A DNA stretch of 39,030 nucleotides from an uncultured Oscillospiraceae bacterium (lineage in GTDB: Bacteria > Bacillota > Clostridia > Oscillospirales > Ruminococcaceae), in assembly GCA_949285935.1 (NCBI GenBank), contig CASEAH010000001.1, positions 1 through 39,030 on the forward strand, written 5' to 3'. Numbering within the stretch: position 1 is the first letter of the stretch; each line of letters opens with the position of its first letter. Shown here piece after piece: positions 1 to 39,030 of this stretch. The position numbers and the translations under genes were made by a program. The notes beneath the pieces are model-generated. The model made no database searches and was not told the DNA's origin. It saw only the letters and a list, made by a program, of their open reading frames with translations.

Positions 1-65
1 GGGAAAATAGGTCTTCGCCGACACCTGCTGCAGCGGATGCAGACCATCCGCTGCGGCACACATAT

Positions 66-141
66 TCCTCCATAGCTCAGTCGGTAGAGCACGCGGCTGT
101 TAACCGCGGTGTCGTTGGTTCGAGTCCAACTGGGGGAGCCA
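66..141 (+). tRNA. tRNA-Asn (GTT)
   Basis: A full 76-nt cloverleaf ends in an encoded CCA. The seven-base acceptor arms at 66-72 and 131-137 pair, with one T-G wobble. The anticodon stem 92-96/104-108 encloses a seven-base loop with anticodon GTT at 99-101, which reads AAC/AAT. The T arm contains the usual GGTTCGAGTCC. A terminator follows directly, so it is the last gene of its transcript. Confidence 0.97.
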
Positions 142-147
142 GAAAAA

Positions 148-180
148 CAGCCTTAAGTAAATCACTTAAGGCTGTTTTTT
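148..180 (+). terminator. Intrinsic terminator of the tRNA-Asn transcript
   Basis: An 11-bp perfect stem (148-158 with 164-174) with a five-base loop is followed by six T residues at 175-180. It lies seven bases after the tRNA CCA. Confidence 0.9.
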
Positions 181-544
181 ATTTGCTCACAAAAGTATAA
201 GTGTTTTTCTGCAAGAAGGAGGAAGCAGAATGTTTTTTGCCCACAAAAAACAATAAGGCAGGCTAATAGCTGCCTTTGCAGGAAGCCCTCTTTGCAAAAG
301 CCTTGGAGATATTTGTCTGGGCTTAGAGTAAAAAGATTTTTATCGATCATTTCATTCCTGCTCAATTTGATAAAATGGTTGGATGGCAATTGACTTTTGA
401 TACCAGCTGAGATTTGTTTTTTCAGAAAGTTGACCTTAAAACATCCTCCCTGTTTTTAAAAAAGATGGGACATGCAAGAATTAAAAAACAGCTTGTGGAT
501 TAACACTAAAAGACCGTAAAAACAAAGTAAAAGTGTGGAGAAAA
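181..544. other. Noncoding gap between tRNA-Asn and the xpt promoter
   Basis: No convincing gene is seen. A tiny eight-codon ORF at 230 has a good ribosome binding site and is followed by a small hairpin at about 258-279, but nothing supports a product. A 75-codon minus-strand ORF (162-389) overlaps the terminator and has no recognisable content. Confidence 0.5.
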
Positions 545-557
545 TTGTCAATTGTAT

Positions 558-587
558 TTGCCGGCAGGATATGGTACCTTATATATA
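558..587 (+). promoter_or_regulatory. Candidate promoter of xpt and the nucleoside transporter block
   Basis: TTGCCG (558-563) and TATATA (582-587) are 18 bp apart. An alternative pair is TTGTCA (545-550) and TATGGT (570-575) with a longer 19-bp spacer. Transcription from the first would start near 594, just ahead of the hairpin at 602-632. I could not fit a purine riboswitch aptamer here: GATATGG occurs at 568-574 but its flanks do not pair. Confidence 0.5.
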
Positions 588-601
588 CATAATTACCGTT
601 G

Positions 602-640
602 GTAGCGCCGCTTATCTGATAGGCGGCACTACTCTTTTTC
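602..640 (+). terminator. Attenuator-like hairpin in the xpt leader
   Basis: GTAG (602-605) pairs with CTAC (629-632), and the seven-base arms 607-613 and 621-627 pair with one G-T wobble and a seven-base loop. CTTTTT follows at 634-639. The structure lies 42 bases ahead of the xpt start, where an intrinsic terminator would act as an attenuator. The sensing mechanism is not visible. Confidence 0.6.
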
Positions 641-681
641 ACTGATGTGTTGGATGTGTTTTAGGAAACGGAGGGTGTCCC

Positions 682-1260
682 ATGAAGCTGTTGCAGGAAC
701 GTATTCAGAAGGACGGCGTGGTCAAGGCGGGGAACATTCTGAAGGTGGACAGTTTTTTGAATCATCAGATGGATATTGCCCTGTATCAGGAGATCGGCAG
801 GGAATTCTATAAGCTTTTTAAAGACTGTGGTGTAACCAAGATCCTTACCATAGAAGCGTCTGGTATTGGGATCGCTTGTGTTACGGCGCAGTTTTTTGCT
901 GTACCTGCCATTTTTGCCAAAAAATCCAAAACCAAAAATATTGACGGGGAGATTTTTACCTCTACCGTAGAATCCTATACCCATGGTACCAGCTATGAAA
1001 TCATGGTGTCCAAGAAGTTTTTGACTCCCGAGGATACCGTCCTGATTATTGACGACTTTTTGGCCAAGGGCAACGCACTTTTGGGCCTCATCGACGTGGT
1101 GAACCAGGCGGGAGCCCGGTTGGCAGGCTGTGGAATCGTCATTGAAAAGGGCTTTCAGGAAGGCGGAAAAATGCTGCGGGAACAGGGGATTCGGGTGGAG
1201 TCTCTGGCTATTGTGGATGAAATGAGCGAGACGAAAGGAATTCGTTTTCGGGAACCGTAA
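682..1260 (+). CDS. xpt: Xanthine phosphoribosyltransferase
   Basis: This cytosolic purine salvage enzyme joins xanthine to PRPP to give XMP and pyrophosphate. The 192-residue protein is close to the 194 residues of Bacillus subtilis Xpt. It keeps the N-terminal VDSFLNHQ segment (residues 22-29), the TIEASGIG segment (57-64) and the PRPP-binding loop VLIIDDFLAKGNA (120-132). The ATG at 682 follows GGAGGG at 670-675. An attenuator-like hairpin sits 42 bases upstream, so expression is probably controlled by transcription termination. The next gene, 114 bases downstream, starts a BMP-family nucleoside/purine ABC transporter, which fits joint uptake and salvage. The assignment to Xpt rather than another phosphoribosyltransferase rests on full-length similarity recalled from the family. 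Confidence 0.93.
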   Translation: MKLLQERIQKDGVVKAGNILKVDSFLNHQMDIALYQEIGREFYKLFKDCGVTKILTIEASGIGIACVTAQFFAVPAIFAKKSKTKNIDGEIFTSTVESYTHGTSYEIMVSKKFLTPEDTVLIIDDFLAKGNALLGLIDVVNQAGARLAGCGIVIEKGFQEGGKMLREQGIRVESLAIVDEMSETKGIRFREP

Positions 1261-1374
1261 CGGAAGAACCGAAAAACTCCGTCGGCATGGTCCGGCGTTT
1301 TAGATAGATGGCAAATACTCCCCTTGAAAAACAGAAGGAAAAGAAGAAATGCAAATTTTAGGAGGTAACTTCTG

Positions 1375-2520
1375 ATGCAGAAGAAAATTTTTGCTGTTCT
1401 GATGGCAGCCGCAATGTTGCTGACTCTGGCTGCCTGCGGCGGCACGGATGCTTCCAGCTCCACCCCTGAAGGCAACTCTGAGTCCTCTTCCCAGGCTTCT
1501 GCCGGCATCCCCGCCGACCAGATCAAGGCTGCCTGGCTGTACGTCGGCCCCACCGGCGATGAAGGCTATTCCTATATGCACGATCAGGCCCGGCAGAAGG
1601 TAGCCGCCGAGCTGGGTATCGAAACTGTCTTTGTGGAAAACGTTCCTGAGGACGCCGACTGTGAAAAGACCGTCCGCGACCTGATCGACCAGGGCTGCAA
1701 CGTGATCTATGCCACCAGCTTTGGTCATGGCGAGTGGGCTTACAACGTAGCCAAGGATCACCCCGAGGTATACTTCGGCCATGCCACTGGCTACCTCACC
1801 GCTGATAACTTTACCACCTACATGGGCCGTGTCTATGAGCCCCGGTACCTGTCCGGTATTGTAGCCGGTATGCAGACCGAGACCAACAAGATCGGCTATG
1901 TGGCTGCCATGCCCATTGCGGAGGTTTACCGCGGCTTTGCGGCCTTCTGCCTGGGTGTCAAGTCTGTCAATCCCGAAGCCAAGGTGGAGATCCTGTGGAC
2001 CAACGCTTGGTACGATCCTGCCAACGAGAAGAGCGCGGCTCAGCAGCTGATCAACAACGGCTGCGACGTGATTGCCCAGCACTGCGATACCACTGGCCCC
2101 CAGACTGCGGCTCAGGATGCCGGCGTCTGGTGCATCGGCTACAATGCCTCCACCCCCGACGCGGCTCCCGACGCTTACCTCACTGCCCCCCTCTTCCATT
2201 GGGATGCTTACTACAAGGCTGACCTGGAGTCCATCATGGCCGGTACCCGGGAACCTGCTCAGCGGTTCTGGGGCGGCATGACCACCGGCATGGTGTCTCT
2301 GGATACCCTCACCGATAACTGCAAGGAGGGTATTGCTGAGGCCGTGGCCGAGGCCCAGGCTAAGATCGAGAGCGGCGGGCTCTTTGTTTTCACCGGTCCC
2401 ATCGTGGATAATCAGGGCAATACCATTGTGGCGGAAGGAGAAAAAATTGCCGACGCCGATCTGGAAAATGCCGATTACATGAAATTCTACATCGACAACG
2501 TCACCACCCCTATTGCCTGA
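1375..2520 (+). CDS. BMP-family ABC transporter substrate-binding lipoprotein
   Basis: This is a membrane-anchored extracellular binding protein of the BMP (BmpA/TmpC/PnrA) family, whose characterised members bind purine nucleosides. The first 20 residues form a lipoprotein signal with lipobox LAAC and the modified cysteine at position 21, followed by a Ser/Thr-rich linker. The mature domain shows family features such as GPTGDEGYSYMHDQ near residue 59, YATSFGHG in the middle, and a DVIAQHCDTTGPQ stretch before the C-terminal lobe. Its 381 residues are usual for the family. The ATG at 1375 has AGGAGGT at 1360-1366. It heads a four-gene transporter set and is separated from the ATPase gene by a strong hairpin without a T tract. 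Which purine ligand it binds cannot be told from sequence. Confidence 0.92.
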   Translation: MQKKIFAVLMAAAMLLTLAACGGTDASSSTPEGNSESSSQASAGIPADQIKAAWLYVGPTGDEGYSYMHDQARQKVAAELGIETVFVENVPEDADCEKTVRDLIDQGCNVIYATSFGHGEWAYNVAKDHPEVYFGHATGYLTADNFTTYMGRVYEPRYLSGIVAGMQTETNKIGYVAAMPIAEVYRGFAAFCLGVKSVNPEAKVEILWTNAWYDPANEKSAAQQLINNGCDVIAQHCDTTGPQTAAQDAGVWCIGYNASTPDAAPDAYLTAPLFHWDAYYKADLESIMAGTREPAQRFWGGMTTGMVSLDTLTDNCKEGIAEAVAEAQAKIESGGLFVFTGPIVDNQGNTIVAEGEKIADADLENADYMKFYIDNVTTPIA

Positions 2521-2534
2521 TAAGAGACGGAAGT

Positions 2535-2567
2535 GTGTTGCCGGCGGGCTTTGTCCGCCGGCAACAC
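2535..2567 (+). promoter_or_regulatory. Intercistronic stem-loop after the binding-protein gene
   Basis: A perfect 13-bp GC-rich stem (2535-2547 with 2555-2567) has a seven-base loop and no T run. It lies between the binding-protein stop and the ATPase start. In many ABC operons such hairpins partly terminate or protect the 3' end of the binding-protein message, giving more binding protein than membrane subunits. That role is inferred here. Confidence 0.7.
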
Positions 2568-2607
2568 CTGATATTTGAGACATTCCCCACGGGAAAAGGA
2601 GACCCAT

Positions 2608-4131
2608 ATGAACGAAGAAGGTTTCATTCAGCTGCGGGGCATTACCAAAACCTTTGGTACGGTGGTGGCCAATAAGGACGTGAATCTGACCGTCCGCCGC
2701 GGCGAGATTCACGCCCTCCTGGGGGAGAACGGCTCCGGAAAAAGCACCCTGGTCAACGTCCTTGCGGGGATCTATGCTCAGGATGCCGGAACTCTGATGG
2801 TGGACGGCAAAGAACTGCGTCTCACCTCTCCCCGGGATGCCATCCGGGCGGGAATCGGCATGGTGCATCAGCATTTCCGGCTGGTGGAAGTGCTTACCGC
2901 CAAAGAAAATATTATTTTGGGCGAAGGCCCGGGCCTGATTCACGGCAAGGCCCTGACTGAAAAAATTTATAACATTGGAAAAAAATATGGCCTTTATATC
3001 AATCCCGACAAAAAAATTTACAATATGTCGGTGGGAGAAAAGCAGACCGTTGAAATATTGAAGGTCCTTTATCGGGGAGCCAAGATCCTGATTTTGGACG
3101 AGCCCACCGCTGTTCTGACCCCACAGGAAACGGAGGGCCTTTTCCGCATCCTGAGAAATATGAAAAAAGAAGGCTGCTCCATCATTATCATCACCCACAA
3201 GCTGGGCGAGGTGATGGAGGTGAGCGACCGGGTCACGGTGCTGCGCAAAGGGGAGAGCATTGCCACGGTCAACACCTCCGAAACAAGCCCCCGGGAGCTG
3301 ACCGATATGATGGTGGGCCGGCCCATGTCGCTGGAGATCCAGCGCCCGGCCTACGAGGGAGAGAGAAAGACTGTCCTGCGGGTTAAAAACCTGACCGCCC
3401 GGGATAAGGACGGAGTGGCCCGGCTGGATCATATGAGCTTTCATCTCCATGAAGGCGAGATTTTGGGAGTGGCCGGCATTGCGGGAAGCGGCCAGAAGGA
3501 ACTGTGCGAAATCATCGCGGGTCTGGACAAGGCAAGCGAAGGCATTGTGGAATATAATGGCGAGTCCATTTTGGGACTGTCGCCTGGCGCTATTATCAAG
3601 CGGGGAGTAAGTATGAGTTTTATCCCTGAGGATCGGCTTGGTATGGGCCTGGTGGCGGGAATGAACATTGTGGACAATGTTTTGTTGAAAACCTACCGGG
3701 CCAAACCGGGTCCCTTTGTGGATCGGAAGGAAGGCGCCGCCAAGGCAGAAGCCATCATCCGCAAATTTGAGATCAGCACGCCTTCCCCCTGGCATGCCGT
3801 CAAGAACCTTTCAGGCGGCAATATCCAGAAGGTGCTTCTGGGCCGGGAAATCGACCTGTCCCCCCGGCTGCTCATTACCGCCTACCCGGTGCGGGGCCTG
3901 GATATCGGCGCTTCCTACAACATTTATGACGTGCTTAATGAGCAGAAACGCAAAGGTGTAGCCATTCTGTTTATCGGTGAAGACCTGGATGTGCTGCTGG
4001 CCCTGTCCGACCGGCTGATGGTCATTCACAACGGAGCTGTGATGGATATTGTGGACCCCCGGACGGTAACCAAGGAGGACGTGGGTCTGCTGATGCTGGG
4101 CCATCGCCCGGGAGAGGAGGAAACAGCCTGA
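2608..4131 (+). CDS. BMP-type nucleoside ABC transporter, double ATP-binding protein
   Basis: This cytosolic subunit powers nucleoside import. It has two fused ATPase domains in 507 residues. The first has a full Walker A (GENGSGKST), an MSVGEKQ signature and Walker B LILDEPTA. The second is degenerate as in RbsA/NupO proteins: AGIAGSGQKE in place of Walker A, an intact LSGGNIQKVLLGREI signature, and LLITAYPVRGLDIG where Walker B would be, lacking the catalytic acidic pair. I chose the ATG at 2608 because AGGAGA at 2597-2602 precedes it; an upstream in-frame TTG at 2575 overlaps the hairpin region and has no binding site. The stop overlaps the next start by one base (TGATG), indicating translational coupling. 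Confidence 0.93.
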   Translation: MNEEGFIQLRGITKTFGTVVANKDVNLTVRRGEIHALLGENGSGKSTLVNVLAGIYAQDAGTLMVDGKELRLTSPRDAIRAGIGMVHQHFRLVEVLTAKENIILGEGPGLIHGKALTEKIYNIGKKYGLYINPDKKIYNMSVGEKQTVEILKVLYRGAKILILDEPTAVLTPQETEGLFRILRNMKKEGCSIIIITHKLGEVMEVSDRVTVLRKGESIATVNTSETSPRELTDMMVGRPMSLEIQRPAYEGERKTVLRVKNLTARDKDGVARLDHMSFHLHEGEILGVAGIAGSGQKELCEIIAGLDKASEGIVEYNGESILGLSPGAIIKRGVSMSFIPEDRLGMGLVAGMNIVDNVLLKTYRAKPGPFVDRKEGAAKAEAIIRKFEISTPSPWHAVKNLSGGNIQKVLLGREIDLSPRLLITAYPVRGLDIGASYNIYDVLNEQKRKGVAILFIGEDLDVLLALSDRLMVIHNGAVMDIVDPRTVTKEDVGLLMLGHRPGEEETA

Positions 4132-5213
4132 TGACGGTGAACATTGTTAAGAAACCGGATCTTTCACCCCGGCAGCAGGCCCTGTTCCGGGTGGGCGCAG
4201 TCCTGATGGCCCTGGTCTGCACCGGAGTCATTATGGCGCTGTTGGGCTATAATCCCTTTGTGGTCTTTTACAAGATGCTGGAAGGGTCCACCATGACCCT
4301 CTACCGCTTCCAGGAAACCATCAATAAGGCCATTCCCCTGGTGACCCTCTCCCTGGGCAGCGCAGTGGCCTTCAAAATGAAATTCTGGAATATCGGCGCA
4401 GAAGGCCAGTTTTATCTGGGCGCCCTGGGGGCGGCCTGGCTGGTCTTTAATCTGCCTGCTCTCCCCGCTCCCGTGATGCTGCCTGTGATGATGGCGGGGG
4501 GAATGCTGATGGGCGGCCTGTGGGCCCTGATCCCGGCGGTGCTGAAAAGCCGCTTCGGTACCAGTGAGACCCTGGTGACCCTGATGCTCAACTATATTGC
4601 CATCAAGTTTGTCACCTACCTGCAATACGGCCCCTGGAAGGACCCCAAGGCCAGCGGCTTCCCCAAAATGCCTAAATTCGGCGACTACGCGGTGCTGCCC
4701 AAGGTGTTTGGGGTACATATGGGATGGATCATCGCCCTGGCGGCGGCGGTTCTGGTATGGCTGCTGTTCCGGCGCTCCAAGCTGGGGTACGAAATCGCCG
4801 TTCTGGGAGAGAGCGTCTCCACCGCCCGGTATGCCGGAATGAGCCCCACCCGCATCACCCTGACAGCGGTGCTTCTTTCCGGAGGCCTTTGCGGTCTGGC
4901 AGGTATGATGCAGGCCTCCGCCATTGAGCGGTCCCTGTCCGCCACCCTTTCAGGCGGGCTGGGCTTTACCGCCGTCATCACCGCCTGGCTGGCCCGGCTC
5001 AATCCTCCCGCCATTGTGGCGGTCAGCTTCTTCTTTGCCATGCTTCTCCAGGGCGGCTCCTATCTCCAGACCGCCATGCAGATCCCCTCGGCCATGGCGG
5101 ACATTATTCAGGGTATTATTCTGTTTTTTGTTCTGGGCAGTGAGTTCTTTGTCCGGTATAAGGTCCATTTTGTCCGTCAGGCCAAACCGGCAGGAAAGGA
5201 GGCAGGGGCATGA
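4131..5213 (+). CDS. Nucleoside ABC transporter permease, first subunit (NupP-like)
   Basis: This 360-residue integral membrane subunit belongs to the BPD_transp_2 family, which includes the ribose/branched-chain amino acid and BMP-type nucleoside permeases. About nine or ten hydrophobic segments are visible, beginning at residue 22. The conserved cytoplasmic signature FWNIGAEGQ lies near residue 84, and a second conserved ARYAGMSPTRI segment near residue 230 is the likely ATPase-coupling helix. The start overlaps the ATPase stop by one base and the stop overlaps the next permease start by four (ATGA), so the three genes are translated as a coupled set. It should pair with the following permease as a heterodimer. 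Confidence 0.92.
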   Translation: MTVNIVKKPDLSPRQQALFRVGAVLMALVCTGVIMALLGYNPFVVFYKMLEGSTMTLYRFQETINKAIPLVTLSLGSAVAFKMKFWNIGAEGQFYLGALGAAWLVFNLPALPAPVMLPVMMAGGMLMGGLWALIPAVLKSRFGTSETLVTLMLNYIAIKFVTYLQYGPWKDPKASGFPKMPKFGDYAVLPKVFGVHMGWIIALAAAVLVWLLFRRSKLGYEIAVLGESVSTARYAGMSPTRITLTAVLLSGGLCGLAGMMQASAIERSLSATLSGGLGFTAVITAWLARLNPPAIVAVSFFFAMLLQGGSYLQTAMQIPSAMADIIQGIILFFVLGSEFFVRYKVHFVRQAKPAGKEAGA

Positions 5214-6178
5214 ACAGCTTTATTCCCTCTCTGGAGCTTTATCTCCAGACCACCGCCCAGATGGGCACTCCCATCCTTTTTGGTACCCTGGGCGGGATCC
5301 TGTGTGAAAAAGTGGGCCACCTGAACCTGGGAGTGGAAGGCATGATGCTCATGGGAGCCGTGGCCGGATACATGACAGGCCTTTCCTCCGGGAATCCGCT
5401 GCTGGCGTTGCTGGCCGCCGGTTTTTCGGGAGCCTTTGGCGCGCTGCTGTATGCCATTGTAACAGTCACCCTTCAGGGCAACCAGACCGTTACCGGTTTG
5501 GTGCTGACCACCTTCGGCACCGGCCTGTCCTCGTTTTTGGGCAAGAGCATGGTGGGGGTCAGCCTGCCTGCCTCCATCCAGGAGGCTTTTTCGGTGCGGA
5601 CCATTCCGGTGCTGGCCGATATTCCCATCGTCGGGAAAATGCTGTTTCAACAGAGCCCTTACGTGACGGTGGCGCTGCTGCTGGCGGTTCTGCTGTGGCT
5701 GTATATGAACAAGACCACCATGGGACTGAATATGCGGGCGGTGGGGGAGAACCCCGGCGCCGCCGATGCTTCCGGCATCAACGTAACCGGCTGCAAATAT
5801 CTGCACATCCTGGCCGGAGGCTTTTTATGCGGCCTGGGCGGGGCCTATCTGTCCCTGGTTTTCGTTCCCCGGTGGCAGGATGAGATCACTGCGGGGATCG
5901 GGTGGATTGCGGTGGCGCTGGTGATCTTCTCCACCTGGAATCCCCTCAAAGCTATTTTTGGCGCCTACTTTTTCGGCGCGCTCCGGGGCCTTTCCTTTGT
6001 GGTACAGAACCTGGATATGAGCCTTTTCGGCCGGAAAGTAGTGATTGCGTCCCAGTTTTTGGATATGCTGCCCTACTTTTTTACCATTGTGGTGCTGGTC
6101 TTTATCACCATGGGCAAGAAGGCCGAGAACCAGGCCCCCAAGGCGCTGGGAAATGCCTATTTCCGGGAGGAACGGTAG
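5210..6178 (+). CDS. Nucleoside ABC transporter permease, second subunit (NupQ-like)
   Basis: This 322-residue membrane subunit, the partner of the preceding permease, has about eight to ten hydrophobic stretches. The family signature is seen as NLGVEGMMLMG near residue 36 and the coupling segment as NPGAADASGINV near residue 181. The ATG at 5210 sits inside the end of the previous gene, with AAAGGAGG just upstream. It ends the operon and is followed by a perfect 16-bp terminator shared with the convergent regulator gene. Together with xpt the set would import purine nucleosides or bases and feed salvage. Confidence 0.92.
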   Translation: MNSFIPSLELYLQTTAQMGTPILFGTLGGILCEKVGHLNLGVEGMMLMGAVAGYMTGLSSGNPLLALLAAGFSGAFGALLYAIVTVTLQGNQTVTGLVLTTFGTGLSSFLGKSMVGVSLPASIQEAFSVRTIPVLADIPIVGKMLFQQSPYVTVALLLAVLLWLYMNKTTMGLNMRAVGENPGAADASGINVTGCKYLHILAGGFLCGLGGAYLSLVFVPRWQDEITAGIGWIAVALVIFSTWNPLKAIFGAYFFGALRGLSFVVQNLDMSLFGRKVVIASQFLDMLPYFFTIVVLVFITMGKKAENQAPKALGNAYFREER

Positions 6179-6277
6179 CCATACCCTGCGCTCCTTCGGC
6201 TTCATCCTGTGTTGCGGCGCTGTCTGCAACATAGCAGTGCCATCCACTGGATGGGCCGGCTGATAAAAATCATCTCA

Positions 6278-6312
6278 AAAGGGCCCGGACGTCACAGACG
6301 TCCGGGCCCTTT
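6278..6312. terminator. Bidirectional terminator between convergent genes
   Basis: A perfect 16-bp stem (6278-6293 with 6297-6312) with an ACA loop is flanked by A and T runs. Read on plus it ends the transporter operon; read on minus it ends the PAS/HTH regulator transcript. Confidence 0.85.
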
Positions 6313-6347
6313 GTGCAGATTCCCGACAGCTTCCCATCGGGGTGCGC

Positions 6348-7022
6348 TTATTTACCGTTCTTGTTCAGTTTGCTCAGATAGCGGTAGATGCTGGCTTCAG
6401 AGGAACAAAGTTGCTCCGCCACCTCGCTGACTGCCCCTTTAAGGAGGAAGACTCCCTTTTGGTTCAGGGCATCCACGATTTCCAGCTTTTCTTCCTGGGT
6501 GAGCCGTTCCTTGGGGATGGAGGGATCGTCCAGAACCGTGCGCAGGGTGGAGGAAACCAGGTCAGAGATGGAATTGGAAAAGGTCTCGATATTATCCTGC
6601 AGGGATGCAGGAGAAAAATCGGGACAGAAGGTTTCAGCAGGATCCAGACGGAACAATCGGGCCAGATCATCCAGAAGATCCCGGCATTTACTGGTATCGT
6701 GGTTGATGCACAGCATGCCGATGAGGGCGCCGGTCTCGTCCTTGATAAACATGGTGGAAGAGCGAATGGCAGAATTTTTTTCCGACACGCCCCGGTATCC
6801 TACCTGATAATCGGATTCCTCATAGACCTTGTCCTTGACAAAACGAAGGGCCAGGTCGGTGAGAGGCGCGCCTACGGTGCGTCCGCTGATATGGCCGTTG
6901 ACAATGGCGGCAACAGATTGCCGGGAAGAAGAAAGATCGTGGAGGGTGATTTCATATTCCGGCCCCAGGACTTCGCCCAGAAACCGTGCCAGGATCATAT
7001 ACTGCTGAAGAATGGGATGCAA
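6348..7022 (-). CDS. YheO-like PAS domain / DauR-type HTH transcriptional regulator
   Basis: This is a probable DNA-binding regulator with an N-terminal YheO-like PAS sensor (about residues 5-115, with YEITLHDL and VNGHISGRTVG) and a C-terminal helix-turn-helix (about 180-220, ending SSEASIYRYLSKL). Relatives include DauR, which controls D-arginine use. I chose the TTG start at 7022 because AAAGGAGG lies eight bases upstream on the minus strand; longer in-frame extensions to 7232 run into the ridA promoter and have no homologous look. That gives 224 residues, usual for the family. It is divergent from ridA, so it may control that gene; the ligand is unknown. Confidence 0.82.
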   Translation of the reverse strand: MHPILQQYMILARFLGEVLGPEYEITLHDLSSSRQSVAAIVNGHISGRTVGAPLTDLALRFVKDKVYEESDYQVGYRGVSEKNSAIRSSTMFIKDETGALIGMLCINHDTSKCRDLLDDLARLFRLDPAETFCPDFSPASLQDNIETFSNSISDLVSSTLRTVLDDPSIPKERLTQEEKLEIVDALNQKGVFLLKGAVSEVAEQLCSSEASIYRYLSKLNKNGK

Positions 7023-7151
7023 AAGCTCCGCCTCCTTTGGCCCGTTCATGGGCCTGTTGTTTTGAGGAACAAAAGCGCCCCGTGCCGCAACAAAAGAGGG
7101 TTCAGGGGCGGCAAAGCCAAAACAAATAATTTTTTTATCGCAATAATAATC

Positions 7152-7181
7152 TTGACTTATCATGGGGAAAAAGCATATCAT
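7152..7181 (+). promoter_or_regulatory. Promoter of ridA
   Basis: TTGACT (7152-7157) and TATCAT (7176-7181) are 18 bp apart, about 69 bases before the ridA start. It lies in the divergent region shared with the PAS/HTH regulator, a natural place for that regulator to bind. Confidence 0.7.
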
Positions 7182-7249
7182 GGAAGGGGAACGCTGCAGC
7201 CGTGAGGCGTTTGCAGCCCCAAGGAACAACATGAAAAGGAGAGTTTCTC

Positions 7250-7633
7250 ATGAAAAAAGCCATTGCCACTTCCAAAGCTCCCGCAGCCATCGGGCCTTAT
7301 TCCCAGGGCATTGCGGCCCAGGGGGAAATGATTTTTGTTTCGGGTCAGCTTCCGGTAGACCCTGCTACCGGTGACTTTGCTTCCCAGGATATCCAGGGGC
7401 AGACCAAGTGCTCCCTGGAGAACCTTAAGGCGATTCTGGAGGAAGCCGGCTGCACCATGGCAGATGTGGTCAAGACCACGGTATTTCTCAGCGATATTGC
7501 CAATTTTGGAGAGATGAACCGCATCTACGGCGAATACTTCCAGGAGCCTTTCCCGGCCCGCGCTGCTTTCCAGGTAGCGGCTCTGCCCAAGGGCGCGCTG
7601 GTGGAAATTGAGGCTGTGGCCTGCCGCAAGTAA
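7250..7633 (+). CDS. ridA: RidA family enamine/imine deaminase
   Basis: RidA hydrolyses reactive 2-aminoacrylate and related enamines made by PLP-dependent serine, threonine and cysteine lyases, releasing ammonia and the 2-keto acid. The 127-residue protein has the family start KAPAAIGPYSQ, the GQLPVDPATG segment (residues 32-41) and the catalytic-pocket arginine in FPARAAFQV (Arg104), with the C-terminal VEIEAVA strand. The ATG at 7250 follows AAAGGAGA. The setting fits the role: a cysteine desulfidase-family gene lies about 0.9 kb downstream and a D-cysteine desulfhydrase-type gene lies at 29.8 kb, both of which can make 2-aminoacrylate. It faces the gntR-type gene convergently. Confidence 0.95.
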   Translation: MKKAIATSKAPAAIGPYSQGIAAQGEMIFVSGQLPVDPATGDFASQDIQGQTKCSLENLKAILEEAGCTMADVVKTTVFLSDIANFGEMNRIYGEYFQEPFPARAAFQVAALPKGALVEIEAVACRK

Positions 7634-7654
7634 TTTGCCGGAAGGTCCGGGAAA

Positions 7655-8287
7655 TCAGGGACCCTTTACCTCCCCAAAGTCGTTGAGATCGTCCTCCAGA
7701 GCCTGGGTGGCCCGGTCGATATCACCGGCCTCCAGGAAATCCAGGACCTTCTGATGATTGCGGGTGTCCAGCGGAGGAGAGGTGGCGTCCCACCGGTCCC
7801 AGTAAAACTGGGCATAGGCCCGGCGAAGCACCGCCATAGCCCGCTGCAGCTGGGTATAGGCGTACTGGTTTTGGGAGCAGATCATCAGCTGAAGATGAAA
7901 AGCGGTGATCTGCTCCCAATGCTCCCACATATTGCGGGATCCGCTGCAGTCCCGATCCAAAGCTCTCAAACGCTCCATTTGCCGGGGCGTTATTTTTTTA
8001 TAGCAGCTGCGGAGAATCCCGCATTCCAGCACCCGGCGAAAATCCTGGATCTGCTCCACATCTTCCATGGTCAGGCGGATGACCTCATACCCGCACCGGG
8101 GGATGCTGCGCAGGACCCGGTCGTTGCAAAGACTGAGAAGAGCCTCACGAACCGGCGATTTGCTGCATCCGTACTTGGCCACCAGTTCTTTCTCTGTCAG
8201 GATCTGGTTGGGACGGAATTCATAATTCAGGACCCCTTCCAGCACAGAATCATAAATACTGTCCTTGAGGCTGCGGTCACGGGACAT
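7655..8287 (-). CDS. GntR family regulator, FCD domain
   Basis: This is a probable repressor with an N-terminal winged helix (about residues 8-75; LTEKELVAKYGCSKSPVREAL is the recognition region) and an all-helical FCD ligand domain behind it. Its 210 residues are normal for the FadR/FCD subgroup. I used the ATG at 8287, preceded by AAAGGAGGGG on the minus strand; the longer ORF up to 8365 runs through the binding site. It is divergent from the cysteine desulfidase-family gene, and an inverted repeat overlaps the -35 box of that gene, so local control by this protein is likely. The effector cannot be read from sequence; cysteine or a related acid is a guess from context. Confidence 0.9.
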   Translation of the reverse strand: MSRDRSLKDSIYDSVLEGVLNYEFRPNQILTEKELVAKYGCSKSPVREALLSLCNDRVLRSIPRCGYEVIRLTMEDVEQIQDFRRVLECGILRSCYKKITPRQMERLRALDRDCSGSRNMWEHWEQITAFHLQLMICSQNQYAYTQLQRAMAVLRRAYAQFYWDRWDATSPPLDTRNHQKVLDFLEAGDIDRATQALEDDLNDFGEVKGP

Positions 8288-8405
8288 GGCAGGCTCCCCC
8301 TCCTTTGGCAAGATGTTCCAAGAGCTTTCTGCGGCTTCGCTCCGGAAGCCGAAAAGCAGCGGCAATTTGTGTAGATTATACCAAAAAAAACGCCGGTTGT
8401 AAATG

Positions 8406-8461
8406 CAAGATGCCTATTTCTACTCCTGCATCTTGACCTAATCATATCAGTGATATATTAT
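8406..8461 (+). promoter_or_regulatory. Promoter and operator of the cysteine desulfidase-family gene
   Basis: TTGACC (8433-8438) and TATTAT (8456-8461) are 17 bp apart. CAAGATGC (8406-8413) and GCATCTTG (8428-8435) form a perfect inverted repeat whose right arm overlaps the -35 box. A second small palindrome, ATATCAGTGATAT, lies in the spacer. Binding of the divergent GntR protein here would block polymerase. Confidence 0.72.
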
Positions 8462-8517
8462 AAAGATATCAGGAAAGGGTCTTGTGCCAACCAGGGAAAG
8501 GAAGTAGAAGATCGGAT

Positions 8518-9825
8518 ATGAAGGAAGCATTGTACCGCAATTATCTTGCCATCCTGCAAAGTGAACTGATCGCGGCGCTGGGCTGTACAGAACCCATTGC
8601 CATTGCTTACGCATCGGCCAAAGCCAGGGCTGTGCTGGGGGAGGCGCCCCAGCGGATGGAAATCTATTGCAGCGGCAATATCGTCAAAAATGTCAAAGGC
8701 GTCACGGTTCCCAATTCCGGTGGAATGCGGGGAATCGATGTGGCGGCTACCCTGGGAGTGGTAGGGGGTGATGCCGACCGGTCTTTGGAGGTGCTCAGTG
8801 CGGTCCGGCCGGAGCATCTGGAGCAGACCCGCCAGCTTTTGTCCCAGGGATTCTGCCAGTGCTTCCTGGAAGAAGGTGTAGAAAACCTGTATATCCGGGC
8901 AGAGGTGTTTTCCGCCGATCACAGCGCATCGGTTACCATTCGGAACCATCATGCCTCCATCACCCAAATAGTCCGGGACGGACAGGTGATTTTCCAGGGC
9001 GGCCAGGAGAAGAAGGAAGAAGCCGGGACTCAGGTACAGCCCGATAAATCCATGATGGACTTGCGGGGAATTTTGACCTTCGCGGATGAAGTCCGGATGG
9101 AGGACGTGGGGCCGGTGCTGGAGCAGCAGGTTCGGTGCAACACCGCTCTGGCCGATGAGGGCCTGCGGGGAGATTATGGAGCCCAGGTGGGCCGGACCCT
9201 GCTGGAAACCGCAGGGAACGATGTATCGGTACGGGCCAGGGCCCGGGCAGCTGCGGCATCAGATGCCCGGATGGGAGGATGCGCCTTCCCGGCCGTCATC
9301 AATTCCGGCAGCGGAAATCAGGGAATCACCGTTTCGGTACCAGTGGTGGAGTACGCCAAAGAATGGGGATGCAGCCAGGAACAGCTTTTCCGCGCGTTGG
9401 TGGTGAGCAATCTGGTGGCCATCCATCAGAAAAAATATATCGGCAGCCTTTCTGCCTACTGCGGTGCGGTAAGTGCAGCCTGCGGTGCCGGTGCAGGGAT
9501 CATGTACCTCTATGGAGGAGATTATGACGCGGTGGCCCGCACCATCACCAACACCCTGGGCAACACGGGGGGGATTATCTGCGACGGCGCCAAAAGTTCC
9601 TGTGCCGCCAAAATCGCTGCATCTCTGTCCGCAGCCATTCTGGCCTATGAGATGAGCCTGAAGGGACGGGCCTTCCATCCCGGGGAAGGTCTGGTAAAGG
9701 AAGATGTGGAGGATACCATCCGCAGTGTGGGCTATGTAGGCCGGGTAGGCATGAAGCAAACCGATGTGGAAGTGCTGAAAATCATGCTGGACCAGACGGA
9801 TGTAACCGCCGGAAGTATCTGCTGA
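8518..9825 (+). CDS. L-cysteine desulfidase family protein (CyuA/YhaM, UPF0597)
   Basis: This cytosolic enzyme of the UPF0597 family is related to the alpha chain of iron-sulfur L-serine dehydratase. Studied members (CyuA/YhaM, archaeal MJ1025) break L-cysteine into pyruvate, ammonia and sulfide with an oxygen-sensitive [4Fe-4S] cluster. The 435-residue protein shows the family start ALGCTEPIAIAYA with Cys23, and the later cysteines in SAYCGAVSAACGAG and GAKSSC, the expected cluster ligands. The ATG at 8518 gives the conserved MKE start; a TTG at 8482 would add 12 unlikely residues. It has its own promoter with an operator-like repeat, opposite a GntR gene, and ridA lies nearby to quench 2-aminoacrylate. 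Serine as substrate is not excluded. Confidence 0.88.
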   Translation: MKEALYRNYLAILQSELIAALGCTEPIAIAYASAKARAVLGEAPQRMEIYCSGNIVKNVKGVTVPNSGGMRGIDVAATLGVVGGDADRSLEVLSAVRPEHLEQTRQLLSQGFCQCFLEEGVENLYIRAEVFSADHSASVTIRNHHASITQIVRDGQVIFQGGQEKKEEAGTQVQPDKSMMDLRGILTFADEVRMEDVGPVLEQQVRCNTALADEGLRGDYGAQVGRTLLETAGNDVSVRARARAAAASDARMGGCAFPAVINSGSGNQGITVSVPVVEYAKEWGCSQEQLFRALVVSNLVAIHQKKYIGSLSAYCGAVSAACGAGAGIMYLYGGDYDAVARTITNTLGNTGGIICDGAKSSCAAKIAASLSAAILAYEMSLKGRAFHPGEGLVKEDVEDTIRSVGYVGRVGMKQTDVEVLKIMLDQTDVTAGSIC

Positions 9826-10572
9826 AAAGAAACTTCTTCCCTTTGAACCCAAAGATGGGTTTGCCTGAGACTTTTCCTTTGAAGGGATTTGTTGCGGCTA
9901 AGCCGACTGACGATGAACCGTTAAGATGACTTAAGGGATCCTTTTTGTGCTGCGATCAGCTTATAGAATCTGGATGATCCCTAATTTCCTGGCAACACCA
10001 TGGCGATCCAGAATCAGATGGCCTCTGCAATCTGAATAATAAAAATAGTGCCAATAACCTGAGCGAAATCATGTACGCCAATCTGTGCAGAAAGCTTCTG
10101 GCAGGAGCGCAGGGGAGGTACAAAGGCTGAACCCTGCCGGGATTTGATGCTGTATCCTGCGGAACAAGGAGAGCCGGAAAGAAAATCCGGAATTCTTTTC
10201 TCCAAGGATGCAGATTCGTAAGAACGGGACAGGGACAGACGGGAAGCTCTGCCGGAAAGCGGGAAAAGTCAGAAGCGGGATCGCGGGATAGGCGGCAGCG
10301 CTTCCTTCCGGGATTTAAAAGACTCCGCCGGGCATTTCCCGCATGATGGAATAAAAACTACAATGCTCTTTTGAAAACGGGCGGAACTGGTGGGAAAAGG
10401 AAACGATCCTGTCCCGGCGGTCCCGCCCCGGCACTTAAGTTATCAAGAATACTGTGCAGTGAACCTGCATTTGGGGAACTGCCCGCCTGCCAGGCGAGAA
10501 TTTTCAAGACAGGTTAGGCGTGAAAATATACCGGGTGCGGATGATATCTGTGGAAAAAGAAAGTGTGATCTT
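9826..10572. other. Noncoding gap, possible decayed membrane-protein gene
   Basis: There is no intact gene. On the minus strand near 9950-10110 a frame reads a plausible hydrophobic stretch (GVHDFAQVIGTIFIIQIAEA) broken by in-frame stops, which looks like a remnant of a transporter C terminus, but I cannot name the family. The rest shows no promoter-grade or RNA structure I trust. Confidence 0.35.
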
Positions 10573-10986
10573 ATGTGGGCGGTTTATGCGGTTTTATCAG
10601 CGGTTTTTGCCAGCCTTACCTCCATTCTGGCAAAAATAGGGATTGAAAATGTGAATTCCAACCTGGCCACAGCCTTACGGACGGTGGTAGTGTTGGCTCT
10701 GGCTTGGGGGATCGTCTTTGCCACCGGCGCCCAAAGCGGCCTGCCGCTCCTGAGCCGGCGAAGCTGGATCTTTCTGGGGCTTTCGGGACTGGCCACAGGG
10801 CTTTCATGGATCTGCTATTATAAAGCCATTCAGATCGGCGAGGTAGCCAAGGTGGTTCCCATTGATAAATTCAGCATTGTGCTGACGCTGATTTTGGCCT
10901 TTGCCATCCTGCGGGAACCACTGACTTTGAAAGCGGTACTGGGTGGACTGCTCATTACCGCGGGCACTTTTGTGATGATTTTATAG
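10573..10986 (+). CDS. EamA/DMT family transporter, half-size
   Basis: This inner-membrane protein of 138 residues has about five hydrophobic helices (starting MWAVYAVLSAVFASLTSILA), matching one EamA repeat rather than the usual ten-helix two-repeat form. Conserved features are the ALRTVVV stretch near residue 40, YKAIQIGEVAKVVPIDK near 85 and a C-terminal AILREPLTLKA-LGG-LITAGT pattern typical of EamA domains. Such short members generally work as dimers. I used the ATG at 10573; the ORF continues upstream to 10390 but that part is non-membrane and unlike the family. The ribosome binding site is weak. The substrate is unknown, and no partner gene is adjacent. Confidence 0.85.
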   Translation: MWAVYAVLSAVFASLTSILAKIGIENVNSNLATALRTVVVLALAWGIVFATGAQSGLPLLSRRSWIFLGLSGLATGLSWICYYKAIQIGEVAKVVPIDKFSIVLTLILAFAILREPLTLKAVLGGLLITAGTFVMIL

Positions 10987-11270
10987 AAACAGGAAGAAAT
11001 CATCAGGGGGCTTGAAAACAGGAAGCCATGCGGGAAAGTATCCTGGAAGTCCCCCTTGCGGCGTCTGTTCTATTCAGCTATTTTATTTCTGCGACGGATG
11101 CTTTCCCTTACCTCCGGGAGGCGCCTGCCTGCACAGATAAAATTGACCGTCTTTCCATAGGGTTAAAACCATCGGATTTTTCCAAAGCAGGTATATCCGC
11201 GCTTACAGTCTGGCTGGGGGCAGAGGCGGCACAAAGAAAGACCGTGCAGATTGATGTTCTGCTTACGGGG

Positions 11271-11374
11271 AGAGGCTGTTGCAAAATGCAATAGCGATCA
11301 GAATAAAGAATTTTACAGGGAACAATGAAATCAGCCCTCAAGGGAAGCGGTTTCGCTTTCTTTGGGGCTGATTT
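11271..11374 (+). repeat. MITE-like intergenic repeat, copy A
   Basis: AGAGGCTGTTGCAAAATGC opens the unit (11271-11289), sharing its first 15 bases with copy B at 29526-29540. Inside is a long hairpin at 11328-11374: a 10-bp perfect outer stem (11328-11337 with 11365-11374) with an imperfect inner stem, in the same AAATC-GCCC...GGGC-GATTT design as copy B. The matching right terminal repeat is not clear here, so the end is set at the hairpin. Confidence 0.6.
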
Positions 11375-11526
11375 TGTGCGTTGTGTATTCAGCGAGGCTG
11401 CTTGGTAGCCCCCATTTCTCTGTTGGACCTGGCCTGTTCCGTTGCTTATACCACCCATACTGCGGTTTTCCCGAATGTTTTTCCATGGAGGAATGGACGG
11501 GGCTTTAATGTTTCCCATAAACCATA

Positions 11527-11573
11527 AAAAGCCGGTGCTTTTGAGCTGAATTGCCGCAAAAGCATCGGCTTTT
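11527..11573. terminator. Strong AT-flanked hairpin
   Basis: A 17-bp stem (11527-11543 with 11557-11573) with one wobble and a 13-base loop starts with AAAA and ends with TTTT, so it could terminate either strand. No gene ends directly beside it. Confidence 0.55.
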
Positions 11574-11713
11574 GTTGTAGAGGAAAACCACAGGCTGTCC
11601 CGGTGGCTCCAAAAGTTTTGGTTATGCCCCCAAAACAGATATGAGCGAAACAAGGAAATGCTGCCAAGCCCATTGGACAGAGAGTACAAGATGGGAAGAG
11701 ATAAAAGAGAAGT

Positions 11714-11743
11714 GCCCCACCGCTGTTTTAATAGCAGTGGGGC
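11714..11743 (-). terminator. Candidate terminator downstream of the peptide-binding protein gene
   Basis: GCCCCACCGCT (11714-11724) pairs with AGCAGTGGGGC (11733-11743) with one wobble. On the minus strand it is followed by ACTTCTCTTTT. It lies about 150 bases after the stop at 11890. Confidence 0.5.
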
Positions 11744-11889
11744 GCTCCATGCAATGGTAGTGCAATTTGTGAGCCTTACAGGCTCGGCTGGCAAAAGGCC
11801 CAAAGGGGGCTGGTGCAAACCACCGGCTATGGATTTGCAGCTTTCCGGAAAACTGTTTTGCAGTTGCCCCCCCATTCGCAGGTGTACGC

Positions 11890-13554
11890 TTATTTAAATT
11901 GCGCGTACATGAAATATTTGTATCCCAGCGGAGAAGCCCATACTCCTTCCAAATCAGCGTCCTGGAGATAGGTGTCCACCGAGTAATAGATGGGACAGAG
12001 CATGGAGTCGGCAAAGATCAAATCTTCCGCCTGGTGCATCAGTTCCATTCTTTTGGTCCGGTCGGAAGAAGCACGAACCTCCTCAATGAGTGCATCATAC
12101 TGAGGATTGGACCAACCGGCATCGTTATTGCCGCCGCCGGTTACCCACATATCCAAAAAGGTAATGGGGTCGTTATAGTCGCCCAGCCAGCCGTTACAGG
12201 CGATGGAATAAGCCTGACTTTTGCGGGTATTGATAAAGCTCCGCCATTCCTGGAAGGAGAGATTCAGCTCCACTCCCAGTTCGCCCCACATGCTTTGGAG
12301 AGCTTCGGCAATCTGCTGATTGGTGGTTCCTTCGTTGTACATGTAGTCAATGACGGGCAGCCCTTCACCATTGGGATAGCCGGCATCAGCCAGCAGCTGC
12401 CGGGCCTGAGCAAGGTTCCCTTCGTAGTCGGAGGGATCATAATAATCTCCGCCCACTGCCCGGAATTCCTGGGAGGGATCGGCATCGCTGAGGCCATAGG
12501 GAACAAAGCCGCCTGCCGGAACCTGTCCCGCCTTGCCGATGTTGGTGCAGATCCATTCCCGGTCAATGGCCAGGGTAAGCGCCTTGCGGACCAGAGGATC
12601 GTCCAGGGGTTCCTGATTGACATTGAAGCTGAGGTAATAGGTACTCAGTTCCCCATGCTGATGGTACTCCGGTTTATCCTGCCAGGCATCGATTTCGGCA
12701 TTGGGAATAGAGTCGATGAACGCAACGGAACCATTTTGAAAAGCGGAAAGCTGGGCGACGTCATCTTCAATCAAATTGAATCGGATGGAATCCGGTCCCA
12801 GAGCCTGCACATTCCAGTAATTCTCGTTTTTGACAAAAGTCATATGAGATCCGGGGACCCATTCGGTCATCCGGTAGGGACCGTTGCCGATGTATGTTTC
12901 AGGAGAGAGAGCCCAGGCTTCTCCCTGCGCCTCAATGATATGGCGGGGGACCGGAACAAAAATGGGGAAGGCGGTGAGCTCCAGAAAATATGGAGTGACC
13001 GAGGCCAGCCGCACCTCCAGGGTGCGGTCGTCCAAAGCACGTACGGCCAGCTGGGAAGGGTCAGGAGGCGTCACCGGATTCCCTTCCTGGTCATAGGTTC
13101 CTATGGCCTGGGAGTATCCGTCAATGACGGAAAAAATGTAGCTGTAGTCCGCCGCGGTGGCAGGGTCTACCACTCGCTGCCAGCTCCAGACAAAGTCCTC
13201 TGCGGTAAGGGGGGTTCCATCGCTCCACATAAGATTTTCCCGAAGATGAAAGGTATAGGTAAGCCCGTCCTGGCTGATATCGCAGCTTTCGGCCTGGGCG
13301 GGAACCGGCTGGCCGCTTTCGTCCAGAGCATAAAGACCTTCAAAACCATGGATCACCAGAGTCCCGCCGTCAATGGCGGTGTTGAGGGCTGGGTCGATGG
13401 TATCGGGGTCGGGACCCACGCAAACGCTGAGGGGCTGAGAAAGGGCTTCCTCCGGTGTGCTGCTTTCACTACCGGGATTGCCGGCGGCGCTGCATCCTGC
13501 CAGGCTCATGAAGACCATGGCCAGTGCCATTGACAAGGCGAAACATTTCATCAT
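11890..13554 (-). CDS. Oligopeptide/dipeptide ABC transporter substrate-binding lipoprotein (family SBP_bac_5)
   Basis: This extracellular lipoprotein captures peptides for the ABC importer encoded just upstream on the same strand. The 554-residue protein has a signal with lipobox SLAGC, the cysteine at residue 21, and a Ser/Pro-rich linker. The mature protein has OppA-class features: VGPDPDTIDPALN near the start, GLTYTFHLRENLMWSDGTPL and DFVWSWQRVVDP, the latter being signature segments of OppA rather than DppA. The ATG at 13554 follows AGGAGGT on the minus strand. Unlike common oppABCDF order, the binding-protein gene comes last and has its own strong promoter, which would allow extra synthesis of this subunit. 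Confidence 0.93.
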   Translation of the reverse strand: MMKCFALSMALAMVFMSLAGCSAAGNPGSESSTPEEALSQPLSVCVGPDPDTIDPALNTAIDGGTLVIHGFEGLYALDESGQPVPAQAESCDISQDGLTYTFHLRENLMWSDGTPLTAEDFVWSWQRVVDPATAADYSYIFSVIDGYSQAIGTYDQEGNPVTPPDPSQLAVRALDDRTLEVRLASVTPYFLELTAFPIFVPVPRHIIEAQGEAWALSPETYIGNGPYRMTEWVPGSHMTFVKNENYWNVQALGPDSIRFNLIEDDVAQLSAFQNGSVAFIDSIPNAEIDAWQDKPEYHQHGELSTYYLSFNVNQEPLDDPLVRKALTLAIDREWICTNIGKAGQVPAGGFVPYGLSDADPSQEFRAVGGDYYDPSDYEGNLAQARQLLADAGYPNGEGLPVIDYMYNEGTTNQQIAEALQSMWGELGVELNLSFQEWRSFINTRKSQAYSIACNGWLGDYNDPITFLDMWVTGGGNNDAGWSNPQYDALIEEVRASSDRTKRMELMHQAEDLIFADSMLCPIYYSVDTYLQDADLEGVWASPLGYKYFMYAQFK

Positions 13555-13726
13555 ATTACTACCTCCTGAATGGAATCAAAACAAAACCGGCGCAATTTCT
13601 CAAATGCGGAAAACGGCTGTCATCTTTAGAAATATCACACAGATGTGCCGGGGTACACCGCAAAAGATACTGGAGATCCGGGAGAAGCTCCTTTCTAAGC
13701 CTGATCCTGCTTTTTTTCTCAGGCAA

Positions 13727-13755
13727 ATTATATCTTTTGTGCAAAAAAGATGCAA
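13727..13755 (-). promoter_or_regulatory. Promoter of the peptide-binding protein gene
   Basis: On the minus strand TTGCAT (13755-13750) and TATAAT (13732-13727) are 17 bp apart, in the 392-base gap after the ATPase gene. The leader to the start at 13554 is about 165 bases. The rest of the gap is AT-rich, with no gene seen. Confidence 0.8.
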
Positions 13756-13946
13756 GTCATTTTAATTTTAGGACGTTTGTGAAAACAAAGAAATGCACAG
13801 ATTTTTTCAGGAAGTGCGGGCTATAAGGCAAAAGCACAGGAATCCTTTGGGGCTTTCAGCGCTTTTAATGCAGCAAACACCGCTCCCTGCAGAAAAAGAT
13901 AAAAATTTTAACTTTTCAGAAAGCCGATAGGTAAATAAAACAAAGC

Positions 13947-14993
13947 TTATTGTGTCAAGGGAAAATGACAGGCCACCCAGTGCCCCGGAGAGACTTCCAC
14001 CAGTTCCGGACGGATGGAAGAACACAGGGCAGCGGACCGGGGGCATCGGGGATGAAGAGGACATCCGGATGGAGGCGACAGGGGACTGGGAATCTCACCC
14101 GGCAGAAGGCAACTGTGTCGGCAGGAGGAAAATTCCATGCCGGCAGCTGCCAGCAGGCTTCGGGTATAGGGATGTGCAGGTCGGGCCAGCAGTGAAGAGC
14201 GGGAGGCAGATTCCACGATCCGCCCCAAATACATGACGGCAAACCGGTGGCAAATCTGGGACAATGCCCCCAGATCGTGAGAAATCATGAGATAACTGAT
14301 GCCCAGCTGCTGCTGCAGGTCCAGAAGGGTCCCCAAAACCTGTCCCTGTACCGAGGCATCCAGGGACGATACCGGTTCGTCACAGACGATAAACCGGGGC
14401 TGCACCGCCAAAGCCCGGGCAATCCCTACCCGCTGACGCTGTCCGCCGGAAAGCTGGTGGGGATAACGCTGCCTGCAGCTTTTGTCCAAGCCGGCCAATT
14501 CCAGCAGAGCAGCGATTCGGTCCTGCCGTTCCTGCCTGGATCCGGTTAACCGGTGGATATCCAAAGCTTCGCCCACAATTTCCCCGGCGGTCATTCGGGG
14601 ATCCAAAGACAGGGAGGAATCCTGAAAAATCATCTGCATCCGTCCGCGGTAAAAAAGCAGTTCCTTTCGGGACCAACGCCTTTTTTCAGTCCCGGGTCCA
14701 AAATAAGGGTGGCCTTCATAAAGCAGGCGCCCGTCGGTAGGTTCGATGAGACGGAGCAGGGCCAGTCCCGCAGTGGTTTTGCCGCACCCCGATTCTCCCG
14801 CCAGCCCCAGAGTTTCTCCGGGAGAGAGGGTAAAGGAGATTCCGTCTACGGCTTTCAGACACTGCCCATGGACCCGGCTTCCGGTAAAAAAATATTTTTT
14901 CAAATTTTGTACTTCCAAGAGGGGGGCCGTTCCAACCGCCTCCTTTTGTATAGGATATCTGCGTTCCGGCTGGGGAAAGAAGTTTTCTGCCAT
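13947..14993 (-). CDS. Peptide ABC transporter ATP-binding protein (OppF/DppF-like)
   Basis: This cytosolic ATPase is one of the pair energising peptide import. In 348 residues it has Walker [11 protein letters not shown]-loop [15 protein letters not shown], signature [15 protein letters not shown], Walker [15 protein letters not shown] and switch histidine in LMISHDLG. The C-terminal extension carries the oligo/dipeptide-type cysteine pattern [14 protein letters not shown], which in relatives binds an iron-sulfur cluster. The start at 14993 has a weak binding site, so it may depend on translation from the upstream ATPase gene, which ends 72 bases before. It is the last gene of the permease/ATPase operon. 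Confidence 0.93.
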
Positions 14994-15065
14994 GCCGGTG
15001 AATGGAGTTTATGGAGAAGAATAACAGATTTTGGGTTCCCCGGAGTCTTTGGACCAGTAAAGGCC

Positions 15066-16088
15066 TCAGATCTGAGAGCAAGAATGGTTGGGTACTGCGG
15101 TGCCGGTTCCTGCGCCCCGTTCCATGAGCCAACAGGCGGTCATGTGGCTTGGAGATTCAGATCCAAGAGGAGGCTGCCGGTACAGACAGATTTTCATGGC
15201 ATGGGGGCAGCGTTCTGCAAAGGCGCACCCTGCCGGGGGATGGAAAGGATCCGGAGGCTGCCCGGGAATAAAAGCCGGACGCTGCGGGGAATGGGCTGTC
15301 AGGGCGGGGATACAGCGGAGCAAAGCACGACTGTATGGATGCGTGGGACAGGATAAAATTTCTTTGGCAGGGCCGCATTCTGCCAGCCTTCCCCCGTACA
15401 GCACCGCGACGCGGTCACAAATCCGGGCAGTGATCCGCAAATCGTGGGTGATCAGGAGGATTCCCATTCCCAGTTCCCGGCGCAGCTGGGACAGCAGTTC
15501 CAGAATCTGGGCCTGGGTGGTAACGTCCAGGGCGCTGGTGGCTTCATCAGCAATGAGGAGCCGGGGACGGCCGGCCAGGGCCAGCGCGATCATGACCCGC
15601 TGGCAGAGACCACCGGAAAGCTGGTGGGGATAGAGCCTCATCTGCCGCTGGGGATCGGGGATGCCGACGGCTTTCAGCAGTTCTTGCCCCCTCTCCATGG
15701 CGTGAACCTTGTCGCATCCATCATGGCAGCGGATCACTTCGCACAGCTGGCTGCCCACTGTGTACAGAGGGTCCAGGGAAGCAAAAGGGTCCTGGAAAAT
15801 CATGCCAATCTCCCGCCCGCGTACCCGTGCCAGCTGCCTGGGGGAGAGGGCGGTCAACTCCTGCCCGTTCAGGAAAATCTTCCCCTGAACGATGCGGCCG
15901 GAAGGCGGGAGCATTCCCGGAACAGCACAAGCGGCAGTGGATTTGCCGGATCCCGATTCTCCCACCAGCCCCAGGATTTCTCCGGGGGCCATGGCGAGGC
16001 TCAGACCCCGCAGGGCCTGGACTTCTCCTTCCGGCCCGGAAAAGGAGACCCAAAGATCGCACAGCTCCAGCAGGAGGGAGTTTTCCAT
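15066..16088 (-). CDS. Peptide ABC transporter ATP-binding protein (OppD/DppD-like)
   Basis: This is the other ATPase of the peptide importer, 340 residues. Motifs are Walker A GESGSGKST, Q-loop GMIFQDPFASLDPLYTVG, signature LSGGLCQRVMIALAL, Walker B LLIADEATSALDVT and the switch histidine in LLITHDLR. The C-terminal CAFAERCPHAMKIC cysteine motif marks the OppD/DppD/NikD family. I used the ATG at 16088, preceded by AAAGGAGA on the minus strand; the longer ORF to 16130 overlaps the permease gene and lacks a site. The permease stop lies 13 bases upstream. Confidence 0.94.
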   Translation of the reverse strand: MENSLLLELCDLWVSFSGPEGEVQALRGLSLAMAPGEILGLVGESGSGKSTAACAVPGMLPPSGRIVQGKIFLNGQELTALSPRQLARVRGREIGMIFQDPFASLDPLYTVGSQLCEVIRCHDGCDKVHAMERGQELLKAVGIPDPQRQMRLYPHQLSGGLCQRVMIALALAGRPRLLIADEATSALDVTTQAQILELLSQLRRELGMGILLITHDLRITARICDRVAVLYGGRLAECGPAKEILSCPTHPYSRALLRCIPALTAHSPQRPAFIPGQPPDPFHPPAGCAFAERCPHAMKICLYRQPPLGSESPSHMTACWLMERGAGTGTAVPNHSCSQI

Positions 16089-16101
16089 AAACAATCTCCT
16101 T

Positions 16102-17166
16102 TCAGCGGTTGCTCCGGGGGTCCAGGGCATCCTGCAGGCCGTCGGCCAATAGATGAAAAGCCAGAATGATGACAGTAATCAGGAGGGAAGGGGCCAGGAG
16201 ACGGCTTGGATAGGAATAGATACCATCCAGAGCCTGGGCTGCCATGGAGCCCAGGCTGGGCAGGGGGGCAGCCACTCCCAGTCCCATAAAGCTGAGATAG
16301 CTTTCGGTGAAAATAGCGGCAGGGATCTGGAGAGCGGCGGTAACCGCCAGGGTACCGGCACAGTTGGGCAGCAGGTGCCGGAAAATGATCCGGCGGCGGC
16401 TGGCCCCCAGCGCCCGGGCCGCGGTAATGTAGGGGCGCTCCCGGAGAGAGAGGACCTGAGCCCGGATGATGCGGGCAGTGCCTACCCAATACAGCAGGCC
16501 GAAAACCAAAAATACACAAACCAGCCCTACCCCCAGGCTTTCGATCCACCGGAAAGCGGGAACATGGGCCGCAAGATAGGCGAGAGGATGTTTTAAAGTA
16601 ACCGACAGAAGGATAACGATGAGGATGTCGGGAATGGAATAGAGAAGATCCACCACCCGCATCATCACCAGATCCGCGGTGCCTCCCAGAAATCCGGCCA
16701 CCGCCCCATATACCGAGCCGATTACCAGCACCAGAATGCCGGCTGAGATTCCCACCGAAAGGGAGATCTGAGCGCCGGTCATCAGCCGGGCGGCCAGGTC
16801 ACGGCCCAAATTGTCGGTGCCCAGCAGATGAGGAAAAATCGTCTCTCCGGCAGCAAGGCGTTCCAGTTCCCGGGAAGAGTATTCCATGGGGCGGAGATTC
16901 TCACTTCCCCGAAGCTGCTCGTCATAGGTGTAGGGATAAAAAGGCGGGAGCAAAAAGGCTGCCCCCAGAATGAGGAGAATGAGAATCAGACCGGCCATGG
17001 CCCCCCGGTTACAGAACAGCCGGGCCACTCCGGTCTTCCTGCCGTTTTGCCCTGTGCCGGAGGAAGAAAGTGAGGGGTCCCACGAAGTATGGGCTGGGCA
17101 GGAATTTTCATCCCGGAGAATGGGGCGAAAGTCCTCCTCCGTGTAGTCGGGAACAACCGGAGCCAT
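16102..17166 (-). CDS. Peptide ABC transporter permease (OppC/DppC-like)
   Basis: This 354-residue membrane subunit has the OppC architecture: a cytoplasmic N-terminal tail, a first helix (about residues 58-78), a long external loop with GTDNLGRDLAARLM, then five helices with the EAA coupling motif ARALGASRRRIIFRHLLPN. The ATG at 17166 follows AAGGAGGT on the minus strand; the ORF extends eight codons further but without a site. It starts 25 bases after the OppB-like stop. It should form the pore with that protein. Confidence 0.94.
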   Translation of the reverse strand: MAPVVPDYTEEDFRPILRDENSCPAHTSWDPSLSSSGTGQNGRKTGVARLFCNRGAMAGLILILLILGAAFLLPPFYPYTYDEQLRGSENLRPMEYSSRELERLAAGETIFPHLLGTDNLGRDLAARLMTGAQISLSVGISAGILVLVIGSVYGAVAGFLGGTADLVMMRVVDLLYSIPDILIVILLSVTLKHPLAYLAAHVPAFRWIESLGVGLVCVFLVFGLLYWVGTARIIRAQVLSLRERPYITAARALGASRRRIIFRHLLPNCAGTLAVTAALQIPAAIFTESYLSFMGLGVAAPLPSLGSMAAQALDGIYSYPSRLLAPSLLITVIILAFHLLADGLQDALDPRSNR

Positions 17167-17191
17167 CAACACACCTCCTTGAACAGGCAAC

Positions 17192-18109
17192 CTATTTTAA
17201 ACGGATCCTGGGATCCACCAGCCGTGACAGCAGGTCGGAAAGCAGATTCATCAGGACCATCAAAGAAGCCAGGAAAATCGTGGTCCCCATGATCAGGGGA
17301 TAATCCCGGCTGGAAATAGCGCGGATCAGTTCGCTGCCCAGCCCGGGAATGGTAAGGATCTTTTCTACCACGAAGCTGCCGGTCAGGGTATAGGCCAACA
17401 GGGGACCAAGATATGCAATGGCCGGCAGCAGGGCATTGCGCAGAGCATGGCGAAAAAGGATCCGGGCAGGACTCAGGCCGTTGGCGGCAGCCGTGCGCAA
17501 ATATTCCTGCTCCAGCGTTTCCAGCAGAGAAGCACGGATGAGCCGGCACAGATAGGAGGCCGGATATACTGCCAGAGAGAGGACTGGAAGGATATAATGA
17601 GCCGGGGAGGAAAGCCCCATGGTGGGCAGAAGCCTCAGTTTTACCCCAAAGACCACCATCAGGACCGTGGTCAGCACAAACCCGGGAGCCGAGATCCCCG
17701 CTGCCGCAGCCGCCGAGATCAACCGATCCGGCCAGCGATCCCGAAACCGGGCGGACACTGTTCCCAGCAGAATTCCGGCACAGACGGCCGCAGATACTGC
17801 TGCGCCGCCGATGCGGGCGGAGGCGGGGAACCCCTGGGCAATAATCTCCGATACCATACGGCCCCGCTGTTTCAAAGAAGGGCCCAGGTCCCCCCGCAGC
17901 AGCCCAGCCAGATAGTTGCGGTACTGTACGGCAACAGGCTGGTCAAGACCATATCGGGCCTCCAATGCTGCAAGGGTGGAGGGGGAAACGGATTTTTCCG
18001 ATTCAAAAGGGCCGCCGGGAATGAGAAACATCAGAAAAAATGTCAGCGTGATGACCACAAAGAGGGTCAAAATTGCTGCCGCTATACGTTTGAGGACATA
18101 AAACCACAT
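17192..18109 (-). CDS. Peptide ABC transporter permease (OppB/DppB-like)
   Basis: This is the first gene of the peptide transporter operon. The 305-residue protein starts with the typical OppB helix (MWFYVLKRIAAAILTLFVV), followed by PGGPF, an external loop with YGLDQPVAVQYRNYL, five further helices, the EAA motif AANGLSPARILFRHALRN and a C-terminal DPRIRL tail, all family hallmarks. The ATG at 18109 has GGAGG six bases upstream on the minus strand. The consensus-like promoter at 18326-18355 precedes it by about 210 bases. Confidence 0.95.
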   Translation of the reverse strand: MWFYVLKRIAAAILTLFVVITLTFFLMFLIPGGPFESEKSVSPSTLAALEARYGLDQPVAVQYRNYLAGLLRGDLGPSLKQRGRMVSEIIAQGFPASARIGGAAVSAAVCAGILLGTVSARFRDRWPDRLISAAAAAGISAPGFVLTTVLMVVFGVKLRLLPTMGLSSPAHYILPVLSLAVYPASYLCRLIRASLLETLEQEYLRTAAANGLSPARILFRHALRNALLPAIAYLGPLLAYTLTGSFVVEKILTIPGLGSELIRAISSRDYPLIMGTTIFLASLMVLMNLLSDLLSRLVDPRIRLK

Positions 18110-18325
18110 ATCGGCCTCCTCAGAAAAAGGGGATCGGTCTGCAGCCCGGACGCTTTTCCGGCGTCATGCGGCCTGACAGACAAAAGTTCCATTGCCCTGC
18201 TCCATTCCCTGAAACAGCCGGCCAAAGGCTGCGCGGGCGGCAAAGGGGGAAGACAGGGCGGTGTGACACACTGCTTTTGCCGGAGTCTTTCTGATCTTTC
18301 CAACCCGGCAGTGGGCATTGATTTC

Positions 18326-18355
18326 AGTATAAAAGCAGGCGGTGGCTTTTGTCAA
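18326..18355 (-). promoter_or_regulatory. Promoter of the peptide transporter operon
   Basis: On the minus strand TTGACA (18355-18350) and TATACT (18331-18326) are 18 bp apart, giving a leader of about 210 bases before the OppB-like start. A 32-bp palindromic terminator lies only 14 bases upstream and insulates it from the DUF2461 gene. Confidence 0.82.
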
Positions 18356-18368
18356 ATTAAGACGAAAA

Positions 18369-18400
18369 ATGATCCCCGCAGCAGCTGCTGCGGGGATCAT
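18369..18400 (-). terminator. 32-bp perfect palindrome acting as terminator
   Basis: Every base from 18369 to 18400 is part of one perfect palindrome centred at 18384/18385. On the minus strand it is followed by TTTTCG, so it suits an intrinsic terminator for the DUF2461 gene located upstream on that strand. Confidence 0.75.
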
Positions 18401-18626
18401 CTGAAAACAGAAAGGCTGAAAGGGGTGACAGGGCACAGGAAAACCTATGACTTCATCCGCTATCCAAAGGCCGGAAGGAATGGCAAAAACGGGCAGCCGC
18501 TCTCCTGAGGCAACGGATCAATCCCTGAGTGAACCATGAAACAAAAGGCCGCGTGTCAGGAGAGGCTTATAACCGCAGTCCTTCCCTCGAAAAGCTACCG
18601 GGTCTATCCAGACAGGCCCGTGATCA

Positions 18627-19295
18627 TCAGGCTGTCTGCTGCGCTTTGCAGAGACAGAGGTAGACAGGGGCCAGAGCGCGGAAGCCTTCCGATACCGTCT
18701 CATGAAGCCGGGAAGAAAACAGACAGTCAAAATCGTCGCTGGCGCACAGGAAGGAAATGGTCCGCTGTTCCAGCCACAGCCGCTGGCTGGGAGAATATCC
18801 CTCGAAGCGGGGACGCTTATACCGGGCGCCTTCCACCTGCACAGGGAGAGGCGCCTGCTCCAGGGCCCGGCAGGCTTCCAGCCAGGCGAAATCTTCAGCC
18901 TGGACCAGTTTGCGCAGCGCCTCCATGATAGGGGGCGGAGTCTGCCACCACCCGCAGCCATACCGCCAGCCCTGGGGAGAAAATTCAAAAAACAGGGAGG
19001 GCGCATGGGGAAACGCCTCCCGATCCCGGGAAAATGCGATCCACATCACTTCCCGGAAAAGGGTCTTATCCCGGGTAAATCGGGTATCCCGCCAGATACG
19101 GGAGAGAGCCCGACGGGGCTCCGACACGGCCAGAGGATCCAGCTCCTCCACCACGGGGGCCAGCTGTTCCGCCAGCTCCAGCATGGGGAGGGTCACATAC
19201 CGGCGAAGTTCTTCCCGGTGCTCCCGGTACCAATCCCGGCTGTCACGGAAGCGGTTCTCGACCAGAAGATCCAGGGTTTTTCCGCAAAAAGGCAT
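18627..19295 (-). CDS. DUF2461 domain-containing protein
   Basis: This is a cytosolic protein of the DUF2461 family (TIGR02453), whose function is unknown. The 222 residues span the domain: the N-terminal FCGKTLDLLVENRFRDSRDW with the conserved NR and DW pattern, then SRIWRDTRFTRDKTLFRE, the most conserved segment, and an FFEFSPQGWRYGCGWW core. I prefer the ATG at 19295, with AAGGA about 11 bases upstream; a GTG three codons earlier sits almost on top of the site. It follows azlCD on the same strand with only about 30 bases between, so it may be cotranscribed. Its link to amino-acid export is not understood. Confidence 0.88.
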   Translation of the reverse strand: MPFCGKTLDLLVENRFRDSRDWYREHREELRRYVTLPMLELAEQLAPVVEELDPLAVSEPRRALSRIWRDTRFTRDKTLFREVMWIAFSRDREAFPHAPSLFFEFSPQGWRYGCGWWQTPPPIMEALRKLVQAEDFAWLEACRALEQAPLPVQVEGARYKRPRFEGYSPSQRLWLEQRTISFLCASDDFDCLFSSRLHETVSEGFRALAPVYLCLCKAQQTA

Positions 19296-19326
19296 GGAAA
19301 TCACTTCCTTCCATCATCAGTCACTG

Positions 19327-19662
19327 TTATGCCAAAAGGCGGATCAGCATCATATAAAGTGCCGTACCTCCAGCAATGGACAGAAACATATTGTGCTTCC
19401 ACCGGTGCAGAAGAACGATGGAAACGACTGAGAGAATTTCAGCGCTGCCGTAGGGAAAGCAGGTCCAGGATACACCCCGCAGGCAGTACACCACCAGCAG
19501 GCCGGTAACGGCGGCGGGAAGCACATTGCCCAGATAACGGATATAATCCGGCAAAGGTTTATCGGCGGGGAAAAGCAGAAAGGGCAGAAAGCGGGTCAGC
19601 ATAGTGCCTGCGATTACAGCAGCCACCGTAAGGATCTGTTGAGAAATGGTCATTCCTGTCAT
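19327..19662 (-). CDS. azlD: Branched-chain amino acid exporter small subunit AzlD
   Basis: This 111-residue membrane protein has four hydrophobic helices and forms with AzlC an exporter for leucine, isoleucine, valine or analogues. The family pattern is visible: MLTRFLPFLLF early, then LPDYIRYLGNVLPAAVTGLLVVYCL and an RWKHNMFLSIAGGTALYM end. The start overlaps the azlC stop by four bases (ATGA), so translation is coupled. A second in-frame ATG three codons later is the alternative start. Confidence 0.92.
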   Translation of the reverse strand: MTGMTISQQILTVAAVIAGTMLTRFLPFLLFPADKPLPDYIRYLGNVLPAAVTGLLVVYCLRGVSWTCFPYGSAEILSVVSIVLLHRWKHNMFLSIAGGTALYMMLIRLLA

Positions 19663-20351
19663 GCCTGGCCCTCCTTTTCCAGTCTGCCCCGCAGCAGGGA
19701 CAGAAGCCCCACGATGGCCGCCATGGCGGGCAGGATAAAATGATCGGGTCCCAGAACGGTCAGGCAGACGGCAGAGGCGGCCAGCCCTGCCAATCCGGGC
19801 AGATGCTGCCTGGAAGAGGACCACTGCTCCAGAAAAATCACCACAAACAGGGCGGTCATCACGAAATCAATCCCGGGAATTTCCACTTGAATGAGACCGC
19901 CCACCAAACCGCCCAGAGTGGCTCCTGCAAACCAGTAAAAATGATTGAGCAACGTCACAAAAAACATAAACCATCCCGGGTCCACATCCTCCGGGATCTT
20001 GGCGGCGCAGTTGACAGAAAAAGACTCATCACACATCCCGAAGATAAGGTACCATTTCTTTTTCCCGGTCCCCCGGAATTTCTCCAGCATGGAGACCCCA
20101 TAAAACAGATGCCGGGCATTGACCATCAAAGTCAGGAGAAACGCCTGAAGGGGATGGAAGCTTCCCAGCAGCAGGCTGGCGGTAACAAATTCCATGGATC
20201 CCGCAAAAATGGTAAGGCTCATCAGCATGGGGTACAGGAAGGAAAAGCCCAGGCCCCTCATATAGATGCCGTAGGCCGTTCCCAGAAAAAGAAAACCGGT
20301 AAGGATGGGAAGGGTATAGGGGAAAGCGGCCCGCAGGGCCTTTCTTTTCAT
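19659..20351 (-). CDS. azlC: Branched-chain amino acid exporter large subunit AzlC
   Basis: This 230-residue integral membrane protein of the AzlC (LIV-E) family begins MKRKALRAAFPYTLPIL, with the conserved TIFAGSMEFVTASLLL and MVNARHLFYGVSMLEKF segments and GMCDESFSVNC, the family signatures. The ATG at 20351 follows AGGAGGT on the minus strand; an open frame continues far upstream to 20774 but is leader sequence, not family-like. A rho-independent terminator hairpin lies in the leader 83 bases before the start, which suggests attenuation control. AzlD follows directly. Confidence 0.93.
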   Translation of the reverse strand: MKRKALRAAFPYTLPILTGFLFLGTAYGIYMRGLGFSFLYPMLMSLTIFAGSMEFVTASLLLGSFHPLQAFLLTLMVNARHLFYGVSMLEKFRGTGKKKWYLIFGMCDESFSVNCAAKIPEDVDPGWFMFFVTLLNHFYWFAGATLGGLVGGLIQVEIPGIDFVMTALFVVIFLEQWSSSRQHLPGLAGLAASAVCLTVLGPDHFILPAMAAIVGLLSLLRGRLEKEGQA

Positions 20352-20433
20352 ATGCAACAACCTCCTGAAACACCAATAACGGGTATCAGTATAGGACAAA
20401 TCTGCCGGATTGACAATATTAAAATAAACAAAA

Positions 20434-20461
20434 GGTCCGGAGGGCATAGCGCCTCCGGACC
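20434..20461 (-). terminator. Leader terminator / attenuator ahead of azlC
   Basis: GGTCCGGAGG (20434-20443) pairs with CCTCCGGACC (20452-20461) with an eight-base loop. On the minus strand TTTTGTTTATTTT follows. It lies between any upstream promoter and the azlC start, so it either ends a small RNA or acts as an attenuator. Confidence 0.75.
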
Positions 20462-21224
20462 CAAACACAGAACAGGCAGGGATGTGAGCGCGGGCAAGTC
20501 CAGAGAGTACAGCTGGGTGCGGGCGCTGCTGGCCCAATATGAACACCCGTAGAAAGACAAGATCTTGCCCGCTGGCAGAAAATACGGACGGAAACAGAAC
20601 GCCGCCCATGCCCAAAACATCGTGCCGATTTATTAAACTGCCGGATCCGTACCGCACCAAAAGCAAACAATACTTTATCCGTTGGAAAGACGAAGCTGCA
20701 TACTTTGTTACGTTTACTGCGTTTGGTTCCGACGCCAAATCCGGCGCGATTTTGTATAATGGATATTTCCCCATTTGATCCTTTCAACAGACGCCGCCGG
20801 CTCCTGGCAACAGAGCCATTCCGCAGAAAAGCGACGGATATCTCTTTACAGAAGCTGCTTGCGGATCATGCGGCCCACCCCTTTAACGTACATACCTCCC
20901 TCTTCGGCAGAAGCCGAAATAAATTTTGCATTATAAAACAGCGTGTCCAGCCATAAATCACCTTATGATGCATGGTCACGAAGTCTTTTTAGTTTATAGT
21001 CAAGTTCAAAATTTGTCAATAACTTTTAAACATTAAATTCAAAAAGTCCGCTTTTTTTGAACGGAATTTTAAATCGATCCACCATAATCTGGTTAATGTT
21101 TACACACACTATTTTAGTTTTAAAAATCATTTTGGTTTTTTGGCGGAAAAGTAAAAGATAAAATCCCCACGACATTTGGGACGCCAGGCATAAAAAGAAA
21201 TCCGGGGACCTCCTGCCCAATATT
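20462..21224. other. Long divergent region between azlC and the APC permease gene
   Basis: Minus strand 20462-20780 looks structured: a nine-base pair, CGGGCAAG-type arm with its complement, encloses smaller GGGTG/CACCC and GGGC/GCCC stems before the terminator at 20434-20461. No T-box ACCGCG core or known riboswitch core is visible. From about 20940 the sequence is AT-rich, with a hairpin of TTCAAAAAG and CTTTTTTTGAA at 21037-21064. No gene is supported. Confidence 0.4.
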
Positions 21225-21252
21225 TTGTTATAATAATTTGCTATTATAACAA
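21225..21252. promoter_or_regulatory. Operator-like perfect inverted repeat
   Basis: TTGTTATAATA (21225-21235) and TATTATAACAA (21242-21252) are perfect 11-base inverted repeats with a six-base spacer. Such spacing suits a dimeric regulator. It lies about 330 bases before the APC permease start, upstream of the promoter at 21476. Confidence 0.55.
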
Positions 21253-21475
21253 GAAAGAAACAAAAATAAATCCTGCATCAGATGCTGCCCGGGAAAAAAC
21301 GGGGACTTTGAAAAAATATCCATAATTGGCGAAATCAATGCTCCCTAACATCCAAAGCAATCAAAAAATTTATACGCATCTATTTAGCTTTTTCAATAAT
21401 TTAGTTTAAAAATTGATAAATTTCGTGCGCAAAAAGCAACAATGATTCGTATTAATTTTGTTTGGTTTTGCGATA

Positions 21476-21503
21476 TTGACAAGAACACTTTCCGTGTTAT
21501 GCT
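21476..21503 (+). promoter_or_regulatory. Promoter of the APC permease / DUF1445 pair
   Basis: TTGACA (21476-21481) and TATGCT (21498-21503) are 16 bp apart, and the spacer holds the palindrome AACAC-TTTCC-GTGTT (21484-21498), a possible operator. The start at 21585 is about 75 bases downstream of the expected transcript start. Confidence 0.68.
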
Positions 21504-21584
21504 TAAATTGCATTATAAAACCGCGCATCCGGCTATGATGATTTTCCATCCAAAATGCAGGCCAAGAACAAGGAGGATATCATT

Positions 21585-22934
21585 ATGGCAAGTTCTACTG
21601 CGTCCAAAACAAGCTCGAAACTTACCTTTAAGGAAATGTTTTCCCAGTCCATGGGTCTGTGCATAGGCGGTGTTGTTATTACTTCCACCGGCATCTGCAT
21701 GGGCTTTACGGGAACCGGCGTATGGATTGCCTACCTGCTGGCAGGCTTCGCTTTTCTCCTTACGGTAGCTCCCCAGCTGATTGCGGCGTCTATCATGCCC
21801 AAGACCAGCGGCAGCTACTACTATTCCTACCTCATCAGCCCCAAAATGGGCGGCTTTTACAGCTACCTTTTCTTCTTTACGTCCATTACCATCAGCTTTG
21901 CGGCTTCTTCCTTCGGCACATATATGGAGGATCTGCTGCCCATCTTCAATTTCCGGGTATGGACCATTATCATTCTCACCGTTTTCTTCCTGCTTAACCT
22001 GATGGACCAGAAGTCTGTGGTTAAGGCCCAGACCATCCTCAACATCGTCATGGCGGTAGGCTGGGTTTCCTTCCTGGTGCTGGGTGTTCCCAAGGTTAAC
22101 TGGGATGTCTTTACTCCCGCTCAGATGCTCCCCAACGGCGCGGATGGTATGCTGGAGGCGGTAGCGACCCTGGTCTTCGGTGTCAGCAGTGCCATCTGGG
22201 TGGTTGATGCCGGCGAGCGGCTGGAGGATCCCCATAAGAATATCTTTAAATGCAATATGCTGGTCGTTCTCTGCTGCATCACTCTGTTTGCCGCTGTTTC
22301 TGTGGTTGCTGCCGGCGTGGTGCCTCTGCCCGAAGTTGTCAACAAGCCCCTCACCGCTGTTGCCCGTGCTATTTATCCCGGTGAGAGCTACCTGATCTTT
22401 ATTATCGGCGCCTGCATCATGGCACTTGTTACCACCGTTAACGGACGTTTTGCCCATTCCTGCGTGGGTCTGGTTCGGTGCAGCCAGGAGGGCTGGTTCC
22501 CTGAGGCCATGTGCAAGACCAACCGCTACGGCGTTCCCTACATCTTCATGATTTGCGTTTATCTTCTGAGCATCATTCCCAGCGTCACCGGCATGGACAT
22601 GACCATGATCAATAAAATGGCCGCCGCTGTTACCAACGTGACCCGTATCCTGCCCAACATCGGACTGCTTTACGTAATCAAGAAGTTCCCTGAAAAGTGG
22701 GAGGCTTCCCGTTTCCATATGAGCAAGCCCGTTCTTACCGCGTTCATGGTCATCTGCATGGGTACCCTGGCCTTCGCCATCTACCTGAACATGAGAGGCT
22801 TTACTCCCATTATGTGGGGTGCTTCTGCCGCTTTGATCATTGCGTTTTATGTCATCTCTTCCATCCGCTGCAAGCACGCGGAGAACGTTATAGCCCAGCG
22901 CGAAGCCATGGGTGCGGATGACGCTTCCCTTTGA
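21585..22934 (+). CDS. APC superfamily amino acid permease
   Basis: This 449-residue inner-membrane transporter of the amino acid-polyamine-organocation superfamily has about twelve hydrophobic helices. The first helix shows the glycine-rich unwound substrate-binding segment (ITSTGICMGFTG), and helix 6 has the region AIWVVDAGERLEDP, where many APC exchangers bind the amino acid side chain. I used the ATG at 21585, with AAGGAGGA eight bases upstream; an earlier in-frame ATG at 21555 has no site. It is followed 41 bases later by a DUF1445 gene that shares its promoter and terminator, so the permease likely imports that enzyme's substrate. The ligand is not readable. Confidence 0.9.
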   Translation: MASSTASKTSSKLTFKEMFSQSMGLCIGGVVITSTGICMGFTGTGVWIAYLLAGFAFLLTVAPQLIAASIMPKTSGSYYYSYLISPKMGGFYSYLFFFTSITISFAASSFGTYMEDLLPIFNFRVWTIIILTVFFLLNLMDQKSVVKAQTILNIVMAVGWVSFLVLGVPKVNWDVFTPAQMLPNGADGMLEAVATLVFGVSSAIWVVDAGERLEDPHKNIFKCNMLVVLCCITLFAAVSVVAAGVVPLPEVVNKPLTAVARAIYPGESYLIFIIGACIMALVTTVNGRFAHSCVGLVRCSQEGWFPEAMCKTNRYGVPYIFMICVYLLSIIPSVTGMDMTMINKMAAAVTNVTRILPNIGLLYVIKKFPEKWEASRFHMSKPVLTAFMVICMGTLAFAIYLNMRGFTPIMWGASAALIIAFYVISSIRCKHAENVIAQREAMGADDASL

Positions 22935-22975
22935 TCTGACACAGGAGATATAAATTACGCAAGGGAGGTTTTTTC

Positions 22976-23773
22976 ATGCTGGATAACTCCAAATATACCA
23001 ATATGAGTCCTCAGGAAGTGCGGATGGCCATCCGCAGAGAGGAAGTTACCTGGGAATCTTTCGGAATGAGCGCCGGCTACTCCCAGGGCAACCTGGTGGT
23101 CCTGCCCAAGGAATATGCCTTTGATTTTATGCTCTTTGCCAACCGCAACCCCAAGTCCTGCCCGGTTATTGATGTAACCGAGATCGGCGGCAAGGAATTC
23201 AAAACTGCCGCGCCCGGTTCCGATTACACCACCGACCTGGCCAAGTATTCCGTCTGGGAAAACGGCAAGCTGGTGGGAAATTTCAACAATGTCAAAGATT
23301 TCTGGAGAGAGGATCTGGTGGCGTTCCTGTTGGGATGCGGCATCTCCTTTGAGCCCTCTCTGGCTGAATCGGGGATCCCTCTGCGCCATATGGAAGAGGG
23401 AAAGAGCAAGCCGCTGTACATCACCAATATTCCCGCCCAGCCTGCGGGAATGTTCCACGGCCCCACTGTGGTGAGCATGATCCCCATTCCCGATGCTTTG
23501 ATCCCCAAAACGGTCACCATGACCAGCCGTTTCCCCAAGGCTCACGGAGCGCCCATTCATATCGGACATCCTGAGCGCATTGGCATCAAGGATCTGAGCA
23601 AGCCGGATTACGGCGAGGCAGTTACCATTAAGGAAAACGAGACTCCTGTTTTCTGGGCCTGCGGCGTTACCCCGCAGAATGCCATTATGAACGCCAAGCC
23701 GTCCTTTGCCATCACCCATGCGGTGAGCCACATGTTTGTAACGGACATTAAACTGTCTGACCTGTGCGAATAA
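22976..23773 (+). CDS. DUF1445 (YcsI family) putative hydro-lyase
   Basis: This cytosolic enzyme belongs to the DUF1445 family, annotated as putative hydro-lyase; the mitochondrial relative DGLUCY interconverts D-glutamate and 5-oxo-D-proline. All family blocks are present in 265 residues: CPVIDVTEIGG near residue 62, FLLGCGISFEPSLAESGIPL around 118-137, YITNIPAQPAGMFHGPTVVS, HGAPIHIGHPERIGI and the end pattern PVFWACGVTPQN with ITHAVSHMFVTD. The ATG at 22976 has AAGGGAGG upstream. It pairs with the APC permease, and a hydantoinase gene converges from the other side. A role on a cyclic amide or D-glutamate is inference. Confidence 0.88.
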   Translation: MLDNSKYTNMSPQEVRMAIRREEVTWESFGMSAGYSQGNLVVLPKEYAFDFMLFANRNPKSCPVIDVTEIGGKEFKTAAPGSDYTTDLAKYSVWENGKLVGNFNNVKDFWREDLVAFLLGCGISFEPSLAESGIPLRHMEEGKSKPLYITNIPAQPAGMFHGPTVVSMIPIPDALIPKTVTMTSRFPKAHGAPIHIGHPERIGIKDLSKPDYGEAVTIKENETPVFWACGVTPQNAIMNAKPSFAITHAVSHMFVTDIKLSDLCE

Positions 23774-23782
23774 TTCTCTAAA

Positions 23783-23823
23783 AACAAAAGCGGAGAGGCC
23801 TGTAAGCCTCTCCGCTTTTTGTT
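23783..23823 (+). terminator. Terminator of the permease / DUF1445 operon
   Basis: AAAGCGGAGAGGC pairs with GCCTCTCCGCTTT around a six-base loop and is followed by TTGTTG. It lies ten bases past the stop codon. Confidence 0.88.
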
Positions 23824-24153
23824 GATGGGGGCAGTTTTGCCGGTGAAGATCTTCTGAAAAAGCTTTCGCTGCAAGCTTTGAACGAAGAGCGCTGTTAAGA
23901 GCAATCTTAGGATGATGTTCGGCTGACATTAAAACTGTGATTGTCTGTTTAAGGGCTGTGGTGCAAGAGATACAAAAGGAAAAATTCCGTATGTCTCAAG
24001 ACGGTCTTGTTTGCGGTACTTACCCTACCTTCTGCAAGCAGGCAGCCGCTTTGGCTCGGAGGGGGCTGCCTAAACAGCATGCTGCAAGCCGTTGTCCGGC
24101 ACCGGAAACTTAAGCTTTTACACTTCAGCTGTCAAAGCTGGAGGCGTTATATA
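23824..24153. other. Noncoding gap between convergent operons
   Basis: No gene is seen. A small hairpin, AGGCAGCC with GGCTGCCT (about 24042-24072), is present; its purpose is unclear. A long plus-strand ORF beginning at 24007 is antisense to the hydantoinase gene and is rejected. Confidence 0.4.
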
Positions 24154-24200
24154 AAGGGGATGCCCCCGGCAGTCAGACCGACTGCCGGGGGCATCCCCTT
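24154..24200 (-). terminator. 21-bp perfect-stem terminator of the hydantoinase gene
   Basis: Bases 24154-24174 pair perfectly with 24180-24200 around a five-base loop. On the minus strand TTTATAT continues after the stem. It lies 28 bases beyond the hydantoinase stop. Confidence 0.8.
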
Positions 24201-24228
24201 CGTTTTGAAAACAGAGGTTGGGAATTTC

Positions 24229-25665
24229 TTATTCCTGGAGGGCGGAGTAACGCTGGAGCATCTTGGGATCAATGCTCCGCTTTACAAAGTGGCCTTCATT
24301 GCGCTTGCCGTAGAAGGAATCCCCTTCCACGATGATCTTGCCGTTGCAGATGGTCATCTCTACTTTGCCCTGGAGAGACTTGCCGGCCAGGGGGCAGTAA
24401 TCCATGTTGTTGTGGAGGACATCCTGGGAAACGACCCAGGACTTGTTCCGGTCGATGATGGCCAGGTCGGCGTCCGCCATCTTCTGGATTGTGCCCTTCT
24501 GGGGATAGCAGCCGTAGACCTTGGCGATGTTGGCGGAGGTCAGCTGTACCAGACGGGTCATGGTGAGACGCCCTGTGGCGACACCTTCGCTGAGGAGGAT
24601 GGGCAGACGCAGCTCCATGCCGGGGTTGCCGTTGACCACCTTCTGGAAGTCCTGAATAAAGTCTCCGTTGGCGTCCTTTTCCAGGAAACGTTCCTTGTCC
24701 ACCTTGGAGTAGTTGCAGTCATCGGTTCCGATGATGCTGACGGTGCCGTCCGCCATGGCCTTCCAGATGTACTGGGCGTTTTCACGGCTGCGCAGCGGCG
24801 GGGATACCAGGATCAGATGTCCGTCCTTGCGGCTGTATTCATCCTGGAAATTGGTGACGTACTGAGGGCAGGTTTCCACATACATGGGGAAGTCGTCCTC
24901 TTCATGAGCCTTCCGGGCCAGATCAAAGGCATCCCGCACCGTGGTATGTACCGCCAGGATGGCGCAATCCACCGTTCTGGCGTAATAATAGGCTCTGGAG
25001 AAAGCTTCTGCTTCGCAGAACTGAGGCTTGGTCAGGGGGAAATGCGCCCATTTCAGGGGCTGTCCGGACGCCATCAGCTGATCGATATTGTATTGGGCGA
25101 TGGTATCGCTTTCGCAGTGGAGCAGGGGCAGAGCGCCGCATTCCTTTGCTGCTGCAAAAGCCTTCAGCAGCATTTCGTCGCTGCACATGGTGCCGCTCTT
25201 CCGGTAGGTCATATACAGCTTGAAGGTGGGCAGGCCCATTTCCACCAGCTTGGGAATCTCCGACAGCGGGTCGGGAGCACCCTCAATGAATTTGGGGTGC
25301 AGGGTATAGTTGATGGCGGACATGCTCATCATTTCCAGCTTTTCCTGGGAAGAATCCGCAATGGGAGTGCCGGCTTTGGAGTTGGAGAAATCCATAAAGG
25401 TGGTCACACCGCCGAAAGCTCCGGAGATGCTGTTCTCATAAAAATCATTGACGCTGGTGCATCCCATAAAGGTGCCCATGCAGTGGATGTGTCCCTCAAT
25501 AACGCCGGGGATAACGTCCTTGCCGGTGATGTCGATCACTCGCTTGGCTTCCCCGTCAATGTGGGGGGCTACCTCCGCGATCTTGTCGCCGGTGATGGCG
25601 ATGTCGCCTTTGAATTCTCTTTCAGCGGTGACGATGTTACCGTTTTTCAGCAAAATATCAAACAT
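24229..25665 (-). CDS. hydA: Dihydropyrimidinase / hydantoinase
   Basis: This cytosolic binuclear-metal cyclic amidohydrolase opens 5,6-dihydropyrimidine or hydantoin rings to N-carbamoyl amino acids. In 478 residues the expected metal set can be placed: GHIH (His59, His61), the carbamylated lysine in TFKLYMTY (Lys149), HCES (His183), a later histidine in AILAVHTT (His240) and Asp315 in IIGTDDCN. I used the ATG at 25665, with AAAGGAG six bases upstream on the minus strand; the ORF runs on to 25908 through unrelated sequence. No carbamoylase (N-carbamoyl amino acid hydrolase) is visible in the window, so the pathway is incomplete or the substrate differs from pyrimidines. It lies downstream of an FMN oxidoreductase on the same strand. 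Confidence 0.9.
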   Translation of the reverse strand: MFDILLKNGNIVTAEREFKGDIAITGDKIAEVAPHIDGEAKRVIDITGKDVIPGVIEGHIHCMGTFMGCTSVNDFYENSISGAFGGVTTFMDFSNSKAGTPIADSSQEKLEMMSMSAINYTLHPKFIEGAPDPLSEIPKLVEMGLPTFKLYMTYRKSGTMCSDEMLLKAFAAAKECGALPLLHCESDTIAQYNIDQLMASGQPLKWAHFPLTKPQFCEAEAFSRAYYYARTVDCAILAVHTTVRDAFDLARKAHEEDDFPMYVETCPQYVTNFQDEYSRKDGHLILVSPPLRSRENAQYIWKAMADGTVSIIGTDDCNYSKVDKERFLEKDANGDFIQDFQKVVNGNPGMELRLPILLSEGVATGRLTMTRLVQLTSANIAKVYGCYPQKGTIQKMADADLAIIDRNKSWVVSQDVLHNNMDYCPLAGKSLQGKVEMTICNGKIIVEGDSFYGKRNEGHFVKRSIDPKMLQRYSALQE

Positions 25666-25910
25666 TTTTTTCTCCTTTCTCTGTGCCGATAACCAAACGG
25701 CCGGTGGTAATATAGTGCTGTGTTTGGGGAATGACGATTGGCAAGACTTGCAGCCGATCAGCTTCTGGAAGGACGGACAGGGTCCTGATGGTACATGGGT
25801 CAGATTCCTTCTGTTGCCGCCCCACGCTGCCGTCCTTTGCCGGTGCAGACCGCAGGAACTCCTGACCAAAGCCTGCAGGAGGCGCCGGGGACCGGGCGTA
25901 AGGGGCAAAA

Positions 25911-25933
25911 CCGGAGGGGGGCGCCCCCTCCGG
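25911..25933 (-). terminator. Terminator after the FMN oxidoreductase gene
   Basis: CCGGAGGGGG (25911-25920) pairs with CCCCCTCCGG (25924-25933) around a three-base loop. On the minus strand TTTTGCC follows. It separates the oxidoreductase from the hydantoinase gene, although readthrough is possible. The 324-base gap has no gene. Confidence 0.6.
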
Positions 25934-25989
25934 GCATGATCCGCTTGTTGTTATGAAAAAGGCTTAAGAAAGCCTTACTTCCCGGAAAA

Positions 25990-27003
25990 TCAGAAACCAA
26001 AAAGCATGGAACGCCGGATATCGGAAAGCTTGGCCGCACCGCACATGAGCATGGTGTTGCGCAGTTCGTCGGTCAGCTTTTCCACATACAGGCGGATTCC
26101 CTCTTCTCCGCCGCCATAGGTGACATTGATAAAGGGCCGTCCGATCAGAACGGCATCGGCGCCCAGGGCCAGGGCCTTGAAGATGTCGATGCCGGTGCGG
26201 ATACCGCCATCCACGAAGATCTTAATCTTGCCGCCCACGGCGTCTGCAATGGCAGGAAGGACTTCGGCGGTGGCGGGACACTGATCCAGCACCCGTCCGC
26301 CGTGGTTGGAAACCACGATTCCCGCGGCGCCGGCCTCAACGGCCTTTTGAGCGCCCTGAACGGTCATGACGCCCTTAAGAATGAAAGGCACCTCGGTGCG
26401 GGAGATGACTTCCCGCAGCTCGGCCACGCTGTAGGACTGAATATTGGTAAAGAAGGGGAGACCTGCCGCGTCAATGGCAATGGAAGCCGCCATGGGACGG
26501 GTCTCGTTGATTTTTTTCAGCTTCCGGGACAGCAGATCTTCATCCACCCGCCAGGGGGTCAGAGTGGGGATGCCCACGCCTCCTTCTCCGGCAATGACGT
26601 CCAGGGCGTTATCCATGACAACAGGATCCTTATCGTCTCCGCAAAAAGCAGCGATTCCCGCCTTGTGGCATCCGGGGATCAGCAGATGGTCGTAAGCGTC
26701 GTTATCCAGCTTGTCGCCGTAATGCAGATGCAGGGAACGGATGGGAGCGGCAAAAACCGGCAGTTCCAGCGTCTTCCCGAAAATTTCCAGATGGGTATCA
26801 ATGGGCACGTTTTCATGGATGGTATCCATGTTAACGCACAGCTCCTGCCATTTTTGATAGTTGCGGATAAAAACAGAACCGGAACCCTTTGCGCCCGGTC
26901 CGGGCATTTTATTTTTGCAGGCCAGGCCGTTGCAGACAGGGCAGGTTTTGCAGTAGGGCCCCACACAGCTCTTGGCGTTTTCCAATACTTCCTGGTAAGT
27001 CAT
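25990..27003 (-). CDS. FMN-dependent alpha-hydroxyacid oxidoreductase with N-terminal cysteine cluster
   Basis: This cytosolic TIM-barrel flavoenzyme of the lactate/glycolate oxidase family oxidises 2-hydroxyacids to 2-keto acids. The 337 residues keep the FMN lysine in FILKG (Lys210), the catalytic SNHGGR (232-237), and phosphate-binding DGGIR (265-269) and GRP (288-290). The first 30 residues carry five cysteines (13, 18, 21, 24, 29) in the pattern C-x4-C-x2-C-x2-C-x4-C, which canonical oxidases lack and which resembles an iron-sulfur site. In an anaerobe this suggests electron transfer to a carrier rather than oxygen. The ATG at 27003 follows GGAGG on the minus strand. The promoter is at 27207-27234. 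Confidence 0.87.
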   Translation of the reverse strand: MTYQEVLENAKSCVGPYCKTCPVCNGLACKNKMPGPGAKGSGSVFIRNYQKWQELCVNMDTIHENVPIDTHLEIFGKTLELPVFAAPIRSLHLHYGDKLDNDAYDHLLIPGCHKAGIAAFCGDDKDPVVMDNALDVIAGEGGVGIPTLTPWRVDEDLLSRKLKKINETRPMAASIAIDAAGLPFFTNIQSYSVAELREVISRTEVPFILKGVMTVQGAQKAVEAGAAGIVVSNHGGRVLDQCPATAEVLPAIADAVGGKIKIFVDGGIRTGIDIFKALALGADAVLIGRPFINVTYGGGEEGIRLYVEKLTDELRNTMLMCGAAKLSDIRRSMLFGF

Positions 27004-27120
27004 AATGAGCCTCCTCCGATTTCTTTATTTTTCATTTCTCCTTTTCGTGCAGAGCCGGACACTCTCCAGGTTGGAGAAGAAATAACACGCTTTTCTTATC
27101 AAATTTCAAATAATAATATT

Positions 27121-27234
27121 TTGACTTTTCAATTGATGCGTAATTTTTAATAAATTTGTCAATTATGACGATAAATAGCTGGACTAATTTGTAATATACT
27201 GCTATAATTATAACGGCATGTGTTGAAAAGTCAA
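27121..27234. promoter_or_regulatory. Divergent promoter/operator region with 12-base inverted repeats
   Basis: TTGACTTTTCAA (27121-27132) and TTGAAAAGTCAA (27223-27234) are perfect inverted copies 90 bases apart. The right copy contains the -35 box of a minus-strand promoter, TTGACT with TATAAT (27212-27207) at 16 bp, which would drive the FMN oxidoreductase. The left copy could provide a -35 box for plus-strand transcription. The 12-base unit therefore looks like a regulator site placed on both promoters. Confidence 0.62.
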
Positions 27235-27881
27235 TACTTTCCATATAAACCGAACAGAAGAAATGAAATACCGCAAACCTTAAAACTGCAAAAATGAGAA
27301 CGATAGGGTGTACGGCGCGGCTTACCACCAGGGCAGGACAAAGAGGGCCGGAAAAGGAAGTCTGGGTGTGCAAAAGCAGCCGGTTAGTGGTCGCTGCCGC
27401 AACGCAGGTCCCATTGAATTGGCTGCGGATTGATTGCGAGGATAAGGTGCAGGGAGGCATACGGTCCACACCCTTTTATGGAGAACGCCCCATGAGAAAT
27501 ACCAGACATTAAGCGGAGGGTCTTTGTGAGGAGGAGTACCCGGCAGCTCCATGACCTGGAATCCCAAAACATCAAAAGCTTTTATGATATGGGGCAAACT
27601 GAGCTGAAAAACAGGCAAACGGGACTGTGGCAGATGATCACATACGCGGGGAAGAAAACCGGAAAGGAAGTTCCCGAAAGATCCCTGGGTGGGACGGGAC
27701 GTTTGCTCTTTGGACAGCGGGATGTGGAGATAGGTAAAGGGAGCATTTGCCTCAGAATATGGGTCGCTTTGCCAGCGAAGCTTTTTTACGGTCTTTGAGA
27801 AAGCGGCAGCCCGTGGCCGGAGGGAAGAAGCGGATACGGAAGAAGCCGGAACCAGATTTGACTGAAACAGGAGTGATTGTA
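27235..27881. other. Gap upstream of the 386-residue unknown gene
   Basis: No firm gene is seen. A 90-codon plus-strand ORF starting at GTG 27526 has GGAGGG nearby but no recognisable domain, and it runs into the next gene's leader; I treat it as unsupported. The ribosome binding site for the next gene is CAGGAGTG near 27868. Confidence 0.35.
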
Positions 27882-29042
27882 ATGCAGATTACGTTATCCA
27901 ACCGGCAGCAGGGGGTGCTGGGGCTGGTAGGACATGTGGGAGCAGGGCACGCCCATAGCGCCGGCGGGATGGTGCAGGATGATTCGGCGGGCTTTGCGGT
28001 TGTAGGATCGCTTTTTAAAGAAGCTTTGGCCCTGGATACCACCATTGTTTCCGTGGAAGGAAATCTGGAAAACGGTATGATCGAAGTAGTCACGGCCGGG
28101 GGAGGGATTGGACGGGCCTTTGCCGCCCGGGGGATCACCCCGGCAGAGCAGCGCCTTATGGGGGCGATTCGGGGAGCAGACGGCCTGCTTTGCCAGGAAG
28201 CGGCAGTGAACGCGATGGGCAGGATCTATGGCCAGGGAGCAGGAGAGGCTGCCAGCGCTCTGGAAGCTGCCATCGCTTTGGCGGTAATGGACAGTATGTC
28301 CAAGGCTTCCCGGGGACAGCTGCGCCTGCAAAGCTGTGCCCTGCCAAACCGGGAGGACTGCGTGCTTTGCGGGGTAGTGGAGATGGACGGAATCCCGGTT
28401 TCCCTCATGCTGGTACTTAACGCCACCAGAGGAGGCATTGGCCCTGACGAAGATTATGAGGGCAATGTGATGCTGGGAGAAAAGTATGCAGCCATGAAGC
28501 GGGTAGGCCTGGATATGCTTCCCACCATTGTGGTGGAGAGTAAATTTTACCGCACAGATTGGTCAGACGGGATTGACCGCCCCTGCATGATGGTTCGCAG
28601 CCAGAAGGATCTGGACGACAGCAGGATGGGAAGGGTCCTTTGCCGGGCGTTGGAAGCTTTGGAGATGGACTACCAATATAAAGAAGACGCCATGCCAGCC
28701 ATACCGGGCAGTCTGCAGCAGGCCACATGCCGGATCGCAGACCGGATCATCCAGCTGGCTGGCAGGCTGAAAGAAGCGGAGACCGCCTTGGAAAAGGTAG
28801 AAATCGTGGCCCAGCTCAACCGTTTGGTGAGTGAGGACGCCGGCAGCGTTACCTTTATGAGCAACCACCTTAATGATCGGGTACGGGGAGCGGGACTGGA
28901 GCCCCATACCGGCGCCGTCCTGTCCTTGCTGATTACCCGGGAAGAAAAGGAAAAATGGAAGATTCCTCTGCTGACGCCCGATGACCTGATGAAGTACTGC
29001 CGGGTCTTGCTGAAGGCGGTACAGATTTTTGCGGAGGAATAG
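27882..29042 (+). CDS. Conserved-looking protein of unknown function, 386 residues
   Basis: I do not recognise the family. The protein is soluble, with no signal peptide or membrane helix. It starts MQITLSNRQQGVLGLVGHVG, followed by a glycine/histidine-rich GHAHSAGGMVQDDSAGF (about residues 20-38), a glycine-rich TAGGGIGRAFAARG, an ALEAAIALAVMDSMSKASRG helix, FYRTDWSDGIDRP near residue 228, and a C-terminal NDRVRGAGLEPHTGAVLSLL. Histidines and acidic residues in the first block would suit metal or phosphate binding, but this is only a guess. I chose the ATG at 27882, with AGGAGTG eight bases upstream; the ORF extends back to 27747 in noncoding-like sequence. It is divergent from the FMN oxidoreductase/hydantoinase side and may belong to the same pathway. 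Confidence 0.8.
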   Translation: MQITLSNRQQGVLGLVGHVGAGHAHSAGGMVQDDSAGFAVVGSLFKEALALDTTIVSVEGNLENGMIEVVTAGGGIGRAFAARGITPAEQRLMGAIRGADGLLCQEAAVNAMGRIYGQGAGEAASALEAAIALAVMDSMSKASRGQLRLQSCALPNREDCVLCGVVEMDGIPVSLMLVLNATRGGIGPDEDYEGNVMLGEKYAAMKRVGLDMLPTIVVESKFYRTDWSDGIDRPCMMVRSQKDLDDSRMGRVLCRALEALEMDYQYKEDAMPAIPGSLQQATCRIADRIIQLAGRLKEAETALEKVEIVAQLNRLVSEDAGSVTFMSNHLNDRVRGAGLEPHTGAVLSLLITREEKEKWKIPLLTPDDLMKYCRVLLKAVQIFAEE

Positions 29043-29170
29043 GTTCCGGAAAGGCCCCGGAAAAAATCCATTGACGAAGCCGGAAGGTACTGAGGCCGAC
29101 GGATCAAGATCCGCCGCACCACATCTTTTTGAGAAAAATCAGGATTTTGCCTTGGCCGGGCACTCAAGGA

Positions 29171-29324
29171 AGAAGCTGTTTAAAAATGGCCTTGTCCAAA
29201 AAATGATGCACGAAAATTGGCCTCCGAAAGGAAGTCAAGACAGCTTTTGGGGGAGCGATTTTCATTGATTCTCTCTCATTCTTTGTACAGGCCGCAATTG
29301 CATTTCCATTTTGCAGCAGCTTCT
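29171..29324. repeat. MITE-like intergenic repeat, copy C
   Basis: AGAAGCTG (29171-29178) and CAGCTTCT (29317-29324) are perfect terminal inverted repeats, continued by imperfect TTTAAAAATGG and CCATTTTGCAG. A central imperfect hairpin, AAAATTGGCCTCC with GGGGGAGCGATTTT, follows the same design as copies A and B. The element has no coding potential. Confidence 0.55.
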
Positions 29325-29527
29325 TTATACCAACGCCCCTCAAGAGGCACCGAATTTTCTGACTCCTGCATCACTTGCTCCACCTCACGTAAACCGGCAA
29401 TATTCTTTGCCGTTATTCCATTTTTGCCAACATCTTACTCGTCCGAAGCTGAGAAACCAAAGTTTTTTACACTCCCCGGCGGTGGTCAGAGTGTGTCTTT
29501 TCGCCAAGGCATGCGATGTAAAAAAGA
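29325..29527 (-). other. Possible coding remnant between two repeats
   Basis: On the minus strand a frame reads GKNGITAKNIAGLREVEQ, VMQESENSVPLEGRWYKEAA and on into copy C. It looks protein-like but has no start or known domain. It may be the end of a decayed mobile-element gene; I cannot name it. Confidence 0.25.
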
Positions 29528-29671
29528 GGCTGTTGCAAAACAAACTGTTCAAAATTAATGCACAAAATCGGCCCCCAAAGGAAGCCAGGACCAGCTTCTT
29601 TGGAGGGCCGATTTCATTTTTGTTTTTGGCTTTTGGTGCAGGCTGCTGTTACATTTTATTTTACAACAGCC
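29528..29671. repeat. MITE-like intergenic repeat, copy B
   Basis: GGCTGTTGCAAAA (29528-29540) and TTTTACAACAGCC (29659-29671) are terminal inverted repeats matching at 12 of 13 positions. The centre is a hairpin of AAATCGGCCC type with a complementary GGGCCGATTT. Length is 144 bases and there is no gene inside. The left end is shared with copy A. Confidence 0.7.
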
Positions 29672-29820
29672 CTTTAATATTTTTTCAGAATCCCTTTACC
29701 CAAACAGTGATGTTTTGCGGCAAGCCCGTTTACCGGCATTCCTGCAGCCGGGTGCGCAAAAACAGAAGCACATGAGTCAAAGAGCAACTCCATTTTGGCT
29801 GCTGTACAGGAAACCATACT

Positions 29821-30828
29821 TCAGCGCACTCCGTGGAGGGTCACATCGGTATAGGCGTACAGGGCGGGAGAACCTCCGGTATGTACGAACAGGACTTTTT
29901 CTCCCTTTTGGAAATACCCTTTGCGAATCAGATCGATCATACCGGACATGGCTTTCCCGGTGTAAACAGGATCCAGAAGGATCCCTTCCTCCCGGGCGAG
30001 CATCTGGACGGCTTCCACCATGGCGGGAGTGGGGAGAGAGTATCCGGGTCCGACGTAGTCGTCAAACACCACCACATCGGCAGGTTCGGCGGCAGTTCTG
30101 GCGCCCAGCTTGGTCAAAAGCTTGTTGGCAAGGGTAAAGACCGCCTCGGTCTGGATATCTTTTTTGCGGTTGACGCCGATCCCAACCACGGGGATATTGG
30201 CGTTGTTGCCGATCATTCCCGCTACCAGACCGGCATGGGTGCCGGCGCTGCCGCTGGCGCATACAATGCGGTCTATGTTCAGATCCATGTCATGAAGCTG
30301 CGTCAGGATTTCTTCCGCGCAGGAAACATATCCCAGAGCGCCGATCTCATTGGAGCCGCCGCCGGGGATGATGTAGGGAATCCTTCCCTGGGCAGCCAGC
30401 TCATCCGCCACGCGCTTCATCTCGCCCATCATGTCGCTGCCGCCTTTTACCACCCGGATCCCTTCGACACCCAGCAGGCGGAACAGATAGTTGTTTCCGC
30501 TGGCATCCGGATTATAGCTGTTGGGCACCCGCTCTTCCAAGACCAGATGGCATTTTAAACCCTCTTTTACAGCGGCAGCCAAAGTAAGCCGGCAGTGGTT
30601 GGATTGTACTGCGCCGCAGGTGATCACCGTATCACAGCCTTTGGCCAGTGCGTCTGCCATCAGGTATTCCAGCTTGCGGGTTTTATTTCCTCCCGCCGCC
30701 AGCCCCAACAGGTCGTCTCGTTTGATATAAATATCCGGTCCGCCCAGGAGCCGGGTCAGTCTGGGCAGGTACTCAATAGGAGTCTGATAGGGAGTATAGT
30801 GTCTGCGCGGGAATTGGGCCAGATTCAT
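29821..30828 (-). CDS. dcyD: D-cysteine desulfhydrase / ACC deaminase family PLP enzyme
   Basis: This cytosolic fold-type II PLP enzyme most likely splits D-cysteine into pyruvate, ammonia and sulfide. The 335 residues have the N-terminal TPIEYLPRLTRLLGG, the IYIKRDDL strand, the PLP lysine in GGNKTRKLEYL (Lys49), QSNHCR (75-80), and a glycine-rich phosphate loop region CASGSAGTHAGLVAG. The family also contains ACC deaminase and L-cysteate or D-serine lyases, so the substrate is probable, not proven. The ATG at 30828 follows GGAGG on the minus strand. A LysR gene lies 97 bases upstream in the same direction, with inverted repeats between, pointing to direct control. Confidence 0.88.
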   Translation of the reverse strand: MNLAQFPRRHYTPYQTPIEYLPRLTRLLGGPDIYIKRDDLLGLAAGGNKTRKLEYLMADALAKGCDTVITCGAVQSNHCRLTLAAAVKEGLKCHLVLEERVPNSYNPDASGNNYLFRLLGVEGIRVVKGGSDMMGEMKRVADELAAQGRIPYIIPGGGSNEIGALGYVSCAEEILTQLHDMDLNIDRIVCASGSAGTHAGLVAGMIGNNANIPVVGIGVNRKKDIQTEAVFTLANKLLTKLGARTAAEPADVVVFDDYVGPGYSLPTPAMVEAVQMLAREEGILLDPVYTGKAMSGMIDLIRKGYFQKGEKVLFVHTGGSPALYAYTDVTLHGVR

Positions 30829-30846
30829 GTTTTTTGCCTCCGCTCT

Positions 30847-30909
30847 CTATGGAATTTATCCATAGTATACCATAGGCCCTTGGGGGAGACTTATACGGAT
30901 CGCCTATGG
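30847..30909. promoter_or_regulatory. LysR-type operator cluster ahead of dcyD
   Basis: Two inverted repeats with the same half-site occur in the 97-base gap: CTATGGA-ATTTA-TCCATAG (30847-30865, with the T-N11-A spacing liked by LysR proteins) and CCATAGGC (30870-30877) with GCCTATGG (30902-30909). TATACT on the minus strand at 30871-30865 region could be the dcyD -10 box, between the two sites. Confidence 0.62.
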
Positions 30910-30925
30910 AAGGCATTGCTTTTGG

Positions 30926-31882
30926 CTATGGCTGCCAGGGCTTCTGCTGCCCAAAGAAACGGACCAAAGATTCCATAAACCGCTTTTGCAGCGGGGAGCC
31001 AGGCATGCTGCCGTCCCAGATCATACCCGTAATAGTATGGACGCCGGCGTCGGAAACAGGGATATATTCCAGTTCGCCGCTGCGATAAAAGGGATTGGAA
31101 AGGTTCAAAGATTTCTGCCCCACGGAAAAACAGCGTTCCGATTTTGTCAGGTAATACATGAGGCTCCGGTTATTATCAAAAACAATGGGCATTTTTGTAT
31201 TGCTTACAAACAAATGGGGAAACAGGAGGTTGTCTTCTGTCTGGCTTTTAGAAGGCTCTCCTTTGATTTTTTCCACCAGCAGCGGGTATTTCCGCAGCTG
31301 AGCCAGTGCGAGGGAGGAGCGGCCGGCCAATGGATGATGGCGGCCTACCACGGCATACAGCGGTTCCTGGCAGAGCGGCTGAAAATTCAGACCCATTTGA
31401 GCAAGCTGTGCCCGGACAGAATCCTCTGTGGTGGAAAGCAGATAGATCAGCCCCAGATCTGAGGCATGCTCGGCTACTTTTTGAGGGATCCTGTGGTTGG
31501 GGATTTCTTCATAGTAATAGTCGTTGATGGACGACGAATCCAGCGATTGAATAAAGGATTCAAACAGGTCCAGCATGGTAAAAGAGTAAATGCTGGAGAC
31601 TGCCAAACGCCGGGAGGATTTTTGCCCCAGCTCTGAAAGGTGCTGAGCTTTTTCCACCAACTGCAAAACCTGACGCGCATATTCTACAAACTGCTCGCCG
31701 GCGGGAGTCAGAACGGCGCCCCGGTTGCTGCGTTCCAGCAAACAAACGCCCAGCTCGGCCTCCAGCTCCTTTAGAGACTGGCTCAAATGCGGCTGGGAGA
31801 TATAAAGAGCACAGGCGGCTTTGCTGATGGAGCCGGTTTTGGATACTTCCAGCATATATTCAAAATGTTCCAGCTTCAGCAT
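30926..31882 (-). CDS. LysR family transcriptional regulator
   Basis: This is a DNA-binding regulator of 318 residues. The N-terminal winged helix reads MLKLEHFEYMLEVSKTGSIS then AACALYISQPHLSQSLKELE with LGVCLLERSNRGAVLTPAG, textbook LysR; the rest is a two-lobe effector domain. I used the ATG at 31882, with AAGGAG ten bases upstream on the minus strand; the ORF reaches 31927 without a site. It lies directly upstream of dcyD in the same direction, which is less usual than divergence, and inverted repeats between the genes fit LysR boxes. It may sense D-cysteine, cysteine or O-acetylserine; this is inferred. Confidence 0.92.
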   Translation of the reverse strand: MLKLEHFEYMLEVSKTGSISKAACALYISQPHLSQSLKELEAELGVCLLERSNRGAVLTPAGEQFVEYARQVLQLVEKAQHLSELGQKSSRRLAVSSIYSFTMLDLFESFIQSLDSSSINDYYYEEIPNHRIPQKVAEHASDLGLIYLLSTTEDSVRAQLAQMGLNFQPLCQEPLYAVVGRHHPLAGRSSLALAQLRKYPLLVEKIKGEPSKSQTEDNLLFPHLFVSNTKMPIVFDNNRSLMYYLTKSERCFSVGQKSLNLSNPFYRSGELEYIPVSDAGVHTITGMIWDGSMPGSPLQKRFMESLVRFFGQQKPWQP

Positions 31883-31929
31883 CGGGTTCCCACTCCTTTT
31901 TGCAGTATCTCTTAATGCCCGGTTCATCT

Positions 31930-31958
31930 ATTATAACACGGATATTTCTGCTGGTTAA
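31930..31958 (-). promoter_or_regulatory. Promoter of the LysR gene
   Basis: On the minus strand TTAACC (31958-31953) and TATAAT (31935-31930) are 17 bp apart, about 45 bases before the start codon. Confidence 0.7.
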
Positions 31959-32458
31959 GGAAGGAATGCATCATCAAGGGAATTCCCCATCAGAAAGCAA
32001 AAAATTGGCTTATTCTATAAGAAATCATGTGTGCGTCAAGAACGCTGGCAAAGCGGGAACGATCAAGATAAAAGCTACAGGATACGGAAAACCGGACAAG
32101 CATCCCCTGTAAAAGATGTAAGCATTTGATTTGAGAAAGACTGAAAAAAGCTTGAAGTGAAGCCTTCCATGAAGATGTGTAGGATATGGCAGGTGCAGCC
32201 TGACTTGCCGGCAAATTTCGGACATATGAGATGGCTGAGAGCAGGCTGCAGGTCTGTACAGATATGAAGAGCGGATGGCAGTTATTTTGAAAGGATAAAA
32301 TCTTTCGGGAAAGAATGGCCAAAATGGATATTCGGGTATGGATGTAAGGTTTTGGATAAAGCAAAAGCCCGGAGCATAAATTGGATCCAGCCGCTGGCTG
32401 GTGGGAACAGGGAACACTTTGGGCCCCGTGGATGCAGGCACTGATCTGGAAAAAAACA
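31959..32458. other. Noncoding gap between the LysR promoter and the island edge
   Basis: I find no gene, RNA or clear repeat here. Short ORFs on both strands carry no recognisable domain. Confidence 0.45.
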
Positions 32459-32482
32459 AAAGCCAGAGCACATTCTGGCTTT
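32459..32482 (-). terminator. Second terminator downstream of the tRNA-Leu fragment
   Basis: AAAGCCAGA (32459-32467) pairs with TCTGGCTTT (32474-32482). On the minus strand it is followed by TGTTTTTTTCC, a good intrinsic terminator. Confidence 0.75.
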
Positions 32483-32550
32483 AGCCCTGATCGCTGCGTA
32501 TAGTGAACACTTTAGTTTGATTTGGACGGGGGCTGCTGTTTTAGACAAAA

Positions 32551-32582
32551 AGAGCCTGGAGCATGACTTGGCTCCAGGCTCT
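32551..32582 (-). terminator. Terminator of the tRNA-Leu fragment
   Basis: A perfect 12-bp stem (32551-32562 with 32571-32582) is followed on the minus strand by TTTTTGTCT. It starts eight bases after the tRNA CCA, as expected for the original tRNA gene terminator. Confidence 0.82.
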
Positions 32583-32589
32583 GGCCTGT

Positions 32590-32640
32590 TGGTGCGGAAG
32601 ATGGGACTTGAACCCACACACCGAGGTACTGGCTCCTAAA
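32590..32640 (-). pseudogene. 3' half of a tRNA-Leu(UAG) gene, probable attachment site
   Basis: Read on the minus strand this gives an anticodon loop TTTAGGA with anticodon TAG, the 3' anticodon stem GCCAG, a long class-II variable arm, a T arm GTGGG-TTCAAGT-CCCAT, acceptor strand CTTCCGC, discriminator A and CCA. No 5' half precedes it: the sequence upstream of TTTAGGAGCC is unrelated. A cut exactly at the anticodon loop is typical of integration into a tRNA gene. Confidence 0.8.
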
Positions 32641-32984
32641 GGTGATGTCACCTTGGTGGAAGATCCGGAAAAAAGCATTTTCCGGTTCCCGCCGCCTTCC
32701 AGCGGCAAGTGGTCGGATTGGGGATACCGTTCAAACGGAATCATGCGATGGAAAGGCGGGTTCCGTTTTTGGCAGGAAGAATGTATGTTCTACTGAGTCG
32801 GCTTTTGTCCATAGGTATTGTACGGCTTCCATCTACTCTAAAATCCAGCGAGTACTTGCGCCGCTCATGTCCTGATGTACCATTGGCAGCTTTTTTCCCT
32901 TCCTATGCTTTCTGTGTCCTTCCATATAAAAAACGTGGTCCAGCAGATATCAGTATACATCTTCCTGAAAGGTGATCGGGGTAG

Positions 32985-33372
32985 CAATGATTGTTCCCCG
33001 TGCGACTGATGCCGCTCTCACCACAGAGATAGGCCCCACAGTAGTCACGAAAAAGTTCGGTTGTCAACGGATAATCGTCCTCAGCTTTGTGGCGAGTTAG
33101 GGCATTCTTGTTCTTTGCCAATTTCTCTTGTACCCGGTCGAAGAGGCTGGGGGACAATAGTAGGAATTCCTTTGGAAATACAATATCTTAGTATAGATAC
33201 TCGCCTATGTAGCGGCGATTTTTCAAGAGTGTCTCCATACTGCCATACTGCATCAGTTCTCCATGAGTATTTTTGATCTCGTATTGGTTAAGCCAATCAC
33301 AGATGTCCTTCATTGTTGCCCTTTCATTGTATCTCTGGCATACCCTTAGAACAAACGGTGTGGTCCGTGTTT
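32985..33372 (-). pseudogene. Degenerate serine recombinase (C-terminal part)
   Basis: The minus strand reads PFVLRVCQRYNERATMKDIC then DWLN...TLLKNRRYIGEYLY, an in-frame TAA at 33190-33188, then DIVFP, and after compensating frame changes GIPTIVPQ and SLFDRVQEKLAKNKNALTRH, KAEDDYPLTTELFRDYCGAY, LCGESGISRTGN. This matches the recombinase domain and zinc-ribbon of large serine recombinases of Clostridia mobile elements. The N-terminal catalytic resolvase domain is missing, and one stop and at least two frameshifts show that the gene is dead. It probably once moved the island. Sequence from 32641 to 32985 has no identifiable gene. Confidence 0.82.
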
Positions 33373-33508
33373 ATAAATCAGCTACTCGGTTTTGATTGTT
33401 ATACTCATATTGATTTTCCTAGATACTTATGTTACGCTAAACACAACATATACTGATAAAGTTTACTTTGGAGACGCTGTGAGTGGGAATTCAACAAGGA
33501 GTAACGCT

Positions 33509-34720
33509 ATGATTGTCAATCAACCTTACGATGAGCAACTCGGGGTTCAACTGATTCGTGCCATTGAAAGTGGCGAATATGCCCAACTTACAATAATGGT
33601 TGCATACGCGAAATTAAGTGGCGTATATAGAATTTCACCATATGTTGAAGAATTTCGCAAGAACGGTGGTACCGTTCGTTGCGTTGTAGGTGTCGATCAG
33701 CACAACACTACCTACGATGCATTATTACATTTGTTAACACTGTCCAATGATGTTAGTATTTTCCATGCCGAAAGTATCTCGCAGACCTTCCACGTCAAAT
33801 GCTATTGGTTAACTGGTGATAAAACTTGTTGGTACGCAATTGGTTCCAACAATTTGACTGCGGGTGGCCTATTTAGCAATTATGAAATGAGTTCAATAGT
33901 TTCTTTAACGGGGGATGATGCCAGCAAAGCTAATGACGCCCTCGAGGAGATATACGTAAAATACGCAGATCCTACAGTATCTGTTTGTAGCCATAAACTT
34001 GATAATGCATTTCTTAATGAACTTTTGTCCGAAGGATATGTGATACAGGAAATTCAACAAAGAAAGTCTTTAGCTGAAATAGCACGGCAAACACGTGTAG
34101 CGGCAGGTAAAAAGAAGAAACTATTTGGCAACGAAATATTTCCAGCACCAGCCCTTCCAGAACAATACCAGGCCACTAAATCCAAAGCTGGGGCAAGGAA
34201 GAGCGGGACAGAGGCCAAGATCAAACCGAAAAGCGTTATTCAAGTGCCTCCTATTGCCGCGAGCTCTGATGACAATGCTTACTTGATTCGACTGATTCCG
34301 GGTGCAGGGAATAGATCTAAGCAGGTACATTTCACAGTTGCTCTTCTCAAGGAATATTTCTGCCTTTCCCCCGGTGATACTATTCTTGTTCAGGAAATGC
34401 TTCCTACTGGTGCAGTAGGCCAGATTGAACACCGCCAAGTTGTTTTTAGCGAGCGAAATAGGAATGTGAAAATTGAGCTTAGTGGTGCATCCATGCTAGA
34501 CGATAACTATCCGACAAATCTAGAGACACGACCAGTTCTGATTCTCAAGCGAGTTAATGCAAACCTGTTTGTGTACATGATTCTGTTGGATGGGGACGAT
34601 GGCTACACGCCGATCAACAACCGGCTGAAGTCGCTTCGCAAAGTAGGAAATGCTCTTCAGTATGAAGTCATTGACGAAAGCACCATGTTTTCTTTGTGGG
34701 GAGATTGTCCTATCACGTAA
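33509..34720 (+). CDS. PLD-fold restriction endonuclease (BfiI / NgoFVII-like)
   Basis: This is a probable site-specific DNA nuclease of 403 residues. The N-terminal half is a phospholipase-D fold: the metal-independent active-site motif is seen as H95-V-K97 followed by G112-S113-N114-N115, with LTAGG behind. The C-terminal half (about 240-403) follows a Lys/Ala-rich linker and resembles the B3-like DNA-binding domain of BfiI: IRLIPGAGNRSKQVHFTVAL, then SLWGDCPIT at the end. I used the ATG at 33509, with AAGGAG seven bases before; the ORF extends 39 codons upstream through a hydrophobic stretch without a site. It converges on the two methyltransferase genes that would protect host DNA. Base composition is AT-rich compared with the genes to its left. 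Confidence 0.85.
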   Translation: MIVNQPYDEQLGVQLIRAIESGEYAQLTIMVAYAKLSGVYRISPYVEEFRKNGGTVRCVVGVDQHNTTYDALLHLLTLSNDVSIFHAESISQTFHVKCYWLTGDKTCWYAIGSNNLTAGGLFSNYEMSSIVSLTGDDASKANDALEEIYVKYADPTVSVCSHKLDNAFLNELLSEGYVIQEIQQRKSLAEIARQTRVAAGKKKKLFGNEIFPAPALPEQYQATKSKAGARKSGTEAKIKPKSVIQVPPIAASSDDNAYLIRLIPGAGNRSKQVHFTVALLKEYFCLSPGDTILVQEMLPTGAVGQIEHRQVVFSERNRNVKIELSGASMLDDNYPTNLETRPVLILKRVNANLFVYMILLDGDDGYTPINNRLKSLRKVGNALQYEVIDESTMFSLWGDCPIT

Positions 34721-34721
34721 C

Positions 34722-34761
34722 AAAAGAGAGCTGTCGGCAATCATGCTGACAGCTCTCTTTT
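34722..34761. terminator. Bidirectional terminator between nuclease and methyltransferase
   Basis: An 18-bp stem with one G-T wobble (34722-34739 with 34744-34761) has an ATCA loop. It begins AAAA and ends TTTT, serving both convergent genes; its right edge touches the methyltransferase stop codon. Confidence 0.9.
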
Positions 34762-35630
34762 CATATGGGCTCATTTCTAAACAGTTCTTTATAAGAAGGA
34801 GCCTTTGAGTTTTTCTTCTTCGGATCCGGCTTTTGGACGATAATGATATACTCGTTCACGTTCTTAAAAAGGAAATTTGGAGGATATGGATAGCTTCCAA
34901 AGATAGGGCGTTGAGAGTTAGCTGAACCCCATCTTCCACCTGTACCGTCCTTGTTCCAAATAATCTGGTTGATAAGGGCGAAACCACATCCTTGCAGGAC
35001 CTTAGTCATATCGCTTGCGAGAGGAATTGTAAGTAATCCGTGTTCTCTGGTATTCTGGTTGACGTTAGCTGTAACAACACACATTTTTCGACCGGGCATC
35101 AAAACGCGGTAGCATTCCTCAAACACTTTTTTAAGATCCGCCAGAAAATCATCGTAGTATTGATACCCACCAATGTTTCCTTCGTACTCTCCGTAATCGG
35201 CTTTATTCCAATATGGAGGTGAGGTAACAACAATTCCTACGCTTTCATCTTGAATCTGCGTCATATTGCAGGAACTTGAGTTTACAATTCTATACTGACC
35301 TTCAGCGAGATTATTATCCACAGCTACTTCGTGTAAACGGCTTAATGCCTCTCTGTAATACACGGAATTTGTTTCAAAACCCAAATAGGATCGACCTGTC
35401 TGCAAAGCCACTTTTCCGGTAGTAGCCATACCAGAAAACGGGTCCAAAACAACTTCTCCCACAAATGAGAACATCCGGATTAGCCGGTAGGGGATTTCGG
35501 GTGGATATACAGCGGGATGTATATTATCACTGACGTTAGCGATACTCCAAACTGTTTTTGTCCATTCCTTCCATTCTTCACTTGTTAGTTTTGATGCTTC
35601 TTTGATTTCTGCACTAATTGCAGTTGCCAT
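34761..35630 (-). CDS. DNA amino-methyltransferase with TSPPYW motif, permuted order
   Basis: This SAM-dependent modification enzyme, acting on adenine N6 or cytosine N4, protects sites from the linked nuclease. In 289 residues the SAM-binding block comes first (HPAVYPPEIPYRLI, then VLDPFSGMATTG at 61-72 and GFETNSVYY), followed by the catalytic block VVTSPPYWNKADYG (TSPPYW at 136-141). In the common beta class, where these particular wordings are normally seen, the catalytic block precedes the SAM block, so this enzyme looks circularly permuted. The TSPPYW form is common in N4-cytosine enzymes. The ATG at 35630 follows GAGGT, six bases after the stop of the larger methyltransferase; the two are cotranscribed. 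Confidence 0.87.
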   Translation of the reverse strand: MATAISAEIKEASKLTSEEWKEWTKTVWSIANVSDNIHPAVYPPEIPYRLIRMFSFVGEVVLDPFSGMATTGKVALQTGRSYLGFETNSVYYREALSRLHEVAVDNNLAEGQYRIVNSSSCNMTQIQDESVGIVVTSPPYWNKADYGEYEGNIGGYQYYDDFLADLKKVFEECYRVLMPGRKMCVVTANVNQNTREHGLLTIPLASDMTKVLQGCGFALINQIIWNKDGTGGRWGSANSQRPIFGSYPYPPNFLFKNVNEYIIIVQKPDPKKKNSKAPSYKELFRNEPI

Positions 35631-35635
35631 AGTTT

Positions 35636-37486
35636 TTACCTCTTTTCGTTGTCTCGGTTACAATAAACTTGATTGTGGTACCAGTCCTCAATATAGGAAG
35701 CAAAGGTAGTTGGAAGATTTAAGGCAGCAATAATGATCTCCTCAACGCGCCGAATAATTTCCATTGCGTCCCAGTGGGAATAATTAACAATTTTCTTTCC
35801 AGCATTGAATGAAACGGTGGGATGATCCTTCACGCGCTGCGAGTAAGCATTCCCAAGCTTACATAGCTCCTCTTGCTGCAATGCAGTAAAACAGTTCCAA
35901 CTGACCCGGTAGTCCGACAAAAACGATGAGTTTAAATGAAAACCATCCCCTATGGCGACCCAGTACCAATAGGCAATACGATTACTTAGCAAAGCAATAC
36001 AGAAGTCGCGGCGAATCTCGTCGGGGAAATAATATATCTTAGATGTATTTGACAAATAGGGGTTTCCTTTTTCGTCAGTTGAAGGGGGAAAATGATCATA
36101 TGCGCAAATCCAGTTGTAAGCAGTGCCGTTTACTACCAGAGTGTGCTCACTTGGATATGGCACACACAGCTCTTTCAAACTGCTATGTCCTCGGTTGATT
36201 ACCTCAAAAGCCTGCTTTTCAAGTGGGCATGATATTTTGGGGACATATTTTGAAATCTTCAAATTAGAGATGTCACACAGTTCCTGCTTTTTAAACAACT
36301 GATCACGATGTTCAGAAGTCCAGCGCTGGAGTCTGGTAGTAGTAAGGGTTGTAGCAGCTTGGTGTGTGTTATGAAACAATATGGTGTTTCGTGTCTTTAC
36401 CTGGTCGCCGAATAGAGAATCCGGGCTTCGATCATAGTTAAAAAAAATCCATTCTCCACTATTAGCACTCATGCGTTCTCTTAGCTCTACATATTTTCTT
36501 CCCTGAGAGTAGCAGACGGAAAGGGGGAGTACTAATGCGGAACAGCTTGTCCCAGATGAATGTGTAATCAGGTTCTCTACAAAAGGAATAAATAGATTGG
36601 AATCCTTCCCTTCAGAAACATACGGGGGATTTCCGATAATACAATTATATGTTTGAGGAAGCTCCTTGTGGGAGGAATAAACTATTTGTAATTGTGTAGC
36701 ATCTCCAACGAATAAGGAGTGCCTAAGTGCATACCCTACTTCAGAAAACCGGCTAAAATCATCAGAGTATTCATCTATGTAGTATTGGAGAAACACTGCC
36801 TTACAGCAGTCAATTGCCGCCTGACTGATGTCAACACCCCATATACATTTTGTGAGCAGTTCTACTGATGTATCAAAACAATGATTGGGATTGAGTTTTT
36901 TTTCCAGATTGAGAAAACTCTGGAGTAGAAAAACACCGGATCCACAACTAAAATCGATAATTGTTGGAAAAGGAATATGAGGGGAAACAGATGAAATGCA
37001 CCGTGAAACCATAAAGTCTACAACATCAATAGGGGTGTAGTAAACGCCTTGATTTTTCTTTTTTATATTTGCTCTTCGAGCTCCCCCGGATACTTTAACT
37101 TTAAAGTATTCATTTGTGTTGTATTCCAACGCTTCTAGAGCATAGTTGAGTAGATCTCGCCAATCTGGGTATTGCTTTAAATCCATTAGTGTCTTGATTG
37201 TTCCACCAAGCTCAATCTGCCGAACACTCTCAGTACATAAATCAAAACAGCAATCAACAGAGAGATTCATCAAGTAAAGAGCATCGGATAGGTGAGTAGA
37301 ATTTAACTGATTTGACTGCTCTGTTCGCAAAAGCAATAAGCAAACAAGGACAATTTGACGTGTTTCATCGGAAGAAAGGCTTACACTGCTATTATCGGAA
37401 ACAAGTGTAAGTCTAGCCTTCTGAATAATGTCAGATAGCATGGTTGTTCTGGTGTTAGTGCCAGTTATATTAGCTGCTTTACTCAT
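35636..37486 (-). CDS. N6-adenine DNA methyltransferase, Eco57I-like gamma class
   Basis: This is the larger modification enzyme of the system, 616 residues. An N-terminal helical region (1-140) precedes motif X (GVYYTP, 147-152), motif I (DFSCGSGVFLL, 178-188), the acidic VDIS segment near 218 and the catalytic NPPY (286-289, in CIIGNPPYVSEGK), the order of gamma-class N6-adenine enzymes such as Eco57I and TaqI. The remaining 300 residues resemble a target-recognition region. Its start overlaps the XRE controller stop by four bases (ATGA). Having two methyltransferases suits a type IIS enzyme with an asymmetric site that needs each strand modified separately. I see no nuclease motif within this protein. 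Confidence 0.88.
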   Translation of the reverse strand: MSKAANITGTNTRTTMLSDIIQKARLTLVSDNSSVSLSSDETRQIVLVCLLLLRTEQSNQLNSTHLSDALYLMNLSVDCCFDLCTESVRQIELGGTIKTLMDLKQYPDWRDLLNYALEALEYNTNEYFKVKVSGGARRANIKKKNQGVYYTPIDVVDFMVSRCISSVSPHIPFPTIIDFSCGSGVFLLQSFLNLEKKLNPNHCFDTSVELLTKCIWGVDISQAAIDCCKAVFLQYYIDEYSDDFSRFSEVGYALRHSLFVGDATQLQIVYSSHKELPQTYNCIIGNPPYVSEGKDSNLFIPFVENLITHSSGTSCSALVLPLSVCYSQGRKYVELRERMSANSGEWIFFNYDRSPDSLFGDQVKTRNTILFHNTHQAATTLTTTRLQRWTSEHRDQLFKKQELCDISNLKISKYVPKISCPLEKQAFEVINRGHSSLKELCVPYPSEHTLVVNGTAYNWICAYDHFPPSTDEKGNPYLSNTSKIYYFPDEIRRDFCIALLSNRIAYWYWVAIGDGFHLNSSFLSDYRVSWNCFTALQQEELCKLGNAYSQRVKDHPTVSFNAGKKIVNYSHWDAMEIIRRVEEIIIAALNLPTTFASYIEDWYHNQVYCNRDNEKR

Positions 37487-37881
37487 TGATTACCACCACT
37501 ATTCAAAGAAATGCTTGCACTTGAAAGTTTTATAAATAGATCTTCCCAGCAAGAGTCATTTACTTCGTTCTGTACGCCATAGTCGATAAGTGCCAGCAAC
37601 GATTTGTGTGTTAACAGATAGGCCATCTGTACACTTGATAATCGGTTGCGGTCTGCGGCGGCTAATCTTCTAAAATCCCTTGCTTCACTATTATCTAGGT
37701 TCAATGTAATAATAAGCGTCTCGATGTCTGAACTATTGGGAGGAGCATTATTCTTTCCATGCTCAATGTTACTAACGTATTGCCCGGTCTTGCCAATCGC
37801 TGTTGCCACTTCATCTTGGGTAAGGCATGCGGCTTTTCGTTTTGCTTTTAGAAATTTTCCAAATTCAGATGGTTCAAACAA
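37483..37881 (-). CDS. XRE-family HTH protein, probable R-M controller
   Basis: This small DNA-binding protein of 132 residues has an XRE helix-turn-helix at about residues 8-62 (LTQDEVATAIGKTGQYVSNI, then EHGKNNAPP) and a longer C-terminal tail than classic restriction C proteins. I accept the TTG start at 37881, because AAAGGAGG lies seven bases upstream on the minus strand and no ATG fits. Its gene comes first in the operon with both methyltransferases, overlapping the next by four bases. The promoter carries a 10-bp inverted repeat across the transcription start, so it likely represses its own operon, delaying or balancing modification and restriction. That behaviour is inferred from C-protein systems. 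Confidence 0.86.
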   Translation of the reverse strand: MFEPSEFGKFLKAKRKAACLTQDEVATAIGKTGQYVSNIEHGKNNAPPNSSDIETLIITLNLDNSEARDFRRLAAADRNRLSSVQMAYLLTHKSLLALIDYGVQNEVNDSCWEDLFIKLSSASISLNSGGNQ

Positions 37882-37898
37882 TATAGCTCCTCCTTTCT

Positions 37899-37952
37899 AA
37901 TAAATAAACAAATTTATTTATTTATTATATCTGAAATAGCATCTGTTGTCAA
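37899..37952 (-). promoter_or_regulatory. Consensus promoter and palindromic operator of the R-M operon
   Basis: On the minus strand TTGACA (37952-37947) and TATAAT (37929-37924) are separated by exactly 17 bp, a full match to the sigma-A consensus. AATAAATAAA (37899-37908) and TTTATTTATT (37913-37922) form a perfect inverted repeat with a four-base spacer just after the -10 box, covering the expected start point near 37917. Binding of the HTH protein there would shut off the promoter. Confidence 0.88.
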
Positions 37953-38100
37953 GAACGGCTGTGCTAAGATCATCCAGTTCAGACCTCTTGTACATATTGT
38001 TTGCAATCGCGTTTTCGACTGCAATGGTATTAATTATGATCATACTGCCATCAGAGCATTTAACGTTTCGCAGGTGTATCCAGGCTGTACTTACAGGAAA
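37918..38100 (-). pseudogene. Unidentified coding remnant upstream of the controller
   Basis: A 60-codon minus-strand frame reads like protein (WIHLRNVKCSDGSM, then IIINTIAVENAIANNMYKRS and ELDDLSTAVLDNRC) and ends inside the R-M promoter. It is preceded by a stop, has no good start, and its family is unknown to me. Another short frame upstream (about 38122-38190) reads AKRLKLKPRGPKKHKDL then stops. Both look like leftovers of genes carried by the element. Confidence is low. Confidence 0.3.
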
Positions 38101-38220
38101 TCAATTTCTTTATTTGATGCCCTACAAGTCTTTATGTTTCTTCGGTCCTCGTGGTTTTAACTTAAGTCGTTTAGCTACTCCGTTTCAGAAATGGATATCC
38201 TTAAATTTGTCGAAGAAAAC

Positions 38221-38269
38221 AAATAATCCGAATCCATCTCCCACATGGAAGATTTGCTTCGGATTATTT
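38221..38269 (-). terminator. Terminator after the second tRNA-like fragment
   Basis: AAATAATCCGAA (38221-38232) pairs perfectly with TTCGGATTATTT (38258-38269). On the minus strand GTTTTC continues after the stem. It directly follows the tRNA-like CCA, mirroring the arrangement at 32551-32592. Confidence 0.72.
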
Positions 38270-38274
38270 AGGCT

Positions 38275-38334
38275 TGGTGCGGGCGGAGGGGCTCAAACCT
38301 TTACCAGAAGACTGGGCTCCTAAAGATTGGGAGA
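38275..38334 (-). pseudogene. Second tRNA-Leu(UAG)-like 3' fragment, probable attachment site
   Basis: On the minus strand it begins CTTTAGGAGCC, the same anticodon-loop core as the fragment at 32590-32640, then has a class-II-length variable region, a degenerate T arm GGTTTGAGCCCC, acceptor CGCCCGC, A and CCA. Outside the core the sequence differs from the first copy, and the T stem has mismatches, so it derives from another leucine tRNA gene or an element-borne mimic. No 5' half is present. Confidence 0.62.
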
Positions 38335-38644
38335 AATCCTTTTCGATTTCCACCGCCTGCAGGTGTTGGGTTTTGGCGGACAGTTTTTGCTTCCTGCATT
38401 CCGGTTTTCGATTCGGGAATCTTTTTGGTGCATAGATGATAGGGGTGTTTTCCTGTGAGCCCGTCTCTATACCCATCTATATAAAGGATCCTCAGGCAAT
38501 TTACAAACCGTCTTTCAAAGCTACTTTTATCATACCACGCCACTCCTACAAGGATAGAAACTGAAGAACCCCGATTCATTTTTCTTGCTGTTCGTGAAAA
38601 CCCGGGCGGAATCAAAACTAACCGATGCTCCCCGCCCTGTTTTT
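38335..38644. other. Gap with a promoter-like site and no supported gene
   Basis: On the minus strand TTGTAA (38506-38501) and TATATA (38483-38478) are 17 bp apart, a plausible promoter pointing towards the tRNA-like fragment. Two short minus-strand ORFs (ending at 38264 and 38301) overlap here, lack good ribosome binding sites and cross the tRNA-like sequence. I do not call them. Confidence 0.4.
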
Positions 38645-39030
38645 TTACAGCTGCCGCAGGCTCCGCTGCAGCGCCGCCAGATCCATTTCTCCGGCCAGCG
38701 CCTTCTCTTTCAGCTGCTGCGCCTGGGCAACCTTGCAATTCCATTTCTCCACCGACAGTGTGCCGCTGCGCTTGCGGGCCTTGAGGCGGTTGTAGGTCCG
38801 GCTGTATTCCACCTGAATGGGGGAACTGCTCTTCTTTTTTCGTTCTGTCCTGTGGGCACCCACCTGCCTGCAGGTCTTTTTTGTTTCCCCAGGTGCCACC
38901 CGCTCGCAATAAACGGTGCTGTACCCGCCCTGGGCCAAAAACCATTTACCGCAGTTCTGGCAGCGGCGGGGCAGGTTGCCTGCCGCCATCCCCTTGCATA
39001 AGTCAGTATAAAGGAAGCTGGCCAGATGGG
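38645..39030 (-). CDS. DUF6076 domain-containing protein, C-terminal part (cut by window edge)
   Basis: The open frame continues to the window edge (HLASFLYTDLCKG precedes the first internal methionine), so only the C-terminal part of about 128 residues is seen. It carries a zinc-ribbon-like RRCQNCGKWFLAQGGYSTVY then CERVAPGETKKTC, followed by QVEYSRTYNRLKARKRSGT and a helical end. I associate this pattern with DUF6076 proteins of Clostridia, often found in mobile or accessory regions; the function is unknown. Composition is GC-rich, unlike the R-M genes, so it may belong to the host or to a second element. Confidence 0.75.
   Translation of the reverse strand, partial: HLASFLYTDLCKGMAAGNLPRRCQNCGKWFLAQGGYSTVYCERVAPGETKKTCRQVGAHRTERKKKSSSPIQVEYSRTYNRLKARKRSGTLSVEKWNCKVAQAQQLKEKALAGEMDLAALQRSLRQL

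Follow-up and report, generated by a model that had tools for sequence, protein, structure and literature searches.

Features of the locus

The window, by which we mean the whole 39,030-nucleotide stretch of DNA that was analysed, comes from an uncultured Oscillospiraceae bacterium and carries in its right part two tRNA-Leu 3' fragments on the minus strand, with a recombinase remnant and restriction-modification (R-M) genes between them and a DUF6076 gene further to the right (Table 1). The contig ends at 39030 and, therefore, nothing to the right of the window can be checked on it. Much of what an earlier note had read in this sequence was confirmed: the fragments have in common the 11-mer CTTTAGGAGCC (exact copies at 32631-32641 and 38315-38325, both on the minus strand), each terminates in CCA (at 32590 and 38275) and has a hairpin and a T run behind it; the DNA between them is AT-rich (GC 40.9% in 33360-38270 vs 53.8% in 1-32589); the serine recombinase is dead, its remnant holding a stop and sharing 64% identity (129 aa aligned) with the intact 508-aa serine recombinase of an element in genome G437; and a nuclease, two methylases and an HTH protein form a four-gene R-M system.

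Table 1. Coordinates of the features in the right part of the window and the basis of their assignment
Feature	Coordinates	Strand	Basis
Terminator hairpin of native tRNA-Leu 3' half	32546..32582	-	Sequence; 3' half with terminator shares 93% identity with G006 across 70 bases
Fragment 1, native tRNA-Leu(UAG) 3' half, TTAGG to CCA	32590..32639	-	Pairing with C92 5' half; joined flanks give ARAGORN tRNA-Leu(tag)
attR, AAGGTGACATCACCT (right end of the element) fused to TTAGG	32635..32660	-	Same arm in compared attR sites
Serine recombinase remnant	32981..33364	-	Internal stop; similarity to recombinase of G437 element
PLD-type nuclease, cargo	33509..34720	+	Pfam PLDc_2 E 5.7e-5, below cut-off; HxK and GSxN motifs
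DNA methyltransferase, N6_N4_Mtase family, cargo	34761..35630	-	Pfam E 5.5e-39; PDB 2zie E 5.5e-38
DNA methyltransferase, Eco57I/N6_Mtase type, cargo	35636..37486	-	Pfam E 5e-7; PDB 8cxz and 7lni E 2.5e-8
HTH protein	37483..37881	-	HTH_31 and HTH_3
Terminator of (putative) element-borne tRNA	38217..38269	-	Aligns with borne-tRNA terminators of G437 and G002
Fragment 2, putative decayed 3' part of element-borne tRNA-Leu	38275..38323	-	Alignment to borne tRNAs; upstream arm not recognised as attR
DUF6076 gene, 5' end beyond contig, element backbone gene	38645..39028	-	PF19553 E 2.9e-42

The R-M genes are cargo at the right end of a mobile element, as the earlier note had supposed. Both DNA methyltransferase genes adjoin that of the PLD-type nuclease, the arrangement to be expected of an R-M system with such a nuclease, and homologues of all three stand together in genome G233 as well; the nuclease is found in 2 of 297 family genomes, its own genome among the two. 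Judging from its sequence, the nuclease is likely to be the restriction enzyme; it shows weak similarity to DrmC/DpdK, and a sequence search of the PDB gave nothing up to E = 1. The HTH protein is a possible controller of the R-M genes.

No further copy of the 11-mer occurs anywhere in the assembled genome. When the window was shuffled, 7 of 100 shuffles gave three matches to it at one mismatch, so that the pair of 11-mers alone is weak evidence. Chance repeats can nevertheless be rejected because fragment 1, with its terminator, matches the intact tRNA-Leu(UAG) of the same-genus genome G006 and fragment 2 matches tRNAs borne by related elements. The latter fragment is degenerate, and its 3' part, terminator and next bases align to the element-borne tRNAs of G437 and G002 with scores of 113 and 105, respectively, which 0 of 1000 shuffles reach (the best shuffles score 39 and 42). 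Neither ARAGORN nor Rfam calls a tRNA at either fragment. Other structured RNAs were rejected as well: at gathering scores, Rfam gives only a tRNA-Asn at 66-138, and at E up to 5 there are four weak matches in 32400-39030, none of them at the fragments. Whole decayed tRNAs at both places, hinted at by the folds, were likewise rejected given that the upstream sequences are no nearer to tRNA 5' halves than shuffles are (229 of 300 shuffles as good at fragment 1 and 127 of 300 at fragment 2).

The alignments suggest that fragment 2 represents the 3' portion of a previous borne tRNA and not of the host gene. For this fragment alone, decay in situ of an entire borne tRNA, or introduction of the piece through a rearrangement, is a doubtful but by no means negligible alternative: a 91-nt stretch folds into a tRNA-like outline, and the sequence upstream yields no recognisable attR arm, 1422 of 2000 shuffles being equally good. 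The fold, however, is ordinary (z -1.31, with 20 of 200 shuffles as stable), the upstream sequence has the just-mentioned lack of a match to tRNA 5' halves, and it is similar to the inner sequence found upstream of fragment 1 (1 of 2000 shuffles).

Probable splitting and replacement of the native tRNA-Leu(UAG) gene

A second contig of this genome, C92, carries the native tRNA-Leu 5' half. Element DNA, TGCTGTCACCTCAG, follows it directly, and some 150 bp deeper inside there is a complete tRNA-Leu(UAG) whose sequence differs. The native 5' half pairs with fragment 1 at 7/7 positions of the acceptor stem and 5/5 of the anticodon stem; the joined flanks are called by ARAGORN as tRNA-Leu(tag), and neither flank alone gives a call. 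C92 and the window thus appear to be the two ends of one element. The native tRNA-Leu(UAG) has been cut within its anticodon loop and, rather than being rebuilt, apparently replaced, because its 5' half runs into element DNA and the intact tRNA is a different, complete gene.

The earlier note's integrative island at a leucine tRNA, with fragment 1 as the displaced 3' half at the element end, thus stands, and there are signs of more than one integration; C92 has one 5' half only, whereas fragment 2 suggests two insertions. The rebuilt tRNA that the note envisaged is not borne out. It belongs to the classical type of tRNA island, in which tandem elements with tyrosine integrases each rebuild the tRNA with their own 3' half, the full tRNA lying here beyond 39030. 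Tyrosine integrases habitually integrate at the tRNA anticodon loop, and the 3' halves are co-directional and come with CCA and terminator, as such an island would have them. Yet this arrangement is contradicted by C92, where element DNA and not a 3' half comes after the 5' half; furthermore, both ends have just TTAGG in common, and the recombinases are of the serine type, with no tyrosine recombinase family among 20 scanned proteins, a subset of the ORFs of the elements in G437 and G431. We consider a classical island extremely improbable.

The comparison with genomes lacking the island that the earlier note called for supports splitting and replacement. At the empty sites of G001, G005 and G007, the methionine gamma-lyase gene is followed by an intact tRNA-Leu(UAG), and at the occupied sites of G000 and G004, the same gene is followed by the junction. 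Against it, the LysR-type host gene that adjoins fragment 1 was not found beside the empty sites retrieved.

Element backbone and attachment sites

The backbone common to two delimited elements, those in G437 and G431, comprises LsrA, LsrB, a relaxase (PF03432), an AAA_25 protein and DUF6076, the last at a place that matches its position in the window (this comparison left out C92, the window, G006 and other attR-side stretches; the LsrA of C92 comes from a separate comparison). LsrA and LsrB are large serine recombinases encoded in tandem, with Resolvase, Recombinase and Zn_ribbon domains; the domain scan identified LsrA in G437 and both proteins in G431, and LsrB of G437 was assigned by similarity. 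The genome under study has the C-terminus of LsrA only, at C92:2-487, and no LsrB at E 1e-40, nor was a relaxase seen in its contigs, the middle of its element, including the part that would match the relaxase, being unassembled. We infer the content of this middle as well as the activity of the recombinases; LsrA and LsrB would together be the integrase, and the element is integrative and probably mobilizable.

The distribution of the recombinases speaks in part against this reading. LsrA was found in just 7 of the 18 stretches on the attL side that extend downstream by 3 kb or more, in four of them together with LsrB, and G424 and G440 have no LsrA between attL and attR. A close LsrB (96%) was found in 1 of 396 family genomes, G335, which has the junction, and three genomes with an LsrB-like match at 47% have no junction, both weak observations with at most three candidates scored per genome.

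The right-end arm AAGGTGACATCACCT is common to 16 compared attR sites, those of the window and of G006 among them. The sequence that both element ends have in common is TTAGG, a short direct repeat of the kind expected of a serine-recombinase integrative mobilizable element (IME), and the 11-mer, proposed earlier as the attachment core to be found as a direct repeat at the element ends, is rejected. The attP deduced from these ends is defined to 44 bp and is near-palindromic, 20 of the 21 arm positions being symmetric about TT; attP in circular form was not observed. Long terminal inverted repeats and TTAGG at each end might also point to a DDE or Tn7-like transposon aimed at tRNA-Leu, with TTAGG as a 5-bp target duplication. 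However, such a duplication would offset by three bases the arms that are in fact symmetric about TT, and the same set of 20 proteins from the G437 and G431 elements contains no transposase family, DDE or other, and a serine recombinase pair instead, so that a transposon of this type is exceedingly unlikely. A virus as the carrier was rejected, with exact attP and attL patterns in 0 stretches of a viral contig collection.

Junctions and stacked tRNA halves in related genomes

Among the unique junctions in related genomes, 53 of 54 come after a tRNA-Leu 5' half. Complete tRNA-Leu(UAG) genes with the same strand orientation follow the junction at 18 of 19 sites with at least 2 kb downstream and at 24 of 34 sites with less than 2 kb; in random 2.5-kb windows, the frequency is 13 of 162, a weak control in that these windows come from the same loci as the tRNAs. 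Two to four halves are stacked in 13 of 39 records, a count that demanded the 5'-half pattern as well and left out the repeats L104, L107, L108, L109, L111 and L115 and the chance junction L113. Within genomes, 15 of 15 3' halves pair with a 5' half at 7/7 acceptor and at least 4/5 anticodon positions, and across genomes 55 of 180 pairings reach the mark of at least 6/7 and 4/5 (these counts leave out attR-like L163, which is not followed by a tRNA 3' half). Two cases speak against the model. The attR of G440 goes with the third of its four halves, and a 3' half of the fourth, expected in between, was not found on that contig; G002 has the junction and a borne tRNA, with no attR at 2 mismatches and no close LsrB.

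The intact copy need not be cargo if two tandem tRNA-Leu(UAG) genes were originally present in the host and the element disrupted just one. The borne 5' half equals the split one in 5 of 31 records, as tandem duplication would likewise give. Against this, the two differ in the other 26 records, and four of the borne sequences turn up repeatedly, each in two to four records; four loci (G437, G431, G424 and G440) have the complete tRNA enclosed by attL and attR; and the 5'-half pattern occurs once in each of two empty genomes. The same pattern search in 10 occupied genomes recovered the dead half or halves and one complete copy, at the locus only, and no other tRNA-Leu(UAG). Tandem host genes are accordingly very unlikely, and a tRNA carried by the element is the reading that we adopt. 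The borne tRNAs are exchanged between genomes: the borne tRNA of locus L135 is identical to the complete tRNA of G006:C25 at 82/82 bases, and the attR 3' half in the genome of L135 is identical to the 3' half of its own borne tRNA.

Proposed mechanism

Taken together, these findings make us confident, short of certainty, that the window is the right end of an element that inserts by serine recombination, splits tRNA-Leu(UAG) and carries a replacement, with R-M genes as cargo. Recombination would take place in the anticodon loop, the crossover most likely falling at TT, that is, U33-U34; the insertion would split the target gene without rebuilding it, and the complete tRNA-Leu(UAG) just inside the left end of the element would take over; the borne tRNA is presumably functional and the host presumably dependent on it. 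The borne tRNA would then serve as attB for the next element, and elements would nest.

On balance, we also favor, with more reserve, the broader notion that the element family lives by target swap, whereby each insertion destroys the only tRNA-Leu(UAG), installs a substitute, thereby binding the host to element DNA and providing the attachment site for the next insertion; elements arriving in succession would displace each other's tRNA, the stacked dead halves would record the insertions, and tRNA genes would pass between species as attachment sites.

Relation to known elements

SCC elements employ a pair of large serine recombinases, ccrA/ccrB, as is the case here; they insert at rlmH, which stays working, whereas nearly all junctions of the present family follow tRNA-Leu 5' halves. 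The following comparisons pertain to those portions of the cited papers that are drawn on here. Like the Tn4451-type serine-recombinase IMEs, the present elements combine a serine recombinase, a relaxase, short direct repeats and a disrupted target gene (PMC5704250). They differ in the tandem recombinase pair, in the target, which is the only tRNA-Leu(UAG) detected, and in the replacement carried; the serine-recombinase IMEs described there have a single serine recombinase and disrupt dispensable genes, and tRNA genes that serve as targets stay intact (PMC5704250). Streptococcal ICEs with serine-integrase triplets similarly have several serine integrases, direct repeats (2-8 bp) and a disrupted target, but the targets are mutT, traG and hsdM, and the portion considered describes no replacement gene (PMC4701971). 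IME_Rho_tet, with a serine recombinase, a relaxase and 21-bp terminal inverted repeats, also inhabits gut Clostridia, including Oscillospiraceae; unlike here, 45% of the 256 sites matched fall within small ORFs of the MAFF2 type, and the word 'tRNA' does not occur in the main text (PMC12904643). Tycheposons are likewise cargo islands with a complete tRNA at the border (PMC10872708, PMC11389934), but use a tyrosine recombinase (PMC10872708), a family missing from the 20 proteins scanned. Our searches of the open-access literature turned up no account of an element with serine recombinases that substitutes the tRNA it targets.

Implications

The element seems to break the only tRNA-Leu(UAG), the tRNA that reads CUA codons, and to escape harm by supplying its own copy. 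If so, a mobile element becomes hard to lose, only exact excision being harmless, and a route opens for horizontal replacement of tRNA genes. The recombinase pair, with its defined attP and an attB in the anticodon loop, would be directly testable, and the dead tRNA halves at island ends could serve as a chronology of insertions.

Fate of the native tRNA-Leu(UAG) gene

As the earlier note describes, the window has two fragments on the minus strand, each with a CCA end and a hairpin; by sequence comparison, fragment 1 is the native 3' half of tRNA-Leu(UAG). From TTAGG onward, over 70 bases, it has 93% identity to the 3' half and terminator of an intact tRNA-Leu(UAG) in G006, a genome of the same genus, and the same search located the missing 5' half in the source genome (GCA_949285935.1), on the minus strand of contig C92, where it reads GCGGAAGTGGCGGAATGGCAGACGCGCTGGTCTTAGG, then TGCTGTCACCTCAG. 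The C92 half pairs with fragment 1 at 7/7 positions of the acceptor arm and 5/5 of the anticodon stem; ARAGORN recognized a tRNA-Leu(UAG) in the joined flanks and none in either flank alone. A methionine gamma-lyase gene precedes the C92 half; in three related genomes (G001, G005, and G007) this gene is followed by an intact tRNA-Leu(UAG), and in G004, by the same junction as on C92. The terminator hairpin in the window is a dispersed repeat, with matches confined to the last part of the query at many loci in several same-genus genomes.

The earlier note envisaged that integration rebuilds the tRNA-Leu. This is not so: the C92 5' half runs into the element, and a separate complete tRNA-Leu(UAG), unlike the split gene in sequence, lies about 150 bp beyond the junction. 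The native gene appears to have been replaced, not rebuilt. All ten Rfam tRNA matches of at least 80 bases in the source genome were retrieved, namely, five Leu (UAG, CAG, UAA, CAA, and GAG, in single copy each), four Ser, and one Tyr. The tRNA-Leu(UAG) 5'-half pattern was searched in 12 genomes: each of the 10 occupied ones, with an element junction in this gene, has one or more dead halves and one complete copy at the element locus, with no further 5' half elsewhere by the exact pattern, and the two empty ones, with the site intact, have a single copy each; an odd copy could escape this search because the pattern is exact and most of the assemblies are drafts.

Junctions, attachment sites and tRNA exchange

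With at most one mismatch, the junction was detected in 11 of the 396 family genomes (one of the 11 is a chance match), and the exact 21-base junction in 34 stretches of genome_contigs, labeled Angelakisella, Pseudoflavonifractor, Flavonifractor, Intestinimonas, Oscillibacter, Gemmiger, Anaerotruncus, Faecousia, Caccousia, Oscillospiraceae, Clostridiales, Clostridia, and one Lachnospiraceae. The junction is a trait of the family. The tRNA-Leu 5'-half pattern precedes 53 of the 54 unique junctions (in two of the 53, at loci L146 and L148, the acceptor end appears decayed), and a complete same-strand tRNA-Leu(UAG) follows, starting 62 to 1879 bp away, in 18 of the 19 that have 2 kb or more downstream and in 24 of the 34 with less. 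At L145, the sole miss among the 19, a second junction comes next, with a complete tRNA after it. A single junction is present in 26 of 39 records, two in 12, and four in one; in this last record, L147, the four 5' halves, all dead and of three acceptor types, precede one complete tRNA.

Right junctions (attR, at most two mismatches) were found in 12 of the 24 junction-bearing genomes. Within the 13 genomes with both ends, the source genome included, all 15 three-prime halves pair with a 5' half from the genome they belong to, at 7/7 acceptor and at least 4/5 anticodon-stem positions; across genomes, 55 of 180 pairings reach at least 6/7 and 4/5, respectively, all scores being the best over a genome's halves and two start positions. 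The complete tRNA on G006:C25 is identical over 82 bases to that borne by the element at L135 (Anaerotruncus), and an attR 3' half in the L135 genome has exactly the sequence of the 3' half of the C92-borne tRNA. The 31 borne tRNAs comprise 25 sequences, four of them common to two to four records, and the borne 5' half has the same sequence as the split one in 5/31 records.

Serine recombinases use symmetric sites with a central dinucleotide. The attP inferred from the arms of 49 attL (left junction) and 16 attR sites, TTCACTgAGGTGACATCACCT-TT-AGGTGCTGTCACCTCAGTGAA, is symmetric at 20 of 21 positions, with the central TT corresponding to U33-U34 of the tRNA. An open-access literature search found no report of a serine-recombinase element replacing its target tRNA. 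According to a review (PMC5704250), the genes disrupted by serine-recombinase IMEs are dispensable, and most IMEs with a tyrosine recombinase insert at the ends of genes, including tRNA genes, without disrupting them; streptococcal ICEs with serine-integrase triplets disrupt mutT, traG, and hsdM (PMC4701971).

The window as the probable right end of an element

In the tRNA direction, C92 contains attL and the tRNA, followed by two pieces of recombinase genes, two large genes that have no Pfam match, and, on the opposite strand at the contig edge, the C-terminus of LsrA, one of the family's two large serine recombinases (LsrA and LsrB). The window, read likewise, starts within DUF6076; fragment 2 comes next, then the R-M genes, then the dead recombinase, and attR is last. 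Together, the two give the family order minus LsrB, the relaxase, and AAA_25, and LsrB has no match in the source assembly at E 1e-40. From this order, we infer that C92 and the window are probably one element broken by assembly. In G006, a DUF6076 gene, 91% identical to that of the window over 385 bases of DNA, lies 17.8 kb from an attR with its 3' half on the same contig.

The source genome is 2.44 Mb in 110 contigs, 89% complete, and the window is the whole of contig C1, which stops at 39030. Three of its contigs have a tRNA at exactly the same positions, which suggests that the assembly broke where tRNA or rRNA regions are repeated. The window genes with tblastx similarity to ABC-transporter genes of the G006 element are probably paralogous host genes.

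Aligned to the tRNAs borne by G437 and G002, the 3' part of fragment 2 with its terminator and the bases after it scores far higher than shuffled sequences do; fragment 2 would therefore be the end of an element-borne tRNA. No attR arm and no tRNA 5' half can be recognized upstream of it, and the inner sequence there resembles that upstream of fragment 1 (1/2000 shuffles). The likeliest history, albeit an uncertain one, involves two elements: the second would have split the tRNA borne by the first, yielding fragment 2, and the left-hand trace of the earlier insertion would have been lost afterwards, given that C92 retains one 5' half.

Delimited elements and their cargo

Features of the window and of related loci
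Feature	Location	Size or remark
Fragment 1	window 32590..32639 (-)	
Fragment 2	window 38275..38323 (-)	
Terminator hairpin	window 32546-32582	
Similarity to ABC-transporter genes	window 14000-18100	
Shared tRNA position	66-138	window (C1), C2, C103
Complete tRNA-Leu(UAG)	C92:7280-7363	
G437 element		31.8 kb; Flavonifractor sp. An10
G431 element		18.8 kb
G424 element		~10.5 kb
G440 element		~5 kb; attR belongs to third of four stacked halves
C5 methylase, NotI-like restriction enzyme, Shedu protein	L166 (G437) 8104-11290	adjacent
DUF6076 gene to attR	L054 (G006:C170) 1-18625	
Tandem repeat	G002:C5 ~786617-788114 (in L099)	~ten copies of a 150-bp unit

In four genomes (G437, G431, G424, and G440), attL and attR stand in line on one contig with a complete tRNA between them. 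G437 and G431 have in common the order attL, tRNA, cargo, LsrA, LsrB, relaxase, AAA_25, DUF6076, cargo, attR, with LsrA through AAA_25 on the opposite strand. Of the 18 stretches on the attL side that extend 3 kb or more downstream, LsrA was found in 7, and LsrB also in four; many sites look like remnants retaining the tRNA. G002 has the junction and a borne tRNA, with no attR at up to two mismatches and no close LsrB. Its tandem copies are roughly 93-99% alike pairwise.

Between its DUF6076 gene and attR, the L054 stretch has FmdE-like, FecCD-type, and peptide ABC transporter genes, as well as a cluster of nitrogenase-like genes that includes a radical SAM protein, all named from translations, not from a family search; elements of this family may thus carry metabolic genes as cargo.

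The cargo of G437 includes a C5 methylase adjoining a NotI-like enzyme, along with Shedu and FRG proteins, and that of G431, a DUF4011 helicase-like protein; defence genes therefore recur as cargo. The nuclease of the window contains single HxK and GSxN motifs and shows weak similarity to PLD, DrmC, and DpdK, and the methylases are of the N6_N4 and Eco57I/N6 types. This nuclease is rare, being found in 2 of 297 family genomes, the source genome counted, and in the second of these, homologues of both methylases adjoin its gene. As a kind of cargo, the R-M system of the window is ordinary.
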